Positions 1 through 64,000 are shown, numbered from the stretch's first letter. The stretch: DNA of 64,000 nucleotides from Candidatus Eiseniibacteriota bacterium (GCA_024276995.1 JAJRWB010000041.1:91015-155014), one strand, 5' to 3'. Made by a program: numbers and translations. The notes: a model not told the origin generated them from the sequence alone.

Positions 1-1756
1 TTCCAAGGTACCGGAAGCCGCCGCTCACCTTGTGATTCGGCGCGTTCTTCCATTCCTGCTCGACGCCGTCGTTACCGAGAATCCGAGCCTGCTGGTAAGT
101 GTAATTCAGAAACGCCGAGACGCGAGGGGTGAAATATCTTTTCACTTCCGTCTCCACGCCCGACACGGTGACCTTGTCACCCGTGTTCCCGAAGCCGAGG
201 TTCAGTGATTCGTCGGTCGATTCGTACACGATGTAGCCGACGTTGTTCTCCACTTCGTGGCGAAACCCCTCGATGTCGATTAACGTCGCCTCCCCCGGCG
301 TGAGGCGCATGCCCGCCTCGTAGGCGAGCAGCCTCTCCGGCTCGAGGAGCTTCCCGTCGATCGTCTCGCCTCCCTCGGTGACGGCGCCGATCGCCGATCC
401 CTTGAACCAACCGCCCGGCCAGGCGACGTAGTAATAGTTCTCGTCGAACGCCGGCCTGCGGAAGGACGACCCGGCGCTGATACGGATGTTCATGAGCGAC
501 GGGACGGCCCATACGTTGAGGGCGGCCTTCGGCGAGATGACCCCGTCGAGGGAGTCCCATTTGTCGAACCGTCCGCCGACGGTGATGCCGATACGGTTAT
601 GGAAGAGACGCAGTTCCTCTTGGAGGAACGCCGAGTAGAGACGATCGTTTTCATCATAGACATACGGCGTCTCATTGGCGATGTCGCGGCTCGCCTCGAG
701 GTAGGAACTGCTCACGCCTCCGACAAAAGTGCTGTGTTCGAAGCGGCTGAGAATGTACTGCGTCTCCACGTCGAGAGCGCCGCCTTTCTCCACCTTATAC
801 TTGTAGACGTATTCCTCTCCATTCCACTTCCAGTTTTCCTGGCCGAGGTTCCTGTACGCCATGCGCACGAGGAATCTGTCCGCACCGATTCGCCGTGTGA
901 GTTGGTTGTTCACATAGAACGTTTGCTTTTCCGATTTGTCGATGCTGTTGTCGCCGGGACTCGGGTTGTATCCTTCCCTGTCCGACGAATAGCCGCCCAC
1001 GCTGCTGAAGGCGATATTGTCTTCATCATAGTCGAGACGGAATGTTCCCATATAGACGTTCGCCCAGTCCTTGAGCCCGTAATTTGGCGCCACCGTCTCG
1101 GCATCGGGGGTCTCGGCGTCTCCCTTCGATTCGGTCTGGGTGAAGCTGCCGCCCACGGCGATATTCCACCCTCCCTCGAGTCTCTTCGTCACCTGCGCGC
1201 CGAACAGCCCCGCCCCGCGCTCGCCGTAACTCATTGCTGCATCGGTGGTGCGCGACTTCGCGTCCCTGGTGATGATATTGATCACCCCGACGAGGGCGTC
1301 GGCGCCGTAAAGGGAGGACGCCGACCCCCGGACCACTTCGATTCTCTCTATGTCCCTCATCGCCAGTGGGAGGGTGGGCCACTGCATTCCGCCGTACGGC
1401 ACGACGTTCACCGTCTGCCCGTCGATCGCCACGAGCATTTTCGGCGTCTCGTCGTAGGCGAAACCGCGCGCCGCCACGTCCATGTCGGTATACGTTTTCG
1501 TATAGCCGTCCATGCCGACCACGTACTGGAGGAGTTCCGGTATATTCTGGGCGGGCGAATACTCGATCTCCTCGCTGGTGATGATCGAAATCGCCGACGG
1601 TGATTCGAGAAGACTCTGGGGATATTTCGACGCGGACACCACCTCGATGTTCATCAGCTCGTCGAGGGATAGCGTCGTCAGGTCGTCCGCCGCCGCCGCC
1701 GGTGAGAATAAGGCGAGGAGGGAAACGACGGCGAGGAACGTGCGGGCCGATTTCAT
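1..1756 (-). CDS. TonB-dependent outer-membrane receptor (3' end outside window)
   Basis: The reading frame opens at an ATG (1756-1754) preceded by GGAGATGATCC and stays open for 585 codons to the window edge, so the C-terminus is missing. A signal peptide (about residues 1-22, ending in a run of alanines) is followed by a plug domain. The plug shows a TonB-box-like stretch LSLDELMNIEVVSASK, then SPSAISIITSEEI, VARGFAY-type and ERIEVVRGSASSLYGADA motifs. The rest looks like a beta-barrel of alternating aromatic strands. Such receptors import siderophores, cobalamin or other large solutes across the outer membrane using TonB energy. No ligand can be assigned, and no cobalamin riboswitch was recognised upstream. 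It indicates a diderm cell envelope. Confidence 0.88.
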   Translation of the reverse strand, partial: MKSARTFLAVVSLLALFSPAAAADDLTTLSLDELMNIEVVSASKYPQSLLESPSAISIITSEEIEYSPAQNIPELLQYVVGMDGYTKTYTDMDVAARGFAYDETPKMLVAIDGQTVNVVPYGGMQWPTLPLAMRDIERIEVVRGSASSLYGADALVGVINIITRDAKSRTTDAAMSYGERGAGLFGAQVTKRLEGGWNIAVGGSFTQTESKGDAETPDAETVAPNYGLKDWANVYMGTFRLDYDEDNIAFSSVGGYSSDREGYNPSPGDNSIDKSEKQTFYVNNQLTRRIGADRFLVRMAYRNLGQENWKWNGEEYVYKYKVEKGGALDVETQYILSRFEHSTFVGGVSSSYLEASRDIANETPYVYDENDRLYSAFLQEELRLFHNRIGITVGGRFDKWDSLDGVISPKAALNVWAVPSLMNIRISAGSSFRRPAFDENYYYVAWPGGWFKGSAIGAVTEGGETIDGKLLEPERLLAYEAGMRLTPGEATLIDIEGFRHEVENNVGYIVYESTDESLNLGFGNTGDKVTVSGVETEVKRYFTPRVSAFLNYTYQQARILGNDGVEQEWKNAPNHKVSGGFRYLG

Positions 1757-1970
1757 GGATCATCTCCTTGCGTCCCGGCGGGCACAGGTGTCCGTCCGGT
1801 GGGTATCGCGGTTTCCATGAATATCGGCATCGTCCCACTAACGCTTTATCATTTCGCAGCTTACGGGTTTTCCCTGCCGGGGGTGTGGCGGGCGTGGGCA
1901 GGTTTATCCTGTTGAAAATAGACGCGTTATGTTTGTGCGTCCACGCGGCGGCGGGCCCGGGGAGGTGCGC

Positions 1971-3398
1971 TCAATCCTCCCTGCCGGCGAGCCAGTCGGT
2001 GTGGACCGGTTTCCCCTCGGGGTCATCGAGAAGGACGTACGTGTGCGCGCCGAAGGCGTCCCGCTGGGCCTGTGTGAGATTCTGCGGCAGGCGGGGGGAA
2101 CGGTAACTGTCGAAGTACATCAGGCTCGCGCCGACGGCGGGCAGGGGGATTCCCCGCCGGATCGCCCCGGCGACGACTCGTCCCCACCGTTCCCTTCGGC
2201 GGCGGACGGTCTTCCCGATCGTCATGTTCATGAGCAGATTCGGCGGCTCTTCGGCGGAGAGATACGCTTCGCGGATCGTATCGAGCAGCCGTGCCCTGAT
2301 GATGCACCCCCCTTTCCAGATTCGCGCCACCTCGGCGAGGTCGACGCGCCATTCGTACCGGCGCGCCGCGGCGGCGATGAGGCTCATCCCCTGGGCGTAC
2401 GAACAGATTCTCGAAGCGTAAAACGCATCGCCCACCGCGTCGATCCATTCGGAGCGATCCCCTTCGAACGGTTCGATATCAGGCGGCCCGAGAGCGTCGG
2501 CGGCGCGGAGACGCTCATCCTTCATACTCGAAAGAACTCTGGCGTCCACCGCCGCGGCGAGGGTGGGAACCGGAACGGCCAGCTCGAGTGCCGCCTCGGC
2601 GGTCCACCGGCCCGTCCCTTTCTGTCCCGCCTTGTCGAGGATCGCCTCCACAAGCGGCCTGCCGGTGATTTCATCCCGCTGGCGAAGCACGACGGCGCTG
2701 ATTTCCACGAGAAACGATTCGAGGTCGCCACCGTTCCAGCTCTCGAAGACCGAGGCGATTTCGCCGCTCCTCATGCAAAGACCCCTGCGGAGGACGTCGT
2801 ACGTCTCGGCGATAATCTGCATGTCCCCGTACTCGATGCCGTTGTGGACCATCTTGACGAAGTGGCCCGCCCCGTCGGCGCCGACATGGGTCACGCAGGG
2901 CCCCGCTTCCGTCTTCGCCGCGATCTTCTCGAGCATCGGGCGAAGCCGCTCCCAAGCCGCCCGATCGCCGCCGGGCATGAGGGAGGGGCCGTGCCGAGCG
3001 CCCTCCTCGCCGCCGGAGATTCCCATGCCGACGAAACGGATCGCACGGTGGGCGAGCTCTCTTTCTCTCCGGCGGGTCTCTTGGAAGCGCGAGTTGCCGC
3101 CGTCGACGAGGATGTCCCCCTCTTCGAGAAAAGGGAGAAGCGATTCGATCACGCTGTCGACCGCCTTCCCGGCGGGCACCATGACGAGAATCCGCCGCGG
3201 CGTGTCGAGGGAGCGGACGAATTCCTCCGTCGTCGTCGCGCCGAACAGGGCGTCATGATTCGATTGGGCCGCGCACCGCTCCACCTTCGCGCGGTCCCTA
3301 TCGAAAAGGCTCACGCGAAAGCCGTGATCCTCGAAATTGAGGGCGAGATTCGCCCCCATGACGCCGATGCCCACGACGCCGATATCGCCGTGTTTCAT
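1971..3398 (-). CDS. gnd: 6-phosphogluconate dehydrogenase (decarboxylating)
   Basis: Catalyses the NADP-dependent oxidative decarboxylation of 6-phosphogluconate to ribulose 5-phosphate in the cytoplasm. At 475 aa it has the normal length for the long (dimeric) family. The Rossmann motif GIGVMGANLALN lies near residues 10-21. It is followed by VDGGNSRF, the substrate-binding FVGMGISGGEEGAR and HFVKMVHNGIEYGDMQ segments, and the family signature around QKGTGRW near residue 260. Its ATG overlaps the TGA of pgl by 4 bases (ATGA). It is the last gene of a zwf-pgl-gnd operon, so the whole oxidative pentose phosphate branch is made together to supply NADPH and ribulose 5-phosphate. Confidence 0.96.
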   Translation of the reverse strand: MKHGDIGVVGIGVMGANLALNFEDHGFRVSLFDRDRAKVERCAAQSNHDALFGATTTEEFVRSLDTPRRILVMVPAGKAVDSVIESLLPFLEEGDILVDGGNSRFQETRRRERELAHRAIRFVGMGISGGEEGARHGPSLMPGGDRAAWERLRPMLEKIAAKTEAGPCVTHVGADGAGHFVKMVHNGIEYGDMQIIAETYDVLRRGLCMRSGEIASVFESWNGGDLESFLVEISAVVLRQRDEITGRPLVEAILDKAGQKGTGRWTAEAALELAVPVPTLAAAVDARVLSSMKDERLRAADALGPPDIEPFEGDRSEWIDAVGDAFYASRICSYAQGMSLIAAAARRYEWRVDLAEVARIWKGGCIIRARLLDTIREAYLSAEEPPNLLMNMTIGKTVRRRRERWGRVVAGAIRRGIPLPAVGASLMYFDSYRSPRLPQNLTQAQRDAFGAHTYVLLDDPEGKPVHTDWLAGRED

Positions 3399-4126
3399 CG
3401 CTCGTTCCCTTCTGTGAGCAATGGAGGAAGATCTGCCGCCGCCGGTTCATCGAGCAGCCACCATCCCCGGCGGGCGAGGCGCGCCGGCACTCTTTCCGTC
3501 GTCGTTTCGGGAGAGAGCACTTCGGCGACCTTATTCGCCTTGTTCTTCCCCCGGGCGAGAACGACCACTCTTCGGGCCGACCGGATCACCGGCGGCGTGA
3601 TGGTGAACCGCCATGGCGGGTCGGCATCGGTTTTCACCGCGACAAAACGCCGCTCCTTCTCGATTAGTGCCGGGGAACCGGGAAAGAGGGATGCCGTGTG
3701 ACCATCGGTCCCGATACCGAGGAGGAGAAGATCCACCGCGCCGGGAAGCTCGCGCCCGTAGGCCGCCGCCCTCTCGTTGCGATCGCCGTCTTCCGGAACA
3801 CCGTGCAGATTGCCGGGCGGGGCGGTTTTCCCGGGGAAGAGAGAGCGGCGGATCATCGCGTAGTTGCTCTCGGGATGGTCCCGTGGGACATCCCGTTCAT
3901 CGCTCAGAAAGAAGTCGGTTTCCTCCCATGGAAACGACCCGATCATCTCTCCATCCCGGAGGCGGCGGTAGACCGGTTCGGGTGTCGTTCCCCCGGAAAG
4001 GGCGATGAAACACCTGCCGCGCTCTCGAACGGCGGAGCGCGCCATGTCGGCCAACATATCCGCCGCGGTTCCGGCGAAGGCGTCGCCGGCGCACGAAACG
4101 ATAACACGGTTCCGCGCGTCGCTCAC
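3395..4126 (-). CDS. pgl: 6-phosphogluconolactonase
   Basis: Hydrolyses 6-phosphogluconolactone to 6-phosphogluconate, the step between Zwf and Gnd. The 243-aa product starts at a GTG that overlaps the zwf stop (GTGA). Longer in-frame upstream sequence is unlikely to be translated because it lies inside zwf. Family features are ALSGGTTPEPVYRRL (phosphate/sugar loop), FFLSDERDVPRDHPESNY and LLLGIGTDGHTASLFPG, whose His is the usual catalytic residue. It belongs to the NagB/SugP-isomerase fold and is the SOL/DevB-type lactonase. The 4-base overlaps at both ends imply translational coupling with its neighbours. Confidence 0.94.
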   Translation of the reverse strand: MSDARNRVIVSCAGDAFAGTAADMLADMARSAVRERGRCFIALSGGTTPEPVYRRLRDGEMIGSFPWEETDFFLSDERDVPRDHPESNYAMIRRSLFPGKTAPPGNLHGVPEDGDRNERAAAYGRELPGAVDLLLLGIGTDGHTASLFPGSPALIEKERRFVAVKTDADPPWRFTITPPVIRSARRVVVLARGKNKANKVAEVLSPETTTERVPARLARRGWWLLDEPAAADLPPLLTEGNER

Positions 4127-5673
4127 TTCAGCGCCCGCCAAATCCGGCCGTCGGCGCCGATCAACCGGTCCGCCTCGACCGGTCCGTCGCTCCCCGGCGC
4201 ATACGTGCACGGTCTTTCGGTACCCGATTCCCACGTGTCCAGGAGAGGCGTCACGAATTCCCAGCTTCTTTCCACTTCATCCTTTCGTGCGAAAAGCGTA
4301 GCGTCCCCCCTCATGCAGTCGAGGATCAGGCGCTCGTAGGCGTCGCCCACCCTCTGTTGAAACGTCTCGCTGTACGACATGTCCATCTTCACCGTTGCCA
4401 CCTTGATGTCGTCGCCCGGAATCTTCGACGCGAAGCAAAGGCAGATACCCTCGTCGGGCTGGATCCGGAGCACGAGAACATTCGGGTCGATCTGCCGGCA
4501 GACCCCTTCGTGGCCGAACAAGCAGAAGGGAATCCTCTGGAAATGGATCGCAACCTCGGTGACGCGGCTCGTCAGTTTCTTCCCGGCGCGAAGGTAGAAC
4601 GGAACTCCCTGCCACCGCCAGTTATCGATGAGCACCCGCAGCGCGGTGAACGTGGGCGTTCTCGAATCGCGGGCCACCCCGTCATTCTCCCGGTAGCCGT
4701 CGTACTGCCCGAACAAGACGGCCTTTCCCATATCGTCCGGCCAGAAGGGACGGAGCGAGCGGAGCACCTGGACTTTCTCGTCGCGAATCTCGTCCGCTTT
4801 GAACGACACGGGCGGTTCCATGGCGCACAGGGCGAGAACCTGCAGGAGGTGGTTCTGGATGATGTCGCGGAGGACGCCGGTGTTGTCGTAGAACGCCCCT
4901 CTCCCTTCGACACCGATCTCCTCCGCCGCGGTGATCTGCACGTGATCGATATACTTCCGGTTCCAGATCGGCTCGAAAATCGAATTGCCGAACCGGAAAG
5001 TAAGTATATTCTGCACCGTTTCCTTGCCGAGATAGTGATCGATGCGGAACGTCTGGTCCTCGCGCAGCACCCCACCGACGAGCCGATTCAATTCCTTCGC
5101 GCTCTCGAGATCGCGGCCGAACGGCTTTTCGATGATCACCCGCGACCACGGCCCCTCGCCGCGGCGGCCCGATCGGTGGAGCAGGTCGGCGTCGCTCAGG
5201 TTCCGAACGATCACCGGGAAGAGCCCGGGCGGTGTGGCGAGATAGAAGAGCCGGTTGCCGCCTGTCCCCTTCTCCCGCTCGAGCTCGGCGAGCGTCTCGC
5301 CGAGGGCTCGGTACGTATCGGCGTTGTCGAAATCGCCGCGCACATATTGAAAGCCTGAAACGAGGCACTTCCAGACATCGCCTTGCGCTTTCGTGCCCGA
5401 AAAGAGAGACACCTTTTCGCGGAGGCTGTTCGCGAGGCCGTCACCCGACAAGTCGCGCCGCCCCACGCCGATGAGGGGGAGGCAATCGGGGAGCGAGCCC
5501 TCCTTCTCGAGATGGTAGAGCGCGGGAATGAGCTTCCGTTCCGCCAGGTCTCCGGTGATTCCGAAGATGACCAGGGAGCACGGCTCGACTTTTCCGGCGG
5601 ACACCACAGGCGTGTGCGACGATGTGCGAAGCGTCGGATGGATCTTGCCGGGTGGCGTTCCGTCGGTTGTCAT
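4123..5673 (-). CDS. zwf: Glucose-6-phosphate 1-dehydrogenase
   Basis: Oxidises glucose 6-phosphate to 6-phosphogluconolactone with NAD(P)+, the entry and control point of the pentose phosphate pathway. The start chosen is ATG 5673 (516 aa) with GGAG ten bases upstream. An in-frame TTG at 5715 lies upstream of a likely -10 element (5704-5709) and is therefore rejected. Motifs are the nucleotide-binding FGITGDLAERKL, the active-site RIDHYLGKETVQN (catalytic-region His plus Lys) and FYDNTGVLRDIIQNHLLQV. It is the first gene of the zwf-pgl-gnd operon. Its length fits the bacterial family (about 480-520 aa). The short N-terminal extension of roughly 25 residues is not conserved family sequence as far as can be seen. 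Confidence 0.95.
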   Translation of the reverse strand: MTTDGTPPGKIHPTLRTSSHTPVVSAGKVEPCSLVIFGITGDLAERKLIPALYHLEKEGSLPDCLPLIGVGRRDLSGDGLANSLREKVSLFSGTKAQGDVWKCLVSGFQYVRGDFDNADTYRALGETLAELEREKGTGGNRLFYLATPPGLFPVIVRNLSDADLLHRSGRRGEGPWSRVIIEKPFGRDLESAKELNRLVGGVLREDQTFRIDHYLGKETVQNILTFRFGNSIFEPIWNRKYIDHVQITAAEEIGVEGRGAFYDNTGVLRDIIQNHLLQVLALCAMEPPVSFKADEIRDEKVQVLRSLRPFWPDDMGKAVLFGQYDGYRENDGVARDSRTPTFTALRVLIDNWRWQGVPFYLRAGKKLTSRVTEVAIHFQRIPFCLFGHEGVCRQIDPNVLVLRIQPDEGICLCFASKIPGDDIKVATVKMDMSYSETFQQRVGDAYERLILDCMRGDATLFARKDEVERSWEFVTPLLDTWESGTERPCTYAPGSDGPVEADRLIGADGRIWRALK

Positions 5674-5703
5674 CGGGCTGGAACTCCTTTCCTGTTCTTC
5701 TTG

Positions 5704-5709
5704 AGTATA
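5704..5709 (-). promoter_or_regulatory. Candidate -10 element of the zwf operon
   Basis: On the minus strand the hexamer reads TATACT, one mismatch from consensus. It lies about 30 bases upstream of the zwf ATG at 5673, giving a leader of about 25 bases. No convincing -35 hexamer is seen at 16-18 bases, so this is a weak call. Confidence 0.35.
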
Positions 5710-5867
5710 GCCCAATCGCCGCCGCGGATCACGGCGAGGCGACGTGTTGCGTCGCGCACCCTCCCCTGACTACCTTTACTCAGACGAGGCGGTTTCCCCC
5801 CTGCCCGTCTTCGCTCCCTCTCGGGGGCGATACCCGTTACAGGACACCTGATCGAGAGGAGACTCGA

Positions 5868-7013
5868 ATGACCCGTTCCTATATGGTTCGTATGTCTATA
5901 TTGATCGTCAGTTCTGTTTCTCTTCTCCTTGTCGCCGTCGGGTGCGGCGACGACGGAAACCCGGCCGGGCCGGGCGACGGTGGCGGCGACGCCGCCTTCA
6001 GGGATTTCTCGTTGACGCTGCGCGGCATGGATCCCCACGTGGGGCGGCTCCTCGTGCTGACCGTGGCGGGCGGCACGTCGGGCAAGAACGCCCGGACGGG
6101 TGGTGTGGAGGCCCGGTTCGTTCTCGACCCTCTTCCCGCGGCGGAGTATGGCCTCTTCGTGCCCGACGGAGTGCCCGAGGGGACTTTTGATCTCGACTTC
6201 TACGCCGACCTGAACGGCAGCGGTTCATACGACGCGCCGCCCATCGATCACGCGTGGAGGATCGCACTCCCGGCGAGCGGGAACGTTGCAGAGGAGTTCA
6301 CCCATAACACGACATTCACGGATATCGGCGCGACGCCGCCCGTGGAAGGGGGCGACTTCACGCTCGATCTCAGCGGGCTCGATCCCCACGTGGGACAGCT
6401 CTTCGAATTGAGGGTGATCGAAACGGAAAGCGGCGCCACGGTGGGACAGTACCGGCTCGGGGCGGTTCCGGCTGCGGCGATGACGATCACTATCCCCGGA
6501 ATCATCGCGGACGGCATGGAATACAGCGTCGACTTCTACGCCGACCTGAACGGGAGCGGCGGCTATGACGCTCCTCCCGTCGATCACGCCTGGCGCCTGG
6601 CCGGCGCCGGCACCTCTTCCGGGCTCGTCCTTTCGTTCAGCCATAGCACGGCATTCACCGATATCGGCTTCACCGAAGGCGGCGGGCCGATCGAGGAAAC
6701 TCCGGTGGCGACGTTCACCGAGATCCGGGATGAAATCTTGACGCCGAGCTGTGTCGATGCGGGCTGCCACCCGGGCGGAGGGGCGCCGATGTCCCTCGCC
6801 TCCGGGTCGGCATACGGTAATCTCGTCGACGTCGCCTCGGCGTACGGCATCGATCGCGTCGAGCCGGGGAATTCGGCGGCGAGCGCCCTCTATCTCAAAG
6901 TCGCCGGCGACGCGTCCACCGGGAGCCGGATGCCCCTAGGAAGAGCGGCGCTTTCGACCGACGATATCGACCGGATCGCGGCGTGGATCGACGCCGGCGC
7001 GAAAAACGACTGA
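5868..7013 (+). CDS. Lipoprotein with two repeated domains and a C-terminal cytochrome-c-like domain
   Basis: The protein has 381 aa. ATG 5868 follows a GAGAGGAG ribosome site. A hydrophobic signal ends in a lipobox-like VAVGC with Cys26, so it is probably lipid-anchored outside the inner membrane. Two copies of a domain of about 105 residues follow (about 46-155 and 163-267). Each begins DF(S/T)L.L.G(L/M)DPHVG, carries FYADLNGSG.YDAPP(I/V)DHAWR and ends FTDIG. The last 100 residues look like a class of cytochrome c common in envelope proteins of environmental bacteria: CVDAGCH (Cys295, Cys300, His301, a CX4CH spacing) and RMPLG with Met355 as possible distal haem ligand. The function of the repeats is unknown. 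It may be a surface electron carrier or sensor. Confidence 0.75.
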   Translation: MTRSYMVRMSILIVSSVSLLLVAVGCGDDGNPAGPGDGGGDAAFRDFSLTLRGMDPHVGRLLVLTVAGGTSGKNARTGGVEARFVLDPLPAAEYGLFVPDGVPEGTFDLDFYADLNGSGSYDAPPIDHAWRIALPASGNVAEEFTHNTTFTDIGATPPVEGGDFTLDLSGLDPHVGQLFELRVIETESGATVGQYRLGAVPAAAMTITIPGIIADGMEYSVDFYADLNGSGGYDAPPVDHAWRLAGAGTSSGLVLSFSHSTAFTDIGFTEGGGPIEETPVATFTEIRDEILTPSCVDAGCHPGGGAPMSLASGSAYGNLVDVASAYGIDRVEPGNSAASALYLKVAGDASTGSRMPLGRAALSTDDIDRIAAWIDAGAKND

Positions 7014-7045
7014 AGTTCCGCGCCGGCGCCGGCCCGATTCGCGGG

Positions 7046-8290
7046 CTATGTCGCGCGCAGGACGAACGATACGAGCGTCTTGTCGTCGCCTCCCATGTTG
7101 ATCGACATGGCGTACGGCCTCGCGTCGCCGATCTTCACCTGGCAGTCGAGCGCCTTGCCGGTGAGCTGCATCACCATGTCGCCCACCTGGCGGACGCCGG
7201 TGGCGCCGGTGGGATGGCCGAAGCCGATCAGACCGCCGGTGGCGTTCACGGGACACTCCCCGTCGAAGCGCGCCTTCCCGTCGAGCAGGTAGGGTGCGGC
7301 GCGTCCCGGTTCTGCGAGGCCGATCGCCTCGAGTGCGAGGAGGCCGGTGATGGTGAAGCAGTCGTGCACCTCGAGCAACCCGAGGTCGGACGGTTTCGCC
7401 CCCGCCATGGCGAGCGCTTTCGACGCGACCGCCGCGGTGGTATCGAGGCGTGCCGGATCTTCCGGGTCGCGGGCGAGATTCCCCTCGCACTGGGCGACGG
7501 CGGCGAACTCGGCGGCGTCGCTCTTCGCCACGCCGAGGTTCGCGAGACCCTCCTCGGATGCGAGGATCACGGCGGACGCGCCGTCGCTCACCTTGGAGCA
7601 GTCGAACACGTTGATATGTTCGAGAAACGCCTTCGCGTTCGGTTCGGTCATCGCCGTGGCGCGCGGATCGGGATCGGCGTTGTGGAACTCCTGGGCCTTC
7701 GGATTCCGCCTCGCGTTCTCGATCGCTTGGGCGTACCACTCGGCCATGGCGCGACGGGTGTCTTCCCTGCCGTACTTCTCATAGTACGCCCCCGCGCGCC
7801 GCGAGAATAGATCGGGGAAGAAGTAGACGTGCCCGTCCTTCCGCTGCCGGCTGTAATGTCCCGCGCCGGCGAGGATGTCGGCGCCGTACATCGCCTTCAC
7901 CGTGTTTTGCACTTCCACGCCTACCACGAGAACCGCGTCCGCCATATCGGAGAGAATCGCGTTCGCCGCGGCGATCACCGCGAGCCCTCCCGATCCGCAG
8001 GCACCCTCCACGCGCATACACGGCTTGTGGAGCAGCTCGCCGCACGCTTCGGGCAGAAGCGCGCCGAGATGGGCCTGCCGGTTGAACCGCGCCGCCATGA
8101 AGTTGCCGACGACCCCCTGGTCGAGGGCGCCGGGGTTCTTCACCTGGGCGACGGAATCTTTCGCCGCCTCGAGAATGTAGTGTTCGATTCCGGGGCGAGG
8201 CTTTTTCGGATGGAACTCCTTGCGACCCGGACCGAAGAACACCGTGTGGGCGGGTGCGCATCCGAATATCTTCTTACGCAGCTTTTTCAT
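7046..8290 (-). CDS. SCP2/archaeal-type thiolase (acyl-CoA acyltransferase)
   Basis: The protein has 414 aa. ATG 8290 is preceded by GGAGGTG five to six bases upstream. Thiolase fold: nucleophile region [20 protein letters not shown] in place of the classical NEAFA, and GGLIGFGHPTGATG with the conserved active-site His. The C-terminal CxG motif of classical thiolases is absent and reads INMGGDDKT, as in SCP-x/SCP2 thiolases and archaeal acetoacetyl-CoA thiolases. It would cleave or condense acyl-CoA thioesters in the cytoplasm. It lies 19 bases downstream of a 3-hydroxyacyl-CoA dehydrogenase on the same strand, so the two probably act in sequence in a beta-oxidation-like or reverse pathway. 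The substrate chain length cannot be read from the sequence. Confidence 0.85.
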   Translation of the reverse strand: MKKLRKKIFGCAPAHTVFFGPGRKEFHPKKPRPGIEHYILEAAKDSVAQVKNPGALDQGVVGNFMAARFNRQAHLGALLPEACGELLHKPCMRVEGACGSGGLAVIAAANAILSDMADAVLVVGVEVQNTVKAMYGADILAGAGHYSRQRKDGHVYFFPDLFSRRAGAYYEKYGREDTRRAMAEWYAQAIENARRNPKAQEFHNADPDPRATAMTEPNAKAFLEHINVFDCSKVSDGASAVILASEEGLANLGVAKSDAAEFAAVAQCEGNLARDPEDPARLDTTAAVASKALAMAGAKPSDLGLLEVHDCFTITGLLALEAIGLAEPGRAAPYLLDGKARFDGECPVNATGGLIGFGHPTGATGVRQVGDMVMQLTGKALDCQVKIGDARPYAMSINMGGDDKTLVSFVLRAT

Positions 8291-8309
8291 TTTCGTCACC
8301 TCCAGGATC

Positions 8310-9653
8310 TCACCCGGTGTATTCGTTGATCGGGCCGTACAGGTGGAAGAAGCCGTTGGTCAGAACGGCGTTCACGTCGCCGGCGCTGTTCGCCACGCCG
8401 TCTTTCACGAGCGCCTCGCCGATCGCCTTCGATGTCTTCAGGTACTCCATGGCGAGCTTCGCGCCCTCGCTCTCCGACACGCGCAGCGCGGAGAAGTGCG
8501 CCGCCAGCGCCTCGTCCTTCTTCCGGTCGCGGACGAGTGCCTTCCACGGGCGAAAGCCGTCCGGAAGCGCTCCGAGTTGTCTATCCGCCTCGCCGGTCCA
8601 CCCGTTCGGATCGAAGGCGACATAGTCGCCCCTCTCCGGATCGTACACCGCGACCGATCTCCCCTTTTCGTACCGCAGGATCCCGTCCTTTTGCGATCCA
8701 TTCGGGTTCTGCCCGCCGAGGATCTTCCTCTCCGCGAGAATGTCGATGAAATCACAGTGGAGTCCCCGATCGGGGAGGTACCGGTTCATCACCTCGAGGA
8801 TGCACCGGAACACGTCGACGCCGACGTAATCGATAAGCTGTAAGATTCCCATCGGCCGGACAAGCCAATCCTGGCTGACACGGTTCATTTTGTAGAGCGC
8901 GCCGGCCCACTCGCCGCCCTCGCGCAGCCTCTCCGCCGCGCCGATCGCGTGGAGCCCGTCGCGGATGAAATGACCGTTCCCGATGAAGCCGGCGATATCG
9001 TTCGCCGGGACCACCTTCTTGCCGAGGCGTTTCGCCAGCTCGAGGCCCGCTTCCTTCAGCTCAGGAAGCGTGGTATAGGTGGTGATCATCTCGAGCAACT
9101 TCTGCACCGCCGGCGGGTTGTAGAAGTGGAAGCCGACGATCCTGCCGTTCAGCTCGAGCTTCCGGTCGAGGCCCCCGATGGGGATCGACGACGTGTTCGT
9201 CATATACCACGCGTCGGGATCGACGTGTTCCCGCACACGACCGAGAAGATCGATCTTCAGGTCCTCGTCCTCGAACACCGCCTCGAACACGATCCTCGCG
9301 CCCGCGGCGCCGTTCAGATCGGTGGAAGGACGAAGGACGGACATCGCCTGGCCGACGAATTCCTCGATCATCTCGCCGTTCTCCACGAGATCGGCACGGT
9401 CGGCGAAGAGGACACGAAGCTCGCCGACGCTATTTTCCGCCATCTTGTGGACCTGGCTCCGGACATAGCCGAGGAGGCCGTCGAGCGCCTTCTCGCTCAC
9501 GTCGATCAGCGCAAGGCGGTAGACTTTCCCCTGCCCTTCGGGGGAGAGCTTCATCCGGGCGAGCTCTTTCGTGAGAAGAAGGGCGATACCGCTCCCCATC
9601 TTCCCCGCGGCGCCGATGACCGCCGCGTTTTCGAGTCTTTCCGACAGGTTCAT
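8310..9653 (-). CDS. 3-hydroxyacyl-CoA dehydrogenase family protein
   Basis: The protein has 447 aa. ATG 9653 follows GGGAGGG. The N-terminal Rossmann domain has AVIGAAGKMGSGIALLL near residues 10-26, and the variant G-A-A-G-K-M-G is unusual against the common GAGxMGxG. The catalytic His lies in VGFHFYNPPAVQKL, followed by VVPANDIAGFIGN of the 3HCDH N-terminal domain. The C-terminal half is dissimilar to the usual short 3HCDH C-domain and includes a 40-residue segment with YEKGRSVAVYDPERG. It is likely an NAD-dependent oxidoreductase of 3-hydroxyacyl-CoA or a related hydroxy-acyl thioester, co-transcribed with the downstream thiolase. No enoyl-CoA hydratase or acyl-CoA dehydrogenase gene lies nearby, so the exact pathway is open. 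Confidence 0.83.
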   Translation of the reverse strand: MNLSERLENAAVIGAAGKMGSGIALLLTKELARMKLSPEGQGKVYRLALIDVSEKALDGLLGYVRSQVHKMAENSVGELRVLFADRADLVENGEMIEEFVGQAMSVLRPSTDLNGAAGARIVFEAVFEDEDLKIDLLGRVREHVDPDAWYMTNTSSIPIGGLDRKLELNGRIVGFHFYNPPAVQKLLEMITTYTTLPELKEAGLELAKRLGKKVVPANDIAGFIGNGHFIRDGLHAIGAAERLREGGEWAGALYKMNRVSQDWLVRPMGILQLIDYVGVDVFRCILEVMNRYLPDRGLHCDFIDILAERKILGGQNPNGSQKDGILRYEKGRSVAVYDPERGDYVAFDPNGWTGEADRQLGALPDGFRPWKALVRDRKKDEALAAHFSALRVSESEGAKLAMEYLKTSKAIGEALVKDGVANSAGDVNAVLTNGFFHLYGPINEYTG

Positions 9654-9781
9654 GAGATCCCTCCCGTGAGGCTGTAGTTGTAGAGAATCCGGGGATTATT
9701 CCGGCCGCGGGCCTTTCTCCACAAGGTCGCACAAGAGAGGGGATCGTGCAAGGGGGGCGACGCGCCGACATCCCGGGATAA

Positions 9782-9810
9782 TTGCGATTTCGAAGAAAGG
9801 GGGCTACAAT
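9782..9810 (+). promoter_or_regulatory. Sigma-70-type promoter for the 9829 lipoprotein
   Basis: TTGCGA (9782-9787), a 17-base spacer and TACAAT (9805-9810). The predicted start of transcription is near 9817, leaving a short leader of about 12 bases that still contains the purine-rich ribosome site GTAGGGG before ATG 9829. Confidence 0.6.
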
Positions 9811-9828
9811 CAGGTGTAGGGGATCGTC

Positions 9829-10320
9829 ATGAGAATCCGCGTCTTCGTGCTGTTCGCGATCCTGCTCCTGTCCTGCAACGTGGAGAGGAGGGCCGACATG
9901 CCCGCCAAGCAGCTTTTCCCCCACCAGGAAGGCGCCGCCGACTGTCTGAAGCGGATCGACGCCGATCCGCTTCTTGGCGAGGGTGCCCGCCGCCTTCTCG
10001 AAATCGCCGCCGGCAAGGCTCCTTTCCGGGTGAAGCTTCGCGATCTCCAGGCCGCCAGGGCGGAGATCGTGGCGCGGTACCGCGCCCTTCCGGAGGGGAA
10101 ACAGGATTTTCGCGATGAAAACGATTTCGTCTGTGTGGCGGACGATTTGCTGGAGGGAATCTTCGCCGCCGAGATCGACCGCCTGAAGAGTCTCGGAAAG
10201 ATCGATCGAGTCGATGCCGGGTTCGAAGAGCTGAAGGAACTTCTCGGTGCGATCGAACTCGATCCTTCCTGGAACGACTATGCCCGGGCGCGACTCCTCG
10301 GCCGGATGGATACCGACTGA
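9829..10320 (+). CDS. Small putative lipoprotein, function unknown
   Basis: The protein has 163 aa. The N-terminus MRIRVFVLFAILLLSC has a lipobox-like LLSC with Cys16, so lipid anchoring is likely. The rest is charged, mostly helical by appearance, with no recognised domain. Conserved-looking segments are VCVADDLLEGIFAAEID and ELKELLGAIELDPSWNDYAR. A good promoter lies directly upstream, and the next gene (10426) encodes a peptidoglycan-binding peptidase-like protein on the same strand 105 bases downstream. It could be an envelope partner or immunity-type protein for that product, but this rests only on adjacency. Confidence 0.6.
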   Translation: MRIRVFVLFAILLLSCNVERRADMPAKQLFPHQEGAADCLKRIDADPLLGEGARRLLEIAAGKAPFRVKLRDLQAARAEIVARYRALPEGKQDFRDENDFVCVADDLLEGIFAAEIDRLKSLGKIDRVDAGFEELKELLGAIELDPSWNDYARARLLGRMDTD

Positions 10321-10425
10321 AACGCCCGTCTTCTCTCTATTTCCTTTTCGCGCAACATCGAAGCGATTCCTGCGATAAGTCGGCATCGAACCAACAACCC
10401 ATTTCTTCCACGCCGGGAGGATCGG

Positions 10426-12015
10426 ATGAAAGTCAAGGGAACGAAAGCGGGGCAAGTGGAGCCGCCCCCCGCGGCGCCGCCCAAGAAGGAGATCACCGTC
10501 GGGATTCAAAAGAGTCTCAATTTCCTCACCGACGGGAAAAAGTTGAACGAGGACGGGATCTACGGGCCGAAAACGACGGCCGCCGTTAAGAGCTTCCAGA
10601 AAGCGAACGGGATGAACGCGGACGGCATCGCCGGGCCGAAGACGACGGCTGCGCTCGAGAAGGCCTGTGCGAAACAGAAGATCGCCGTCATGAAAGAGGA
10701 GGGAAACGTCCATTCCGCGAAAGCCACGAAGGCGGAGATGAACGGCCGGATGGCGGAGCTGAAGATGAAGGAAAACACCGCCAAGTCGATGATGAGGGAT
10801 CCCGCCACGGTCACGAAGCCGCCGACGAGACGCCAGCGGATCGATCTTCTCACGGCGCGTGCGCGGAAGGCGGGGCTGAGCCTGAAGGAAGCCGCCGAAC
10901 TCGCGGGGAACCTCGCGAAAACGCCGTCGGGCCGGTTCGACCGGGAAGCGAAGCTCGTCGGCGATCTCCTGAACACGAAGAACCCGGACCGGGCTCTTAG
11001 AACCTATAACGGCCTGGCGGGACGGCGGGCGGCACACCCGGGCCGAATCACCCCGGAGGTCACGAGAGATCTGACCATGGCGGTCGGCCGGGCGAGGACG
11101 AACTCGAGCCAGGGGCGCGAGGGAATCATGGGGGAGACGCAGGCGCTCCGGGCGGCCGACACGCTGGCGGGCATGCCGCCGAACGAGTATGCGCGGATCC
11201 GCCACGTCCTCGACCAAGCGGGGCGCGGAGGGGGCCGCGGAAGCGACGCTCAGACCGAGCGGGGCCTTATCTTGAAGGCCCTCGCCGCAAGACAAAAGGC
11301 GTATGACCATCCGGGGATCCTCGACAGGCTTCGGATGATGGCGGACCTCCCTCATTCGGCGACGTCGCAGATCGAGAACTTCGCCGCCCGTATCCGGGGG
11401 CAGAACCGGACTCGGCTGATCAACCGGTCGACGGTGATGGACATCGACGGCGATGCACAGGCCGAGGGGCTGCAGCAACGCTTCAACGATTCATGTGCGC
11501 CCACGACGGCGCAAATCGCCAGGGCGGAGGTCGATCCGATCTACGCGGACCACCTCCACAACCAGGCGATCCACAGCACCGCGACGAACTCGACCGCCGG
11601 GGCGGAGCAGCGCGGCATATTGACGAGACACGGGGGCATCGCGGTGGCCCGCGGACAGGCTGGGGGGCGCGGCGTATGGGGGCAGGACGCGATGAACGAC
11701 GCCGTCAGCCCGTACACGAACCGCACCTACTCGCGGAGTGCCGTGGCGAACACGAAGGCGGCGAGGACCCAGGCGCTCAACCGGATGGAGCGGCTGCTCC
11801 GCTCCGGTGTCGATGTGCCGATCGAGGTCGCCTGGAACGGCGGCGGCGCCCATGCATTGCTGGTCACCGACGTTCGGGGAAGCGGCAGCAATCAGCGTTT
11901 CCTCGTGTCCGATCCGTGGACCGGGCAGACGAAATGGGTCACCCGGAAGGCGATCGTGAACGGAAACACCAATTTCATGGCGGGCACCGGTCGGCTCCGC
12001 ACGACGATTCAGTAG
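10426..12015 (+). CDS. Peptidoglycan-binding protein with C-terminal papain/C39-like cysteine peptidase domain
   Basis: The protein has 529 aa, with GGGAGG before ATG 10426. A proline-rich start is followed by a PG_binding_1-like domain (about 22-82; DGIYGPKTTAAVKSFQKANG and DGIAGPKTTAALE). A basic helical middle region runs from about 95 to 340. The C-terminal domain shows a plausible cysteine-peptidase triad: NDSCAPTTAQ (Cys357), NGGGAHALLVTDV (His476) and LVSDPWTG (Asp496). No signal peptide or membrane segment is visible, which is odd for a wall-binding enzyme. It suggests export by a specialised route (type VI secretion or contractile injection, for example) or release by lysis. A small gene follows after 12 bases and is probably a partner. 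It could be a toxin/effector or a wall-remodelling enzyme. The catalytic assignment is inferred from motif spacing only. Confidence 0.62.
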   Translation: MKVKGTKAGQVEPPPAAPPKKEITVGIQKSLNFLTDGKKLNEDGIYGPKTTAAVKSFQKANGMNADGIAGPKTTAALEKACAKQKIAVMKEEGNVHSAKATKAEMNGRMAELKMKENTAKSMMRDPATVTKPPTRRQRIDLLTARARKAGLSLKEAAELAGNLAKTPSGRFDREAKLVGDLLNTKNPDRALRTYNGLAGRRAAHPGRITPEVTRDLTMAVGRARTNSSQGREGIMGETQALRAADTLAGMPPNEYARIRHVLDQAGRGGGRGSDAQTERGLILKALAARQKAYDHPGILDRLRMMADLPHSATSQIENFAARIRGQNRTRLINRSTVMDIDGDAQAEGLQQRFNDSCAPTTAQIARAEVDPIYADHLHNQAIHSTATNSTAGAEQRGILTRHGGIAVARGQAGGRGVWGQDAMNDAVSPYTNRTYSRSAVANTKAARTQALNRMERLLRSGVDVPIEVAWNGGGAHALLVTDVRGSGSNQRFLVSDPWTGQTKWVTRKAIVNGNTNFMAGTGRLRTTIQ

Positions 12016-12027
12016 GAGGGACGATCG

Positions 12028-12438
12028 ATGAATACGTTCAAGGCGGATATCCGCCCTTCCGAGTATCTTGCCGGCGGGCTGGTCGATGACGAGGGGAAGC
12101 TCCTCGAAGGGATCAACGGGGAACACTCCCTCGCCATGGCGTACCGGTTGCGGGACGACGGGTACAAGCCGGCCGAGTTCGAAACGTTTCGCAAGCGGCT
12201 GGCCGCATCCGTGGAGGCGTTCCTTCCTGCCGCGGGGGAAGGGGGATCGCCCTTCGACAAGAAGGCGCGCGCGGCGTTGCTCGAAGCAGCGGCCGGCTTT
12301 CGGGATGAATGTTCAATTATGAATGAATTGATCCTCGCGGCGGAAGGGCATATTGTCGACTGGCGGAGCTTCGCCCGTTTCATGGAGCACTTGGAGAGGA
12401 TCAACGCCCAACTGGCGCTGGTCTGCCTGGTGGAATAG
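12028..12438 (+). CDS. Small acidic protein linked to the peptidase-like gene, function unknown
   Basis: The protein has 136 aa, with AGGAGGG nine bases before ATG 12028. It starts 12 bases after the stop of the peptidoglycan-binding peptidase-like gene, so the two are almost certainly co-transcribed. There is no signal peptide and no recognised domain. The sequence looks mainly helical, with a central run of charged residues and a hydrophobic C-terminal end (LALVCLVE). Its size, acidity and tight linkage fit a cognate immunity protein or secretion chaperone for the upstream product. That is inference and no family was recognised. Confidence 0.55.
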   Translation: MNTFKADIRPSEYLAGGLVDDEGKLLEGINGEHSLAMAYRLRDDGYKPAEFETFRKRLAASVEAFLPAAGEGGSPFDKKARAALLEAAAGFRDECSIMNELILAAEGHIVDWRSFARFMEHLERINAQLALVCLVE

Positions 12439-12465
12439 GAAGAAAGGCTGTTTGCCGGCGGGAAT

Positions 12466-13602
12466 TCACTCCGCAGCGGGCAGCGTTACGGTGAACGTCG
12501 TTCCTTCTCCCGCGACCGACCGGAATTCGACGCGGCCGTCGAGGTAGCGCTCGGTGAGGAGTTTCACGCTCCACGTGCCGATTCCCCTGCCGGGCGTTCC
12601 CTTCGTGCTGAAGGAACGCTTGAATACTTGGAGGCGGACGTTTTCCGGCATGACGGTTCGGTTGTGGACGGAGAACGACGGTTCGTTCCCGTTCCGGAAG
12701 GAGACGGTCACCGCGTCGCCCCGGTCGCTCGCTTCGAGAGCGTTTTTCACCAGGTTGCCCAGGATCCGACCGAGGAGAACGGGATCGGTCCGCACCTTCC
12801 CTTCCGGTTTTCCTTCCAGGCGGATCGACTTTCCGCTCGCCACATCATGATGGGCGTAGGCGGCGATCGCATCGCGGATCAGCGCTGCGGCGTCGCATTC
12901 GCGGAGCCGCACCTCCAGTTCTCCCCGTTCTGCGGCAGCGAGATCTTTCTGCGCCTGGATCTCCTCGACGAGTTGGGCCGAAAGCCGGCGGGCGTCGTCG
13001 ATCAGCTCGGCGTCATCGCCGTTTCCTTCCCCTTCGACAAGTTCGAGAAGCCCCCGGAGTCCCCCGGCGGAGTTGATGATATCGTGGAAGAAGAGCCGCT
13101 CGAGAACGGCGCGGCGTTTCTCGTCCGACGTGTCCCGTATGGCGAAGACGGTGAACCGCCGCCCGCCCACATGGATCGACCGCGTCCACACCTTCAGATC
13201 GAGGGCGGTCGAGCCGTCCTCTCCCGTGGCGATGCGACATTCCTGCACCTGCGTATCACGTGCTTCGACGCACGTGGCGATCGCCCGGCCCGCGCCGCAG
13301 TAGCGGCATGAGTGGGACGTTCCGCACCCCGCCTCCTCTTCCCACGCGTGAATGCATCCGACCAGCTCTCCCGGCCGTCCACCGATCATCTCCGGAGCGC
13401 TCTTCCCGAGAAGCGTCTCCATCTTGTCGTTCGCCATCACCACCTGGCGGTTGTCGTTCAAGATCACCGCCGGCTCCGGGAACCCGTGGAGAAGAGCGAC
13501 GATCTCTTCGTTTGACCGGATCCTCTCGTAGTCGGCGATCACCGCCGCCTCGTCCGCTCTTTCGGGCGGTGCGAAATGGGTTTTCAGTTTCGTCGTATCC
13601 AT
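12466..13602 (-). CDS. PAS-domain sensor histidine kinase with a four-cysteine insert
   Basis: The protein has 378 aa from ATG 13602 (GGAGG eight bases upstream). There is no transmembrane segment, so it is a cytoplasmic sensor. A PAS domain (about 35-160) carries Cys83, Cys93, Cys99 and Cys102 in the pattern GCIH...GCG...CRYCG. This could bind a metal, an Fe-S cluster or act as a thiol switch. The H-box is FFHDIINSAGG with His173. The HATPase domain has NLVKNALEAS (N-box) and a G-box RGIGTWSVKLL. No response regulator gene is adjacent, so it is an orphan kinase. It follows glnS and fpr on the same strand after 139 bases. Redox sensing is a reasonable guess from the cysteines. Confidence 0.85.
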   Translation of the reverse strand: MDTTKLKTHFAPPERADEAAVIADYERIRSNEEIVALLHGFPEPAVILNDNRQVVMANDKMETLLGKSAPEMIGGRPGELVGCIHAWEEEAGCGTSHSCRYCGAGRAIATCVEARDTQVQECRIATGEDGSTALDLKVWTRSIHVGGRRFTVFAIRDTSDEKRRAVLERLFFHDIINSAGGLRGLLELVEGEGNGDDAELIDDARRLSAQLVEEIQAQKDLAAAERGELEVRLRECDAAALIRDAIAAYAHHDVASGKSIRLEGKPEGKVRTDPVLLGRILGNLVKNALEASDRGDAVTVSFRNGNEPSFSVHNRTVMPENVRLQVFKRSFSTKGTPGRGIGTWSVKLLTERYLDGRVEFRSVAGEGTTFTVTLPAAE

Positions 13603-13741
13603 ACCGGGGTCCTCCACGTTGAGACACGTGCCGCTTCTCCTTTTTTATCGTCGTGTCGCACGGGGACGCAAAGGAGGGGGGAGATTCCTGTCGGCAGGGG
13701 GGGGCTTTCACGGGAACCGGTGGGACAGGATCGCGTGATTC

Positions 13742-14553
13742 TTACCAGTACTTCTCGACGTGAAGGTTTCCCTGCTCCTTTTTCGTGTGCAGGGTGAAGC
13801 CTTTTCCCTCGAGGAGGACCTGCATCTGGTCGACCATCGCGGGGTTGCCGCAGAGGAAGACGCTCAGCCGGGCCGGGTCGAGCCCGAAGCCGGCTCGCTC
13901 TTCGAGAAGGCCGTCTTCGAGCACCGTGTGGACCCGTCCGGCGTGGCCCTTCCAACTCGTGTCCTTCTCGACGCGCGTCACGGTGGGGATGTACGTCAGG
14001 TTCGAACAGCACCGGTCGAGGGCTTCGAATTCCGACCGGTAGCCGAGATCCCACGAGTAACGTGCCCCGTGGATCACGACGAAGTGCCGTCCCGTATCAC
14101 AGTGCAACGCGGTGCGAACCATGGCGACGAACGGCGCGAGACCGGTGCCGGTGGAGATCATGAGGAGATCGTTTTCAGGGATCACGTCGTCGAGGGTGAA
14201 GTGGCCTGTCGCCTTATGGCCGAGCCAGAGGCGATCCCCCTCGGCAAGCTGGAAGAGCCGCGGCGTGAGCTTTCCCGACTGGACGAGGGAGATGTAAAAC
14301 TCGATATACTCTCCCTGGCGGCTCGATGAGCTGATCGAGTACGCCCGGCGGATGAGCTTGTCGGGCGGCGGCGGCTTGTCTTCCCGGTCGCTGAACTCCA
14401 CCCGCTCCGCCGAGCCGGGGAGACCGAGCACGGTGTACTGTCCCGGCTCGAACGAGAAGAGGGGGCCGTCGGGCACCACTCGGATGATCATGAGCGAATG
14501 GTGCATATCGAAACGCTTCACCAACGTAGCGTTCATCGGAACGTCGCGCGCCA

Positions 14554-14554
<1 letters not shown>
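13742..14554 (-). CDS. fpr: Ferredoxin--NADP reductase (Fpr type)
   Basis: The protein has 270 aa. It transfers electrons between NADPH and ferredoxin/flavodoxin using FAD in the cytoplasm. The FAD-binding motif RRAYSISSS and the following YIEFYISLVQSGKLTPRLF are typical of the bacterial Fpr subfamily. The NADP part has LLMISTGTGLAPFVAMVR and FLCGNPAMVDQM. The C-terminus HVEKYW ends in an aromatic residue stacked on FAD in this family. ATG 14554 overlaps the glnS stop (ATGA), so it is translated by coupling with glnS. A longer in-frame start inside glnS is not supported. The pairing with a tRNA synthetase is unusual and probably reflects only operon fusion. Confidence 0.93.
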
Positions 14555-16269
<1,715 letters not shown>

Positions 16270-16641
16270 CGGTCGGAAGCCTCCATGTACGGGCGCACTG
16301 CGCCACGGAAAGGATTACGGAAGGATAACGGTAGAACCGCGGCGTGTCCACCACGCGGTCGATTCGGGCGCTCCGCTGCCCGGCCGTCCCAGCCGTCCCG
16401 TGTAAGATCCCGCCGATCGGCGACACTCACCGATGGGCCGGTGAAGCGGACACCGCAGCCGGCTCGATCGAAGGATCCGGTCGTTTGACAGGGTCGGGTG
16501 GTTCGGAGGTGCTTAAACTTGGGGGAGCTTGCCCTCTCGGACCCCCGGCCCGACCACCTTTTCGCCTGAAACACTTCTTTGTCGTGCATGCCGTGCCGAT
16601 ACCGCTTGCTAGTGGTCACCAACGGCTATAGTTTCTTCAAT
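16270..16641. promoter_or_regulatory. Divergent intergenic region between glnS and the DtxR-FeoA gene
   Basis: 372 bases without a gene. The only element seen is a rightward promoter candidate: TTGCTA (16606-16611), a 15-base spacer and TATAGT (16627-16632). Transcription from it would begin about 3-6 bases before ATG 16642, which fits the absence of a ribosome site there and suggests a leaderless mRNA. No riboswitch or T-box was recognised for glnS. Confidence 0.4.
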
Positions 16642-17670
16642 ATGATAGACCCACGCGTTTCGCTCGGCGCGATCGCCCTCTTCGCCGCGCTCGCAGCAGT
16701 TCTCTTCCGCCCGCGGAAAGGGCTCTTCCGGCGCTGGCGGCAGCAGTCGAAGATGACCCTTCGCGTACGGATCGAGGACGCGCTGAAGCATTTCCACGAA
16801 GCCGAATACCAGGGGCGTCCGCCCACCGTGCAGAGCCTCGCCGGCACGCTCGGGATGAATGACGGCGAGGCGGCGGCGCTCATCGCGCGCGTCGAGGCGC
16901 TCGGCCTGGTCGAACGGAAAGGGGGCGAACTGAGTCTCACCTCCGCCGGACGGGCCGACGCCCTCCGGGTGATCCGTCTCCACAGGCTGTACGAGCGCTA
17001 CCTCGCCGAGGAAACCGGTGTGGGCGAGCTTGAATGGCACGATCTCGCCGAGGAGAGGGAGCACCATCTCACCGCCGAGCAGGAGGCGCTTCTCACCGCC
17101 CGTCTCGGAAACCCGCTCTACGATCCCCACGGCGATCCGATCCCCACGAGCGAAGGGGACCTCCCTTCGCAGGAGGGAACGCCCCTCTCCGATCTTCCCG
17201 CCGGGAAGCCGGGACGGATCATCCACCTCGAGGACGAGCCGGCCGAGGTGTACGCCCAGCTCGTGGCGGAAGGGCTCTACCTCGGCATGGGGATCCGCAT
17301 TCTCGAAACGTCGCCCGAGCGGATCCTCTTCCTGGCGGACGGCGAGGAGCACCGCCTCGCCCCGGTGGTGGCGGCGAATATCTCGGTGGTCACCCTTCCC
17401 GAGGAGGAGATCGAACCGGGACCGGTGGAAACCCTCGCATCCCTCAGGCCGGGAGAGAAAGGGGAGGTGATCCGCATCGTGCGCGCGTGCCGCGGCAGGC
17501 AGCGGCGACGGCTGATGGATCTGGGCATCCTCCCCGGCACGGTGATCGAGGCGCGCATGAGAAGCGCGTCGGGCGATCCGACGGCGTACGGCGTGCGCGG
17601 CACCCTTGTCGCCCTTCGAAAAGAGCAGGCTGAAATGATCCACATCAGCCGTCCCGGCGAGGCGGCATGA
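16642..17670 (+). CDS. Membrane-anchored DtxR-like regulator fused to two FeoA/SH3-like domains
   Basis: The protein has 342 aa. ATG 16642 has no Shine-Dalgarno sequence, and a -10-like TATAGT sits only ten bases upstream, so it is possibly leaderless. The order is one transmembrane helix (about 8-24) and a basic linker, then a DtxR/MntR-type winged helix (about 42-98, with [20 protein letters not shown] and [14 protein letters not shown]). A metal-binding/dimerisation segment follows ([33 protein letters not shown]), and then two SH3-like FeoA domains (about 180-255 and 258-338; the second has [15 protein letters not shown]). feoB follows with a 4-base overlap. It probably senses Fe(II) or Mn(II), controls transcription and/or acts as the FeoA partner of FeoB at the membrane. 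Membrane anchoring of a DtxR-type regulator is unusual. Confidence 0.82.
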
Positions 17671-19952
17671 CGGCGGGCGACGGAAGGCGAACGGCACCGG
17701 CCGCGCCGGCGAGAAGCGGCGCTGGGCGCGCCTGCGAAACGTGTCCCGTCCACAATAAGGCGAACCTGGTTCGTCTCGGCGTGGACATGGAAAAGTGGGA
17801 CTACGTCGTCGCCCTGGCGGGTAATCCGAACACGGGAAAGAGCACCGTGTTTAATCGGCTGACCGGTCTTCGCCAGCACACGGGCAACTGGCCGGGGAAA
17901 ACGGTCGGTCGCGCCGAGGGGGGCTACTCCACCGGCGGCGCCCGCTACAAGCTGATCGATCTTCCCGGCACGTACTCGCTCCTTTCCGAAAGCCGTGACG
18001 AGGAGATCGCCCGCGATTTCATCCTCTTCGGTCGTCCCGACGTCACCGTGGTGGTGGTGGACGCCACCTGTCTCGAGCGGAATCTCAATCTTGTTCTCCA
18101 GATCCTCGAGATCACCGACCGGTGCGTGCTGTGCGTCAACCTGATCGACGAGGCGCGCCGTCACCGGTTGACCCTCGACACGCGCGCCCTCTCCCGCGAT
18201 CTCGGAATCCCCGTGATTCCCACGGCGGCGCGTCACGGCGAGGGGATCGACGAACTGCTCGGGGCGATCGGCGACGTGGCGTCGGGAGAGTATCGATGCT
18301 CCCCCCGCCGTTCGCGAAGGGAGCCGGAGGAGCTGAAGAAATCGCTCGGCGCGCTTGCGAAGAGAATCGAGACCGTCTTTCCCGACGTCCCGAACGGCCG
18401 ATGGGTGGCGATGCGTCTTCTCGAAGGGGATGTGAGACTCGCCGGCGCAATCCGTTCGGGCGAACTCGGCCGGATCGTCGCGGTGGGGGGAGGCGATGGA
18501 AAGAGCGATGCACCCGACCCGTCCGACACCGCCGTGACGGAGGAACTTCTCACCCTCGCCGAATCGGTGCGATGGAAAGTGGGGACATCGTTCCACGACA
18601 CGCTGATGGAAACGCTCTACGCCGATGCCACACAGATCGCGCACCGGGCGGTCAGTCGCGAGGGCGAAAAGCCGATGTTCGATCTCGACAGGAAGATCGA
18701 CCAGGTGCTGACGAGCCGGCTGTGGGGATTCCCGATCATGTTCCTCATGCTCGCCGTCGTACTCTGGCTCACGGTGATCGGCGCGAACTATCCATCCGGT
18801 CTTCTCGCCGACCTGTTCCTTGGGAAAATCCATCCCCTTCTCAAGGGTGCCGCCTCGGCGATCGGCCTCCCTTGGTGGCTCGCCGGCGCGCTCATCGACG
18901 GTGTCTACCTCGCCGTGGCATGGGTGGTGAGCGTCATGCTTCCTCCCATGGCGATCTTCTTTCCCCTTTTCACCATCCTCGAAGACTTCGGCTACCTTCC
19001 GAGGGTGGCGTTCAACCTCGACGGCCTCTTCCGCCGCGCCAGCGCGCACGGGAAGCAGGCGCTCACCATGAGCATGGGTTTCGGATGCAACGCCGCGGGG
19101 GTGATCGCCGCGCGGGTGATCGACAGTCCCCGGGAGCGACTGATCGCCATTATCACGAACAACTTCTCCCTTTGCAACGGAAGATGGCCGACGCAGATCC
19201 TGGTGGCGGTGATCTTCATCGGCGCTCTGGCGCCGCCCCGCCTGGCGAGTCTCGTTTCCGCCGCCACCGTGGTCGGCGTCGCCGTGTTCGGCATCTTCAT
19301 GACGTTCGTCGTGTCGTGGGCGCTCTCCCGCACCGTGCTCCGCGGCGAGGCGTCGGCATTCAGCCTCGAGCTGCCGCCGTACCGGCCGCCCCAGATCGTA
19401 CAGACTCTTTATACATCGTTGATCGACAGGACGATCTACGTCCTCTGGCGGGCGATCGTCTTCGCAGCCCCCGCCGGACTCGCGATCTGGCTCGTATCGA
19501 ATGTAACCGTCGGGGGAATCACCGTGGCGGAACACCTGATCCGCTTCTTCGATCCCCTTGGCGCCGTGATCGGACTGAACGGCGTCATCCTTCTCGCCTA
19601 TGTCGTCGCCATCCCGGCGAATGAGATCGTCATCCCGACGGTGCTCATGCTCACCGTGCTCACGACGAAACTCTCCGGCGTCGGTTCGGGCGCCGGCGTG
19701 ATGTTCGAAATGAGCAGCATGGAAGACACGGGGGCGCTGCTCCGCGCCGGCGGCTGGACGCTTCTCACGGCGGTGAACCTCCTCCTCTTCAGCCTCCTCC
19801 ACAACCCGTGTTCCACGACGATCTACACGATCTACAGGGAAACGAAGAGTGCGAAATGGACATGGGTCTCCGTTCTCATCCCTCTCGCTCTCGGTTTCTT
19901 CGTCTGTTTCGTCGTCGCCCAGGCGTGGCTCCTGGCGACGGGCGGGGCGTGA
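17667..19952 (+). CDS. feoB: Ferrous iron transport protein B
   Basis: The protein has 761 aa. It is an inner-membrane Fe(II) uptake protein with an N-terminal G domain: GNPNTGKST (G1, about 52-60), DLPGTYSL (G3) and NLIDEA (G4, NxxD). A Gly/Ala-rich extension with CETCPVH (Cys23, Cys26) precedes the G domain and may bind metal. The membrane part has the two Gate regions with conserved [15 protein letters not shown] and [13 protein letters not shown] segments, about ten helices in all. Its ATG overlaps the TGA of the DtxR-FeoA gene, so regulator/FeoA and FeoB are made from one message. No FeoC is seen. Confidence 0.95.
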
Positions 19953-19990
19953 GGCGGAGCGATCTTGAATCGTTCCGGCCCCGGGCCGGG

Positions 19991-21916
19991 TCAGTCGATG
20001 TAGCCGAGGGCCTTCAGTTTCCTAAGTTCCTCGTCGTCCAATTCGGGGAGATCGTCGCCGCCGTTGAATACCTTTTCCCCGCCGTTGTCCGGTGAGATGA
20101 AACGGACTTCGTTCCGTTCGAGAGACTCTTCGCGAAAGACCTCGGTGAGGACACGTCCCCGGATGCCGATCGGAACGGGAACGCCGAGGACGTGAAGCAC
20201 CGTGGGGAGAACGTCGAATACGGTGGCGGAATCGATGGTCGCACCTCTCTTCACCGGTCCCCCCGCCATCACGAGGATCCCTTCCGGTCCGAAGCGGTGG
20301 CCGCTCCCGTCGAGGTCGTGACCGTGGTCGGAAACGACCATCACCATTTCGTCGTCCGTCGCGTCGTTCGTGATCACCCCGAGGAGGCTGTCGAACACGG
20401 CGTACACCTTCGGGATCGTCTCTTTCATGTCGTTGATCGCCTTCTCATCGGTGAACCGCGAGAAGTAACCGCTCAGGGGAGGGCGGTTCGGTTCGTGTCC
20501 GAGCATGTACTCCAAGAGGTAGATGTGTTCACTCGCATCGACACCTGTCAGGCCGAGGAGGGCGAAGTCGGGATCGAGCGAGTCGACGAGGGCGCGGGCG
20601 GCGGCGGTCATCTTGAAGTCGCGGTTCATTTCGTATCTCGCCTTTTCCACCTTCACCTTGTGCGCGCCGAGCCTTTCCGGTGGCGTCCCGGCGAGGCGTT
20701 CGCCGAGCAGTTTCGCGGTGACGGCGCCGGCGTCGTCGTGGAAATCGGAGCGGAGGCGGTCTTCAAGATCCGGCGGCCATGTGGTGGGTGACCATCGTTT
20801 CTCCGCTCCCAGCTTGGTGGTCACCAAGGCGCCGTTCACTTCGCCGGGAGGCCAGGTGTACCGGTATCCCGCAACGCAGACACTCCTGCCGGCGTCGCCG
20901 AGATAGTCCCATAGCACGGGCACCGTCTTTTGTCGGCTGGATGGATAGATCACGGAGCCGACGCCGAGCCGGGAGAGCGTCCGGTCGAGGCGGTGGAAGA
21001 GGAACCGCTTGCTGTTCCCGTCGCCCGGGTAGCGGGTGATCGGCCTCGTCGCACCGGGGGGGCGGTAGCCGTAGAACTCGCACAGGCCGTGCACGTCGTC
21101 GCAGACGCCGGTGGCGATGCACGTCCAAAGATAGGGCGAGATGCACGGCATGTCGATGCCGAGATCTCCGCGAACCCCCCGATCGATGAGAGCGGCGAGA
21201 TTCGGAAGCTTGTCGGTGTCGAGCAGCGGGTCGATAAAGTCCCAATCGCCGCCGTCGACGATCACGAGCCGCACTTTCGATCCTTCCGTCGAGGCATATT
21301 CCGGCCGGTAGGAAGGGGGAGTGAATTCCGGGCGACTTCGAAGCGCCGGGATCATCACGAGCACGAGAAGGAAGAGTGCGGCGAGCGTCACGGCTCTGCG
21401 CTCGGGGTTCCCGGCGGCGGCCACGCAACGCCGGAGGAGAAGTCGGATCAGCGCGGCGGCGGCGGCGCCGGCGAGAAGGGAGGCGCTGAGCACCGTGAGA
21501 AAACAGCCGAAACTCTCTATCGGCGTGATGGTCAGACTCGGCCAGATCGTTCTGTACCACTGGTGGCAGCCGTAGCACCGTCCGAACCCTTCGGCGAAGA
21601 AGAAAGTGAATGCCACGAACCAGATCCGAACGAACGATGCGAACCGCACGGCGCTACCGCCGCGGTGGCGCGCGATGAAATGGGAAACGACTCCGCCTGC
21701 AAGACCCGCCGCCGCGCCGAATACGCCGTAGAGAGCGGGGAAGAAAAGGAAGAACGAGAGGAAGTTCCTTGCGCCGACGATCAACGGGTTGATGTACAGC
21801 GTCTCCGAAGCGAACAGCGTGCCGGCGAAGACGCCGATCGCCGCACCCGACGCGACGCCTCGCGCTGTCGCGGCGCGGGCGGTCGAATCCTTGTCCATCG
21901 AGCGGGTCACTCTCAC
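19991..21916 (-). CDS. Membrane-anchored type I phosphodiesterase/alkaline-phosphatase-fold protein
   Basis: The protein has 641 aa. The start is GTG 21916 with AAAGGA about six bases upstream; an ATG six codons in has a poorer site. The N-terminal 200 residues contain about four to five hydrophobic helices. The remainder is an alkaline phosphatase superfamily catalytic domain: LVIVDGGDWDFIDPLL (metal-binding Asp and start of core), SPYLWTCIATG at the nucleophile position (Thr/Trp region rather than a sulfatase CxPxR), VVSDHGHDL (metal ligands Asp-His) and a late His in GHRFGPEGI. It resembles predicted AP-superfamily phosphohydrolases/phosphomutases of environmental bacteria. It ends LKALGYID, as the relative at 30148 ends RALGYMGGN. 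It probably acts outside the membrane on phosphate or sulfate esters. The substrate is unknown. Confidence 0.78.
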   Translation of the reverse strand: MRVTRSMDKDSTARAATARGVASGAAIGVFAGTLFASETLYINPLIVGARNFLSFFLFFPALYGVFGAAAGLAGGVVSHFIARHRGGSAVRFASFVRIWFVAFTFFFAEGFGRCYGCHQWYRTIWPSLTITPIESFGCFLTVLSASLLAGAAAAALIRLLLRRCVAAAGNPERRAVTLAALFLLVLVMIPALRSRPEFTPPSYRPEYASTEGSKVRLVIVDGGDWDFIDPLLDTDKLPNLAALIDRGVRGDLGIDMPCISPYLWTCIATGVCDDVHGLCEFYGYRPPGATRPITRYPGDGNSKRFLFHRLDRTLSRLGVGSVIYPSSRQKTVPVLWDYLGDAGRSVCVAGYRYTWPPGEVNGALVTTKLGAEKRWSPTTWPPDLEDRLRSDFHDDAGAVTAKLLGERLAGTPPERLGAHKVKVEKARYEMNRDFKMTAAARALVDSLDPDFALLGLTGVDASEHIYLLEYMLGHEPNRPPLSGYFSRFTDEKAINDMKETIPKVYAVFDSLLGVITNDATDDEMVMVVSDHGHDLDGSGHRFGPEGILVMAGGPVKRGATIDSATVFDVLPTVLHVLGVPVPIGIRGRVLTEVFREESLERNEVRFISPDNGGEKVFNGGDDLPELDDEELRKLKALGYID

Positions 21917-22002
21917 TCCCGTTCCTTTCGGCGGGACGCTCTCAACGTCGAGAATGGTTTTCGGGCTGAGCCGAGATCCACGGATAAGAGTGTCGATCTT
22001 CT

Positions 22003-22029
22003 ATTATACACGTAGGAATGAGCCGGCAA
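22003..22029 (-). promoter_or_regulatory. Promoter candidate for the 21916 phosphatase-fold gene
   Basis: On the minus strand a perfect TATAAT (22008-22003) is preceded by TTGCCG (22029-22024) with a short 15-base spacer. Transcription would start near 21997, about 80 bases before the GTG start. Confidence 0.45.
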
Positions 22030-22185
22030 CAGAGCGGAACGATATGCCGGCGCGGTGATGGCGGGTCGGGGTCGCATCGAAGACGAGACGACTTTTCGGG
22101 GCTGTCGACCATCTCATTGAATAACGCGCCACGCCCGATGATCGTGTAAAATAGGCGGTGCCGAAGCACCGGGAGGAAAGCGATC

Positions 22186-22986
22186 TTGTACGGCCGTGGC
22201 GAAGAATTGGCGGAACAGATCCTTCAGAGCGACCGGCTCTATTTCGAAATGGCCGCCACCGTGGGGGTGATGAACGGCGCCGAACTCGCGTGGATGCCCG
22301 AGTTGCAGCGCCTTCCGGGCGGGTGCGTCGTGCAGCGCGTCGACCTGTCCCGGGTGGACGTCGATTGCGCGCTCTGGCTTCGGGGTGTCGAAGCGTCTCT
22401 CCGAAACGTGGGGGCGGTGCTGGCCCGTTTCCTCATGAAGGAAGAGAACGGCCGTCTCGAGCGGGAGATGCTCCGATCGGGTTACACGAGAAGGATGGAG
22501 ATCGGTTATCTCCTCGATGCCGGTGATCTCCGGGAGGAGCCGTCGTCCGGCGGTGTTTTCCGTGTCCGCGAAGCACGGACCGACGAGGACTGGCGCGCCC
22601 GGAGGCTCATGGTGGAGCGGGCCGGCGGTCGGCCGGACGGATATGCGTCGCCGTCGTCGGAATGGGTTCTTCTGGAAAGAAGAAAGTGTCGCACCGGCGG
22701 CATGACGATGTTCCTCATCGAGGAGGACGGCCGCGTGGTTGCCGGTGCGGGGGTGATCCGCACGGGGAAGCTCGTGCGTTGCCGGAATCTCGTCCTTCCG
22801 AACGGCCGCGCCGCCGCGATCGCGCCGGCGGTGCTTCGGTCGATCGCCCGCGCCGGCGCGCCGGGCGGCGTCCCTCTCCCCCTGGGAGACCTGGTGGTCG
22901 CCGGTTCACGGGAGGAGCGCTTCTGCCGCGAGGCGACCATGCGTCCCGTGACGCGGCTTTTCGAGTGGACGAAACCGCTTCACTGA
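22186..22986 (+). CDS. Putative GNAT-like acetyltransferase family protein
   Basis: The protein has 266 aa. The start is a TTG with GGGAGGA about ten bases upstream, and no ATG or GTG with a better site was found. The N-terminal half (LAEQILQSDRLYFEMAATVG) is alpha-helical and resembles the front of two-domain GNAT proteins. The C-terminal half reads like an acetyltransferase fold: FRVREARTDEDWRARRLM, MFLIEEDGRVVAGAGVIRTG (strands beta3-beta4) and a following helix. The canonical Q/RxxGxG/A pyrophosphate loop is not obvious, so enzymatic activity is uncertain. It stands alone between a divergent phosphatase-fold gene and the broken START-like gene. Confidence 0.5.
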   Translation: MYGRGEELAEQILQSDRLYFEMAATVGVMNGAELAWMPELQRLPGGCVVQRVDLSRVDVDCALWLRGVEASLRNVGAVLARFLMKEENGRLEREMLRSGYTRRMEIGYLLDAGDLREEPSSGGVFRVREARTDEDWRARRLMVERAGGRPDGYASPSSEWVLLERRKCRTGGMTMFLIEEDGRVVAGAGVIRTGKLVRCRNLVLPNGRAAAIAPAVLRSIARAGAPGGVPLPLGDLVVAGSREERFCREATMRPVTRLFEWTKPLH

Positions 22987-23101
22987 CGGCGACGTCAATA
23001 TCTCTGCCGAGGTCTCCCTCTAATGTTTGCCCGGTCGCTTTTTGTGAAGTATGCTCATTTCCGGAGGTTCGCTTTCACCACCCGGGATCCGGAGAAGATT
23101 C

Positions 23102-23944
23102 ATGTGGCGCTCTTTCGTTTTGAACGCGACAGCGGCCCTTCTTACGGCCGCGTCGGCGCCGGCCCATACCACCCCGTCCGCCCCGGCGGACGGCGCCGAT
23201 CTTTAGCACAACGAAATCCGCGCCGCCCTCGGGATCTTCAACCGGTACACGTCGAGGAAGGTGCCACTCCTTTCGACGAAGCAGATCGACAGGCTCCTCG
23301 CCGGCGAAGTGGTGAAGATTCGGCAGAAATCGGGATCACCCGACGACCCGCAAACCGCCGTGGGATACATCCTGATCGATGAGCCGAGAAACGATGTCTG
23401 GCTCGCGGCGCTCGATCCTCACTTTCTCCCGGTGAAGAATCTTCGAGAGTACCGGATCTTCTCCGACGGTACGGGAAACAGCTCATGGTACCAGCATTAC
23501 GACCTCCCCTGGCCGGTGACCGATCGCCACTGGATCGTCGATCTTTCAAACGATCTGCGCGTGAACGAAAAAACCCGGGGGAAGGCATGGGAACTCGACT
23601 GGAACCTGCGCGTCGGAGGAGAGGCGCTCGCCTCGAAACTCGCGAGGGAAGGGAAAGTTCCCGGCGTGACGGCGAAGATGGCGAACGAGGCGATCTATAC
23701 GCCGGTGAACAGGGGGGCATGGGTGGCGATCAACGTGCGCGGAGGGAGGACTCTTCTCGTCTACCACGCCACCACGGTGGTCGGCGGCCTGATCCCGGAC
23801 AGCCTCGTTCTGCGCATCGCCATGAGCGCCCTCGACGAGCTGCTCTACGGCGTCGCCGAACGGTCCGTGCGAATGCCCGCGCACTACACGTCGAGCCATG
23901 ATCCATGGCCCGGAGGCGACGGGAAGCCGCTGCCGTTTCATTGA
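23102..23944 (+). pseudogene. START/lipid-transfer-like exported protein interrupted by an in-frame TAG
   Basis: ATG 23102 has a well-spaced GGAG site and opens a typical export signal (MWRSFVLNATAALLTAASA). The frame is stopped by TAG at 23204-23206 (codon 35), exactly where the mature protein should begin. It then runs on uninterrupted to 23944 with coherent sequence: HNEIRAALGIFNRYTSRK, VGYILIDEPRNDVWLAALD, NSSWYQHYDLPWPVTDRHW and VNRGAWVAINVRGGRTLL. The mature part looks like a START/polyketide-cyclase-fold lipid-binding domain of about 245 residues. A single C-to-T change (CAG Gln to TAG) would explain the stop. Alternatives are amber readthrough, a sequencing or assembly error, or reinitiation at GTG 23261. 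Reinitiation would lose the export signal. Confidence 0.68.
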
Positions 23945-24023
23945 CCTTCTCGCCCCGGGGGAGAGTCCCGCGTTCGGCGGGCGCCCCTTCCGCCCGGCTC
24001 TGCTCCGCTTGCGGCGGGGGCGG

Positions 24024-25064
24024 TCAGTCGCCGGTCGGTGTGGGCGGACGGGCGGCATACCTCTTCGAGATCTCCGGAACGAGATAGTCGCCGAAGGCGG
24101 TGTCTCCATCGAGACGGGGGGTCCACCTCCAATCCTCCCGTGCGGCGTCGTCGTTTACATCCTCCGGCCACGTGTCGACGATTTTCTGCCTCTTTCCATC
24201 GGGCCGGAAGTCGATGCGAGCGCCGGGGAACGCCGAAACGACGCGGTCCCGAATCTCGCCGGCGGTGAGCGAGAAGCTCGTCACATTGTACACCCGCCTC
24301 GTGAGTCGCTCCGGCGGCGCGTCGGCCATGGCGAGGAGCGCTCCGATGGCATCGGGCATCGCCATGAAGGGGATCGTCGTGTCCTCCCGGACGAAGCAGT
24401 CGTACGGTTCGGCGCGGGCGCCGGCATGGATCATCTCGGGCGCGTAGTCGCTCGTTCCCCCCTGCGGGAGCGTTTCGGCGCTGATCAGGCCCGGATAACG
24501 CAGGCAACGAAAGTCGACGGTCACCTTCGCCCTCTCCGCGGCGAGCTGCCTGTAATTGTCGGCGTAGTACCTGCCGAGCTGTTCGCAGTAGAGCTTGTTA
24601 CAGCCGTACATGGTAATCGGCTTCGTCCATTCCCACTCCTTCACCCGGCCTCCCCTCTTCGTCTCCAGGTCGGGAAGGCCGTAGACGGCGATCGAGCTGG
24701 GGAAGAGGAACTTCACTGGTTTCGCCATCCAGCTTCCCTGGCGAAGGGCGAGCTGCAGCAGCGCGTGGGTTCCCTCGACGTTCACCAGGTGCGCCCGCTC
24801 CGGCGTGAACTCGGCGCGCGTGGAAAGAAGCGCGGCGAGATGGAAGATTTCGAGAAGCTGGTACCGGCTGACGATCCTTTCCATCAGCTGGGCGTCGAGA
24901 ATGCTCCCCACGTACGAGGCCGCGCACAGGGGGCGCAGCTTCTCGTCGAGAGACTCGAGGTCGAGGGCGATAATGGTGGCCGAATTCTTCGCCGACAGCC
25001 CCCGGATGAGGCCGTGCCCGACTTCCCCGTTGGCTCCCGTGATCAGAACGGCGGATTCCCGCAT
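24024..25064 (-). CDS. SDR-type L-threonine 3-dehydrogenase-like NAD-dependent epimerase/dehydratase
   Basis: The protein has 346 aa. ATG 25064 has AAAGGAG eight bases upstream. It is an extended SDR fold with VLITGANGEVGHGL at the N-terminus, FLFPSSIAVYG (catalytic Ser region) and MYGCNK (Tyr-x3-Lys). The middle and end match the bacterial UDP-glucose-epimerase-like threonine dehydrogenases rather than sugar epimerases: CLRYPGLISAETLPQGGT, SDYAPEM, CFVREDTTIPFMAMPDAI and DWRWTPRLD. It would oxidise L-threonine to 2-amino-3-ketobutyrate in the cytoplasm. No 2-amino-3-ketobutyrate CoA ligase is adjacent. It is transcribed divergently from citrate synthase. Confidence 0.78.
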   Translation of the reverse strand: MRESAVLITGANGEVGHGLIRGLSAKNSATIIALDLESLDEKLRPLCAASYVGSILDAQLMERIVSRYQLLEIFHLAALLSTRAEFTPERAHLVNVEGTHALLQLALRQGSWMAKPVKFLFPSSIAVYGLPDLETKRGGRVKEWEWTKPITMYGCNKLYCEQLGRYYADNYRQLAAERAKVTVDFRCLRYPGLISAETLPQGGTSDYAPEMIHAGARAEPYDCFVREDTTIPFMAMPDAIGALLAMADAPPERLTRRVYNVTSFSLTAGEIRDRVVSAFPGARIDFRPDGKRQKIVDTWPEDVNDDAAREDWRWTPRLDGDTAFGDYLVPEISKRYAARPPTPTGD

Positions 25065-25401
25065 CGATACGCTCCTTTCCCGGGCGATTTCTCCTCCGAT
25101 AAGCATGCAGGTGGAACTATACCACGGAGGCTCCTTCCGTGTTCGGTGCGGCCTTTCTCCCCGGGCGGGCCGACGATTCGCGCCACATTTACTTGCGCAA
25201 ACGGCCTCGAGAAGCGAATATATGAAGAAGAGAGATCGGCGCCCCGGGGCTTTCGGCTCCAGGAACCGCGTCCGCCCGAAACCGAAGTGCGATTGGCGCC
25301 CCCGGCGATGCGGTTACGGTAGATCATCTTCGTTCATCCTCTCGTTTTCACGAAGCTGTCCCGGTAGACGGCTGGCCATACATGTTGAAGGGGGTATTCC
25401 G
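25065..25401. promoter_or_regulatory. Divergent intergenic region between the SDR gene and gltA
   Basis: 337 bases with no gene recognised. A weak rightward pair, TTGCGC and GAATAT with a 17-base spacer, lies near 25194-25222. No structured RNA element was recognised. Confidence 0.25.
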
Positions 25402-26709
25402 ATGCCAGACACGCTGACCATCACCGACAACCGGACGGGAAAGACGTACGAGATTCCCATCATCTACGGCACGTATCCGAAGTACGGCGCCGCCATTCCC
25501 GCCATGAAGCTCAGGGAGATCAAGGTGTCGGACGACGACTTCGGCATGCTCAGCTACGATCCCGCCTTCGGGAACACGGCATCGTGCAAGAGCGCCGTCG
25601 GGTTCATCGACGGCGAGCGGGGGATTCTTCGCTATCGCGGCTACACCATCGAGGAACTCGCGGCGAAGAGCACCTATCTCGAGGTGGCGTACCTGATTCT
25701 TCACGGGGAGCTGCCCACCGACTCGCAGCTCGAGGAGTGGACGTGGAACATCACGAACCACACGATGGTCCATGAGAACGTGAAGAAATTCATGGACGGC
25801 TATCATCACGACGCCCATCCGATGGGGATCCTGGTGAGCACCATCGCGGCGCTCTCCACGTTCTATCCCGATTCGCGAAATGTGACCGATCCCGAGGAAC
25901 GTTCCCGGTCGATCTACAGGATGATCGCGAAAATGCCGACCATCTCGGCGTTCGCCTACCGGCACAGCGTCGGGCTGCCGTACGTCTACCCGTACAACAA
26001 GCTCAGCTACTGCGGAAACTTCCTGAATATGCTCTTCAAGATGACCGAGGTGCGCTACGAGCCCGACCCGGTTCTTGAAAAGGTGCTCGACGTACTCTTC
26101 ATTCTCCACGCCGATCACGAGCAGAACTGCAGCGCCAACGCGATGCGGAGCGTGGGCAGTTCCCTTCCCGATCCGTACTGCTCCACGGCGGCGGCGGCGG
26201 CGGCGCTTTACGGTCCGCTCCACGGCGGGGCGAACGAGATGGTGCTCCGCATGCTCCGGGAGATCGGGTCGAAAGACAAAGTGGGCGAGTATGTGAAGCG
26301 CGCCAAGGCGGGCGAGTTCCGTCTCATGGGGTTCGGTCACAGGGTATACAAGAATTACGATCCCCGCGCGAAGATCCTCAAGGAGATGGCGCCGAAGGTG
26401 TTCGAGGTCACCGGGAAGAACCCGCTTCTCGACATCGCCTTGGAACTCGAGAAGATCGCCCTCGAGGACGACTACTTCGTCAAACGGAATCTTTATCCGA
26501 ACGTCGATTTCTACTCGGGAATCATCTACCAGGCGATGGGATTCCCGGTGTCGATGTTCCCCGTGCTCTTCGCGATTCCGCGTACCGCCGGCTGGCTCGC
26601 CCAGTGGCAGGAGATGCTCGTCGACGAGGAGCAGCGGATCGCTCGTCCGCGGCAGGTGTACACGGGCTACGATACGCGCGAATACGTTCCGATGGAGAAG
26701 CGCGGCTAG
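25402..26709 (+). CDS. gltA: Citrate synthase
   Basis: The protein has 435 aa. It condenses acetyl-CoA and oxaloacetate to citrate, the first TCA cycle step. ATG 25402 is preceded by AAGGGGG at about seven bases. A long in-frame extension upstream has no family sequence. Catalytic residues are in place: GPLHGGANEM (His274), MGFGHRVYKNYDPR (His313) and LYPNVDFYSG (Asp369). The N-terminal beta-strand domain (LTITDNRTGKTYEIPI) is typical of the hexameric, NADH-sensitive type II enzymes of Gram-negative bacteria. A GCG-repeat encodes a short alanine run (STAAAAAALYGP) just before the active-site loop. It stands alone and is followed by a strong palindrome. Confidence 0.96.
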   Translation: MPDTLTITDNRTGKTYEIPIIYGTYPKYGAAIPAMKLREIKVSDDDFGMLSYDPAFGNTASCKSAVGFIDGERGILRYRGYTIEELAAKSTYLEVAYLILHGELPTDSQLEEWTWNITNHTMVHENVKKFMDGYHHDAHPMGILVSTIAALSTFYPDSRNVTDPEERSRSIYRMIAKMPTISAFAYRHSVGLPYVYPYNKLSYCGNFLNMLFKMTEVRYEPDPVLEKVLDVLFILHADHEQNCSANAMRSVGSSLPDPYCSTAAAAAALYGPLHGGANEMVLRMLREIGSKDKVGEYVKRAKAGEFRLMGFGHRVYKNYDPRAKILKEMAPKVFEVTGKNPLLDIALELEKIALEDDYFVKRNLYPNVDFYSGIIYQAMGFPVSMFPVLFAIPRTAGWLAQWQEMLVDEEQRIARPRQVYTGYDTREYVPMEKRG

Positions 26710-26749
26710 GCTCCCCGCGGGCGGTGCGAAAGTCGGATCGATCGATGAA

Positions 26750-26781
26750 GAACGGCCCGGGGATCGATCCCCGGGCCGTTC
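26750..26781. terminator. Perfect 32-base palindrome between convergent genes, likely bidirectional terminator
   Basis: Two 16-base arms without mismatch (arm GAACGGCCCGGGGATC and its exact complement) sit between the ends of gltA (+) and the DUF35 gene (-). The RNA hairpin would be very stable on either strand. No clear U-tract follows, only TTCATTGT on the plus side. It may act as a terminator, mRNA stabiliser or protein-binding site. Confidence 0.6.
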
Positions 26782-26832
26782 ATTGTCCGAATCGGTTCGA
26801 TCGCCGGCGCGAATCGCCCGGCGTCCGCGCGA

Positions 26833-27228
26833 TCAGTTCGCCGGCACGAACTTGTAGCCGTAGCAGATGACGCCCGACTCGCCGTCTTCCTGGACCTTGC
26901 GGAACTCGAGGCGGAGCCGGTCGCCGATATTCAGCTTCTCCACGTCGCAGTCGACCACCTGCGACGTGATCCGTACGCCGTCGTCGAGCTTGATGATCCC
27001 CACGGCGTACGGCGTCTCGTCGCCGAAGCCTGTGGGGGCGACGCGGATCACGGTGAATGTTTCGAGGACACCCTCCTGCGCGAGGGTGACCGTCTCGAAC
27101 TCTCTCGAGCGGCATCCGTTGCACACGAGCCTCGGCGGAAAGAAGATCTTGCCGCACTTCGTGCACTTCGCCGCCTCGTATCGGTAACGCTGGGGAACTT
27201 CCCTCCAGTAACGTGACGATCCGATCAT
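26833..27228 (-). CDS. Zn-ribbon/OB-fold DUF35 protein of the HMG-CoA synthase-thiolase complex
   Basis: The protein has 131 aa. ATG 27228 follows GGAGG. An N-terminal zinc ribbon (Cys22, Cys25, Cys36, Cys39; CTKCGK and CNGCR) is followed by an OB-fold with a TPYAVGIIKLDDGVRI strand pair. In archaea, DUF35 proteins bridge acetoacetyl-CoA thiolase and HMG-CoA synthase and hold the CoA arm so that the intermediate is channelled. It is the third gene of the HMG-CoA synthase-thiolase-DUF35 operon here, 12 bases downstream of the thiolase. The same bridging role is therefore inferred. Confidence 0.88.
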   Translation of the reverse strand: MIGSSRYWREVPQRYRYEAAKCTKCGKIFFPPRLVCNGCRSREFETVTLAQEGVLETFTVIRVAPTGFGDETPYAVGIIKLDDGVRITSQVVDCDVEKLNIGDRLRLEFRKVQEDGESGVICYGYKFVPAN

Positions 27229-27240
27229 GGCGTAAACCTC

Positions 27241-28398
27241 CTACACTCTTTCGAGAATGTGGACCGCCGTGCTCGCGCCGGTTCCACCCATGTTCTGCGA
27301 CATTCCACGTACGGCGTCCTTCACCTGGCGCTCGCCGCACTCGCCGCGAAGCTGCATCACCAGCTCGCGGATCTGGGCGACGCCGGTGGCGCCCACCGGG
27401 TGGCCCTTCGACTTTAAGCCCCCCGACGGGTTGATCGGGATCGTGCCGCCGAGCGCGGTTTCACCCGACTCCGCCGCCTTCCCGCCCTGGCCGCGATCGA
27501 AGAAGCCGAGCGCCTCGGTCACCATGATCTCGGCGATGGTGAAGCAGTCGTGAACCTCGCAGAACGAGATCTCCTTCGGCGTGCAGCCGGCCTGTTTGTA
27601 GGCGTCCTCCGCCGCTTTCGCCGTCGAGCCGATCCACGTGATCTCCTCGCGGTCGTGGAGGGCGATCGAGTCGCTCGCCTGCGCCGACGCGGCGACTTTC
27701 ACGAGCGGCTTGTCGCTCATCTTTTTCGCCATGTCGAGCGGCACGAGGATCCCCGCCGCCGCGCCGTCGGTGATCGGCGAGCAATGAAGGATTCTCAGCG
27801 GATCGGCCACGAGAACCGAGTTCATCACCTGCTCGGCGGTCACCTTCATCGGGAACTGGGCGAGGGGATTCTTCGATCCGTTCTCGTGGTTCTTCACCGC
27901 CACCGCGGCGAGCTGCTCCTCGGTGGTGCCGTACTTCGCCATGTGGGCGCGGGCCATCATCGCGTAGAGGCCGGGGAAGGTGATCCCGTGGAAGCACTCG
28001 TACTCTTGGTCCGCCGCGGTGGAGAGCGCGTACGTCGCCGCCCCGCCGTCGACGTCGGTCATCTTCTCCAAGCCGCTGGCGAGGACGATGTCGTGCATCC
28101 CCGACGCCACCGAGAGGTACGCCTGGCGGAACGCGAGGCCTCCCGACGCGCATGCCGACTCGACGCGCGTCCCGGGAATCGGCCCCATGCCGAGCTGATC
28201 GGCGAGCATGGCGCCGAGGTGTTCCTGCCCCATGAACAGGCCGCCGCTCATGCAGCCGACGAACATCGCGTCGACGTGATCGACGCCGGCGTCGTCGATC
28301 GCCTCGAGAGCCGCCTCCGTCCAAATCTGCCGGTGCGATTTCTCCCAAAGCTCGCCCCAGCGGTTCATTCCTATGCCGATAACTGCTACATCGCGCAT
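27241..28398 (-). CDS. Acetoacetyl-CoA thiolase, archaeal/SCP2 type
   Basis: The protein has 385 aa. The start ATG 28398 follows GGAGAAG. Thiolase motifs are VESACASGG with nucleophile Cys83, [12 protein letters not shown], and [14 protein letters not shown] with active-site His. As in archaeal thiolases the C-terminal CxG cysteine is missing and the end reads [11 protein letters not shown]. It would condense two acetyl-CoA to acetoacetyl-CoA and hand it directly to the HMG-CoA synthase encoded 14 bases upstream. It is distinct from the thiolase at 7046, which shares the HDCFTI motif but stands beside a hydroxyacyl-CoA dehydrogenase and lacks a DUF35 partner. Confidence 0.9.
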
Positions 28399-28412
28399 TG
28401 TCTCTTCTCCAA

Positions 28413-29465
28413 TCAGTTGGCGAGCTTCCGGATCTTGCCGCGGAACTTCGCGTACGTTCCATAGTCGATGTAAATGGGATCGTTTTCGAGTTGCTCGCGC
28501 GTCTGCGGAGCGAGGCCCTGGACTTCCTTGATCCTGTCGGTCGCCTTCCAGATGAAGCCGTCGCTTCCCGCGCCCGATCCATAGCTCACCATGAGGATCC
28601 GGTCGCCGGGCGAGGCGACGTCGAGAATGGCGGAGAGTCCCATGGGCGACGATCCACTGTACGTGTTGCCGAGGGTCGGCGAGAGCCACCCCTGCTCGAC
28701 CTGCTCCTTTTCGAAGCCGAGTTTCTTCGCCGCCCGCATGGGGAACTTGCCGTTCGGCTGGTGGAATACGGCCCAGCGAAAATCCTTCGCCGTGGTGCCG
28801 CTTCGCTCCATGATCTTCTTCGCGCACGAGAGCACATGCTTGAAGTAGGCCGGCTCGCCGGTGAAGCGGCCGGCGTGGCGCGGATAGAACTGGTACTCCC
28901 GGCGCCAGAAGTCGGGCGTGTCGGTCATGAATGAATACGTGTGCTCGCACTCGGCGATCCGTTTCTCCTTGCCGAAGACGAACGCCGCGGCGCCCGCCGA
29001 AGCGGAGTATTCGAGGGCGTCGCCCGGCGCGCCCTGCGACGTGTCGGCGCCGATACCGAGGGCGTATTCCATCTGGTTCGCCTCGACGAGCGACATGGCG
29101 ACGAACATCCCTTCGCTCCCCGCCTTGCAGGCGAATTCGAAGTCGGCGCAGTGGATGTCGGGTGTCGCGCCGATCGCCTCGGCGACGGTGGTGCCGCTCG
29201 GCTTCACCGCGTACGGGTGCGACTCCGACCCGATATAGATCGCGCCGATCTTTTGCGCGTCGATACCCGCCCGGCGGATGGCGTGGCGGGATGCCTCCAC
29301 CGACATGGTGATCGTGTCCTGGTCGGGGGTGGGCACCGACTTCTCGCGGAGCATGAGACCCCGCTTGTAGGAAGGCGCGTCCGCTCCCCAGACACGGGCG
29401 ATCTGTTCGACCTTGATCCGGTGACGCGGCACGTAGGCGCCGTATCCGATGATTCCAGAATCCAT
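28413..29465 (-). CDS. Hydroxymethylglutaryl-CoA synthase, archaeal type
   Basis: The protein has 350 aa. ATG 29465 follows GGGAGGAG. It makes HMG-CoA from acetyl-CoA and acetoacetyl-CoA, the committed entry to the mevalonate route. The sequence is strikingly like archaeal enzymes: [31 protein letters not shown] with Glu81, [13 protein letters not shown] with Cys113, [17 protein letters not shown], and [18 protein letters not shown] with His235. These are the Glu/Cys/His catalytic set. It heads the HMG-CoA synthase-thiolase-DUF35 cassette (gaps of 14 and 12 bases), the same three proteins that form the archaeal channelling complex. No HMG-CoA reductase or mevalonate kinase gene lies in the window. 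Confidence 0.93.
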
Positions 29466-29503
29466 CTTTCTCTCCTCCCTGGGCGGTCGCTCCGCCGAGC
29501 GGG

Positions 29504-29968
29504 TCAGGTTCCGTCGCTTTCCGGCGAGCGCTTCCTCGACTCCTCGAGAATCTCGCGCGCCCTCAGAACCGTTCTGGGGTGGACTTCAAAAGTGACCGCC
29601 ACCGTTTCCACGGGGGCGTTGATCAGAAACTCCGAGCCGAGCTGGTGATTCCAGGCGACACGGATCAGCTCTTCCGCCTCGCAGATTCTTGCCGGCGGCT
29701 CCTCCGCGGGGAGGATCTCCTCCTCGACATTCGCCGAACCGCCCGCCTTCAATCTCTCCCGTTCGAGGCGTACTTCGCGGATCAGCTTCGCCCGGCCCGC
29801 CTCGTCGCGCAGCTTCTCGCGCGCTTCGGCCACCACGAACGGGTGGACGCCGAGGGAGACGGCGACGCATTCGAGGTCGCCCCGGCTGAGGAAGCCGAGA
29901 CCATGGGGCCAGCGGGCGACCTTCTCGACGAGGCGGGTCATTTCAGGCGAGAGGGGCCGCTCTTCCAA
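29504..29968 (-). CDS. Protein with two repeated helix-turn-helix-like segments, function unknown
   Basis: The protein has 154 aa from TTG 29968 (GGAG eight bases upstream). An internal ATG at 29941 has no ribosome site. Two similar segments are seen: [20 protein letters not shown] (about 32-51) and [20 protein letters not shown] (about 120-139). Each looks like a three-helix DNA-binding unit with the turn at VHP, separated by a charged linker. It lies 38 bases upstream of the archaeal-type HMG-CoA synthase operon on the same strand and may be its first gene and regulator. No family was recognised and DNA binding is inferred only from the repeat shape. Confidence 0.55.
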
Positions 29969-30147
29969 GGCCTCGTCTCCGCGGTTCGGGTCGAAAGGGG
30001 CCCCCGCCGGGCACCGGATCGGGCGGAGGGGGAATATGACGATCTATCTCTCCTCTTTAGAGTACGGGGGAAGGGCGGTTCCGTCAATCGGGGGGGCACT
30101 CTTCGCGCCCCTTCCCCCGCGCGGTGTCGCTCTGGTAGTGTCCCACC

Positions 30148-32058
30148 ATGACGGATCCGGCTGCAAAGAACGCTCGGCATCCCCGTCTTGCCGGGATCGC
30201 TTCGGGCGCCTTGCTCGGCCTGTGGGAGGCGAGGGAGGCGGCGCTTTACGCGCCGTTCCACTTCGATCATGTTCTGGAAAGGATCGGGACGCCGATTATC
30301 GCCGTAGTGCTTTACGCGATAGTGATCGGCGTGCTGTCGCTCGTGGTGGCCGCGGTTGTGAAACGGCTCCCACATTTCCTTTCCGGCGCGACGTTTCTTT
30401 CCGTCCTCTTCTTTTCCGTGTCGATCCTTCCCGCGCTGAGCCGGCTGATCGGCCCGGCGTATGCCCTCCGCTCCCCGGCGGGTGTCGCCGGCGTACTCTT
30501 TCTCCTTGTCGTCGCCGCTCTTGTCGCTCTTGGTGCGGGCCGGTTGGTTCATCGATTCACCGCCGGTCGTCCCGGGCGTAGCTCGGCTCTTTTCGTCTTT
30601 GCCGCCGCCGCGCTGCTCCTTCTCTATACCCGCGCTCTCCCGGCGCCCCGCTCCTCTCCACTCGCGGTCGCCGGCACCAAGGCGCCCCGGTCCGCCGCCA
30701 ATCTCCTTCTCATCACGATCGACACGCTCCGACCCGACTATCTCGGCTGCTACGGCAATCCCTATGTTCTCACACCGAATATCGACCGCCTCGCGAAGGA
30801 GGGATTGCTCCGTCCGGCGGCGCGTACCGCCGTGCCGATCACTCTCCCGAGCCACACTTCCCTCTTGAGCGGACTTCCTCCACGCGACCACGGCGTGCGC
30901 GACAACGGTGAACAGGTGCCCGCTTCCGGTCTACCTCTTCTCCAAGAGACGTTTCTGGCGCGGGACTACCGCACGGCGGCGGTGGTGGCGGCCTTCCCCC
31001 TCGATTCATACTTCGGCCTCGACCGGGGTTTCCAGTTTTACGATGATGATTTCGAAGCGATCACGCCGCGCGTACTTTTCGGACGGCTTCTCGACGGCGG
31101 TTCCCCGGGCCGCCTCACCGCGCGGCTCAAGTTGCGGAACCGCACGCACCACGTGGCGGAACGAGACGCCGACTCGGTGACCCGCCGCGCCATCGCCCTT
31201 CTCGCCGCGATGAAGAACGATCCTTTCTTCTTATGGGTGCACTTCTACGATCCCCACGCGCCCTATGACGCTCCCGATCCATACCCGCTCCTCTACGACG
31301 CCGGTGAGTTTGGAGGCGTTTCCGTACCGTGCGCCGGTGTCGAGATTCCTCTCTACGCGCGTCGCGCCGGAACGGACGATCTTCGCGATTATCGGGCCGC
31401 GTACGCCGCGGAAGTTACGCGCACCGACCGCGCCGTCGGCGATCTTCTCGAAGCCCTCCGCCGCCTCGGGCTCGACGGGAACACCCGCGTCGTTCTCACG
31501 TCCGATCACGGAGAAGGGCTGGGCGACCACGACGTTCTCACCCATACGTCGCGTCTTTACGAAGAGCAGATCCGCGTGCCGCTCATCGTCAAGGAGCCGC
31601 TCGACGGGAGAAGGGACGGCCGCTCCCATGCCGGTCGTTGCGCCATCGATCCTCTACCCGGGGGGGATGTTCCATCGTTTCTCTCGTCGCTCGTCTCCGG
31701 AGCGTTTACAGAGAAGCGCTCTTCACTACCGGCCGCGGCTGGAGCGGAAGAGTCGATCTTCCAGGGCGTTCACTTCGCCGAGACGCCCCTTTCGGGAGGA
31801 CTCACCGCGGTGCGATATGGGTCGATGAAGCTGATCCGCGGCGTGGGAGGGAGGCCGGACGAATGGTACGATCTTTCGGTCGATCCGGGGGAGCGGGACA
31901 ATTTGGCGGCTATCGAAACGGAATCGACGGTGGACTCGCTTCTCACGGCGCTCATCGATGAGTACGAGGCGGGGCGGAACAGGGGGAGACGGCGGGGAGA
32001 AATCCCGTCCGCCGCGCGCGAGCGGCTTCGCGCCCTCGGTTACATGGGAGGCAACTAA
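30148..32058 (+). CDS. Membrane-anchored sulfatase-fold hydrolase lacking the formylglycine motif
   Basis: The protein has 636 aa. Four to five hydrophobic helices occupy the first 170 residues, then a sulfatase domain begins at LLLITIDTLRPDYLGCYG (metal-binding Asp pair). The nucleophile region reads VPITLPSHTSLLSG, with Thr where sulfatases have Cys or Ser, so conversion to formylglycine is impossible. A phosphoesterase-like mechanism using Thr is more likely. Other ligands are FLWVHFYDPHAPYD and VVLTSDHGEGLGDH. The C-terminus ends RLRALGYMGGN. It is probably a periplasm-facing phospho- or sulfo-ester hydrolase or transferase. It is convergent with the hemerythrin gene. Confidence 0.83.
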   Translation: MTDPAAKNARHPRLAGIASGALLGLWEAREAALYAPFHFDHVLERIGTPIIAVVLYAIVIGVLSLVVAAVVKRLPHFLSGATFLSVLFFSVSILPALSRLIGPAYALRSPAGVAGVLFLLVVAALVALGAGRLVHRFTAGRPGRSSALFVFAAAALLLLYTRALPAPRSSPLAVAGTKAPRSAANLLLITIDTLRPDYLGCYGNPYVLTPNIDRLAKEGLLRPAARTAVPITLPSHTSLLSGLPPRDHGVRDNGEQVPASGLPLLQETFLARDYRTAAVVAAFPLDSYFGLDRGFQFYDDDFEAITPRVLFGRLLDGGSPGRLTARLKLRNRTHHVAERDADSVTRRAIALLAAMKNDPFFLWVHFYDPHAPYDAPDPYPLLYDAGEFGGVSVPCAGVEIPLYARRAGTDDLRDYRAAYAAEVTRTDRAVGDLLEALRRLGLDGNTRVVLTSDHGEGLGDHDVLTHTSRLYEEQIRVPLIVKEPLDGRRDGRSHAGRCAIDPLPGGDVPSFLSSLVSGAFTEKRSSLPAAAGAEESIFQGVHFAETPLSGGLTAVRYGSMKLIRGVGGRPDEWYDLSVDPGERDNLAAIETESTVDSLLTALIDEYEAGRNRGRRRGEIPSAARERLRALGYMGGN

Positions 32059-32095
32059 TCGAATCATTGTCCGGCCCGCGCGAACGATCCCGCCC

Positions 32096-32578
32096 CTACC
32101 GCTTCGCCTCGTCCTTCCCGGCGTCGTCGCAGCACGCCTGGTAGAGAATCTCGTTCTCTTCCGCCTCGTGGCGGCGCAGAGCGAAAATGATCCTTCGCGC
32201 GCGGCGGGTCAGTTCCTCCCTATCGCAGTCGAACGTGCTCTCGATCGAACGGGAAGCGCGGACGAGGCTTTCGATTTCGCGGATCATGTCGTAATGCTCG
32301 TCGAAGAGACGCTCCACCGCGTCTGCGAAGCCGGGTGCCCGGATGTGCATGTCGGCATACAGGTTGCTGCACTCTTCCGAGGCGAAATGGGATTTCAGTA
32401 TCTTCACCAGCGGAAGAAGCCGCTCGCAAAGGAGGGCCGCCCACTCCGCGCCGGCCCCTTCCGACCGGCCGAGCCACTTTTCGAATTCGGCGACCCCCTC
32501 CGAGATCTCGGCGTGTTCGCGAAACGCCTCTTCCGTTTCAACGTCGATACCGGTCCGGTTCGCTCTCCCATCGGCCAT
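32096..32578 (-). CDS. Hemerythrin-like HHE-domain protein
   Basis: The protein has 160 aa, ATG start. It is a four-helix hemerythrin-type protein: EEAFREHAEI, ILKSHFASEE, LFDEHYDMIREIE and LRRHEAEENEILYQ supply the His and Glu residues expected to ligand a non-haem di-iron centre. Such proteins bind O2 or NO, or help repair and sense iron centres in the cytoplasm. It lies 79 bases downstream of a MarR-family gene that has its own promoter and dyad operator, so it is probably the regulated target. Confidence 0.85.
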   Translation of the reverse strand: MADGRANRTGIDVETEEAFREHAEISEGVAEFEKWLGRSEGAGAEWAALLCERLLPLVKILKSHFASEECSNLYADMHIRAPGFADAVERLFDEHYDMIREIESLVRASRSIESTFDCDREELTRRARRIIFALRRHEAEENEILYQACCDDAGKDEAKR

Positions 32579-32657
32579 GCCAGATACTCCTCCCCAGCCG
32601 TCCGGACGAGGCGCCGCCCGGGCCGTCCGTCGTCTTTTCCCGAAACCCCGTCGCCGA

Positions 32658-33296
32658 TCAGCGCTTCGCGCCGAGAACGGCCTCTTTTCGTGAGCGATCG
32701 CTCCGACCTTCGCTCCCGCCGGTCCCGTTCTCGAATGGGCACCCTTCGACGAGGTCGCGCACCGGACATGCCGAATCGGGAAGGGCGCCGCAACGGAGGC
32801 ACACCTCGCCGCCGCTTCCGCTTTCCCGGATCAGGTCGCAGGCGAGGCGGTCGGCGAAGTCCCGGAACTGTGCGCGCTCCGCCTTGGTGAACCGGTCGAG
32901 TATCGGCCGGAGAAGGCGGATCCGTTCGGCATGGTAGTCGGCGAGCAGCTTCTTTCCGGCCGCCGTGATCTCGAGGGGCGCGGTCCTGCGATCCGCCACC
33001 GGAATGGAGCGGTTGAGCAATCCCATGCGCACCAGCCTGTCGAGACTCCGACTCGCCGCGGGAGCGCTCACGCCGAGAAAGTTCGCGATATCGCTTACCA
33101 GGCGCTCGCCGTCTCTCTCGATCAGCTTAAGCGCGTGGATCTGGGCGATGCTGATGTGTGCCGGCGAGACCTGCGCGAGAAGATCCTCCTCCAGGATGCG
33201 CCTCACCACGGATGAGAGGATGTGGCTCGATCGAAGGAGTCCGTCGAGATCGGCCGCCTTTCCGGTTTTCTTGCTGGACGAACCATGGTCAGTCAT
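32658..33296 (-). CDS. MarR-family transcriptional regulator with Cys-rich C-terminal tail
   Basis: The protein has 212 aa from ATG 33296 (weak site AGGCGGTGG). An in-frame GTG three codons earlier is possible. A winged helix-turn-helix occupies about 55-125 (LVSDIANFLGVSAPAASRSLDRL, then RSIPVADRRTAPLEITAAGKKLL). The tail past residue 165 holds a cysteine cluster, CLRCG...CPVRDL...CPF, suited to zinc or Fe-S binding or to thiol sensing. The hemerythrin-like gene follows, so the regulator may sense oxygen, NO or metal stress. A dyad at 33319-33336 between its promoter and its start codon is the likely autoregulatory operator. Confidence 0.85.
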   Translation of the reverse strand: MTDHGSSSKKTGKAADLDGLLRSSHILSSVVRRILEEDLLAQVSPAHISIAQIHALKLIERDGERLVSDIANFLGVSAPAASRSLDRLVRMGLLNRSIPVADRRTAPLEITAAGKKLLADYHAERIRLLRPILDRFTKAERAQFRDFADRLACDLIRESGSGGEVCLRCGALPDSACPVRDLVEGCPFENGTGGSEGRSDRSRKEAVLGAKR

Positions 33297-33318
33297 GCTT
33301 ACCACCGCCTAACATTAA

Positions 33319-33336
33319 GGGAGGCACCTGCCTCCC
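33319..33336. promoter_or_regulatory. Dyad operator candidate for the MarR regulator
   Basis: Perfect inverted repeat GGGAGGCA-CC-TGCCTCCC lies between the -10 element and the start codon of the MarR gene, about 15-35 bases downstream of the predicted transcription start. Its size and position suit a MarR dimer acting as an autorepressor. Confidence 0.5.
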
Positions 33337-33358
33337 CCGTAAACAATAAGCCCTACTA

Positions 33359-33388
33359 AATATTGGTCGTTTCGCAGCGATTTGTCAA
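33359..33388 (-). promoter_or_regulatory. Promoter of the MarR-hemerythrin operon
   Basis: On the minus strand a perfect TTGACA (33388-33383), an 18-base spacer and AATATT (33364-33359). It directs transcription towards the MarR gene, whose start is at 33296. Confidence 0.6.
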
Positions 33389-33513
33389 GAGAAGTGTTTC
33401 CGGAAAGAGAGATTATTCTTCATGTCGACGGAAGCGGGCGCGTGGCCCGTCCGCGAAGTGACGGGCCGTTCATTAAGCACGTTACTTATGAGCTGGCCGG
33501 AGCCGCGTGGAGA

Positions 33514-33522
33514 TGGTATACT
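33514..33522 (+). promoter_or_regulatory. Extended -10 promoter for the M1 peptidase gene
   Basis: TGGTATACT forms an extended -10 element about 84 bases before ATG 33606. The -35 region (CTGGCC, 18 bases upstream) is poor, which is usual for extended -10 promoters. Confidence 0.45.
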
Positions 33523-33605
33523 GTACGGGTCGAATCCGTACTCCCCCGTTTTGTGTCCTCCCCGGTCGTCTCGTTGTGCGCAGATACAGCTATAGGAGAA
33601 ACAAT

Positions 33606-36350
33606 ATGAACCGGTGTCCCTCCGGAAAATCGCTCCACCCTGTCTCCAGGGTCCTCTTCGCCGCCTTCCTCGTGCTCATCCCGTGGGCCGTTTCCGGAGG
33701 CATCGCTCTCGCCAACGGACCGGAGGACGGCGCCCCGACGGCCGCCGAGATCGAATCGGCCCGAAAGAAGCAGTTTGCCATGGAGATGTTTCTCGGCGCC
33801 GACAAGCAGGCGGCGAGCCAGGCGGAGTACGATGTGCTCTTCTACGATCTCGACCTCACCATGGATCATGTCGCCCAGGTGGTGAGCGGCACGGTGTCGA
33901 TGCGCGCCACCCCCACCGGGAGCGCGATCGACACGGTGGATATCAACCTGCTCGACAACATGACGGTGTCGGCGGTCACCATGAACGGTTCGCCGGTGGC
34001 GTTCTCGCATTTTCTCGACCTGATCACCGTGACCCTCGACGCTTCGTACGCCGTGGGCGATACGTTCACCGTGGACGTGACGTACAGCGGCACGCCGAGC
34101 GCTTCTGCGGGCGCCTTCGGGTTCGACACCTACAGCGGCAAGCCGATGATCTGGTCGCTCAGCGAACCGTACGGTGCGCGTTCCTGGTGGCCGTGCAAGG
34201 ATTTGGCGGCGGACAAGCCCGACTCGATCGACTTTCGCATCACCGTGGACACGTCGCTCACCGTTGCATCGAACGGCCTGCTGAGAAGCACGTCCGTTTC
34301 CGGGAGCCAGAAGACGTGGTACTGGCACGAGTCGTACCCGATCGCCACCTACCTCGTCTCCGTGGCGATCCATCCGTACGTCGTCTTTTCCGACTGGTAT
34401 CATTACGGTCCCACCGACTCGATGGAGATCCGCAACTACGCGTTCGCGAACCATCTCTCCACCGTCCAGAACGAATCGGCGCCCACCGCGGATATGATCA
34501 CTCACTTCTCAGATATCTACGGGCAGTATCCCTTCGTGAACGAGAAATACGGCCATGCCGAGTTCCTCTGGGGTGGGGCGATGGAACACCAGACGATGAC
34601 GAGCATGGGGTTCTGGAACGAGTCGGTGGTGGCCCACGAGCTCGCCCACCAGTGGTTCGGCGACATGATCACGTGCAACACGTTCAACCATATCTGGCTG
34701 AACGAAGGGTTCGCCACGTACAGCGAAGCGCTCTGGGACGAGTTCCAGTACGGGCGAAGCACGTTCAAGAAGACGATGAAGTCGACACGCTATTTCGGGG
34801 CGGGAACGGTTTACGTGAGCGACCTGACCGACTGGAATCGTATTTTCGATTCCAACCTCTCGTACAACAAGGCGTCGTGGGTGCTCCACATGCTTCGCCA
34901 CGTGGTGGGGGACAGCACGTTCTTCAACATCCTCCAGACATACTATGCCGATCCCGCCGTGCAGTACGGTTCCGCCACGACGGCGCAGTTCCAGTCGATC
35001 TGCGAGTCGGTGTCGGGCATGGATCTGAATGCTTTCTTCCAGCAATGGATTTACGGCGAATACTACCCGATCTATTCGTACAGCTGGACCCCCACGCCCG
35101 CGTCCGGGGGTTACGACGTGGCGCTCACCATCGAGCAGAAGCAGACCAACCAGCTCTTCACCATGCCGATCGACGTCTACTTCCAGTTCGCGAGCGGGAA
35201 CACCACCCTCGTGGTACGTGATTCCCTCGCCACGCAGGATTTCACGCTCCATGTGAACAGCGAACCGACCGATGTGAGGCTCGACAAGGCGTTGTGGATC
35301 CTCAAGGCGGTGGAACGGGCGATCGTGAACCCCACGTTCGACCGCGGGATTCTCGTGGTGAACGGTGTCGACTGGAACGTCTATGGCAGCGAGATCTACA
35401 ACGCCTATGCCGACAGTGTCTTTTGGGGGAACAACCCGATCACCTTCTGGGACTGTTTCACAGCGCCGAGCGGCGGCTACCCGGCGAACCTTCCCGCTCC
35501 TCTCGGCACGGGAGGGGGAGTGCCTTCGGATACGCTGAAACAGTTCTCCACGGTCGTGTGGGTGGGGAACAATTATAACGGCGATCTTCTCTACTGGGTG
35601 AACACATCGATCCTCGATTATCTCGAGGCGGGCGGAAACGTGGTGCTCCTGAGCCGTCTGGGCCAGGATTTCATCTATTCGGGACTGACCGATTATCTCG
35701 GCATCACGTGGAACACCCCGGACAACCTGATCCTCGGCGACTACACCTCGACCTACACCGGGCTGGTGAGCCAGACGTTCACGGGGACGCAGAGCTTCGC
35801 CGACGTGTTCGACACTCTCTTCGCGACGGGCGAATCGGAAATGCTCTTCAAGGACACTTCGATCGGTACGGGGACGAAGGGCACCGGCGTGTGGCGCCGC
35901 CCCGCGGCGGGCGGGACGAACCGCGCCGACGGAGGGCGTTTCGTCTTTCTGAGCGGGCGTCCGTACAGGATGGATCACACCCAGCTCCGGTCGAACATGG
36001 AGTACATCCTGTCGAATATGCTGAACGAACCGTTCGACCCGACGGGCACGCCGGAAAGCCCCGCGCCGAAGAAGGTGTATGCACTCTCGCAGAACCAGCC
36101 GAATCCGTTCAACCCGATCACGAGCATCTCCTTCACGATTCCGGCGAAGGAAAGGGTGTCTTTGAATGTGTACTCCCCGTCGGGTCGGCTCGTGAAGACG
36201 CTGGTGAACAGCGTTCTCGATTCGGGAAGACATGGGGTTACGTGGAACGGCACGGATAACCGGGGCCGCGAAACATCGTCGGGCATCTACTTCTACAGGC
36301 TCGAGGCGGGCGAAAAGCGGATGACGAAGAAGATGGTGCTCTTGCGATAA
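33606..36350 (+). CDS. Secreted M1-family metallopeptidase with C-terminal FlgD-like sorting domain
   Basis: The protein has 914 aa. ATG 33606 has AGGAG seven bases upstream. A signal peptide ends near residue 37. The M1 aminopeptidase core shows GGAMEHQT (323-330, equivalent to the exopeptidase GAMEN) and HELAHQWFGD (His344, Glu345, His348) with downstream NEGFATYSE (Glu367) as third zinc ligand. Residues about 600-810 form an unrecognised domain with DRGILVVNGVDW and YLEAGGNVVLLSRLG, resembling a flavodoxin/GATase-like fold. The last 92 residues (823-914) are a FlgD/T9SS-type sorting domain: LSQNQPNPFNPIT, VYSPSGRLVKTL and GIYFYRLEAG. It is exported and probably retained at or released from the outer surface. 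This tail is the main lineage clue of the window. Confidence 0.92.
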   Translation: MNRCPSGKSLHPVSRVLFAAFLVLIPWAVSGGIALANGPEDGAPTAAEIESARKKQFAMEMFLGADKQAASQAEYDVLFYDLDLTMDHVAQVVSGTVSMRATPTGSAIDTVDINLLDNMTVSAVTMNGSPVAFSHFLDLITVTLDASYAVGDTFTVDVTYSGTPSASAGAFGFDTYSGKPMIWSLSEPYGARSWWPCKDLAADKPDSIDFRITVDTSLTVASNGLLRSTSVSGSQKTWYWHESYPIATYLVSVAIHPYVVFSDWYHYGPTDSMEIRNYAFANHLSTVQNESAPTADMITHFSDIYGQYPFVNEKYGHAEFLWGGAMEHQTMTSMGFWNESVVAHELAHQWFGDMITCNTFNHIWLNEGFATYSEALWDEFQYGRSTFKKTMKSTRYFGAGTVYVSDLTDWNRIFDSNLSYNKASWVLHMLRHVVGDSTFFNILQTYYADPAVQYGSATTAQFQSICESVSGMDLNAFFQQWIYGEYYPIYSYSWTPTPASGGYDVALTIEQKQTNQLFTMPIDVYFQFASGNTTLVVRDSLATQDFTLHVNSEPTDVRLDKALWILKAVERAIVNPTFDRGILVVNGVDWNVYGSEIYNAYADSVFWGNNPITFWDCFTAPSGGYPANLPAPLGTGGGVPSDTLKQFSTVVWVGNNYNGDLLYWVNTSILDYLEAGGNVVLLSRLGQDFIYSGLTDYLGITWNTPDNLILGDYTSTYTGLVSQTFTGTQSFADVFDTLFATGESEMLFKDTSIGTGTKGTGVWRRPAAGGTNRADGGRFVFLSGRPYRMDHTQLRSNMEYILSNMLNEPFDPTGTPESPAPKKVYALSQNQPNPFNPITSISFTIPAKERVSLNVYSPSGRLVKTLVNSVLDSGRHGVTWNGTDNRGRETSSGIYFYRLEAGEKRMTKKMVLLR

Positions 36351-36376
36351 GGCTGGCCCGCCGCCGGGCGCGACGC

Positions 36377-38116
36377 TTATCCGTCCATGTGGACGACGCG
36401 GAAATACTTCAGTTCTTCGAGTTCTCCGGGAAGAGTTTTTTCGGCGCCGGAAGAAGCGATCGCGGCGAGCTTCGTCGCGATCGCTTCCGCTTCGGTGAGA
36501 TAGCCTTCATATTCCGCGCGACGGTCGGCGACGGTGGGTGAGGCCTCGCCTTCGGTACGGTTTCGAATCGCTTCGTCGATTCCCAGCGCGGGAGCCGGTA
36601 TCGCTCGGTCGGCGGCGTGGGACCACGCTCCCGTGGCGAGATCGAACCGGTAGAGCGGAAGGAAGAGAGGCCCTTTCGCCGCGAGAAACTCGACGGCCCG
36701 TACGATGAACTCCGCGTCGATTTCGTCCATCGTGTAGTGGAACCCGATGCGCACCCATCCCGGCTTGATCCCCTGGTACCCTTCGCGAATCTCGCTTCTG
36801 TATTCCTCGGAGAGCTTCGCGCCGATGTGGAGGAGGCAATGGCCGTAGGGACCGGCGCACGAGCAGCCCGCCCTCGACTGGATGCCGAAAAGATCGTTCA
36901 GGAGCCGCGTGACGAGCTTCGGGTGGAGGTATTTTTCGCCGTCGCGGATGTTGAACGAGAGGATGCCGATCTGTCGCTTGGGATCGGGGGCGCCGAGCAT
37001 CTCGATCGCCCCGTTCGCGCGGAAGCGCCGGATCGCCTCGCCCACGTATTTCTTCTCCCGCGTCTCGATCGTCTCCACGCCGATCGCCTCCTTGAGTTCC
37101 ACGGCGAGCGCCGCCTTCAGAAGCTGCAGCGTTCCCGGCGTGCCCGCCTTTTCCCGCGCCTCGATGTCGTCGGTGTAATCTTGCGATTCGGGGCCGACGT
37201 AGTCGACGGTGCCGCCCGACGGAAACGTGGGGGGGAGGTCGTCGCGGTAGACGCGGCGGTTGAAAAGGAGGACGCCGGTCGAGCCGGGGCCGCCGAGGAA
37301 CTTGTGGGGCGAGAAGAAGACGGCGTCGAAGAACGATTCATCGTCGCGGTTCATGTCGATCTCGACGTACGGGGCGCTGGCGGCGAAATCGAAACAGGCG
37401 AGCGCGCCGTGGCGGTGCAGGATTCGGGCCACGTCGTACACGGGCGTCTTGATACCGGTTACGTTCGAGGCGGCTGAGAATGTCCCGATCTTGAGTCGTC
37501 CGTCGAAGGCGTCGTCGGAGACCTTTCTCTCGAGGTCTTCGAGATCGATGCCGCCGTCGGCGGCGAGGGCGATCGAGTGCACCTCGGCGATCGATTCGCG
37601 CCATGAGATCTCGTTCGAGTGATGTTCATACGGTCCGACGAAAACGACCGGGCGGTTCCGGTGGATGAAGGCGAGAAAACCGGCCGGGTCGGACGAAGCG
37701 TTCTCCTTTCCGAACCGGTCGGCTTGTTCCTTCAGCCACGCCTTCGTCGCCGGCGGCATATAGATGCCGGCGATTTCTTGGAATCGCTTGATCGCCCCGG
37801 TGGCGCCGGTGCCGGTGGCGACGATCCGTGTCCGTTCATCGCCGTTCACCGTCCGCTTGATGATCCTTTCCGCCTGATGAAGCATCTCGGTGGTGCTCCG
37901 CCCGGTGACGTCGTCCTCGGTGTGGGTATTGGCGTAGCTGTCCTGGATCTTCATCAGGTACCGCTCGATGAACCGGACGTTCCTCCCCGAGGCGGTGTAG
38001 TCGGCGTACACCATCAGCCGCTCGCCGAACGGCGTGTGGAAGCGGAAGCCGCTCCCCACGATCTCGTCGCGGAGCGCATCGAGATCGATCGGGCGATTGT
38101 TGTCGAGACGGTTCAT
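36377..38116 (-). CDS. Class-V aminotransferase-fold PLP enzyme (cysteine desulfurase-like)
   Basis: The protein has 579 aa. ATG 38116 has GGAGGAAGG in front. Fold type I PLP enzyme: YADYTASGRN at the substrate end, RIVATGTGATGAIKRF (PLP phosphate), LACFDFAASAPYVEID (PLP-binding Asp) and FFSPHKFLGGPGSTGVL with the Schiff-base Lys. It is longer than ordinary cysteine desulfurases (about 400 aa). A C-terminal segment has SRAGCSCAGPYGHCLLHIG followed by a 150-residue extension. The conserved Cys cluster sits where desulfurases carry the persulfide Cys, so sulfur transfer or a lyase reaction is possible. The gene is divergent from the corrinoid methyltransferase operon and may or may not share control with it. 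Confidence 0.82.
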   Translation of the reverse strand: MNRLDNNRPIDLDALRDEIVGSGFRFHTPFGERLMVYADYTASGRNVRFIERYLMKIQDSYANTHTEDDVTGRSTTEMLHQAERIIKRTVNGDERTRIVATGTGATGAIKRFQEIAGIYMPPATKAWLKEQADRFGKENASSDPAGFLAFIHRNRPVVFVGPYEHHSNEISWRESIAEVHSIALAADGGIDLEDLERKVSDDAFDGRLKIGTFSAASNVTGIKTPVYDVARILHRHGALACFDFAASAPYVEIDMNRDDESFFDAVFFSPHKFLGGPGSTGVLLFNRRVYRDDLPPTFPSGGTVDYVGPESQDYTDDIEAREKAGTPGTLQLLKAALAVELKEAIGVETIETREKKYVGEAIRRFRANGAIEMLGAPDPKRQIGILSFNIRDGEKYLHPKLVTRLLNDLFGIQSRAGCSCAGPYGHCLLHIGAKLSEEYRSEIREGYQGIKPGWVRIGFHYTMDEIDAEFIVRAVEFLAAKGPLFLPLYRFDLATGAWSHAADRAIPAPALGIDEAIRNRTEGEASPTVADRRAEYEGYLTEAEAIATKLAAIASSGAEKTLPGELEELKYFRVVHMDG

Positions 38117-38142
38117 TGGCCTTCCTCCCCGGTGGCGCACGG

Positions 38143-38172
38143 TGCACATCGTATACCCTATCATGTTAGAAT
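38143..38172 (+). promoter_or_regulatory. Extended -10 promoter of the corrinoid methyltransferase operon
   Basis: TGCACA (38143-38148), an 18-base spacer, and TGTTAGAAT, whose TG-n-TAGAAT form is an extended -10 ending at 38172. Transcription would start near 38180, 40 bases before ATG 38220. No cobalamin or SAM riboswitch fits in so short a leader. Confidence 0.5.
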
Positions 38173-38219
38173 CGACCTGTCAGCGCCCCGCCGGTCTTTC
38201 GCCGGGGCAAGGGGGGACC

Positions 38220-39680
38220 ATGAGACCGACTCTTCGATTTCTCGATGACACGCTCCTCGACCGTATCATCGCCGAAGCGCGGGAGCTGCTCGTGCGGCTC
38301 GGTGTGGAGATCCACGACGAGGGTATTCTCGACATGCTCGGCGAACACGGCGCCGCCGTCGATCGAGCCGCGAAGCGTGCCCGCATCGGCGGCGACATGA
38401 TCGATGCCGCGCTCGCCACCGTTCCTTCTTCCTTCAAGGTTTACGATGCGACCGGTGCGGAGTCGCTCGACCTCGGCGGCATGAACGTCCATTTCACGCC
38501 CGGTTCGGCGGCGATCCGTGTGCTCGATTACGAGAGCGGCGAGGCGCGCGAGCCGTCGACGGCGGATTGTATCCGCCACGCCCGCCTCGTGGGAAAGCTC
38601 GACCATATCGCCTCGCAGAGTACGGCGATCGTCGCCGCCGACGTGCCGGAGATCGTGTCCGACAGCTATAGGCTCTACCTCGGTCTGCTCCACTGCGACA
38701 AGCCGGTCGTGACGGGCGCATTTACCGTGGCCGCCTTCGACGTGATGAAGAAGATGCTCGTCGCCGTGCGTGGCTCGGAAGAGGCGTTGGCGGAAAAGCC
38801 GCTCTCCATCTTTTCCTGCTGCCCCACGTCGCCCCTCAAGTGGAGCGACGTGACGTCGCGCAACGTGGTCGACTGCGCGCGCGCCTCGATCCCGGTGGAA
38901 TTCATCGCCATGCCCCTCGCCGGGTTCCAGGCGCCGGTCACCCTCGTGGGCACGCTGATCCAGCATACGGCGGAGACGCTGAGCGGCGTCGTGATCGGCC
39001 AAGCGGCGAACCCGGGCTCGCCTGTGCTCTACGGCGGTTCGCCGGCGATCTTCGACGTACGCTACGAGACGACCCCGATGGGCGCGGTGGAAACGATGAT
39101 GATCGACTGCGCGTACAACGAGATCGGGAAGTCTCTCGGCATGCCGACGCAGGCGTACATCGCGCTCACCGACGCGAAACGGATCGACGCGCAGGCGGGG
39201 CAGGAGAGCGCCATGGGCGCCGTCCTCGCCTCGCTTGCGGGGATCAACAACATCTCGGGCCCGGGAATGATCGATTTCGAAAGTTGCCAGTCCCTCGAGA
39301 AACTGGTTCTCGACAACGAAACGTGCGGCATGATGTTCCGCATGATCCGCGGTATCGAACCGAGGGAGGATTTCCCTTCGCTTCCGAGGTTCGAGGAACT
39401 CCTCGCCGAAGGGCATCTGCTCATTTCGCCGCACACCCGCCGGCACTTGCGTGAAGAGCACTATTTCACCGGAGCGGTGATCGACAGGGCGAACCGTTCG
39501 CGCCGGCTCGAGGAGGGGGGACGCACTCTCACCGAGCGTGCCCACGAACAGGTGGAATCGCTTCTTGCCGAATCGACGCCGTCGTCGGTGCGCAGTTCGG
39601 CGCGCGCCGAACTGAAGTCGATCATGACGTTCGCCGCCTCGGCCGCCGGGATGGATCGGCTTCCGGAAGAGACGATGTGA
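38220..39680 (+). CDS. MttB-superfamily methyltransferase (non-pyrrolysine)
   Basis: The protein has 486 aa, with GGGGGG before ATG 38220. It belongs to the trimethylamine methyltransferase superfamily (TIM barrel): FLDDTLLDRIIAEARELLVRLG at the start, FTPGSAAIRV, CPTSPLKWSDV, GSPVLYGGSPAIFDVRYETT, and LASLAGINNISGPGMIDFES near the active site. The reading frame has no internal TAG, so unlike archaeal MttB it carries no pyrrolysine. It groups with the MtgB/MtpB/MtcB-type enzymes that demethylate quaternary amines such as glycine betaine, proline betaine or carnitine. It should pass a methyl group to Co(I) of the corrinoid protein encoded two genes downstream. The substrate is not readable from sequence. 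Confidence 0.88.
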   Translation: MRPTLRFLDDTLLDRIIAEARELLVRLGVEIHDEGILDMLGEHGAAVDRAAKRARIGGDMIDAALATVPSSFKVYDATGAESLDLGGMNVHFTPGSAAIRVLDYESGEAREPSTADCIRHARLVGKLDHIASQSTAIVAADVPEIVSDSYRLYLGLLHCDKPVVTGAFTVAAFDVMKKMLVAVRGSEEALAEKPLSIFSCCPTSPLKWSDVTSRNVVDCARASIPVEFIAMPLAGFQAPVTLVGTLIQHTAETLSGVVIGQAANPGSPVLYGGSPAIFDVRYETTPMGAVETMMIDCAYNEIGKSLGMPTQAYIALTDAKRIDAQAGQESAMGAVLASLAGINNISGPGMIDFESCQSLEKLVLDNETCGMMFRMIRGIEPREDFPSLPRFEELLAEGHLLISPHTRRHLREEHYFTGAVIDRANRSRRLEEGGRTLTERAHEQVESLLAESTPSSVRSSARAELKSIMTFAASAAGMDRLPEETM

Positions 39681-40438
39681 GGCGGCTGGTTCAATGGGAG
39701 GGCGCCGAGACACTCCCCGACCGGGATGTCGTGCTGAGATACCAGGGGATTTCGAAGGGGCGCGAGGTGCCGGAGCGGATCGAGCGGCTCTACGAGGAAG
39801 GGGGCGCTCTTTATCTCGACGCCGCTCGACCGCACGCTGTGGTGGAGACGATCGGCGTGGACCGGTTCGCAAAGGTGCACGAAGGGGAGGGGCGGAACTC
39901 CGCCGACTCGCCGTTGGCGCGGATCTTCCCGCGGGCGTCGCGACTCGAGCTTTTCGCCGCCACCCTCGGGAATGCGATCTGTGACGACATCGCCCGTCGT
40001 TTTCGCGAGGGTGACTACGCGACGGCGGCGATGCTCGACTCGTTCGCGTCGGCCGGCGCCGAGAAAATGGCGGCGCTTCTCGAAGAGGCGACGGAGGGAA
40101 GCGTGGCAGGGAGGAACGGGCGGGGGGCGGCCGCAGCCGTCACGCTTGCGTACAGCCCCGGCTACTGCGGCTGGCACGTGAGCGGGCAGGCGAAACTTTT
40201 CGCCGCGCTTCGCCCGGCGGAAGCGGGCGTGGCGCTCAAGGAGGGGAGCTTCCTGATGGAGCCGCTCAAGTCGGTCTCGGGCGTTCTCGTCACGGGCGCA
40301 CCCGCCCTTCACCGCTTCGAGAACGATTTTCCCTTCTGTAGCGAGTGCGAGGGGAAGAGCTGCCTGATCCGGATGCGTGACATCGAAAGGAACCTCGCCC
40401 GGCATGAACCGCCGGGCGCGGCGGGAGGAGAGCGATGA
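39677..40438 (+). CDS. Methionine-synthase activation-domain-like protein (corrinoid reactivation)
   Basis: The protein has 253 aa. GTG 39677 overlaps the upstream stop (GTGA). The C-terminal half resembles the SAM-binding activation domain of cobalamin-dependent methionine synthase: VTLAYSPGYCGWHVSGQAKL and the Cys-containing end DFPFCSECEGKSCLIRM. The N-terminal half has RYQGISKGREVPERIERL, seen in stand-alone activation proteins. In MetH this domain uses SAM and an electron donor to rescue oxidised Co(II) cobalamin. Here it is a separate polypeptide placed between the methyltransferase and corrinoid genes, so it probably reactivates that corrinoid protein. CSEC/C may ligate a metal. No RamA-type Fe-S activase is seen in the window. 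Confidence 0.8.
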   Translation: MRRLVQWEGAETLPDRDVVLRYQGISKGREVPERIERLYEEGGALYLDAARPHAVVETIGVDRFAKVHEGEGRNSADSPLARIFPRASRLELFAATLGNAICDDIARRFREGDYATAAMLDSFASAGAEKMAALLEEATEGSVAGRNGRGAAAAVTLAYSPGYCGWHVSGQAKLFAALRPAEAGVALKEGSFLMEPLKSVSGVLVTGAPALHRFENDFPFCSECEGKSCLIRMRDIERNLARHEPPGAAGGER

Positions 40439-41079
40439 ATCAGCTCGAGCGGATCGCCGCCGCCCTGGAAAAGGGCGAAGTCGAAACGGTGATCGAATTG
40501 ACGAACGAGGCGCTCGGCGCGGGGCTCGACCCGGGAAGAATCGTCGACGACGGCTTGATCGCGGGGATGACCGTGGTGGGCGGGCTCTTCCGGAAACACG
40601 AGATCTTTCTCCCCGACGTGCTGATGGCGGCGAAGGCGATGAACGGAGCGATGGAGATCGTGAAGCCGCTCCTCACCGGCGGCGGAGGGCGCGGTCTCGG
40701 CCGCGTGGTGATCGGCACGATCGAAGGCGACCTGCACGACATCGGGAAGAACCTCGTCGGCGTCATGCTGAAAGGGGCCGGCTTCGACGTGATCGATCTG
40801 GGCAGCGACGTGTCACCCGGTCGCTTCGTCGATACGGCGGTCGAGAGCGGCGCTTCGGTGATCGGCATGTCCGCCCTCCTCACCACGACGATGGCGAACA
40901 TGGAAAAAGCGGTGCGCCTCGTGAAGGAACGCCGCCTTGACGAGAAGATCCGCGTGATCGTCGGGGGGGCGCCGCTGTCGGAGGAGTTCGCCGCGCGGAT
41001 CGGTGCCGACGCCTACGGCTTCGACGCGTCGAGCGCCGTGGAGCGCGTGGCGAAGCTCGTCGGCGAAGCGACACGATGA
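40435..41079 (+). CDS. Corrinoid (cobalamin-binding) methyl-carrier protein
   Basis: The protein has 214 aa. Its ATG overlaps the preceding TGA (ATGA). The order is an N-terminal helical cap (about 1-85; ALGAGLDPGRIVDDGLIAGM and FLPDVLMAAKAM) and a Rossmann B12-binding domain with the base-off motif GDLHDIGKN. Asp99-x-His101-x-x-Gly104 supplies the lower Co ligand His101. GSDVSPGRFV and IGMSALLTTTM complete the B12 site. The size and layout match MtbC/MttC/MtgC. It should carry CH3-Co(III) between the MttB-family enzyme and the homocysteine methyltransferase encoded directly downstream. Confidence 0.93.
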   Translation: MNQLERIAAALEKGEVETVIELTNEALGAGLDPGRIVDDGLIAGMTVVGGLFRKHEIFLPDVLMAAKAMNGAMEIVKPLLTGGGGRGLGRVVIGTIEGDLHDIGKNLVGVMLKGAGFDVIDLGSDVSPGRFVDTAVESGASVIGMSALLTTTMANMEKAVRLVKERRLDEKIRVIVGGAPLSEEFAARIGADAYGFDASSAVERVAKLVGEATR

Positions 41080-41972
41080 AACCGTTCCGCGCGCGCCTCG
41101 CCGCCGGCGATCTCCTCGTTTCCGACGGGGCGATGGGGACGATGATCCTCTCGAAGGGTTTCGATACTCTCGCGACTCTTGAATCGCTCAACCTGGAACA
41201 CCCGGATATTCTCGAAGAGATCGCCGCCGAGTACATCGCCGCGGGCGCCGATATCGTGGAGACGAACACCTTCGGCGCGTCGCCGATGAAGCTCGCCGGC
41301 TACGGGCTGGCGGACGAGGCGGAAGCGATCAACCGCGCGGCCGTGAAGGCGGCGCGCTGTGCGGCCAACCGCGCGGGCGGCCGCTACGTCGCCGGCAGCG
41401 TCGGCCCGACGGGAAAGCTTCTCGAGCCTTACGGCGATGGAAAACCATCGGCCTTGCGCGCATCGTTCGCCGAGCAGATCGCCGTTCTCGCTGCGGAGGG
41501 CGTCGATGCGGTCTTCATCGAGACGATGACCGATCTCGAAGAAGCGCTCCTCGCCCTCGGCGCGGCCCGCGAAGTCGCCCCGTCGATCCCCGTCGCCGTG
41601 ACGCTCACCTTCGACGAGACCCCCCGCGGTTTCTTCACCCTCATGGGACAGCCGCTCGAACGCGCGGCGGGCGAACTCAAGCACTCGGGCGCCGACCTCG
41701 TCGGCACGAACTGCGGCAACGGCATCGAAACGATGATCCGCGCCACCGCCGCCCTGCGCGCCGCGGGCACCCTTCCGATTCTCGTGCAGTCGAACGCCGG
41801 CCTTCCCGAGGCGGCGGAACGCGGCGTCGTCTACCCAGAGACGCCCGATTTCTTTCGGCGGAAGGGCGAAGAGCTGATCACCTCAGGGGCGAACATCATC
41901 GGCGGCTGCTGCGGCACGACACCGGAACATATTCGCGCCCTTTGCGCGGCTGGCGAAAGGCGACTATCTTGA
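41076..41972 (+). CDS. Homocysteine S-methyltransferase (MetH N-terminal-module type)
   Basis: The protein has 298 aa. It overlaps the corrinoid gene by ATGA. It has a betaine-homocysteine methyltransferase/MetH N-domain fold: LVSDGAMGTMIL, VETNTFGASP, VAGSVGPTGKL, GTNCGNG (Cys213) and IIGGCCGTTPEHI (Cys278, Cys279). The three Cys are the zinc ligands that activate homocysteine thiolate. As a stand-alone protein it lacks its own B12 and folate domains, so the upstream corrinoid protein is the natural methyl donor. It closes the four-gene cassette, and the predicted end product is methionine. Confidence 0.92.
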   Translation: MKPFRARLAAGDLLVSDGAMGTMILSKGFDTLATLESLNLEHPDILEEIAAEYIAAGADIVETNTFGASPMKLAGYGLADEAEAINRAAVKAARCAANRAGGRYVAGSVGPTGKLLEPYGDGKPSALRASFAEQIAVLAAEGVDAVFIETMTDLEEALLALGAAREVAPSIPVAVTLTFDETPRGFFTLMGQPLERAAGELKHSGADLVGTNCGNGIETMIRATAALRAAGTLPILVQSNAGLPEAAERGVVYPETPDFFRRKGEELITSGANIIGGCCGTTPEHIRALCAAGERRLS

Positions 41973-42217
41973 ATCATAGATGAGAGAATCGAGAAAATAT
42001 AAGGTTGGCTCGTATGATCCCTCGGCACGGAAATCCACACTCTCCTTCGGACGCACCTGATCCGCCGGGATCGCTCCGGTGTCACGATCTCCCTCTGTCC
42101 GGTCAGATATATGCAGCCTGTACGTATTCCGTATCGAAAGATGTCGTATCCGCTATCCGGGAATTCCGGACATGCCGGAGGGCATCGTAATACCGGATTC
42201 CGGTCGGAGGATTTATC

Positions 42218-43054
42218 ATGAAGGTGCAGTATCTGATAATCGTGATCGTAGTGTGCGCGTTGCTCGTCGGGTGCGGCGCGATGATCCCCGCGGGTTCCCG
42301 GGGGCTGGCGAATAACGCGTTCGGTAAGCCCGGTCTCCAGGAAGATACCAAGGAGGAGGGATTCTACTTTCAGTGGCCCTGGAACAAGATGGTCGTCTAC
42401 GACATGACCTGGAAAACAGAAACCGTCGATGTCGACGTGCTCACCGCCGACGATCTCCATGTTCCGACCACGGTGGCGGTGACCTATCGCCCGCTGGAGT
42501 CGGAGCTATACCGGCTGCACACCGAAATCGGACAGAACTACTACGAAGATGTCATCCGTCCCGTTTTCAAGACGCAGGTCCGCTCCGAATTCGCGCGTTT
42601 CGAGCACAATGATCTCGCCCGCGAAAGTCCGACCATCGAAGCGGATATCCGCGATCGGATGATCAAGGAGTTCGGGGACATGCCGTTCGAAATCGGCGCG
42701 GTGTCGGTGGAGCATATCCGATTCGACGAAAGGGTCACCAAGTCGATCTCACAGAAACTCGCCATGGAGCAGGCGGCGGAGCAGAAGGAATTCGAGTTGA
42801 CCATCGCAAAGGAGGACGCGGAGATCGAGCGGTCGAGGGCCCGAGGACACAGCGATGCGATCCGTATCGAAGCGGAGGGGGAAGCGCAGTCGATCATCCT
42901 GAAGGCGGACGCCCAGGGGAAGGCTCAGGAACTTATCACGAAGACGCTGACGCCGAACTACCTCCGTTACAAAGCATTCGACAGCGAGTCGACGCGGTAC
43001 TATTTCGTGCCGATCGGTAAGGACGGGATGCCGCTGCTCATCAATACGCAGTAG
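42218..43054 (+). CDS. SPFH/prohibitin-domain lipoprotein
   Basis: The protein has 278 aa, with GGAGG before ATG 42218. The lipoprotein signal ends LLVGCG with Cys19. An SPFH/band-7 domain (about 25-180) is followed by a charged coiled-coil tail (AMEQAAEQKEFELTIAKEDA, then EAEGEAQSIILKADAQGKAQ), as in prohibitins and HflK/C. It probably assembles into a large ring at the membrane acting as scaffold or protease modulator. Lipid anchoring instead of a transmembrane helix is less common for bacterial SPFH proteins. The 245 bases upstream (41973-42217) hold no gene. Confidence 0.83.
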   Translation: MKVQYLIIVIVVCALLVGCGAMIPAGSRGLANNAFGKPGLQEDTKEEGFYFQWPWNKMVVYDMTWKTETVDVDVLTADDLHVPTTVAVTYRPLESELYRLHTEIGQNYYEDVIRPVFKTQVRSEFARFEHNDLARESPTIEADIRDRMIKEFGDMPFEIGAVSVEHIRFDERVTKSISQKLAMEQAAEQKEFELTIAKEDAEIERSRARGHSDAIRIEAEGEAQSIILKADAQGKAQELITKTLTPNYLRYKAFDSESTRYYFVPIGKDGMPLLINTQ

Positions 43055-43099
43055 CGTGACCGCCGCCGATCGAATCGTTCCTTGTCGCCGGTTGTGGTA

Positions 43100-43108
43100 T
43101 GGTATATT
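43100..43108 (+). promoter_or_regulatory. Extended -10 promoter for the PCYCGC-like gene
   Basis: TGGTATATT, an extended -10 element with one mismatch to TATAAT, lies about 87 bases before ATG 43195. No good -35 is seen. Confidence 0.4.
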
Positions 43109-43194
43109 GTCGTGGATACGTTGTCCCTTCGGCCCGGTTCTTGGGGGGAACGTGCCGGCGAGTTCGATCGGGAAAACGGGATTGGGGGACTGCC

Positions 43195-43560
43195 ATGGTG
43201 CGGATAGCTGCGGGAACGGCGGCGGGCGGCGGGAGCTTTCTCCGATTGTTGCCGCTGGTCGTGTTCGCCTTTCTGGTTCTCCCGACTTTCTCCTGCAACG
43301 AAGATCCCGGGGATTCACCCGCGCAGCTGCCCGATGAGGACGGCAAAGTCCTCTTCGAGTTCCTGCTGGCCAATGCCCCGGATGCGGTGCTGAAGGTGCC
43401 ATGTTCGTGCTGCGGCGAGGAACTCCGGTGGTGTTACGAGGGCGGCTGTCCCTACACGTGAGGCTCCTGCAACGAGTAAGGCCGTGTCGCCTACCGAATG
43501 TACAATGAGGGCGCCAGCGAGGAGGAGATCCTCGATTATATCAATGAGACGTATTTCTGA
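43195..43560 (+). pseudogene. Cys-rich PCYCGC-like lipoprotein gene with two in-frame stops (TGA, TAA)
   Basis: ATG 43195 (GGGGGA upstream) opens a lipoprotein-type signal (LVVFAFLVLPTFSC, Cys34) and a mature part with VPCSCCGEELRWCYEGGC. TGA at 43459-43461 and TAA at 43477-43479 interrupt the frame. Yet the same frame continues with GSCNE and then VAYRMYNEGASEEEILDYIN up to TGA 43558. That tail is the expected C-terminus of PCYCGC-type envelope proteins (Cys motif, then MYxEGxSxxEI). The codon frame and amino-acid sense are intact across both stops, so this is a very recent pseudogene, an error-containing assembly, or a recoded gene. The function of the family is not established. The Cys set suggests metal or thiol chemistry. 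Confidence 0.66.
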
Positions 43561-43608
43561 GCCTTAACCGGGCGCCTTTCCTCCCGTTCCCGTTTGGTAT
43601 CAGTGTAT

Positions 43609-44694
43609 ATGCCCATGGCTCCCCTCAACGTACGTGCGGTTCGCATACATTACCGTCACTGGGGGCGTTATTCAGGGTTCAACCAGCTTCTCCGCCATCT
43701 CGATCCGTCCCGTATCGCCGTCGATACGCAGACCGTTCCCCTCCAGCCGGAGAAACCACGGAAACTCGATCGGTTTTCGAAGGATCTGGCGGAATCGCTC
43801 TCGGGAGGACGGTGCGTCAACTGGTACACGTCGATCGATCTGGGTGCCGACCTTCTCACTTCGTTCAAGGCGATGTTGAAGCGAATCGATGTGGTCCACT
43901 ATCTCGACGGAGAACACTCCCTCGGTCCTCTCCCCGATTTCCTTCGCGAAAACCGCCTTCTGAGACATCGTCCCCGCGTGGTGGCGACGTTCCATCAGCC
44001 TCCCGCCTGGCTGGAGGAGATCGTTACCGGAGAGAACCTGCGATCCGTCGACCGAATCACCGTCGTGTCGAGGGAGCAGGAAGACTTCTTCCGCCGCCTC
44101 GCACCCGGCTGTCCGGTTTCCTTTATCCCTCATGGAGTGGATATTGATTTTTTCCGGCCCGGCCCGCGCCGCGACGGAGACGGTGCATTCCGTTGTCTCA
44201 CTGTGGGGAGCTGGATGCGAAACATGGACATCGTTCTGGCGATCGCGAAGCGGATGAGCGGCCGTGCCGGCCTGGAATTCCATCTTGTTTCGCCCGACGG
44301 AGCGGGCGCCGGTCCATCGAACGTGAGCTTCCACAGGAACGTGTCGGATGAAGCACTTCGAGATCTCTACAGGAGCGCCGATCTTCTGTTGATGCCCCTC
44401 CATGATTGCACGGCGAACAACGCCCTGCTCGAAGGGATCGCCTGCGGCGTTCCGGTGGCAGCGACCGATCTTCCCGGCGTGAGGGACTATCTGCCCGGCG
44501 ATGAGGCGGTGCGAATCGATGCACAAGCCTGTCCGGCCGTCTGGGAAGAGACGATTCTGCGACTTCGGGATAACCCGGACTCCCTCGATGCGATGTCGAA
44601 AAGCGCCCGCGCCCGCGCGGAGCGGTATGACTGGCGACGAATCGCGTCTTCGTTCGAAGCCCTCTACGCGGAGGTCGTAAGTGCCGATCAGTAG
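43609..44694 (+). CDS. Glycosyltransferase family 4 protein
   Basis: The protein has 361 aa from ATG 43609. A second ATG two codons on and a TTG at 43594 are alternatives, and none has a clear ribosome site. The GT-B fold C-domain has LTVGSWMRNMD, SFHRNVSDEALRDLYRSADLLLMPL and the nucleotide-sugar motif LLEGIACGVPVAATDLPGV. It transfers a sugar from an activated donor during polysaccharide assembly. The donor and acceptor cannot be assigned. It is the first gene of the 43609-51779 glycan operon. The following deacetylase starts 26 bases later. Confidence 0.85.
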   Translation: MPMAPLNVRAVRIHYRHWGRYSGFNQLLRHLDPSRIAVDTQTVPLQPEKPRKLDRFSKDLAESLSGGRCVNWYTSIDLGADLLTSFKAMLKRIDVVHYLDGEHSLGPLPDFLRENRLLRHRPRVVATFHQPPAWLEEIVTGENLRSVDRITVVSREQEDFFRRLAPGCPVSFIPHGVDIDFFRPGPRRDGDGAFRCLTVGSWMRNMDIVLAIAKRMSGRAGLEFHLVSPDGAGAGPSNVSFHRNVSDEALRDLYRSADLLLMPLHDCTANNALLEGIACGVPVAATDLPGVRDYLPGDEAVRIDAQACPAVWEETILRLRDNPDSLDAMSKSARARAERYDWRRIASSFEALYAEVVSADQ

Positions 44695-44720
44695 AGGGAG
44701 TATCCGGGGGCCTGATCCGC

Positions 44721-45671
44721 ATGATTCGTTCGCTGCGCCATAGACTGCGACGGTATGTCGAAAAACGTCCTCGTAAATCGCTGACTATTTTCGCCTACCA
44801 CGGCATCTGCGCGCGCCCCCTCCCGATCCCTGATCCCTGTTTCCTGACCGGTGAGGTTTTTTCCGCGCAATTGGACATCATCTCCGGTTCGTACAGGATG
44901 CTTCCCCTGGCCCGGGGGATCGATCTCCTGCGACGCGGCCGGATCGACGAACCGTGCGCCGCGCTCACCTTCGATGACGGCTTCGCGGGACTCTATCACG
45001 AAGTCTTTCCCCTCCTTCGAGAACGGAACGTGCCGGCCGCGTCATTCCCGGTGGCGTCTCTCGTCGGGAGCGACGATACGATCTGGTTCTGCAGGGTGAT
45101 CGATTCGTTCGCCCGAACGAAACACCGGTCGATCGAGTGGGAAGGGAGCGTTTTCGATCTTTCATCCGCCGAGGGCCGGACGGCGGCCTCGATCCATGTC
45201 CAGGAACAATTGAAATATGAGACGAACGCCAAGATGGAAGAGCGTCTTTCGCAGCTCGCCGCCGCTCTCGATGTGGAGCCGGAGATCCCGCCGACGGACG
45301 ACTCGCCGTTCCGGATGTTGAATTCCGCGCAGATTGCGGAGATGGCGGATTCGGGTCTTGTCGAATTCGGCGGTCACGGCATGAAGCACACGATTCTTTC
45401 GCTCCTGCCCGCCGCCGAGTTGGAGCGGGAGGTGGCCGGATCGATCGAAACGATCGGCGCCTTGTCCCGGCGGGAAATCGACCTGTTCGCCTATCCGAAC
45501 GGGAGGCGGGACGACTATGGAAGAGAGACGATCGACATGCTCCGTCGCTTCGGGATCCGCGCCGCCGTGACCATGCGGCACGGCAGGGCGGTGCGTCGCT
45601 CGCCCGAGCTGGAACTGCCGCGCTACTGGGTGGATGAGCATACGCCGCCCGAGGATCTTCGATTTCCATGA
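44721..45671 (+). CDS. Polysaccharide deacetylase (NodB/CE4 family)
   Basis: The protein has 316 aa. NodB homology domain: FAYHGI at the start, ALTFDDGFAG (Asp85 as base, Asp86 as metal ligand), GGHGMKHTIL (His219 and His223 as metal ligands) and FAYPNGRRDDY. It removes N- or O-acetyl groups from a sugar polymer using a divalent metal. The insert between TFDDG and the His pair is longer than in typical CE4 enzymes. There is no signal peptide, so it probably acts on a cytoplasmic, lipid-linked intermediate. Its stop overlaps the ATG of the next glycosyltransferase. Confidence 0.88.
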   Translation: MIRSLRHRLRRYVEKRPRKSLTIFAYHGICARPLPIPDPCFLTGEVFSAQLDIISGSYRMLPLARGIDLLRRGRIDEPCAALTFDDGFAGLYHEVFPLLRERNVPAASFPVASLVGSDDTIWFCRVIDSFARTKHRSIEWEGSVFDLSSAEGRTAASIHVQEQLKYETNAKMEERLSQLAAALDVEPEIPPTDDSPFRMLNSAQIAEMADSGLVEFGGHGMKHTILSLLPAAELEREVAGSIETIGALSRREIDLFAYPNGRRDDYGRETIDMLRRFGIRAAVTMRHGRAVRRSPELELPRYWVDEHTPPEDLRFP

Positions 45672-46984
45672 TCCGACGGGTCTACCTGGTTCAGTGGTGG
45701 TTCGCCGAGGCCGGGGGGATGGAGCAGCATGTGGCGAACCTGGGGTGCGCTCTCGTTCGCCACGGCATCGATGTGGTCGTGTTCAGCCAGATGCCGGTTC
45801 CCCGGGGAAGCTGCTATGCGCGGCAACTGAAGGCCGCCGGCATCCCCGTGATCGGCCCGCCCGTCTGGACTTTCCGGTTCGCCCACAACAAGGAGTTTCG
45901 CAGGAGAATCCGCCGCGTCTTGTGGGCGCTTCTTTCCCCCTTGATCTTCACCCAGCGTCTCTGGTGGAAGGTGTTCGGATACCCCGGCGCGAGGCGCGAC
46001 ATGGTCGATAGGGTGAGCGACGTGGTCTATCTCGATTACTCCCGCGTTCTCCTGAAAAAACTGATCGATGTCCGCCGACTTTTCTTCCCGCCCGACGTGA
46101 TGCACGTCCATGGTTTCCGCCTCGATCAGGTGTGGCTCCTCCCATGGGCGCGGGAGCGGGGTATAGCGACGGTCTACACGGAACACGGCACCGTGAGCGA
46201 CTGGGACGGGCTCTATGAAAAAGAGGCGTCGGAGTGGCTTCTCGAAGGGGGGGTGATCGCATGCGTGTCGAACCGTTCCCGACGGAGTCTGCGCGAGTTC
46301 ATACCCGCCGACACGCCGGTGGAGATCGTTCCCCATATTGTCGAAGCGCCGCAGTCGCCCGTGGACGTCGCCGCGACGGGAGGGCGCGGCGGCTCGAAGG
46401 TGAACGCGACGTGCATCGCCAGGCTGCAAGAGGAGAAGGGAATCGACGACCTTGTCGATGCGATGGAGATCGTCGCCTCCGGCGATGTTCCCGTGCGGCT
46501 GATCCTGGCGGGCGATGGCCCGGCCCGGCCCCGCCTGGAAGAGAAGGTCCGCCGTCTCGGCCTCGGGAAACGGATCCGATTCCACGGATCGTTCCTCCCC
46601 TCGGAGCTTCCCGCCCTCATGAAAAGGACCGACATGATCGTTATCCCATCGCGTACCGAGGGGCTTCCGATCACTCTGATCGAGGCGATGGCGTACGGCC
46701 GGCCGATCGTGGCGACGAAGGTCGGCGGTATCCCGGAAGTGATCCGCCATGGGGAAAGCGGTCTCCTCGTCGAGCCGACTTCCCCCGAATCGCTCGCCGC
46801 GGGCATCGCGCGCCTGGCCGCCGACGGCGCGCTGCGGGATCGCTTCGCCCGGGAGGCGCGGCGCGATTTCGAGGTGGGAGGTTATGGGGAAGAGTCGGTT
46901 GTCGCGGCGACCGGAGCACTCTATGAAACGGCGCTTCGCCGGCGCGCCGACGCGGCGAAGAACGGTGCGGCATGCGCATTCTGA
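45668..46984 (+). CDS. Glycosyltransferase family 4 protein
   Basis: The protein has 438 aa. ATG 45668 overlaps the deacetylase stop (ATGA). GT-B fold: N-terminal EAGGMEQHVANLGCALVRHG acceptor-domain glycine loop, HVHGFRLDQV, VTEHG-like YTEHGTVSDW, and donor domain with CIARLQEEKGIDDLVDAM, LILAGDGPARP, FHGSFLPSELPALM and SRTEGLPITLIEAMAYGRPI (E-x7-E). It is probably a hexosyltransferase of the surface polysaccharide pathway, acting at the cytoplasmic face. It overlaps the next GT gene by 13 bases. Confidence 0.92.
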   Translation: MIRRVYLVQWWFAEAGGMEQHVANLGCALVRHGIDVVVFSQMPVPRGSCYARQLKAAGIPVIGPPVWTFRFAHNKEFRRRIRRVLWALLSPLIFTQRLWWKVFGYPGARRDMVDRVSDVVYLDYSRVLLKKLIDVRRLFFPPDVMHVHGFRLDQVWLLPWARERGIATVYTEHGTVSDWDGLYEKEASEWLLEGGVIACVSNRSRRSLREFIPADTPVEIVPHIVEAPQSPVDVAATGGRGGSKVNATCIARLQEEKGIDDLVDAMEIVASGDVPVRLILAGDGPARPRLEEKVRRLGLGKRIRFHGSFLPSELPALMKRTDMIVIPSRTEGLPITLIEAMAYGRPIVATKVGGIPEVIRHGESGLLVEPTSPESLAAGIARLAADGALRDRFAREARRDFEVGGYGEESVVAATGALYETALRRRADAAKNGAACAF

Positions 46985-48177
46985 TCATCAGCAACCTGGT
47001 GCCGTTGCCCCCCAACTCGGGTGGGCGGCTCAGGCAGTACCATCTCCTTCACCGGATCGTCGCGGCGGGGAAACACGAGGTGAGCTATGCGTGTCACCTC
47101 TGGGACGACGATGACAAGGCCGCGCTTCCCGAGCTTCGGAAGCTGTGCCGCCACGTGATCACCGGGTGGGTGCGCCGGAAGCCGTATGCGCGCCGGCTGC
47201 CCGTCATGGCGTCGTTCCTGCTGAAGGGACGGCCGCCGGAACTCGCCTTCTGGCGATCCGCCGAGCTGGCACGAAAGATCGGAAAGCTCTTGTCGAACGA
47301 GGAATTCGACGTCGTACAGATCGAGGAATCGCTCATGGCGTCGTATCTCGACGCCGTTCCCGCAACGTGCACGGCGAGGAAGATCCTCGTGTTTCACAAC
47401 ATCGGTTTCGACCAGTTCTCGAAGCTCGCCTCGATCTGCCCGGGATCGAAAGGGTGGTGGCATCGTTTCGGAGGGCTCATCTATTCCCGCTGGGAACCGG
47501 AGCTGACGAAGCGGTTCGACCGCTGCATCACGGTGTGCGATCGCGATCGCGACCTTCTCACGGAGCGCGCGGGCGCCGATCGCAAGGTCGCTGTGGTTCC
47601 CAACGGGGCGGACATCGGCGCGTGCCGTCCCCTCGGCGATCCGGAAACTCCCCCTTCGTTCCTCCTGATCGGCGATATGAACTATGAACCGTGCATCGAC
47701 GCGGCCCGCCGGTTCGCCATGGAGATTCTCCCCCGGATCCGGCGCCGAATCGACGGTGCGACTTTTCGCATCGTCGGGCGTGAGCCTTCACGCGCGGTCC
47801 GGCGGTTGCGGGGCGAATCGGTCGACGTCACCGGTGCCGTGAAGGAAGTGGCTCCCTGGTATGAGAAGTGCGCGGCCTGCGTGGTGCCTCTGCGCGCGGG
47901 GGGAGGGACGCGGCTCAAGATCCTCGAGGCGATGGCTCTCGGCCGCCCCGTGGTCTCCACGTCGATCGGAGCGGAAGGGCTCGACGTGCGCCACGGGGAG
48001 CATCTTCTCATCGGCGACGACGACGAGTCGTTCGCCGGCGAGGCGGTGCGCGCCGCCCGTGGAGGGGACGAGATCGCAGGAATGATCGAACGAGCGCGGC
48101 GGCTGGTGGCGTCGAAGTACGACTGGGACGGCATCGCCGTCCGGCAGAACCGGATCTATGAAGAAATGAGCCGATAG
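46972..48177 (+). CDS. Glycosyltransferase family 4 protein
   Basis: The protein has 401 aa. ATG 46972 lies inside the end of the previous gene. Motifs are ILIISNLVPLPPNSGGRLRQ (Gly-rich acceptor loop), VFHNIGFDQF, VAVVPNGADIGACRP, FLLIGDMNYEPCIDAARRF and VPLRAGGGTRLKILEAMALG, the E-containing nucleotide-sugar loop. The latter two are typical of GT4 enzymes that follow the PEP-CTERM/exosortase or capsule pattern ('GMNYxPN'). It adds one sugar of the repeat unit. Specificity is unknown. Confidence 0.92.
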   Translation: MRILIISNLVPLPPNSGGRLRQYHLLHRIVAAGKHEVSYACHLWDDDDKAALPELRKLCRHVITGWVRRKPYARRLPVMASFLLKGRPPELAFWRSAELARKIGKLLSNEEFDVVQIEESLMASYLDAVPATCTARKILVFHNIGFDQFSKLASICPGSKGWWHRFGGLIYSRWEPELTKRFDRCITVCDRDRDLLTERAGADRKVAVVPNGADIGACRPLGDPETPPSFLLIGDMNYEPCIDAARRFAMEILPRIRRRIDGATFRIVGREPSRAVRRLRGESVDVTGAVKEVAPWYEKCAACVVPLRAGGGTRLKILEAMALGRPVVSTSIGAEGLDVRHGEHLLIGDDDESFAGEAVRAARGGDEIAGMIERARRLVASKYDWDGIAVRQNRIYEEMSR

Positions 48178-48181
48178 CGCT

Positions 48182-50215
48182 ATGCGAGAGAAACAACCAC
48201 TGCCGTTTTCGAGTGTGTTCGTCATCAACCTGCGAAGGTGCACCAAGCGGTGGGCATCGGCGAAAGGACAGCTCGAGCGAAGCGGCGTGAAAGAGGTCAC
48301 GCGGTGGGAGGCGTTTGATGGGGAAAAGCTGGACGATGTCGTCATCGGCCGGCTCCAGCGGGAAGGGGTTCTCTCCACCGACCTCGGCCACTTTTCCGAA
48401 AGTGCGCGAAAAGGGGAGATCGGGTGCGCCCTAAGCCATGCGGCGCTTCTCGAACATATTGCCGAGAAGAAGATCCCGCGGGCGCTCATCCTCGAGGACG
48501 ATTTCGAGATTCCCGGCCCCGTCGGCACGTGGTCCGACCGCATCGGCGCCGCCTTCGCCGACCTCCCGTCCGATTTCGATGTCTGGTTCCTTTTCCGTTG
48601 CTTCGACGTTCGAAGAAAAGCGAAGCGGATCACTCCGCGAACGGTTATACCGTTCACGCCGCTTTGCGCGACGGCCTACTGTGTCACGCCGCGGGGAGCG
48701 GGGAAACTCCTCCGCGCCGCGAAGCCTCTTCGCAAGGCGATCGACCGAACATATGTGGAAGACATGGTCCGCAAAAGGCGGGCGGTGGTTTTCGCGGCGA
48801 GTCCTCCCCTCGTGCTTCCGGGCGGCCACCGGTCGATTATCAACGCGGAAAACACGGACAAGGCATGGATCGACGGCGGTGTCAACCGCCCGCCCGAGTA
48901 CTGGCCCGACCACTTCAAGGAAGGGAAGAACCCGTTCGCGAGGTTCGTCTATCTCACGGCGCCGTGGGTAGGGCGCCTCTCCCGAAAACGTATCGTCTCG
49001 AGGGAAGATCCGCCTCTGCGCCCGATGACGCCGAAACGGGCGGCAAAAGATGACGCGCCGAAAACCGGACATGTTCCCCGCTCTTCGTACGAGCGCCCGC
49101 CGATCACGTTCTGCATGATCAACCGCAATGGGGAACAGCATTTTCCCATGACCCTCCCGGCGTTGGGGGAAGCGATCTCACCGTCGGACGAACTCCTTCT
49201 TGTGGACAACGCCTCCACCGATCGAAGCGCGGAGATCTTCCGAAGCGAGTTCCCGCGGGCGAAGGTGATATCTCTTCCCTCGAACGGCGGCCCCGCCGCG
49301 GCGCGCAACGCCGGCTTCCGCGCCGCGGCGAACGACGGGATTCTCTTCCTCGACAACGATATCGCCCTGCGGCCCGGAACGGCGGACCGTCTGCATCGGA
49401 GTCTCCACGGTGACCGGCATGTTCTCCTCACCCTGCCCAGGGTGCTGTACGCCTCTTCGCCCGATACGATTCACTTCGACGGCGCGGACAGCCACTTCCT
49501 CGGCCACATGATTACGCGCAACACCGACTGTGAAGTCTCCACCATCCCGGCAAGGACTCTACCGGTCGGTTCGATGGTCAGCGCGTGCTTTTACATCGAT
49601 CGGAGCCGGTGGAACGGGGGCGAACCGTTCGACGAGACATTTATCTTCAACTATGAAGATCACGATTTCGGGATGCGCGCCCGCGCCATGGGCTGGACGA
49701 TCTTGTGCGTTCCTTCCGCCGCGGTGCTTCACGGCGATGGAACGCCCGGACTCTCCTTCCGAAGGGGACGGCCCTACCCCTCCCGCCGCGTCCCCCATCT
49801 CCTCCAAGGGCGGTGGAAGGTGATCCTGAAGAACTACGAAACCCGCTCCCTGGTGCTTCTCTTTCCGGCCCTTCTTCTTTACGAGGCGATTCTCCTTTTC
49901 GGCTCGGTCATGAAGGGATGGTCCGGTGTATGGTGGTCCTCGATCCGGTCGGTGGCCGAGGGGAGGGGCCGGATCTCCAATCAGCGTTCGGCGCTGAGGT
50001 CGATGCGCCGCGCCGGTGATGGAACGATTCTTCGTAACGGACACATTCCGCTCACGAAAACGATCGCCCGGTCTCCGGTCACCGCCTGGATGAAACCATT
50101 GATCGATCTGGGGTTCTTCCTGTATGGGTCGGCGTTCCTCAGCTTCCTGAGCCGGCGGAGGGAAGAGGGAAGCTCGGGCGCCGGTCGGTGGTCTGTTCGG
50201 AAGGAGAGGACTTGA
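48182..50215 (+). CDS. Bifunctional glycosyltransferase: GT25 domain fused to GT2 domain
   Basis: The protein has 677 aa, starting 4 bases after the previous stop. The N-terminal GT25/LPS-type domain (about 8-225) has VFVINLRRCTKRW, GEIGCALSHAALLEH and LILEDDFEIP. After a basic linker (about 265-300) comes a GT2 domain (about 305-540): LLLVDNASTDRSAEIF, NGGPAAARNAGF, ILFLDNDIALRPG and IFNYEDHDFGMRARAMGW. Hydrophobic helices near 560-590 and 635-650 suggest membrane association. Both halves have their catalytic acidic motifs, so one polypeptide may add two consecutive sugars. A frame break between two genes is not indicated, since the frame is continuous with a linker. Confidence 0.9.
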   Translation: MREKQPLPFSSVFVINLRRCTKRWASAKGQLERSGVKEVTRWEAFDGEKLDDVVIGRLQREGVLSTDLGHFSESARKGEIGCALSHAALLEHIAEKKIPRALILEDDFEIPGPVGTWSDRIGAAFADLPSDFDVWFLFRCFDVRRKAKRITPRTVIPFTPLCATAYCVTPRGAGKLLRAAKPLRKAIDRTYVEDMVRKRRAVVFAASPPLVLPGGHRSIINAENTDKAWIDGGVNRPPEYWPDHFKEGKNPFARFVYLTAPWVGRLSRKRIVSREDPPLRPMTPKRAAKDDAPKTGHVPRSSYERPPITFCMINRNGEQHFPMTLPALGEAISPSDELLLVDNASTDRSAEIFRSEFPRAKVISLPSNGGPAAARNAGFRAAANDGILFLDNDIALRPGTADRLHRSLHGDRHVLLTLPRVLYASSPDTIHFDGADSHFLGHMITRNTDCEVSTIPARTLPVGSMVSACFYIDRSRWNGGEPFDETFIFNYEDHDFGMRARAMGWTILCVPSAAVLHGDGTPGLSFRRGRPYPSRRVPHLLQGRWKVILKNYETRSLVLLFPALLLYEAILLFGSVMKGWSGVWWSSIRSVAEGRGRISNQRSALRSMRRAGDGTILRNGHIPLTKTIARSPVTAWMKPLIDLGFFLYGSAFLSFLSRRREEGSSGAGRWSVRKERT

Positions 50216-51034
50216 ATGTCCGGTCCGACGACAGTAAACGGTTCAAGAGAAACCTTCCGGAGCGGCACCGCCCGGATCTGGCGGTACCGGGCTTTCCTGG
50301 TGCACCTTGTGGTCCGGAATATCCGCGTCAAGTACCGCGCCTCCATACTCGGCTTCGGGTGGACCCTCCTGAATCCGATCATCATGCTCTCGATCCTGCT
50401 CGCCGTGTTCACTCACATTATCAAGATCCCGATCGAACATTACTGGGCGTTTCTTGTGAGCGGGTTTTTCGCATGGAATTACATCAATCAGACGTTGAAT
50501 CATGCCGCGCAGGTGCTCGAAGAACATGACGGTCTGGTTCGGAACTACCCTTTCCCGACGGAAATCACCGTGTACAGCGGAGCGATCTCGAAGCTGGTGG
50601 AGTTCTCCATCGAGATCGTTCTCGTGACGACCGTGCTCCTCCTTTTTCATCACAAGTCGATTCCCCTCCCGTTCGTCCTTCTCCCGGTGTTGATCGCCCT
50701 TCAACTCATGCTCGTTATCGGACTGAGTCTGGTCGTCGCCGTCGTCTCCGTATATTATGAGGACGTAAAGCATATGCTCCCACTCCTTCTCATGGCGCTC
50801 TTCTACGTCTCCCCGGTGTTCTACACCGTCGATCTGGTGCCCGAATCGGTCCGAACCGTTTTCCTTCTCAATCCGGTCGCCCAGCTCCTGGTCTGCTACC
50901 AGTCGGTGCTCTACCACGGGACGATGCCCTCCATCGAGTCGCTGGCGGCGCTTACGCTCTCGTCCGTGGTTTTCTTCATCGTGGGTGCGGCGGTCTACAG
51001 GAAGCACGGAGGTCTCGTTGCCGAAATCGTCTAG
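50216..51034 (+). CDS. ABC-2 type polysaccharide exporter, permease subunit (Wzm-like)
   Basis: The protein has 272 aa. ATG 50216 directly follows the previous stop, with GGAAGGAGAGG upstream. Six hydrophobic helices with an amphipathic N-terminal part VRNIRVKYRASILGFGWTL, the hallmark of O-antigen/capsule/teichoic-type ABC-2 permeases, and the helix pair LMALFYVSPVFYTVDLVP. It forms the channel that moves a lipid-linked glycan across the inner membrane. It overlaps the ATPase gene by 17 bases. Confidence 0.93.
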   Translation: MSGPTTVNGSRETFRSGTARIWRYRAFLVHLVVRNIRVKYRASILGFGWTLLNPIIMLSILLAVFTHIIKIPIEHYWAFLVSGFFAWNYINQTLNHAAQVLEEHDGLVRNYPFPTEITVYSGAISKLVEFSIEIVLVTTVLLLFHHKSIPLPFVLLPVLIALQLMLVIGLSLVVAVVSVYYEDVKHMLPLLLMALFYVSPVFYTVDLVPESVRTVFLLNPVAQLLVCYQSVLYHGTMPSIESLAALTLSSVVFFIVGAAVYRKHGGLVAEIV

Positions 51035-51779
51035 AACCGAACCGGAAGATGCGATTCTCCTCGATGGCGTGTCGAAGTCGTTCCATTACTCTTCTCATCG
51101 GGACGGTTCGGTTCGGGAGTGGTTCATTCGAAAGCTCACGGGCCGCCCAAGCCGGGCGACGTACGAGTTCTTCCGGATGTCGGGCATCGATCTTCGAATT
51201 GCGCGCGGGGAATCGGTGGCGCTTCTGGGCGACAACGGGTCGGGGAAAAGCTCACTCCTAAGGATCATCGCGGGGATCTACACGCCCACTTCGGGGCGTG
51301 TCGAGCGTTACGGCCGCCTCGCCACGGTGCTCGAGCTGGGGGCTGGCTTCCACTCGGCGCTCTCGGGGATCGAGAACATCGGACTGAGCGCGTCGGTCAT
51401 GGGAATGAGGCACCGGGAGATCGAAGAAAGCATTCCCGACATTCTCGCGTTCGCCGAGCTGGGCGACTCGATCCGCGTCCCCCTCAAGTATTACTCCACC
51501 GGGATGCGGGCAAGACTCGCCTTCGCCATCGCCATGGCGGTTCAGCCGGACATACTCCTTCTCGACGAAGTCCTCGCCGTGGGCGACCAGGCATTTCAGA
51601 AGAAGTGTATCGGGCGGATACGAGGAATCCAGGCGGACGGGGCGACGCTCGTCTATGTTTCCCACGATCTCGAGTCGGCGGCGAAGCTCTGCGATCGTGC
51701 GATCTTGATGCGGGAGGGGAGAATCGTGGAGGACGGACCGACGGGAAGGGTGCTGCAGGCGTACGAAATCGGGCGATAG
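51018..51779 (+). CDS. ABC polysaccharide exporter, ATP-binding subunit (Wzt-like)
   Basis: The protein has 253 aa. The start chosen is TTG 51018 because GGAGG sits five bases upstream. A GTG at 50985 is in frame but has no site. Walker A GDNGSGKSS (71-79), signature YYSTGMRARLAFA, Walker B ILLLDEVLAVGD, and a YVSHDLES switch His. The YSTGM signature and E(L)GAGFH loop are typical of TagH/RfbE/Wzt exporters. The C-terminal glycan-binding domain of long Wzt proteins is absent, so chain-terminus recognition is not expected. Confidence 0.93.
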   Translation: MPKSSRTEPEDAILLDGVSKSFHYSSHRDGSVREWFIRKLTGRPSRATYEFFRMSGIDLRIARGESVALLGDNGSGKSSLLRIIAGIYTPTSGRVERYGRLATVLELGAGFHSALSGIENIGLSASVMGMRHREIEESIPDILAFAELGDSIRVPLKYYSTGMRARLAFAIAMAVQPDILLLDEVLAVGDQAFQKKCIGRIRGIQADGATLVYVSHDLESAAKLCDRAILMREGRIVEDGPTGRVLQAYEIGR

Positions 51780-51832
51780 CGTTTCACGGCCCCCGCCCCT
51801 GCCGTTCCCGATGCGACGTCGATCCCTCCCGG

Positions 51833-52951
51833 TCAGCGTTTCCCGTCACGTTCCTCCCGCAATCCGGTGTCGGCATGAGCTTTCAGGTCTCTCAGCGTCT
51901 GCGTCCATACCTCCCGATTGATTCCGAGTATTGCGGAAAGGTGCATCTGATTCCCCATCCGTTCCAATCGCCCGACGACTTCCGCCAATTCCTCCGCGGG
52001 AAGAGCATACACGCTGCACACCGCCGGTTCGGTCACCGTATTCACGAACACCCTTGATCGGAGGTTCTCCGCGAACAGGAGGAGATCGGGGAATTCGAAC
52101 CAAGTCTGCACCATGAGACAATACGCGAACGAGAGGCTCGTCCCTTTCCGATCGGTGTAGCTCTTGAACCGACGGATATTCTCCATTAGCCTCGCATGGC
52201 GCGAATGGAGGCGTACTTGCCCGAGCACTTCCGGGGAAACGGCGTCGAGTGAGATCACGATATCGGCCGCCATCGCCTCGAGCGCGGCCTCGACCTTCCC
52301 GTTGAAGATCGACCCATTCGTTGTGATCCGAACGCGGGTTCGTCCGGAGTCTCCGCCCCTGCCGAGGTTCTGCCACACACGGTAGTTCTCCGGCGAGAGA
52401 AACGGTTCGCCTCCGAAGAAATGCGCCCACCGCAGGCCGGGAAGGTACTTCTCCAAGTCGCTCATGAACCGGTCGCCGTACGGTTTTTCGAGAGGGGGGA
52501 GTTTTTCCCGGCGCCGCCGGATACGCGATGAGTTGAAACCGTCGCACATGATGCACTCGAAGTTGCACGCATTGCTCATAGAGAATTCCATGGCGACGGG
52601 CTTACGGGAATCTCGACTCCGGGGGATGAACTCATCGAACACAGTGGCGAACGCCCCTTGCGGATCGCCCCCTTCGATCTGCCAGCGGCAGAAATCGCAT
52701 TCAACGGGAAAATCATATCTCGCGAGGGAATCGCGAAGTCTCCGGTTTTCCCTCCCGTTCCAAATCGCTTCGAGGTCGTCGGTCGCCACGTTGCCCAGGG
52801 TGAAGCCGTTTCGAAGAGTTTGGCAGCAGGGCGTGACGTCGCCGGTGGGCCAGAAATAGAGCGATGTGAACGGTGCGTAACATGCCGACCGGAAGGGGTG
52901 ATCGGCGATCTTGCGGCTCTTGTCGTATTCTCTCCGCGTGGATTCTCTCAA
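51833..52951 (-). CDS. Radical SAM protein with N-terminal SPASM/twitch-type cysteine domain
   Basis: The protein has 372 aa. It begins at TTG 52951, the only in-frame start before the first Cys, with a poor ribosome site. The N-terminal Cys set (Cys24, Cys42, Cys43, Cys85, Cys88; CYAPFTSLYF, VTPCC, CDFC) forms an auxiliary Fe-S site like SPASM. The radical SAM core has SNACNFECIMC (Cys129-x3-Cys133-x2-Cys136), then HFFGGEPFLS and ITTNGS. The domain order is the reverse of most SPASM enzymes and matches 'twitch' radical SAM proteins found in glycan loci. It is encoded antisense to the surrounding polysaccharide genes. The modification target is unknown and could be a sugar, lipid or peptide. 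Confidence 0.87.
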   Translation of the reverse strand: MRESTRREYDKSRKIADHPFRSACYAPFTSLYFWPTGDVTPCCQTLRNGFTLGNVATDDLEAIWNGRENRRLRDSLARYDFPVECDFCRWQIEGGDPQGAFATVFDEFIPRSRDSRKPVAMEFSMSNACNFECIMCDGFNSSRIRRRREKLPPLEKPYGDRFMSDLEKYLPGLRWAHFFGGEPFLSPENYRVWQNLGRGGDSGRTRVRITTNGSIFNGKVEAALEAMAADIVISLDAVSPEVLGQVRLHSRHARLMENIRRFKSYTDRKGTSLSFAYCLMVQTWFEFPDLLLFAENLRSRVFVNTVTEPAVCSVYALPAEELAEVVGRLERMGNQMHLSAILGINREVWTQTLRDLKAHADTGLREERDGKR

Positions 52952-53097
52952 GGCGCGATCCCCGGCGTTTTCGACCCGCTGCGGAGCTGATCGTACACGG
53001 GCACCGCCCCGCCGACAAAAAAAATCGCCGCCCCGGCGATAATGCTTCTCTGTTCCCGTTTGACTTCCCTTTTCACCGGCGGCTAAGGTGAATCTTC

Positions 53098-54096
53098 ATG
53101 AGATGTATCTGGCTGGCATGGGAAAGGCACCGTCGAAGCGCGGAGCTGGCGCGCGCATTCGGCGCCGAGTACCGCCCGATCGATTTCGCGTCGCTGCCGA
53201 GGCTGCTCCGGTACGTCGCATGCACCGCGGTGACGTTCGCCGCGCTCCTATCGCGCCCGAAGCCGCGCATCGTATTCGTACAATCCCCTTCGATCTTCCT
53301 CGCCTTTCTCGCCGCGCTGATGAAACCGCTTCTCGGCTATGTCCTTATCATCGATGCCCACAACGCCGTGCCGAATTACCATCGCTCGGGGAAGCGGTTT
53401 CTCGAAGGGGTCGTTCGTTTCTCAACGAGGCGCGCCGACCTTGTGATCGTGAGCAATGATACTCTCGCACCTCCGATCCGGGCGATGGGGGGAGAGCCGG
53501 CGGTGCTTCCCGACCGTCTCCCGTCGATCGACGCCGCGCCGATGCCGGAACGGTTGCGCCGGGGCGCCCTGCCTGTGGTCACGCTGATCAGCACGTTCAA
53601 CTGGGACGAACCGATCGCGACGTTCATCGAAGGGGCGCAAGCGGCGAAAAGCGATTTTATTCTCTATGTTACAGGCCGGCGCGAAAAGGCGGGCGATCTC
53701 CTCCGGTTCGAGTCGGAGAGGGTCTTGTTCACCGGCTTTCTCCCCGACCGGCTCTTCGAGGGATTGATCGGGAATTCCGACTTGATCGCCGATCTGACCA
53801 CCGACGAAAGCGTGCTCGTTTGCGGGGCGTACGAAGCGGTGGCCGTGGGCGTGCCGCTCCTCCTCGTCGACGCGTCGCCGGCGCGGCGCCTCTTCACGGC
53901 GGGCACGCTCTTCGCCGAGAACAGCGTGGGAGGGTATCGTGATGCACTCGACCGCTTCTTCGCCGACCGCGGCCGGTATGCCGCCGAGATGAAGTCATTC
54001 GCCCCCCGTTTCGAACAGGAGTGGGCCCGTGCGTTCCGGTTGGTAGACGACCAGGTTCGCAATGCTTCCGGCGGCAAGGGGTGCGGCGATGCATGA
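53098..54096 (+). CDS. Glycosyltransferase-like protein (GT-B fold)
   Basis: The protein has 332 aa, with AAGGTGA before ATG 53098. It resembles GT4-like proteins: MRCIWLAWERHRRSAELARA, RIVFVQSPSIFLAFLAAL, IIDAHNAVPNYHR, VTLISTFNWDEPIATFIEGA, VLFTGFLPDRLFEGLIGNSD and AYEAVAVGVPLLLVDA in place of the classical ExFG loop. A hydrophobic stretch near residues 35-52 and 62-82 could anchor it to the membrane. It probably adds a sugar to the lipid-linked glycan. The final 8 bases overlap the next gene. Confidence 0.8.
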   Translation: MRCIWLAWERHRRSAELARAFGAEYRPIDFASLPRLLRYVACTAVTFAALLSRPKPRIVFVQSPSIFLAFLAALMKPLLGYVLIIDAHNAVPNYHRSGKRFLEGVVRFSTRRADLVIVSNDTLAPPIRAMGGEPAVLPDRLPSIDAAPMPERLRRGALPVVTLISTFNWDEPIATFIEGAQAAKSDFILYVTGRREKAGDLLRFESERVLFTGFLPDRLFEGLIGNSDLIADLTTDESVLVCGAYEAVAVGVPLLLVDASPARRLFTAGTLFAENSVGGYRDALDRFFADRGRYAAEMKSFAPRFEQEWARAFRLVDDQVRNASGGKGCGDA

Positions 54097-55420
54097 ACTT
54101 CTCGGATGGGCGATCTACCGCGCCGCCGCGGCGATCCGTGGGGAGCGGACGTTCCGTTATCTCGCCGAATATGTCCGAACCGAGCGCCGTCCGGCGGCGG
54201 AGACCGCGGCGTGGCAGCGGGAGAAGCTCACCGCACTAGTGGAGTACGCGGCGAAGGAGATCCCCTTCTACCGCGATCTCGGAGCACGCGAGTTCGCCGA
54301 CCTACCGGTGATCGAGAAGCGGATGCTGAAGGACGCGCCCGAGCGGTTCGTAAGTCGAGCGGCCGCCGGGCGGCTCACGGTGAAGGTGACGTCCGGTTCG
54401 ACGAGCGAGCCGACGAGAATCGTGAAGGACGCCGAGTCGATGGCGCGCGAACAGGCGGCGAGCTATCGCGCGTACCGCTGGACGGGCATCGCGCCCGGCG
54501 CGCGGCAGGCGCGTTTCTGGGGTGTGCCCCTTACGGCGAAGGAGCGACGGAAGCACCGGCTCCGCGACGCGCTGCTGAACCGTGTTCGGCTGAGCGCCTT
54601 CAACTATACCGATCGGTCGTTCGAAGAGTACCTCCGTGCGCTGCGCCGCTGGAAGCCGGCGTACCTTTACGGCTACACGTCGGTGATCCACGAGTTCGCC
54701 CGTTATCTCGCCGCAAGCGGTGCGGAAAAGATCCCGCTTCCCGGCCTTCGCTCGGTGATCACTACCGCGGAGATCCTCACACCCCGGATGCGCGAGGAAA
54801 TCGTCGCCGGCCTCGGCGCTCCGGTGTTTGACGAATACGGCTGTGCCGAAACGGGGTCGATCGCTCACGACTGCGAGGAGGGAAGCCTCCACATCAACGC
54901 CGAGAATCTCTTCGTCGAAGTGCTCGGCGACGACGGCGTGATCCGCCCGGCGGGGGAGGGGCGCCTTCTGTTGAGCGAGCTTCACAACCGCGCGCAGCCG
55001 CTCCTTCGCTACGACTCGGGCGACTACGGCGAGCTGACCGCCGAGCCGTGCCGGTGCGGAAGAACGCTCCCGGTGTTGAAGAACGTGCACGGCAGGGTAT
55101 ACGACACGGTGATCGGCCCGGAAGGGAGGCGCTACAACGCCGCGTTTTTCTCCTATATCTTCAAGGAAGCGCAGCATCGCGGCGAGACGATCCGCCAGTT
55201 CCAAGTGATCCAGAACGATCGGACGATCACCTTCCGCATCGTGAAGGGGAAGGATTTTACGCCTGCCGTGGAGGAACTCCTCGCCCGGCAGCTCGAGGCG
55301 GAATTCGGCGACTACTTCGCCGCCTGTTTCGAGTACCGCGAAAAGATCGAACGCGAACGATCGGGAAAGCTGAGGCAGCTGATCCGAATTTCACCGGCGG
55401 AGAGCGAATCTTCTTCTTGA
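54089..55420 (+). CDS. CapK/phenylacetate-CoA-ligase-like adenylate-forming enzyme
   Basis: The protein has 443 aa from ATG 54089; ATG 54062 in the same frame is possible. ANL superfamily features: VTSGSTSEPTRIVK (P-loop, 101-113), YLYGYTSVIHEFARYL, VITTAEILTPRMRE, FDEYGCAETGS and LLRYDSGDYGEL. C-terminal RSGKLRQLIR corresponds to the mobile lid Lys region. Within polysaccharide loci such CapK-like proteins are thought to activate a carboxylate for attachment to a sugar or lipid. The substrate is unknown. It closes the glycan region, and a 68-base gap separates it from the antiporter operon. Confidence 0.87.
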   Translation: MHELLGWAIYRAAAAIRGERTFRYLAEYVRTERRPAAETAAWQREKLTALVEYAAKEIPFYRDLGAREFADLPVIEKRMLKDAPERFVSRAAAGRLTVKVTSGSTSEPTRIVKDAESMAREQAASYRAYRWTGIAPGARQARFWGVPLTAKERRKHRLRDALLNRVRLSAFNYTDRSFEEYLRALRRWKPAYLYGYTSVIHEFARYLAASGAEKIPLPGLRSVITTAEILTPRMREEIVAGLGAPVFDEYGCAETGSIAHDCEEGSLHINAENLFVEVLGDDGVIRPAGEGRLLLSELHNRAQPLLRYDSGDYGELTAEPCRCGRTLPVLKNVHGRVYDTVIGPEGRRYNAAFFSYIFKEAQHRGETIRQFQVIQNDRTITFRIVKGKDFTPAVEELLARQLEAEFGDYFAACFEYREKIERERSGKLRQLIRISPAESESSS

Positions 55421-55488
55421 CCATACTCTCCCACGGGCTACTATATCCGCAGTTTATCCGGTCCGCCTGAAGGAGAGTCGGCGCGGTC

Positions 55489-55965
55489 ATGAAATACATT
55501 TGCAGCCTGGGCGTGGTGCTCATGGGGACTTGGCTTCTCTGGTCGGGGCACTTCGAGCCGCTCCTGATTTCACTCGGTGTCCTGTCCGTGGCGCTCGTGG
55601 TGGCGCTCACCCACAGGATGGATGTGATCGATCACGAAGGCGCGCCGGTGGACGTTTCATTCCGGCTTTTCTCGTATCTACCGTGGCTCGCCTGGCAGGT
55701 GATCATTGCCAACCTGCAGGTGGTCCGCGTCATCCTTTCGCCCTCCCTCCCGATCAACCCGCGCATGATCGACGTCAGGGCGACCCAGAAGCGGGAACTC
55801 GGCCACGTGATCTACGCGAACTCGATCACCATGACGCCGGGCACCGTGTCGGTGGAAGTGGGGGGGAATACGATTTCGGTACATGCCCTCACCGACGAGG
55901 CGGCGGAAGGCCTCGAAACGGGCGAAATGGACAGGCGCGTCACCCGCCTCGAGGGGATCCGCTGA
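55489..55965 (+). CDS. mrpE: Mrp/Mbh cation antiporter subunit E (MbhA-like)
   Basis: The protein has 158 aa. MrpE family: two to three N-terminal helices (LGVVLMGTWLLWSG), then YLPWLAWQVIIANLQVVRVIL and the conserved ANSITMTPGTVSVEV cytosolic segment with VHALTDEAAEGL. It is a small accessory membrane subunit of the Na+/H+ antiporter complex. It is the first gene of a ten-gene operon, and the next gene starts within its stop codon (TGATG). Confidence 0.92.
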   Translation: MKYICSLGVVLMGTWLLWSGHFEPLLISLGVLSVALVVALTHRMDVIDHEGAPVDVSFRLFSYLPWLAWQVIIANLQVVRVILSPSLPINPRMIDVRATQKRELGHVIYANSITMTPGTVSVEVGGNTISVHALTDEAAEGLETGEMDRRVTRLEGIR

Positions 55966-56255
55966 TGTTCGCCGCCGCCATGGCGGGCGTGCTCGTCACC
56001 ATGGCGCTCGCCCTCTTCCGCGCTTTCGCCGGGCCTTCGCTTTACGATCGTATTCTCGCGGTGAACTCTTTCGGCACGGCGACGGTGCTCTTCATCGCCG
56101 TCATCGGTTTTCTCACCGGCCGCCCCGAGTTTCTCGACCTCGGCCTCGTGTACGCGCTGCTCAATTTTATCGGCACCATCGCCGTGCTGAAGCTGATGCA
56201 GTACGGCAATCTCACCGGCAAGGATGCGGAAGGGGAAGGGGAGGGGGAGGCATGA
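55965..56255 (+). CDS. mrpF: Mrp/Mbh cation antiporter subunit F (MbhB-like)
   Basis: The protein has 96 aa. Three helices with the MrpF signature FRAFAGPSLYDRILAVNSFGT and LDLGLVYALLNFIGTIAVLK. It is a small subunit of the antiporter complex in the inner membrane. ATG 55965 shares a base with the mrpE stop. The tail ends in an acidic Glu/Gly run, and the gene overlaps mrpG by ATGA. Confidence 0.92.
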   Translation: MFAAAMAGVLVTMALALFRAFAGPSLYDRILAVNSFGTATVLFIAVIGFLTGRPEFLDLGLVYALLNFIGTIAVLKLMQYGNLTGKDAEGEGEGEA

Positions 56256-56584
56256 GCGGCGATGCCATCCTTGATCTGATGAGCTGGGTCGCGCTCGCGG
56301 CGGGGTCGGTGTTCTGCATCATCGGCGCGGTCGGATTGATCCGCATGCCCGACTTCTACTCGCGTATTCACGCCGGGGGGATCATCGACACCATGGGCGC
56401 CGGCCTCGTCCTTTTCGGACTCGTTCTCCATGCGGGGCTCACCCTCGTGGCGGTGAAGCTGATCCTCCTCTTTCTCTTTTCTCTCATTGCCGGGCCGACC
56501 GCCGTGCACGCGCTGGCGAAGGCGGCGTTTCACAGCGGCATGAAACCGCTGACCGGACCGGGAGGAAAAGACCGATCGAACTGA
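56252..56584 (+). CDS. mrpG: Mrp/Mbh cation antiporter subunit G (MbhC-like)
   Basis: The protein has 110 aa. MrpG/PhaG signature: three helices with GAVGLIRMPDFYSRIHAGG, DTMGAGLVLFGLVL and a third helix ending SLIAGPTAVHALAKAA. It is a small membrane subunit of the cation antiporter. A strong GGAGG near its 3' end (56561-56565) serves the next gene, whose coding region begins inside mrpG. Confidence 0.93.
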   Translation: MSGDAILDLMSWVALAAGSVFCIIGAVGLIRMPDFYSRIHAGGIIDTMGAGLVLFGLVLHAGLTLVAVKLILLFLFSLIAGPTAVHALAKAAFHSGMKPLTGPGGKDRSN

Positions 56585-56607
56585 TAATCGACATCTCCAT
56601 CCTCGCC

Positions 56608-57120
56608 ATGCTCGTCGGTACGGGAATCACGATCATCAGGCAGCAGAACCTGCTTGCCGCGTCGATGCTCTCCGGGATCTACAGTCTCCTTTCGGCGTGC
56701 TGGATGGTGGAACTCGACGCGGTGGACGTGGCGTTCACCGAGGCCTCCGTCGGGGCCGGCATCTCGACGGTGCTCATGCTCGCCACGCTCGCCCTCACGA
56801 CGCGTTCGGAAAAGAAACCGGTCCACAAGTCGTTCCTCCCCCTGTTCGTCGTGCTCGCCACCGGCGCCGCGCTCATCTACGGCACTCTCGGCGCGCCGCC
56901 GTACGGCGATCCGGCAAACGTCGTGCATCACCACGTGGCGCCCCGCTACGTGAACGATTCGTACGACGAAACGGGAATCCCGAACATCGTCACTTCGGTG
57001 CTGGCGAGTTACCGCGGCTACGACACCCTCGGGGAGACATCGGTTGTGTTCACCGCCGGCGTGGGCGTTCTCCTGCTGCTGAAACGGGGAAAGCGCTCGA
57101 AGCGGGAGGAGAAGAAGTGA
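56608..57120 (+). CDS. MrpA C-terminal-domain protein (MbhD-MbhE fusion)
   Basis: 170 aa from ATG 56608, but the true start is probably upstream. In-frame codons ATC-GAA-CTG-ATA from 56575 would complete the first helix (ELIIDISILAMLVG), and GGAGG lies nine bases before that ATC. The rest has AVDVAFTEASVGAGISTVL (MbhD/DUF4040 signature) and, at the end, NIVTSVLASYRGYDTLGETSV (MbhE/MrpA C-terminus). It thus equals the C-terminal third of bacterial MrpA, separated from any antiporter-like module. An essential Glu in the TEASVGAG helix is thought to take part in proton/cation transfer. Confidence 0.85.
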   Translation: MLVGTGITIIRQQNLLAASMLSGIYSLLSACWMVELDAVDVAFTEASVGAGISTVLMLATLALTTRSEKKPVHKSFLPLFVVLATGAALIYGTLGAPPYGDPANVVHHHVAPRYVNDSYDETGIPNIVTSVLASYRGYDTLGETSVVFTAGVGVLLLLKRGKRSKREEKK

Positions 57121-57536
57121 GGGAGCACAGCATCGTACGGGTCGTGTCGAAGATCCTTCTCCCGTATATTCTCCTCTTCGCACTGTACGTGCAGCTTCAC
57201 GGCGACTATGGGCCGGGAGGGGGTTTCCAGGCGGGAGTGATCTTCGGCGCCGGCTGCATTCTCTATGCCCTCGTATTCGGCGTGAACAAGGCGCGCCGCG
57301 TCGCGCCCTCGTCGGTGGTCAGTTCGATCATGGCGATCGGCCTGATGCTCTACGCCGGCGTCGGCGTCGTCTGTCTCTTCAAGGGGGGCAATTTCCTCGA
57401 TTACAACGTGCTCCGCCACGATCCCCACCACGCCCAGGAACTCGGTGTAGCCCTCATCGAACTCGGCGTGGGGATGACCGTGGCGGCGGTGATGTTCACC
57501 ATTTTCATGACCTACGCGGAGCGGGCAAAGAAGTGA
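57117..57536 (+). CDS. mrpB: Mrp/Mbh cation antiporter subunit B (MbhF-like)
   Basis: The protein has 139 aa. GTG 57117 overlaps the previous stop (GTGA). MnhB signature HGDYGPGGGFQAGVIFGAGCIL, then a second conserved block LGVALIELGVGMTVAAVMF, with four helices. It is a membrane subunit of the Na+/H+ antiporter. It overlaps mrpC by GTGA. Confidence 0.93.
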   Translation: MREHSIVRVVSKILLPYILLFALYVQLHGDYGPGGGFQAGVIFGAGCILYALVFGVNKARRVAPSSVVSSIMAIGLMLYAGVGVVCLFKGGNFLDYNVLRHDPHHAQELGVALIELGVGMTVAAVMFTIFMTYAERAKK

Positions 57537-57895
57537 GCCATCTCTTCTCTCATTATAATTATTGGATCGTCATTGTTCTGATGATGACCGGCTTCTACAC
57601 CGTGATCTCCAGGGGGAACATGGTGAAGAAACTGATCGGTCTGAATATATTTCAGACATCGGTGTTTCTCCTCTTTATCACCATGGGAAAGATCAAGGGA
57701 GGAACGGCACCGATCGTCATGGCGGGGAAGGAGGATGTGGTCTACTCCAACCCGATTCCCCACGTGCTGATTCTCACGGCGATCGTCGTCGGCGTGTCCA
57801 CCACCGCTCTCGGGCTCGCCCTCGTGGTGCGCATCAAGGAAGCGTATGGCACCGTGGAGGAAGACGAAGTGCAGGCGGAGGATATCCGGCGGTGA
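57533..57895 (+). CDS. mrpC: Mrp/Mbh cation antiporter subunit C (MbhG/NuoK-like)
   Basis: The protein has 120 aa and a GTG start. Three helices of the NuoK fold: NYWIVIVLMMTGFYTVISRG, KKLIGLNIFQTSVFLLFI and PIPHVLILTAIVVGVSTTALGLAL. The conserved Asn-Pro-x-Pro-His segment precedes the last helix, as in MrpC. It couples the small subunits to the large antiporter-like subunits. Confidence 0.94.
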   Translation: MSHLFSHYNYWIVIVLMMTGFYTVISRGNMVKKLIGLNIFQTSVFLLFITMGKIKGGTAPIVMAGKEDVVYSNPIPHVLILTAIVVGVSTTALGLALVVRIKEAYGTVEEDEVQAEDIRR

Positions 57896-59400
57896 ACTAT
57901 CCCGATACCGCTCTCGTCGCCGATACACAGCTTCCCGCGCTGCAGGTCGTGATTCCCCTCCTGTCGGCGCCGCTGTGCGCGCTCGCGAGAAACCGGCGGG
58001 CGGCGTACGCCATCACCCTTCTCGCGAGCTGGAGTGCGCTCGTCATCGCGGTGCTTCTCCTCCTTCGCGTACATGCCCACGGCACGATCTCGTACGCCCT
58101 CGGCGGCTGGGCGCCGCCATGGGGAATCGAGTATCGCATCGATTACCTGAACGCCTTCGTGCTCGTACTTCTCTCCTCGATCGGCGCCATCGTGGCGGCT
58201 TACGCTCCGGCGAGCGTGGACAGCGAGATACCGCGGGACAGGCAGCCTCTCTTCTACTGCGCCTACATGCTCTGTCTCACCGGTGTTCTCGGCATCGCCG
58301 CGACGGGCGACGCGTTCAACGTGTTCGTCTTTCTCGAAGTGGCGGCGCTCTCTTCGTACATCCTGATCAGCCTCGGCAAAAGCCGGAAGGCGCTCAACGC
58401 GGCCTACCAGTACCTCGTCATGGGCACCATCGGCTCGACGTTCATCCTGATCGGTATCGGCTTTCTCTACATGATGACCGGCACGCTCAACATGGTCGAT
58501 CTCGCCGAACGGCTCGCCCCCGTGAGGACCACGCGGCCGGTACTCACGGCGTTCGCCTTCTTCACCGTCGGCGTAAGCATCAAGATGGCGCTCTTCCCCC
58601 TTCACCTTTGGTTGCCGAACGCCTACACCCGAGCCCCGTCGGTGGTCACCGCCTTTATCGCTTCCACGGGGACGAAGGTGGCGGTGTATATCATGATTCG
58701 CTTCATCTTCACCGTTTACGGCGTGCAGTTCGCTTTCGCGTCGACACCGGTGGCGGCCGCGCTCATATCACTTTCGCTCCTCGGGATTTTCTTCGCGTCC
58801 ACGGCGGCGATCTTCCAGAGAAATGTGAAAAGGATGCTCGCCTACTCGAGTATCGCCCAGATCGGTTACATGGTGCTCGGCATCAGCTTCGTCTCCGTCA
58901 ACGGGCTCACCGGGGGAATCGTGCACCTGTTCAACCATGCGCTGATGAAGGGCGCGCTCTTTCTCGCCGTCGGCTGCGTCATGCTTCGCATGAAAAGGAC
59001 GAAGCTCGAAGAGTTCCGCGGCCTCGGCTATCGAATGCCGGTCACCATGTTCGCTTTCACCATCGCGGGCCTGAGCATGATCGGCGTGCCGATGACGGTC
59101 GGTTTCGTGAGCAAGTGGTATCTCATCCTTGCGGCGCTCGAGAAGGGGTGGTGGCCGGTGGCGGCGCTCATCCTTCTCAGCTCTCTCCTCGCTGTCGTGT
59201 ACATCTGGCGTGTCATCGAGGTGGCATACTTCCAGAAGCCCCCCGAAGACGCGCCCCCGGTGACCGAGGCGCCGTTGTCGATGCTCATCCCACTTTGCGT
59301 GCTCACGGCGGCGACGATCTACTTCGGCATCTTCACCGGCGCCACAGCGGGGATCGCGCATCGCGCCGCGGAGATGCTCATGGCCGGAGGCGTCCATTGA
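57892..59400 (+). CDS. mrpD: Mrp/Mbh antiporter-like large subunit D (first copy)
   Basis: The protein has 502 aa. GTG 57892 overlaps the mrpC stop. ND2/4/5-family membrane protein of about 14 helices: FVFLEVAALSSYILISLG (Glu in TM5), FFTVGVSIKMALFPLHLWLPNAYTRAPS split below by the conserved Lys, LAYSSIAQIGYMVLGIS and LFNHALMKGALFLAVGC. These carry the Glu/Lys pairs of the proton channel. It is the position equivalent of MbhH in archaeal membrane-bound hydrogenases. Confidence 0.93.
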   Translation: MNYPDTALVADTQLPALQVVIPLLSAPLCALARNRRAAYAITLLASWSALVIAVLLLLRVHAHGTISYALGGWAPPWGIEYRIDYLNAFVLVLLSSIGAIVAAYAPASVDSEIPRDRQPLFYCAYMLCLTGVLGIAATGDAFNVFVFLEVAALSSYILISLGKSRKALNAAYQYLVMGTIGSTFILIGIGFLYMMTGTLNMVDLAERLAPVRTTRPVLTAFAFFTVGVSIKMALFPLHLWLPNAYTRAPSVVTAFIASTGTKVAVYIMIRFIFTVYGVQFAFASTPVAAALISLSLLGIFFASTAAIFQRNVKRMLAYSSIAQIGYMVLGISFVSVNGLTGGIVHLFNHALMKGALFLAVGCVMLRMKRTKLEEFRGLGYRMPVTMFAFTIAGLSMIGVPMTVGFVSKWYLILAALEKGWWPVAALILLSSLLAVVYIWRVIEVAYFQKPPEDAPPVTEAPLSMLIPLCVLTAATIYFGIFTGATAGIAHRAAEMLMAGGVH

Positions 59401-60860
59401 GCGCCCAGACCGCCATGGTGATCGCTCCCCTCGTTCCCCTCGCCGGGGCGCTCGCCGTCTCGCTCCTCGGCAGGTGGCCGAACGTGCGCGAGGCGATCTC
59501 GCTCATTACCGGCGCAGCGCTCTTCTTTGTGGTGGTGACGCTCGTCCCGGTGATCGGCGCCGGCGTGCGCCCAGCGGCGCGGATCGTGGAAATCTTCCCC
59601 GGCGTTCCGTTCGCCTTCGACCTCGAGCCGCTCGGCATGCTCTTCGCCCTCGTGGCGTCGGGCCTGTGGATCGTGACGACCCTCTACTCGATCGGCTACA
59701 TGCGCGGCCATCACGAGGAGAACCAGACCCGCTTCTACGCCTGTTTCGCCGTGGCGATCGCCGCCGCGATTTCCGCCGCCTTTTCCGGCAACCTGCTCAC
59801 CCTCTTCATCTCGTACGAAGTGCTCACCCTCTCGACGTACCCCCTCGTCACCCACCACGGCACGGAAGAAGCGAAGAGGGCGGGCCGCGTCTACCTCGGC
59901 ATTCTCTTCAGCACGTCGATCTGCTTTCTTCTCTTCGCGATTCTCTGGACATGGCACCTTACCGGCACGCTCGACTTCCGTCCCGGCGGCATCCTCGCGG
60001 GGAAGGCCGATCCGACCACCCTCGGCGTCCTCCTCGCTCTCTTCGCCTTCGGCACCGGCAAGGCGGCGCTCATGCCGTTCCACCGTTGGCTCCCGGCGGC
60101 GATGGTGGCGCCCACGCCGGTGAGCGCCCTCCTCCACGCCGTAGCGGTGGTGAAAACGGGCGTGTTCACCGTCATGAAGATCGTGATCTATATCTTCGGC
60201 ATCGATCTCCTCTCGGCGAGCGCCATGAACGAGTGGCTGATCTACGCGGCGTGCTTCACCATTCTCGTCGCCTCCTTCGTGGCGATGACGAAGGACAACC
60301 TGAAGGCGCGGCTCGCCTACTCCACCATTAGCCAACTCTCGTACATCGTGCTCGGCGCGGCGCTCGCCACGAAGTCGAGCATCATCGGCGGGAGCATGCA
60401 CATCGCCATGCACGCCGTCGGCAAGATCACCCTCTTCTTCTGCGCCGGCGCGATCTTCGTGGCGAGCCACAAGAAAAACATCAGCGAAATGCGCGGCATC
60501 GGGCGGGCGATGCCGTTCACCATGTCGGCATTCCTTCTCGCTTCGCTCAGCGTGATCGGCCTTCCGCCGATGGGCGGGATGTGGAGCAAGTGGTTCCTCG
60601 GCCTCGGCGCGGTGGAGGCGAAGGAATGGATCCCCCTGGCGGTGCTCATGATCAGTTCGCTTCTCAACATCGCCTATCTCGTTCCCGTGGGGGTGCAGGC
60701 GTTCTTCCGGCCGCCCGACGGTTCGGCGCCGGACACCGGTCTCCACGAAGCGCCGATCCTCTGTGTCGTACCGCTTTGCATCACGGCGCTCGGTTGTATC
60801 GCGCTCTTTTTCTATGCCGGGCAGATCCACGACTTTCTTGCGCCCCTGGCGATGCCGTGA
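59397..60860 (+). CDS. Antiporter-like large subunit (second ND5/MrpD-type copy)
   Basis: The protein has 487 aa. TTG 59397 overlaps the stop of the previous gene (TTGA) and has GGAGG six bases upstream, so it is preferred over ATG 59415. ND5-type motifs are LGMLFALVASGLWIVTTLYS, TLFISYEVLTLSTYPLVTH, AFGTGKAALMPFHRWLPAAM, APTPVSALLHAVAVVKTG, LAYSTISQLSYIVLG and HAVGKITLFFCAGAI, with the channel Lys, Glu and His residues present. It is the closest of the three to the MrpA antiporter module. It probably forms a second ion channel in the complex. Confidence 0.92.
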   Translation: MSAQTAMVIAPLVPLAGALAVSLLGRWPNVREAISLITGAALFFVVVTLVPVIGAGVRPAARIVEIFPGVPFAFDLEPLGMLFALVASGLWIVTTLYSIGYMRGHHEENQTRFYACFAVAIAAAISAAFSGNLLTLFISYEVLTLSTYPLVTHHGTEEAKRAGRVYLGILFSTSICFLLFAILWTWHLTGTLDFRPGGILAGKADPTTLGVLLALFAFGTGKAALMPFHRWLPAAMVAPTPVSALLHAVAVVKTGVFTVMKIVIYIFGIDLLSASAMNEWLIYAACFTILVASFVAMTKDNLKARLAYSTISQLSYIVLGAALATKSSIIGGSMHIAMHAVGKITLFFCAGAIFVASHKKNISEMRGIGRAMPFTMSAFLLASLSVIGLPPMGGMWSKWFLGLGAVEAKEWIPLAVLMISSLLNIAYLVPVGVQAFFRPPDGSAPDTGLHEAPILCVVPLCITALGCIALFFYAGQIHDFLAPLAMP

Positions 60861-60868
60861 GGTAGAAG

Positions 60869-61129
60869 ATGAACGAAGAGAAGAAGCATATCTTCGATAA
60901 CCCGGCCAACGTGAAGAGGGTGGTCCGGACGCTCGTTGCGCTCTGCGCGGGGCTTTTCGCCTTCGACTTCTTCTATCACAGGCACACGGAGATCTCGCCC
61001 GAGAAGATCCCCGGCTTCTACGCGCTCTACGGCTTCGTGGCGTGCGTGATCCTCGTTCTCGCGGCGAAGGAGATGCGAAAACTCTTGATGCGAAAAGAAG
61101 ATTACTACGAGGGCGACGACGATGAGTAG
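60869..61129 (+). CDS. Small two-helix membrane protein of the antiporter operon
   Basis: The protein has 86 aa. ATG 60869 comes eight bases after the previous stop, and the last 8 bases overlap the next gene. Two hydrophobic helices (TLVALCAGLFAFDFFY and YALYGFVACVILVLAAKE) are joined by HRHTEISPEKIPG, with an acidic tail YYEGDDDE. No standard Mrp or Mbh subunit was recognised. Its place between two large antiporter-like genes suggests a structural subunit. Confidence 0.65.
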   Translation: MNEEKKHIFDNPANVKRVVRTLVALCAGLFAFDFFYHRHTEISPEKIPGFYALYGFVACVILVLAAKEMRKLLMRKEDYYEGDDDE

Positions 61130-62810
61130 TTTTCATCCCGCGCTGATCTTCTTCGTCGGGGCGATCCTCGTGGCGCTCGTGCGCGGCCGGCTGCAGGCGT
61201 TTCTCGCCGTGCTCATTCCGGTGGTGGGCGCGTGGAATATCCTCCACCTGCACGCCGGGATCGATTGGAACGTCACCCTCTTCTCCTATGCGCTCCACCC
61301 GATGCACGTCGACCGTTTGAGCCTCCTGTTCGGTTATCTCTTCCATCTCGCCGCGTTCATCGGGCTGATCTTCGCGTACCGGGCGGGAGACACCGTGCAG
61401 CGGGTGAGCGCGATTCTTTACGCGGGGAGCGCTATTGGCGCGGTATTCGCGGGCGACTTGATCACCCTTTTCATCTTCTGGGAACTGCTGGCGATCACGT
61501 CGGTCTTCCTCATCTGGGCGCGGCGCACGCCGCGGGCGATGCGTGCCGGGCTTCGCTACCTGGTCATCAACGTCGTCTCCGGCGTGCTCCTCCTTTCGGG
61601 CGCCATCGTCCACTACCACGACACCGGCTCGCTCGAGTTCGGCTACATCGGTCTCGGCTCTCTCGCGTCTTGGCTGATCTTCCTCGCCATCGGCATCAAG
61701 TGCGCCTGGCCGGGACTGCACAACTGGCTCACCGACGCCTACCCGGAGGCGACGCCGGCGGGCGCGGTTTTCTTGAGCGCCTTCACCACGAAGGTCGCTG
61801 TCTACGCCCTCGCCCGCGCCTTCCCCGGCACGGAGATGCTGATTTACATCGGCGCCGCGATGACGGCGTTTCCGATCTTCTTCGCGGTGATCGAGAACGA
61901 CCTGCGCCGCGTACTCAGCTACAGCATGATCAACCAGATCGGTTTCATGGTGTGCGGCATCGGGCTCGGCACGCAGCTCGCGCTGAACGGCGCCGTCGCC
62001 CACGCGTTCAACGACGTCCTCTTCAAGGGACTCCTCTTCATGTCGATGGGGGCGGTGCTCTATCGCACCGGGCGGATCAACGGTTCCGATCTCGGCGGCC
62101 TCTACAAGAGCATGCCGAAGACCGCCGGGCTTTGCATCGTGGGGGCGGCGTCGATCTCGGCGTTTCCGCTGTTCAGCGGTTTCGTCAGCAAGTCGATGGT
62201 GATGGCGGCGCTTCTCGAAGAGCACCACGTCGTTGTCTGGTTCGTCCTCCTCTTCGCGTCGGCGGGCGTGTTCCACCACGCGGGGATCAAGATCCCCTTC
62301 TTCGCCTTCTTCTCCCACGACGCGAAGATCCGCGTCAAGGAGGCGCCGCGCAGCATGCTGATCGCCATGGGAATCGGCGCGGCGCTTTGCATCTTCATCG
62401 GTTCGTACCCCAAAGCGCTCTACTCCCTTCTTCCCTACGGCGCCGATTACGCGCCGTACACGATCACCCATGTCCTCTCCCAGTGCCAGCTCCTCTTCTG
62501 GTCGGCGCTGGCGTTCACCTTCCTCAAGCTGACCGGCCTCTATCCGCCCGAACTGCGCTCGGTCAATCTCGACATCGAGTGGTTCTACCGCACCGCCGCG
62601 CCCGCCGTCGTGCGCGGCGCGGTCTATGCGGTGCGCGCAATGCGCGGCGCGGCGTCAGCGGCGAGTCTCGCCCTTCTCCACGGCATGATCGACTCCGCCC
62701 GCGTCACCTTCGGCCCCGGCGGGCGCCAGTCGAGGACGTGGCCCACCGGGACGATCGCCCTTCTGGCCGCGTTCCTCCTCGGCGTCTACCTGGTGCTCTT
62801 CTACTTCTAG
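61122..62810 (+). CDS. Antiporter-like large subunit (third ND5/MrpD-type copy)
   Basis: The protein has 562 aa. ATG 61122 overlaps the end of the 86-aa gene. ND2/4/5-family protein: LITLFIFWELLAITSVFLIW (Glu of TM5), LAIGIKCAWPGLHNWLTDAY (channel Lys in TM7), LSAFTTKVAVYAL, VLSYSMINQIGFMVCGIG and HAFNDVLFKGLLFMSMG. A C-terminal extension of about 80 residues with a final helix (TIALLAAFLLGVYLVLFYF) goes beyond MrpD. The loop SFFSHDAKIRVKEAPRSM-like region precedes TM11. It ends the operon, and no electron-accepting or hydrogenase gene follows. Confidence 0.9.
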   Translation: MSSFHPALIFFVGAILVALVRGRLQAFLAVLIPVVGAWNILHLHAGIDWNVTLFSYALHPMHVDRLSLLFGYLFHLAAFIGLIFAYRAGDTVQRVSAILYAGSAIGAVFAGDLITLFIFWELLAITSVFLIWARRTPRAMRAGLRYLVINVVSGVLLLSGAIVHYHDTGSLEFGYIGLGSLASWLIFLAIGIKCAWPGLHNWLTDAYPEATPAGAVFLSAFTTKVAVYALARAFPGTEMLIYIGAAMTAFPIFFAVIENDLRRVLSYSMINQIGFMVCGIGLGTQLALNGAVAHAFNDVLFKGLLFMSMGAVLYRTGRINGSDLGGLYKSMPKTAGLCIVGAASISAFPLFSGFVSKSMVMAALLEEHHVVVWFVLLFASAGVFHHAGIKIPFFAFFSHDAKIRVKEAPRSMLIAMGIGAALCIFIGSYPKALYSLLPYGADYAPYTITHVLSQCQLLFWSALAFTFLKLTGLYPPELRSVNLDIEWFYRTAAPAVVRGAVYAVRAMRGAASAASLALLHGMIDSARVTFGPGGRQSRTWPTGTIALLAAFLLGVYLVLFYF

Positions 62811-62816
62811 AAATGC

Positions 62817-62845
62817 TTGACAAATGTGTAGTGGTATGTTAGCCT
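62817..62845 (+). promoter_or_regulatory. Promoter candidate for the DinB-like gene
   Basis: A perfect TTGACA (62817-62822) starts 7 bases after the antiporter operon. With a 17-base spacer the -10 would be TAGCCT, which keeps only the key T, A and final T. The -10 assignment is therefore uncertain. Confidence 0.4.
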
Positions 62846-62967
62846 CCCGAAACACCTCCGCGCTTCCGGTGGCGGCGGGCCGCCCGGGCGCATTATCTTT
62901 CGATAGGGAGAAGGAAGAGGCTGTGATGAACGCCGGCCATCGCCGGCCAAGGGGAAATGGAGAGCCG

Positions 62968-63492
62968 ATGAACTGGAAAGAGTTTCTCGCGGACGAATTG
63001 GAGTACACGTACGCCGTGTCGGATAGTCTCATCGACAAGGTGGAGGAGAAAGACCTCTCGTGGAAGCCGGCGACGGGGAGCAACTGGATGACCACGGCAC
63101 AATTGCTCCAGCACATGACGAGCGCCTGCGGCGCCTGCTTCAAGGGGTTCGTGACCGGCGATTGGGGGATGCCCGAGGGGATGGATGCCTCCGACATGTC
63201 GGCGGAAGATATGCTCCCGAAGGCGGAGACGATGCCTGCGGCGTCGAGCGTCGCCGAGGCGAAGAAGCTTCTCGCCGAGGACAAACAGGTCGCGTTCGCC
63301 ATGCTCGAGCAGGTCACCGAGGAAGACCTGGAGAACAAGCCGGCGCCCGCGCCGTGGGACCCGTCGGAGACGAAGCTCGGGCCGCGTCTCAACGGGATGA
63401 TCGGCCACTTGGCGGCCCACAAGGGGCAGCTCTTCTACTACCTGAAGCTCCAGGGGAAGCCGGTCGACACCCACACACTCTGGGGGGCGTAG
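62968..63492 (+). CDS. DinB-like four-helix metal-binding protein
   Basis: 174 aa from ATG 62968 (GGAG five bases upstream); ATG 62926 is an alternative start. DinB/YfiT-like four-helix bundle: FLADELEYTYAVSDSLI, LLQHMTSACGACFKGF with the first His, and MIGHLAAHKGQLFYYLKLQG with the HxxxH pair. The three His residues make the metal site. Relatives include thiol-S-transferases (bacillithiol, mycothiol) and damage-induced proteins of unknown activity. No substrate can be named. Confidence 0.82.
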   Translation: MNWKEFLADELEYTYAVSDSLIDKVEEKDLSWKPATGSNWMTTAQLLQHMTSACGACFKGFVTGDWGMPEGMDASDMSAEDMLPKAETMPAASSVAEAKKLLAEDKQVAFAMLEQVTEEDLENKPAPAPWDPSETKLGPRLNGMIGHLAAHKGQLFYYLKLQGKPVDTHTLWGA

Positions 63493-63517
63493 GAGCCGGG
63501 ACGGGGGGCGAAAACCC

Positions 63518-63546
63518 TTGCGCACCGGGCGATCTTTTCCTAATAT
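63518..63546 (+). promoter_or_regulatory. Promoter of the tRNA-Glu gene
   Basis: TTGCGC (63518-63523), exactly 17 bases, then TAATAT (63541-63546), preceded by an A-run and CCC. It lies about 45 bases before the mature 5' end of the tRNA. Confidence 0.55.
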
Positions 63547-63597
63547 GACTGGCGAGGCGCCCGGCGCTTCACCGAACCTGTTCAACCTGAATACGGT

Positions 63598-63672
63598 GCC
63601 GCTATCGTCTAGGGGTTAGGACGCCTGGTTCTCAGCCAGGTAACCGGGGTTCGAATCCCCGTAGCGGTACCA
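63598..63672 (+). tRNA. tRNA-Glu (anticodon CTC)
   Basis: A 75-base cloverleaf with encoded 3' CCA. The acceptor strands are GCCGCTA and TAGCGGT (one G-U at the first pair). The D-arm contains GGGGTTAGGAC. The anticodon stem CCTGG/CCAGG holds the loop TTCTCAG (anticodon CTC), and the T-stem CGGGG/CCCCG holds loop TTCGAAT. The body matches the usual bacterial tRNA-Glu pattern (TATCGTCTAGGGGTTAGGA). CTC reads GAG codons, and a second tRNA-Glu(TTC) is expected elsewhere. Confidence 0.95.
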
Positions 63673-63683
63673 TTTCCATAAAG

Positions 63684-63714
63684 AGCCGCCGGTGATTCCG
63701 GCGGCTTTCTTTAT
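63684..63714 (+). terminator. Rho-independent terminator after tRNA-Glu
   Basis: A 9-base stem AGCCGCCGG / CCGGCGGCT with loop TGATT is followed by TTCTTTATT. It begins 12 bases after the tRNA CCA end. Confidence 0.85.
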
Positions 63715-63815
63715 TGTTATACGCAAAGGAATTTCGTATTGTGTCCCCGGAACTCGCAAAGGCTCCGAGGGCACTACGCGAGATCTCCAGGAAAGCCGGG
63801 TGCCTACTGCGCACG

Positions 63816-63914
63816 AATCTGAACACTGATTTCGATCCAATCTGAACGCCTATTTCGGGAATCTGAACACTGATTTCGCTCAATCTGAACGCTCATTTCG
63901 GTCAATCTGAACAG
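63816..63914. repeat. Direct repeats of about 22 bases (four full units plus a partial), possible mobile-element end
   Basis: Units start at 63816, 63839, 63860, 63882 and (partial) 63904, each AATCTGAAC followed by a variable block and ATTTCG. Units 1 and 3 share AACACTGATTTCG, while units 2 and 4 share AACGC-YY-ATTTCGG, so the array is really an alternating pair of about 44 bases. Spacing of 21-23 bases puts each copy two helical turns apart, as in multi-site transposase or replication-initiator binding regions. The position 140-240 bases beyond a tRNA gene and at the window edge fits the terminal region of an IS21-like or related element whose transposase lies outside. Confidence 0.55.
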
Positions 63915-64000
63915 ATGGCCGGGAGGCCGGTGCATTGTGTAGCCGGCCACGGGGAAAGACGCTGTTCGAGGGCGAAAACCGGTCCATCCTCTCGAGTGGG

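Follow-up and report, generated by a model that had tools for sequence, protein, structure and literature searches.

Can methionine be made from homocysteine and a corrinoid-bound methyl group that comes directly from a small methylated donor, without methyl-folate? This question is raised by four coupled genes in a genome of Candidatus Eiseniibacteriota, which lie within the 64,000-nucleotide stretch of DNA analysed here and termed the window. The answer bears on metabolic prediction, as no known methionine synthase is apparent in some uncultured bacteria, which would be predicted to depend on external methionine; this prediction changes if the operon encodes such a synthase. The operon is proposed to encode a split, corrinoid-dependent, folate-independent methionine synthase, and the whole model, including a non-folate donor, is considered reasonably probable on the comparative evidence described below; that homocysteine is the acceptor is held to be highly likely. 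If this is true, an MttB-type enzyme would have been given a biosynthetic role tied directly to methionine, with no participation of folate.

Gene order, conservation and protein folds

The four plus-strand genes occupy positions 38220 to 41972 and are chained by three 4-base overlaps (GTGA, ATGA and ATGA), and the operon is a new combination of known modules (Table 1). Both the gene order and the overlaps, which had been claimed from the window itself, were borne out by the coordinates and by the Pfam assignments.

Table 1. Features of the operon, with positions counted from the first letter of the window
Feature	Position	Strand	Details
mttB-like gene: non-pyrrolysine MttB-superfamily (COG5598) methyltransferase	38220..39680	+	486 aa, ATG; PF06253 E 1.8e-71
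Stand-alone MetH-type corrinoid activation protein	39677..40438	+	253 aa, GTG; Met_synt_B12 (PF02965) 23.1 bits, just below the curated cut-off of 25 (Pfam)
C-terminal tail of the activation protein: His212, Cys221-x2-Cys224-x4-Cys229-x2-Arg232	40310..40372	+	ortholog conservation
Corrinoid (B12) carrier, MtbC/MttC/MtgC type	40435..41079	+	214 aa, ATG; PF02607, PF02310; TIGR02370 200.3 bits, slightly below the cut-off of 215.3
Cobalt-ligand motif of the carrier, Asp99-x-His101-x-x-Gly104	40729..40746	+	sequence
Homocysteine S-methyltransferase (HMT; zinc TIM barrel), proposed acceptor subunit	41076..41972	+	298 aa, ATG; PF02574 E 2.5e-72
Zinc ligands of the HMT, Cys213, Cys278, Cys279	41712..41912	+	sequence

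When 84,980 species genomes were scanned with an alignment of the activation protein, 370 relatives were obtained, and the best 80 were kept. Among these 80 loci, the order MTTB-ACT-CORR-HMT was found in 59 and an order with ACT first in 2 more; most of the remaining loci end at a contig edge, and four loci from Aminicenantes comprise MTTB-ACT only. Because 59 of 80 independently fetched loci keep the same four-gene order, the arrangement is not due to chance, and the operon is confirmed as real and conserved instead of being a local accident. The earlier note had proposed a search of other genomes for this order, and the 80 kept loci span many, mostly uncultured phyla, their hosts being metagenome-assembled genomes (MAGs) labelled as Cloacimonadota, WOR-3, Zixiibacteriota, Neomarinimicrobiota, Aminicenantes, Acidobacteria, Gemmatimonadota, Fermentibacteria, Eisenbacteria, Phycisphaerae and Bacteroidetes, among others. 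Of the four proteins, the MttB-like one shows the highest mean pairwise identity (0.68), followed by the carrier (0.61), the HMT (0.57) and the activation protein (0.44). The distances of the four proteins are correlated (Mantel r 0.67-0.77 versus a permuted maximum of 0.21), which partly reflects shared species history. Almost every complete locus pairs the HMT with the corrinoid carrier.

The first gene product matched the MTTB profile with 241 bits (Pfam), and its AlphaFold2 model (pLDDT 90.5) gave TM scores of 0.91 to MtgB (9yce) and 0.90 to MttB (7xcl) in Foldseek, at a sequence identity of 25% to MtgB. The pyrrolysine position is occupied by Leu316 and by Leu, Met or Phe across 73 orthologs, and there is no in-frame amber codon; a pyrrolysine-containing enzyme was thereby excluded, in agreement with the original assignment to the MttB superfamily without pyrrolysine. 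The carrier combines a PF02607 cap and a PF02310 domain with the DxHxxG motif, and the HMT, which matched S-methyl_trans with 245 bits (Pfam), has the homocysteine domain of Thermotoga MetH as its best PDB relative (1q7m, E 3.4e-46; BHMT, 1e-20). The DxHxxG motif and the three zinc cysteines, both recognized at the outset, reach a conservation of at least 97%, the former across 72 orthologs and the latter across 63. None of the four operon proteins matched Pterin_bind in Pfam, and the MetE-type catalytic domain PF01717 was found neither in the operon (Pfam) nor in the host genome.

Methyl donor and corrinoid reactivation

In the proposed mechanism, the MttB-family subunit would transfer the methyl group of a specific small donor to cob(I)alamin on the carrier, from which the HMT would pass it to zinc-bound homocysteine to give methionine, and the MetH-type activation protein would take the place of RamA in reactivating the carrier from cob(II)alamin, its inactive form. 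As to the donor, a betaine-like quaternary amine had been put forward, which did not hold up as stated. A glycine-betaine pocket consisting of Tyr94, Asn199, Arg309, His345 and Phe353 has been proposed for MtgB on the basis of docking (PMC6855144). In the alignment with 73 orthologs, these residues are absent from the MttB-like protein and are replaced by Ser96, Cys201, Gln311, Ser346 and Glu354, each of which is kept in 67-73 of the 73 orthologs, the first four in 69-73; over the entire protein, conservation in the same set reaches at least 97% at 140 of 486 positions. Since the predicted pocket differs from that of MtgB, glycine betaine was set aside as the obvious donor. A pocket that is strongly conserved yet unlike that of MtgB suggests one donor common to the cassettes, other than glycine betaine held in the MtgB fashion, and this donor is probably a specific small molecule of the methylated amine type. 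In genomes bearing MTHFR, methyl-THF may still take this part.

A comparison of the locus neighbourhoods revealed no conserved gene beside the cassette that would indicate the donor. An APC permease gene follows the operon in three loci (L046, L106 and L084), while a few others have genes for ABC or MFS transporters.

The predicted fold of the second gene product is that of a MetH activation domain, as its model (pLDDT 93.5) was aligned to TM0269 (1j6r) with a Z score of 20.4 and an rmsd of 2.2 over 191 residues and to other MetH activation domains with Z scores of 15-17, those of E. coli and Thermus lying at about 16, the next group being found at about 6. A profile search detected no RamA-type RACo_C_ter in the host genome, which supports the original view that a MetH-type activation protein would stand in for the RamA-type activase. 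The SPGYCGW motif as well as Cys221, Cys224, Cys229 and Arg232 are present in 84 of 84 activation-protein orthologs, and His212 is present in 82 of 84. The CxxCx4C tail falls outside the part aligned to TM0269 (model residues 1-207), its three cysteines are also found in more distant relatives of the activation protein, and the tail might conceivably form a metal or Fe-S site able to receive electrons. Moreover, Ala158 is situated where TM0269 has the Arg of RISPGY, a position held by Arg in 34 of 84 orthologs and otherwise mostly by Ala, Ser, Gly, Leu or Pro. The Arg before the PGY motif is presumably the AdoMet-binding Arg1134 of E. coli MetH, and the AdoMet dependence of the activation protein might perhaps have been changed or lost. 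The invariant C-terminal CxxCx4C motif and the variability of the likely AdoMet-binding Arg go beyond the earlier reading of the locus. The protein might add a way of keeping corrinoid proteins active, beside the MetH/AdoMet and RamA/ATP systems.

Methionine synthases in the host and in other cassette genomes

The host genome (3.76 Mb in 81 contigs; completeness 96%) harbors a single MTTB gene, which is that of the operon according to the profile search, and two B12-binding_2 domains, one in the operon and one in MetH. Its two Pterin_bind matches are located in MetH and in C71, the latter of which is taken as FolP from its score of 281 bits, and no MtgA/MtvA-type protein was found by this search, so that the operon is without an MtgA-like partner of its own, as the proposed bypass of methyl-folate implies. 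Because there is no other MTTB gene, the other carrier is inside MetH, the pterin proteins are limited to MetH and the FolP-like one, and RamA is missing, the HMT is, judged from gene content, the only dedicated acceptor for the operon's carrier in this host. MetE was not detected in the host genome. A complete metH is present elsewhere in the genome, which encodes S-methyl_trans, Pterin_bind, cap, B12-binding and Met_synt_B12 in one frame and is adjoined by an HMT-MTHFR fusion; both had been missed in the earlier reading. Given that an intact metH and an MTHFR fusion are kept, the operon would represent an additional route in this host. The earlier note had held an intact folate-dependent metH together with a failed methylation assay to speak against its proposal; of these, the intact metH is present in this host.

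Rfam searches of the window and 44 other loci yielded no riboswitch for SAM, SAH or cobalamin beside the operon, which weighs against the model, as does the lack of a conserved neighbour pointing to a donor. The PYLIS_3 matches lie inside the mttB-like gene and were rejected as a regulatory element, as they reflect coding similarity; one SAM-I/IV match was noted in L100, about 5.7 kb from the operon. With regard to plasmid carriage, the activation protein had no match in PLSDB.

A varied picture emerged within the window's own family. MetH is present in three genomes (G001, G004 and G005), in which the cassette was not seen with the activation-protein query, and one genome (G000) possesses both. 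G002 carries the cassette and an HMT-MTHFR fusion. Judged at the syntenic place of metH beside the NDP-sugar genes, an open folate-binding domain some 300 residues long is all that is left next to the fusion, an arrangement that looks as though the remaining MetH modules came from the cassette. In G003 (100% complete, 1% contaminated), the HMT of the cassette is the one PF02574 protein, and profile searches revealed neither MetH, MTHFR nor MetE, with FolP as the only pterin protein.

On a broader scale, a MetH-like frame was found in about 34 of 53 cassette genomes and MTHFR in 40 of 54 genomes searched, while profile searches of the 53 genomes detected no MetH, MetE, MTHFR or non-FolP pterin protein in ten genomes from several phyla (G003, G060, G065, G066, G073, G077, G083, G092, G094 and G108). 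Two of the ten, G065 and G083, are single-contig chromosomes, each with an extra, divergent PF02574 protein. These absences are read from MAGs and profile searches, with possible MAG gaps, with the limits of profile sensitivity and with parts of the two chromosomes masked; G069, in which an HMT-MTHFR frame is cut by the end of its contig, was left out of the MTHFR-less set, and G061 (1.1 Mb) was left out as too incomplete. The ten genomes without the standard route constitute the main comparative support for the claim that homocysteine is the acceptor and that methyl-folate is bypassed. The absence of metH, metE and methyl-folate genes alongside the cassette, for which a search had been proposed, was encountered in these ten, but not in the host or in the roughly 34 of 53 genomes that keep a MetH-like frame, so that methionine synthesis will often not depend on the cassette alone. 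In the best explanation, the cassette would have replaced MetH in several relatives and would work beside a normal MetH in the host.

The coexistence with MetH in many hosts is also compatible with catabolic or protective demethylation of a methylated compound, and the characterised members of the MttB superfamily mostly serve catabolism (PMC12478193, PMC6855144). Homocysteine would then simply be at hand to accept the methyl group, and methionine would arise on the side (salvage), as with betaine-homocysteine methyltransferase in betaine breakdown. This explanation, the best surviving of the alternatives, is nonetheless unlikely, considering that the host genome has a single MTTB gene instead of several, that one MttB type is very strongly conserved across phyla (57-68% identity), that no shared transport or degradation genes adjoin the cassette, and that some hosts, having lost MetH, MetE and MTHFR, would be unable to make methionine without it.

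Slightly less probable still is a split MetH that draws its methyl groups from methyl-THF. Here, either the MttB-like barrel itself would bind folate, or a folate domain from elsewhere (that of MetH or a stand-alone one) would load the carrier. The TIM-barrel fold is common to MttB and the MetH folate barrels, weak Foldseek matches connect the MttB-like model with MetH folate domains, and the prevalence of MTHFR among the genomes searched fits this scheme, as does G002, where the stand-alone folate-binding domain is kept next to MTHFR with the other MetH domains gone from the locus. In addition, the pterin protein MtgD of Ruegeria works in both directions with its carrier (PMC12478193). Against this, the profile matched by the MttB-like protein is MTTB instead of Pterin_bind, and the ten genomes above have no detectable MTHFR or pterin protein except FolP.

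Proteins of PF02574 act on several thiols and selenols, a range that would accommodate a different acceptor. Such an acceptor has been proposed for the mlp clusters (methyl-selenide recycling or methionine salvage), which bring together a corrinoid protein with an activase and thiol methyltransferases (PMC10418091). For the cassette, a thiol or selenol other than homocysteine is very improbable: the nearest relatives of its HMT are the homocysteine domains of MetH, and in several genomes that have no other methionine synthase, no PF02574 protein besides this HMT is present.

The folate-independent methionine synthase therefore remains the preferred reading. Its boldest form, an unrecognised and widespread class of such synthases with one donor, which took over from MetH, MetE and MTHFR within parts of several uncultured phyla and whose metal-tail activase is maybe AdoMet-free, is put forward tentatively, being somewhat more doubtful than probable.

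Comparison with known systems

The literature searched, which mostly comprised sources other than subscription papers and bioRxiv, contains no description of the four-gene cassette, and this absence is weak evidence of novelty. Canonical MetH contains a folate-binding (Pterin_bind) module, whereas the cassette has none. Thermotoga maritima also has its MetH-type activation protein, TM0269, as a separate protein with this fold, alongside TM0268, the MetH of this organism, which uses methyl-THF; the aligned part of TM0269 is without the CxxCx4C tail of the cassette protein, and the Arg of its RISPGY motif is variable in the cassette family. BHMT resembles the cassette in principle by transferring a methyl group from a methylated amine to homocysteine, but it is one protein without a corrinoid, whereas the cassette HMT is nearer to MetH and comes with a carrier. 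The core synthases MesA, MesB, MesC and MesD likewise produce methionine without methyl-folate, and for MesB and MesC, corrinoid proteins are the predicted source of the methyl group (PMC7857596). In contrast with these MetE-type enzymes (PF01717), the barrel of the cassette is of the MetH type (PF02574) and possesses its own carrier, donor enzyme and activase.

In the MtgB-MtgC-MtgA systems of Desulfitobacterium and Methanolobus, a non-pyrrolysine MttB protein is also paired with a cognate MtgC-type carrier (PMC6855144, PMC12478193), although the acceptor there is folate or coenzyme M. MtgBCDE of Ruegeria pomeroyi and the split synthase of Phaeobacter inhibens share with the cassette a separate MttB-type enzyme, carrier and HMT, as well as the tie between amine demethylation and methionine (PMC12478193, PMC5764234). 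In Ruegeria, the MttB-type system and methionine synthesis share the corrinoid carrier by way of a folate subunit and RamA (PMC12478193). The methyl group in the Ruegeria and Phaeobacter systems travels via tetrahydrofolate (MtgD), reactivation depends on RamA and DUF1638, and the genes are scattered in the model strains, whereas the cassette has neither a pterin subunit nor RamA and unites a MetH-type activation protein with its partners in one conserved operon.

Incomplete cassettes and a further PF02574 protein

Incomplete forms of the four-gene cassette are found in three other loci, in two of which (L018 and L020) the activation protein is paired with the homocysteine S-methyltransferase (HMT) and no MTTB or carrier genes are adjacent, while in L026 MTTB accompanies this pair and the carrier is missing. 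A UroD-like protein, judged by eye, was noted upstream in L020. In addition, two WOR-3 chromosomes, G083 (L126) and G065 (L124 and L125), encode a divergent member of PF02574 that bears a GGCCGT motif close to its C-terminus.

Coordinates of the features discussed (L, contig slice with its own numbering; G, genome; C, contig)
Feature	Sequence	Position	Strand
HMT-MTHFR fusion	L023 (G000:C36:49000-58000)	5803-7638	minus
Stand-alone folate-binding domain	L123 (G002:C30:271000-278000)	2620-3549	minus
Class V aminotransferase	window	36377-38164	minus
M1-family peptidase	window	33507-36350	
Activation protein and HMT	L018 (G012)	7315-8960	
Activation protein and HMT	L020 (G030)	~6064-7638	
MTTB, activation protein and HMT	L026 (G007)	5154-8471	
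Divergent PF02574 protein	L126 (G083)	1912-2829	minus

Neighbours of the operon

The operon and the class V aminotransferase gene point in divergent directions, and in L017, L019, L063 and L104, too, the cassette has a relative of the latter next to it. The M1-family peptidase carries a C-terminal sorting-type tail (FlgD_ig, with a weak Por_Secre_tail match). Directly downstream of HMT, an APC-type permease, judged by eye, was observed in three lineages (L046, L106 and L084), which might import the methyl donor or an amino acid.

MetH in cassette-bearing genomes

In the host genome, metH lies immediately downstream of the fusion of HMT with MTHFR, and comparable frames of 600-690 aa occur in many cassette genomes. 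The fusion of G002, a member of the same family, adjoins a stand-alone folate-binding domain, which is all that remains of metH at this site; the locus has no homocysteine, cobalamin or activation domain. MetH frames of ~790 aa, a length leaving no room for an activation domain, are present in cassette-bearing G071 (L129) and at similar loci in G079, G099, G103 and G104. The activation protein of the cassette may work for both the cassette and these short MetH proteins.
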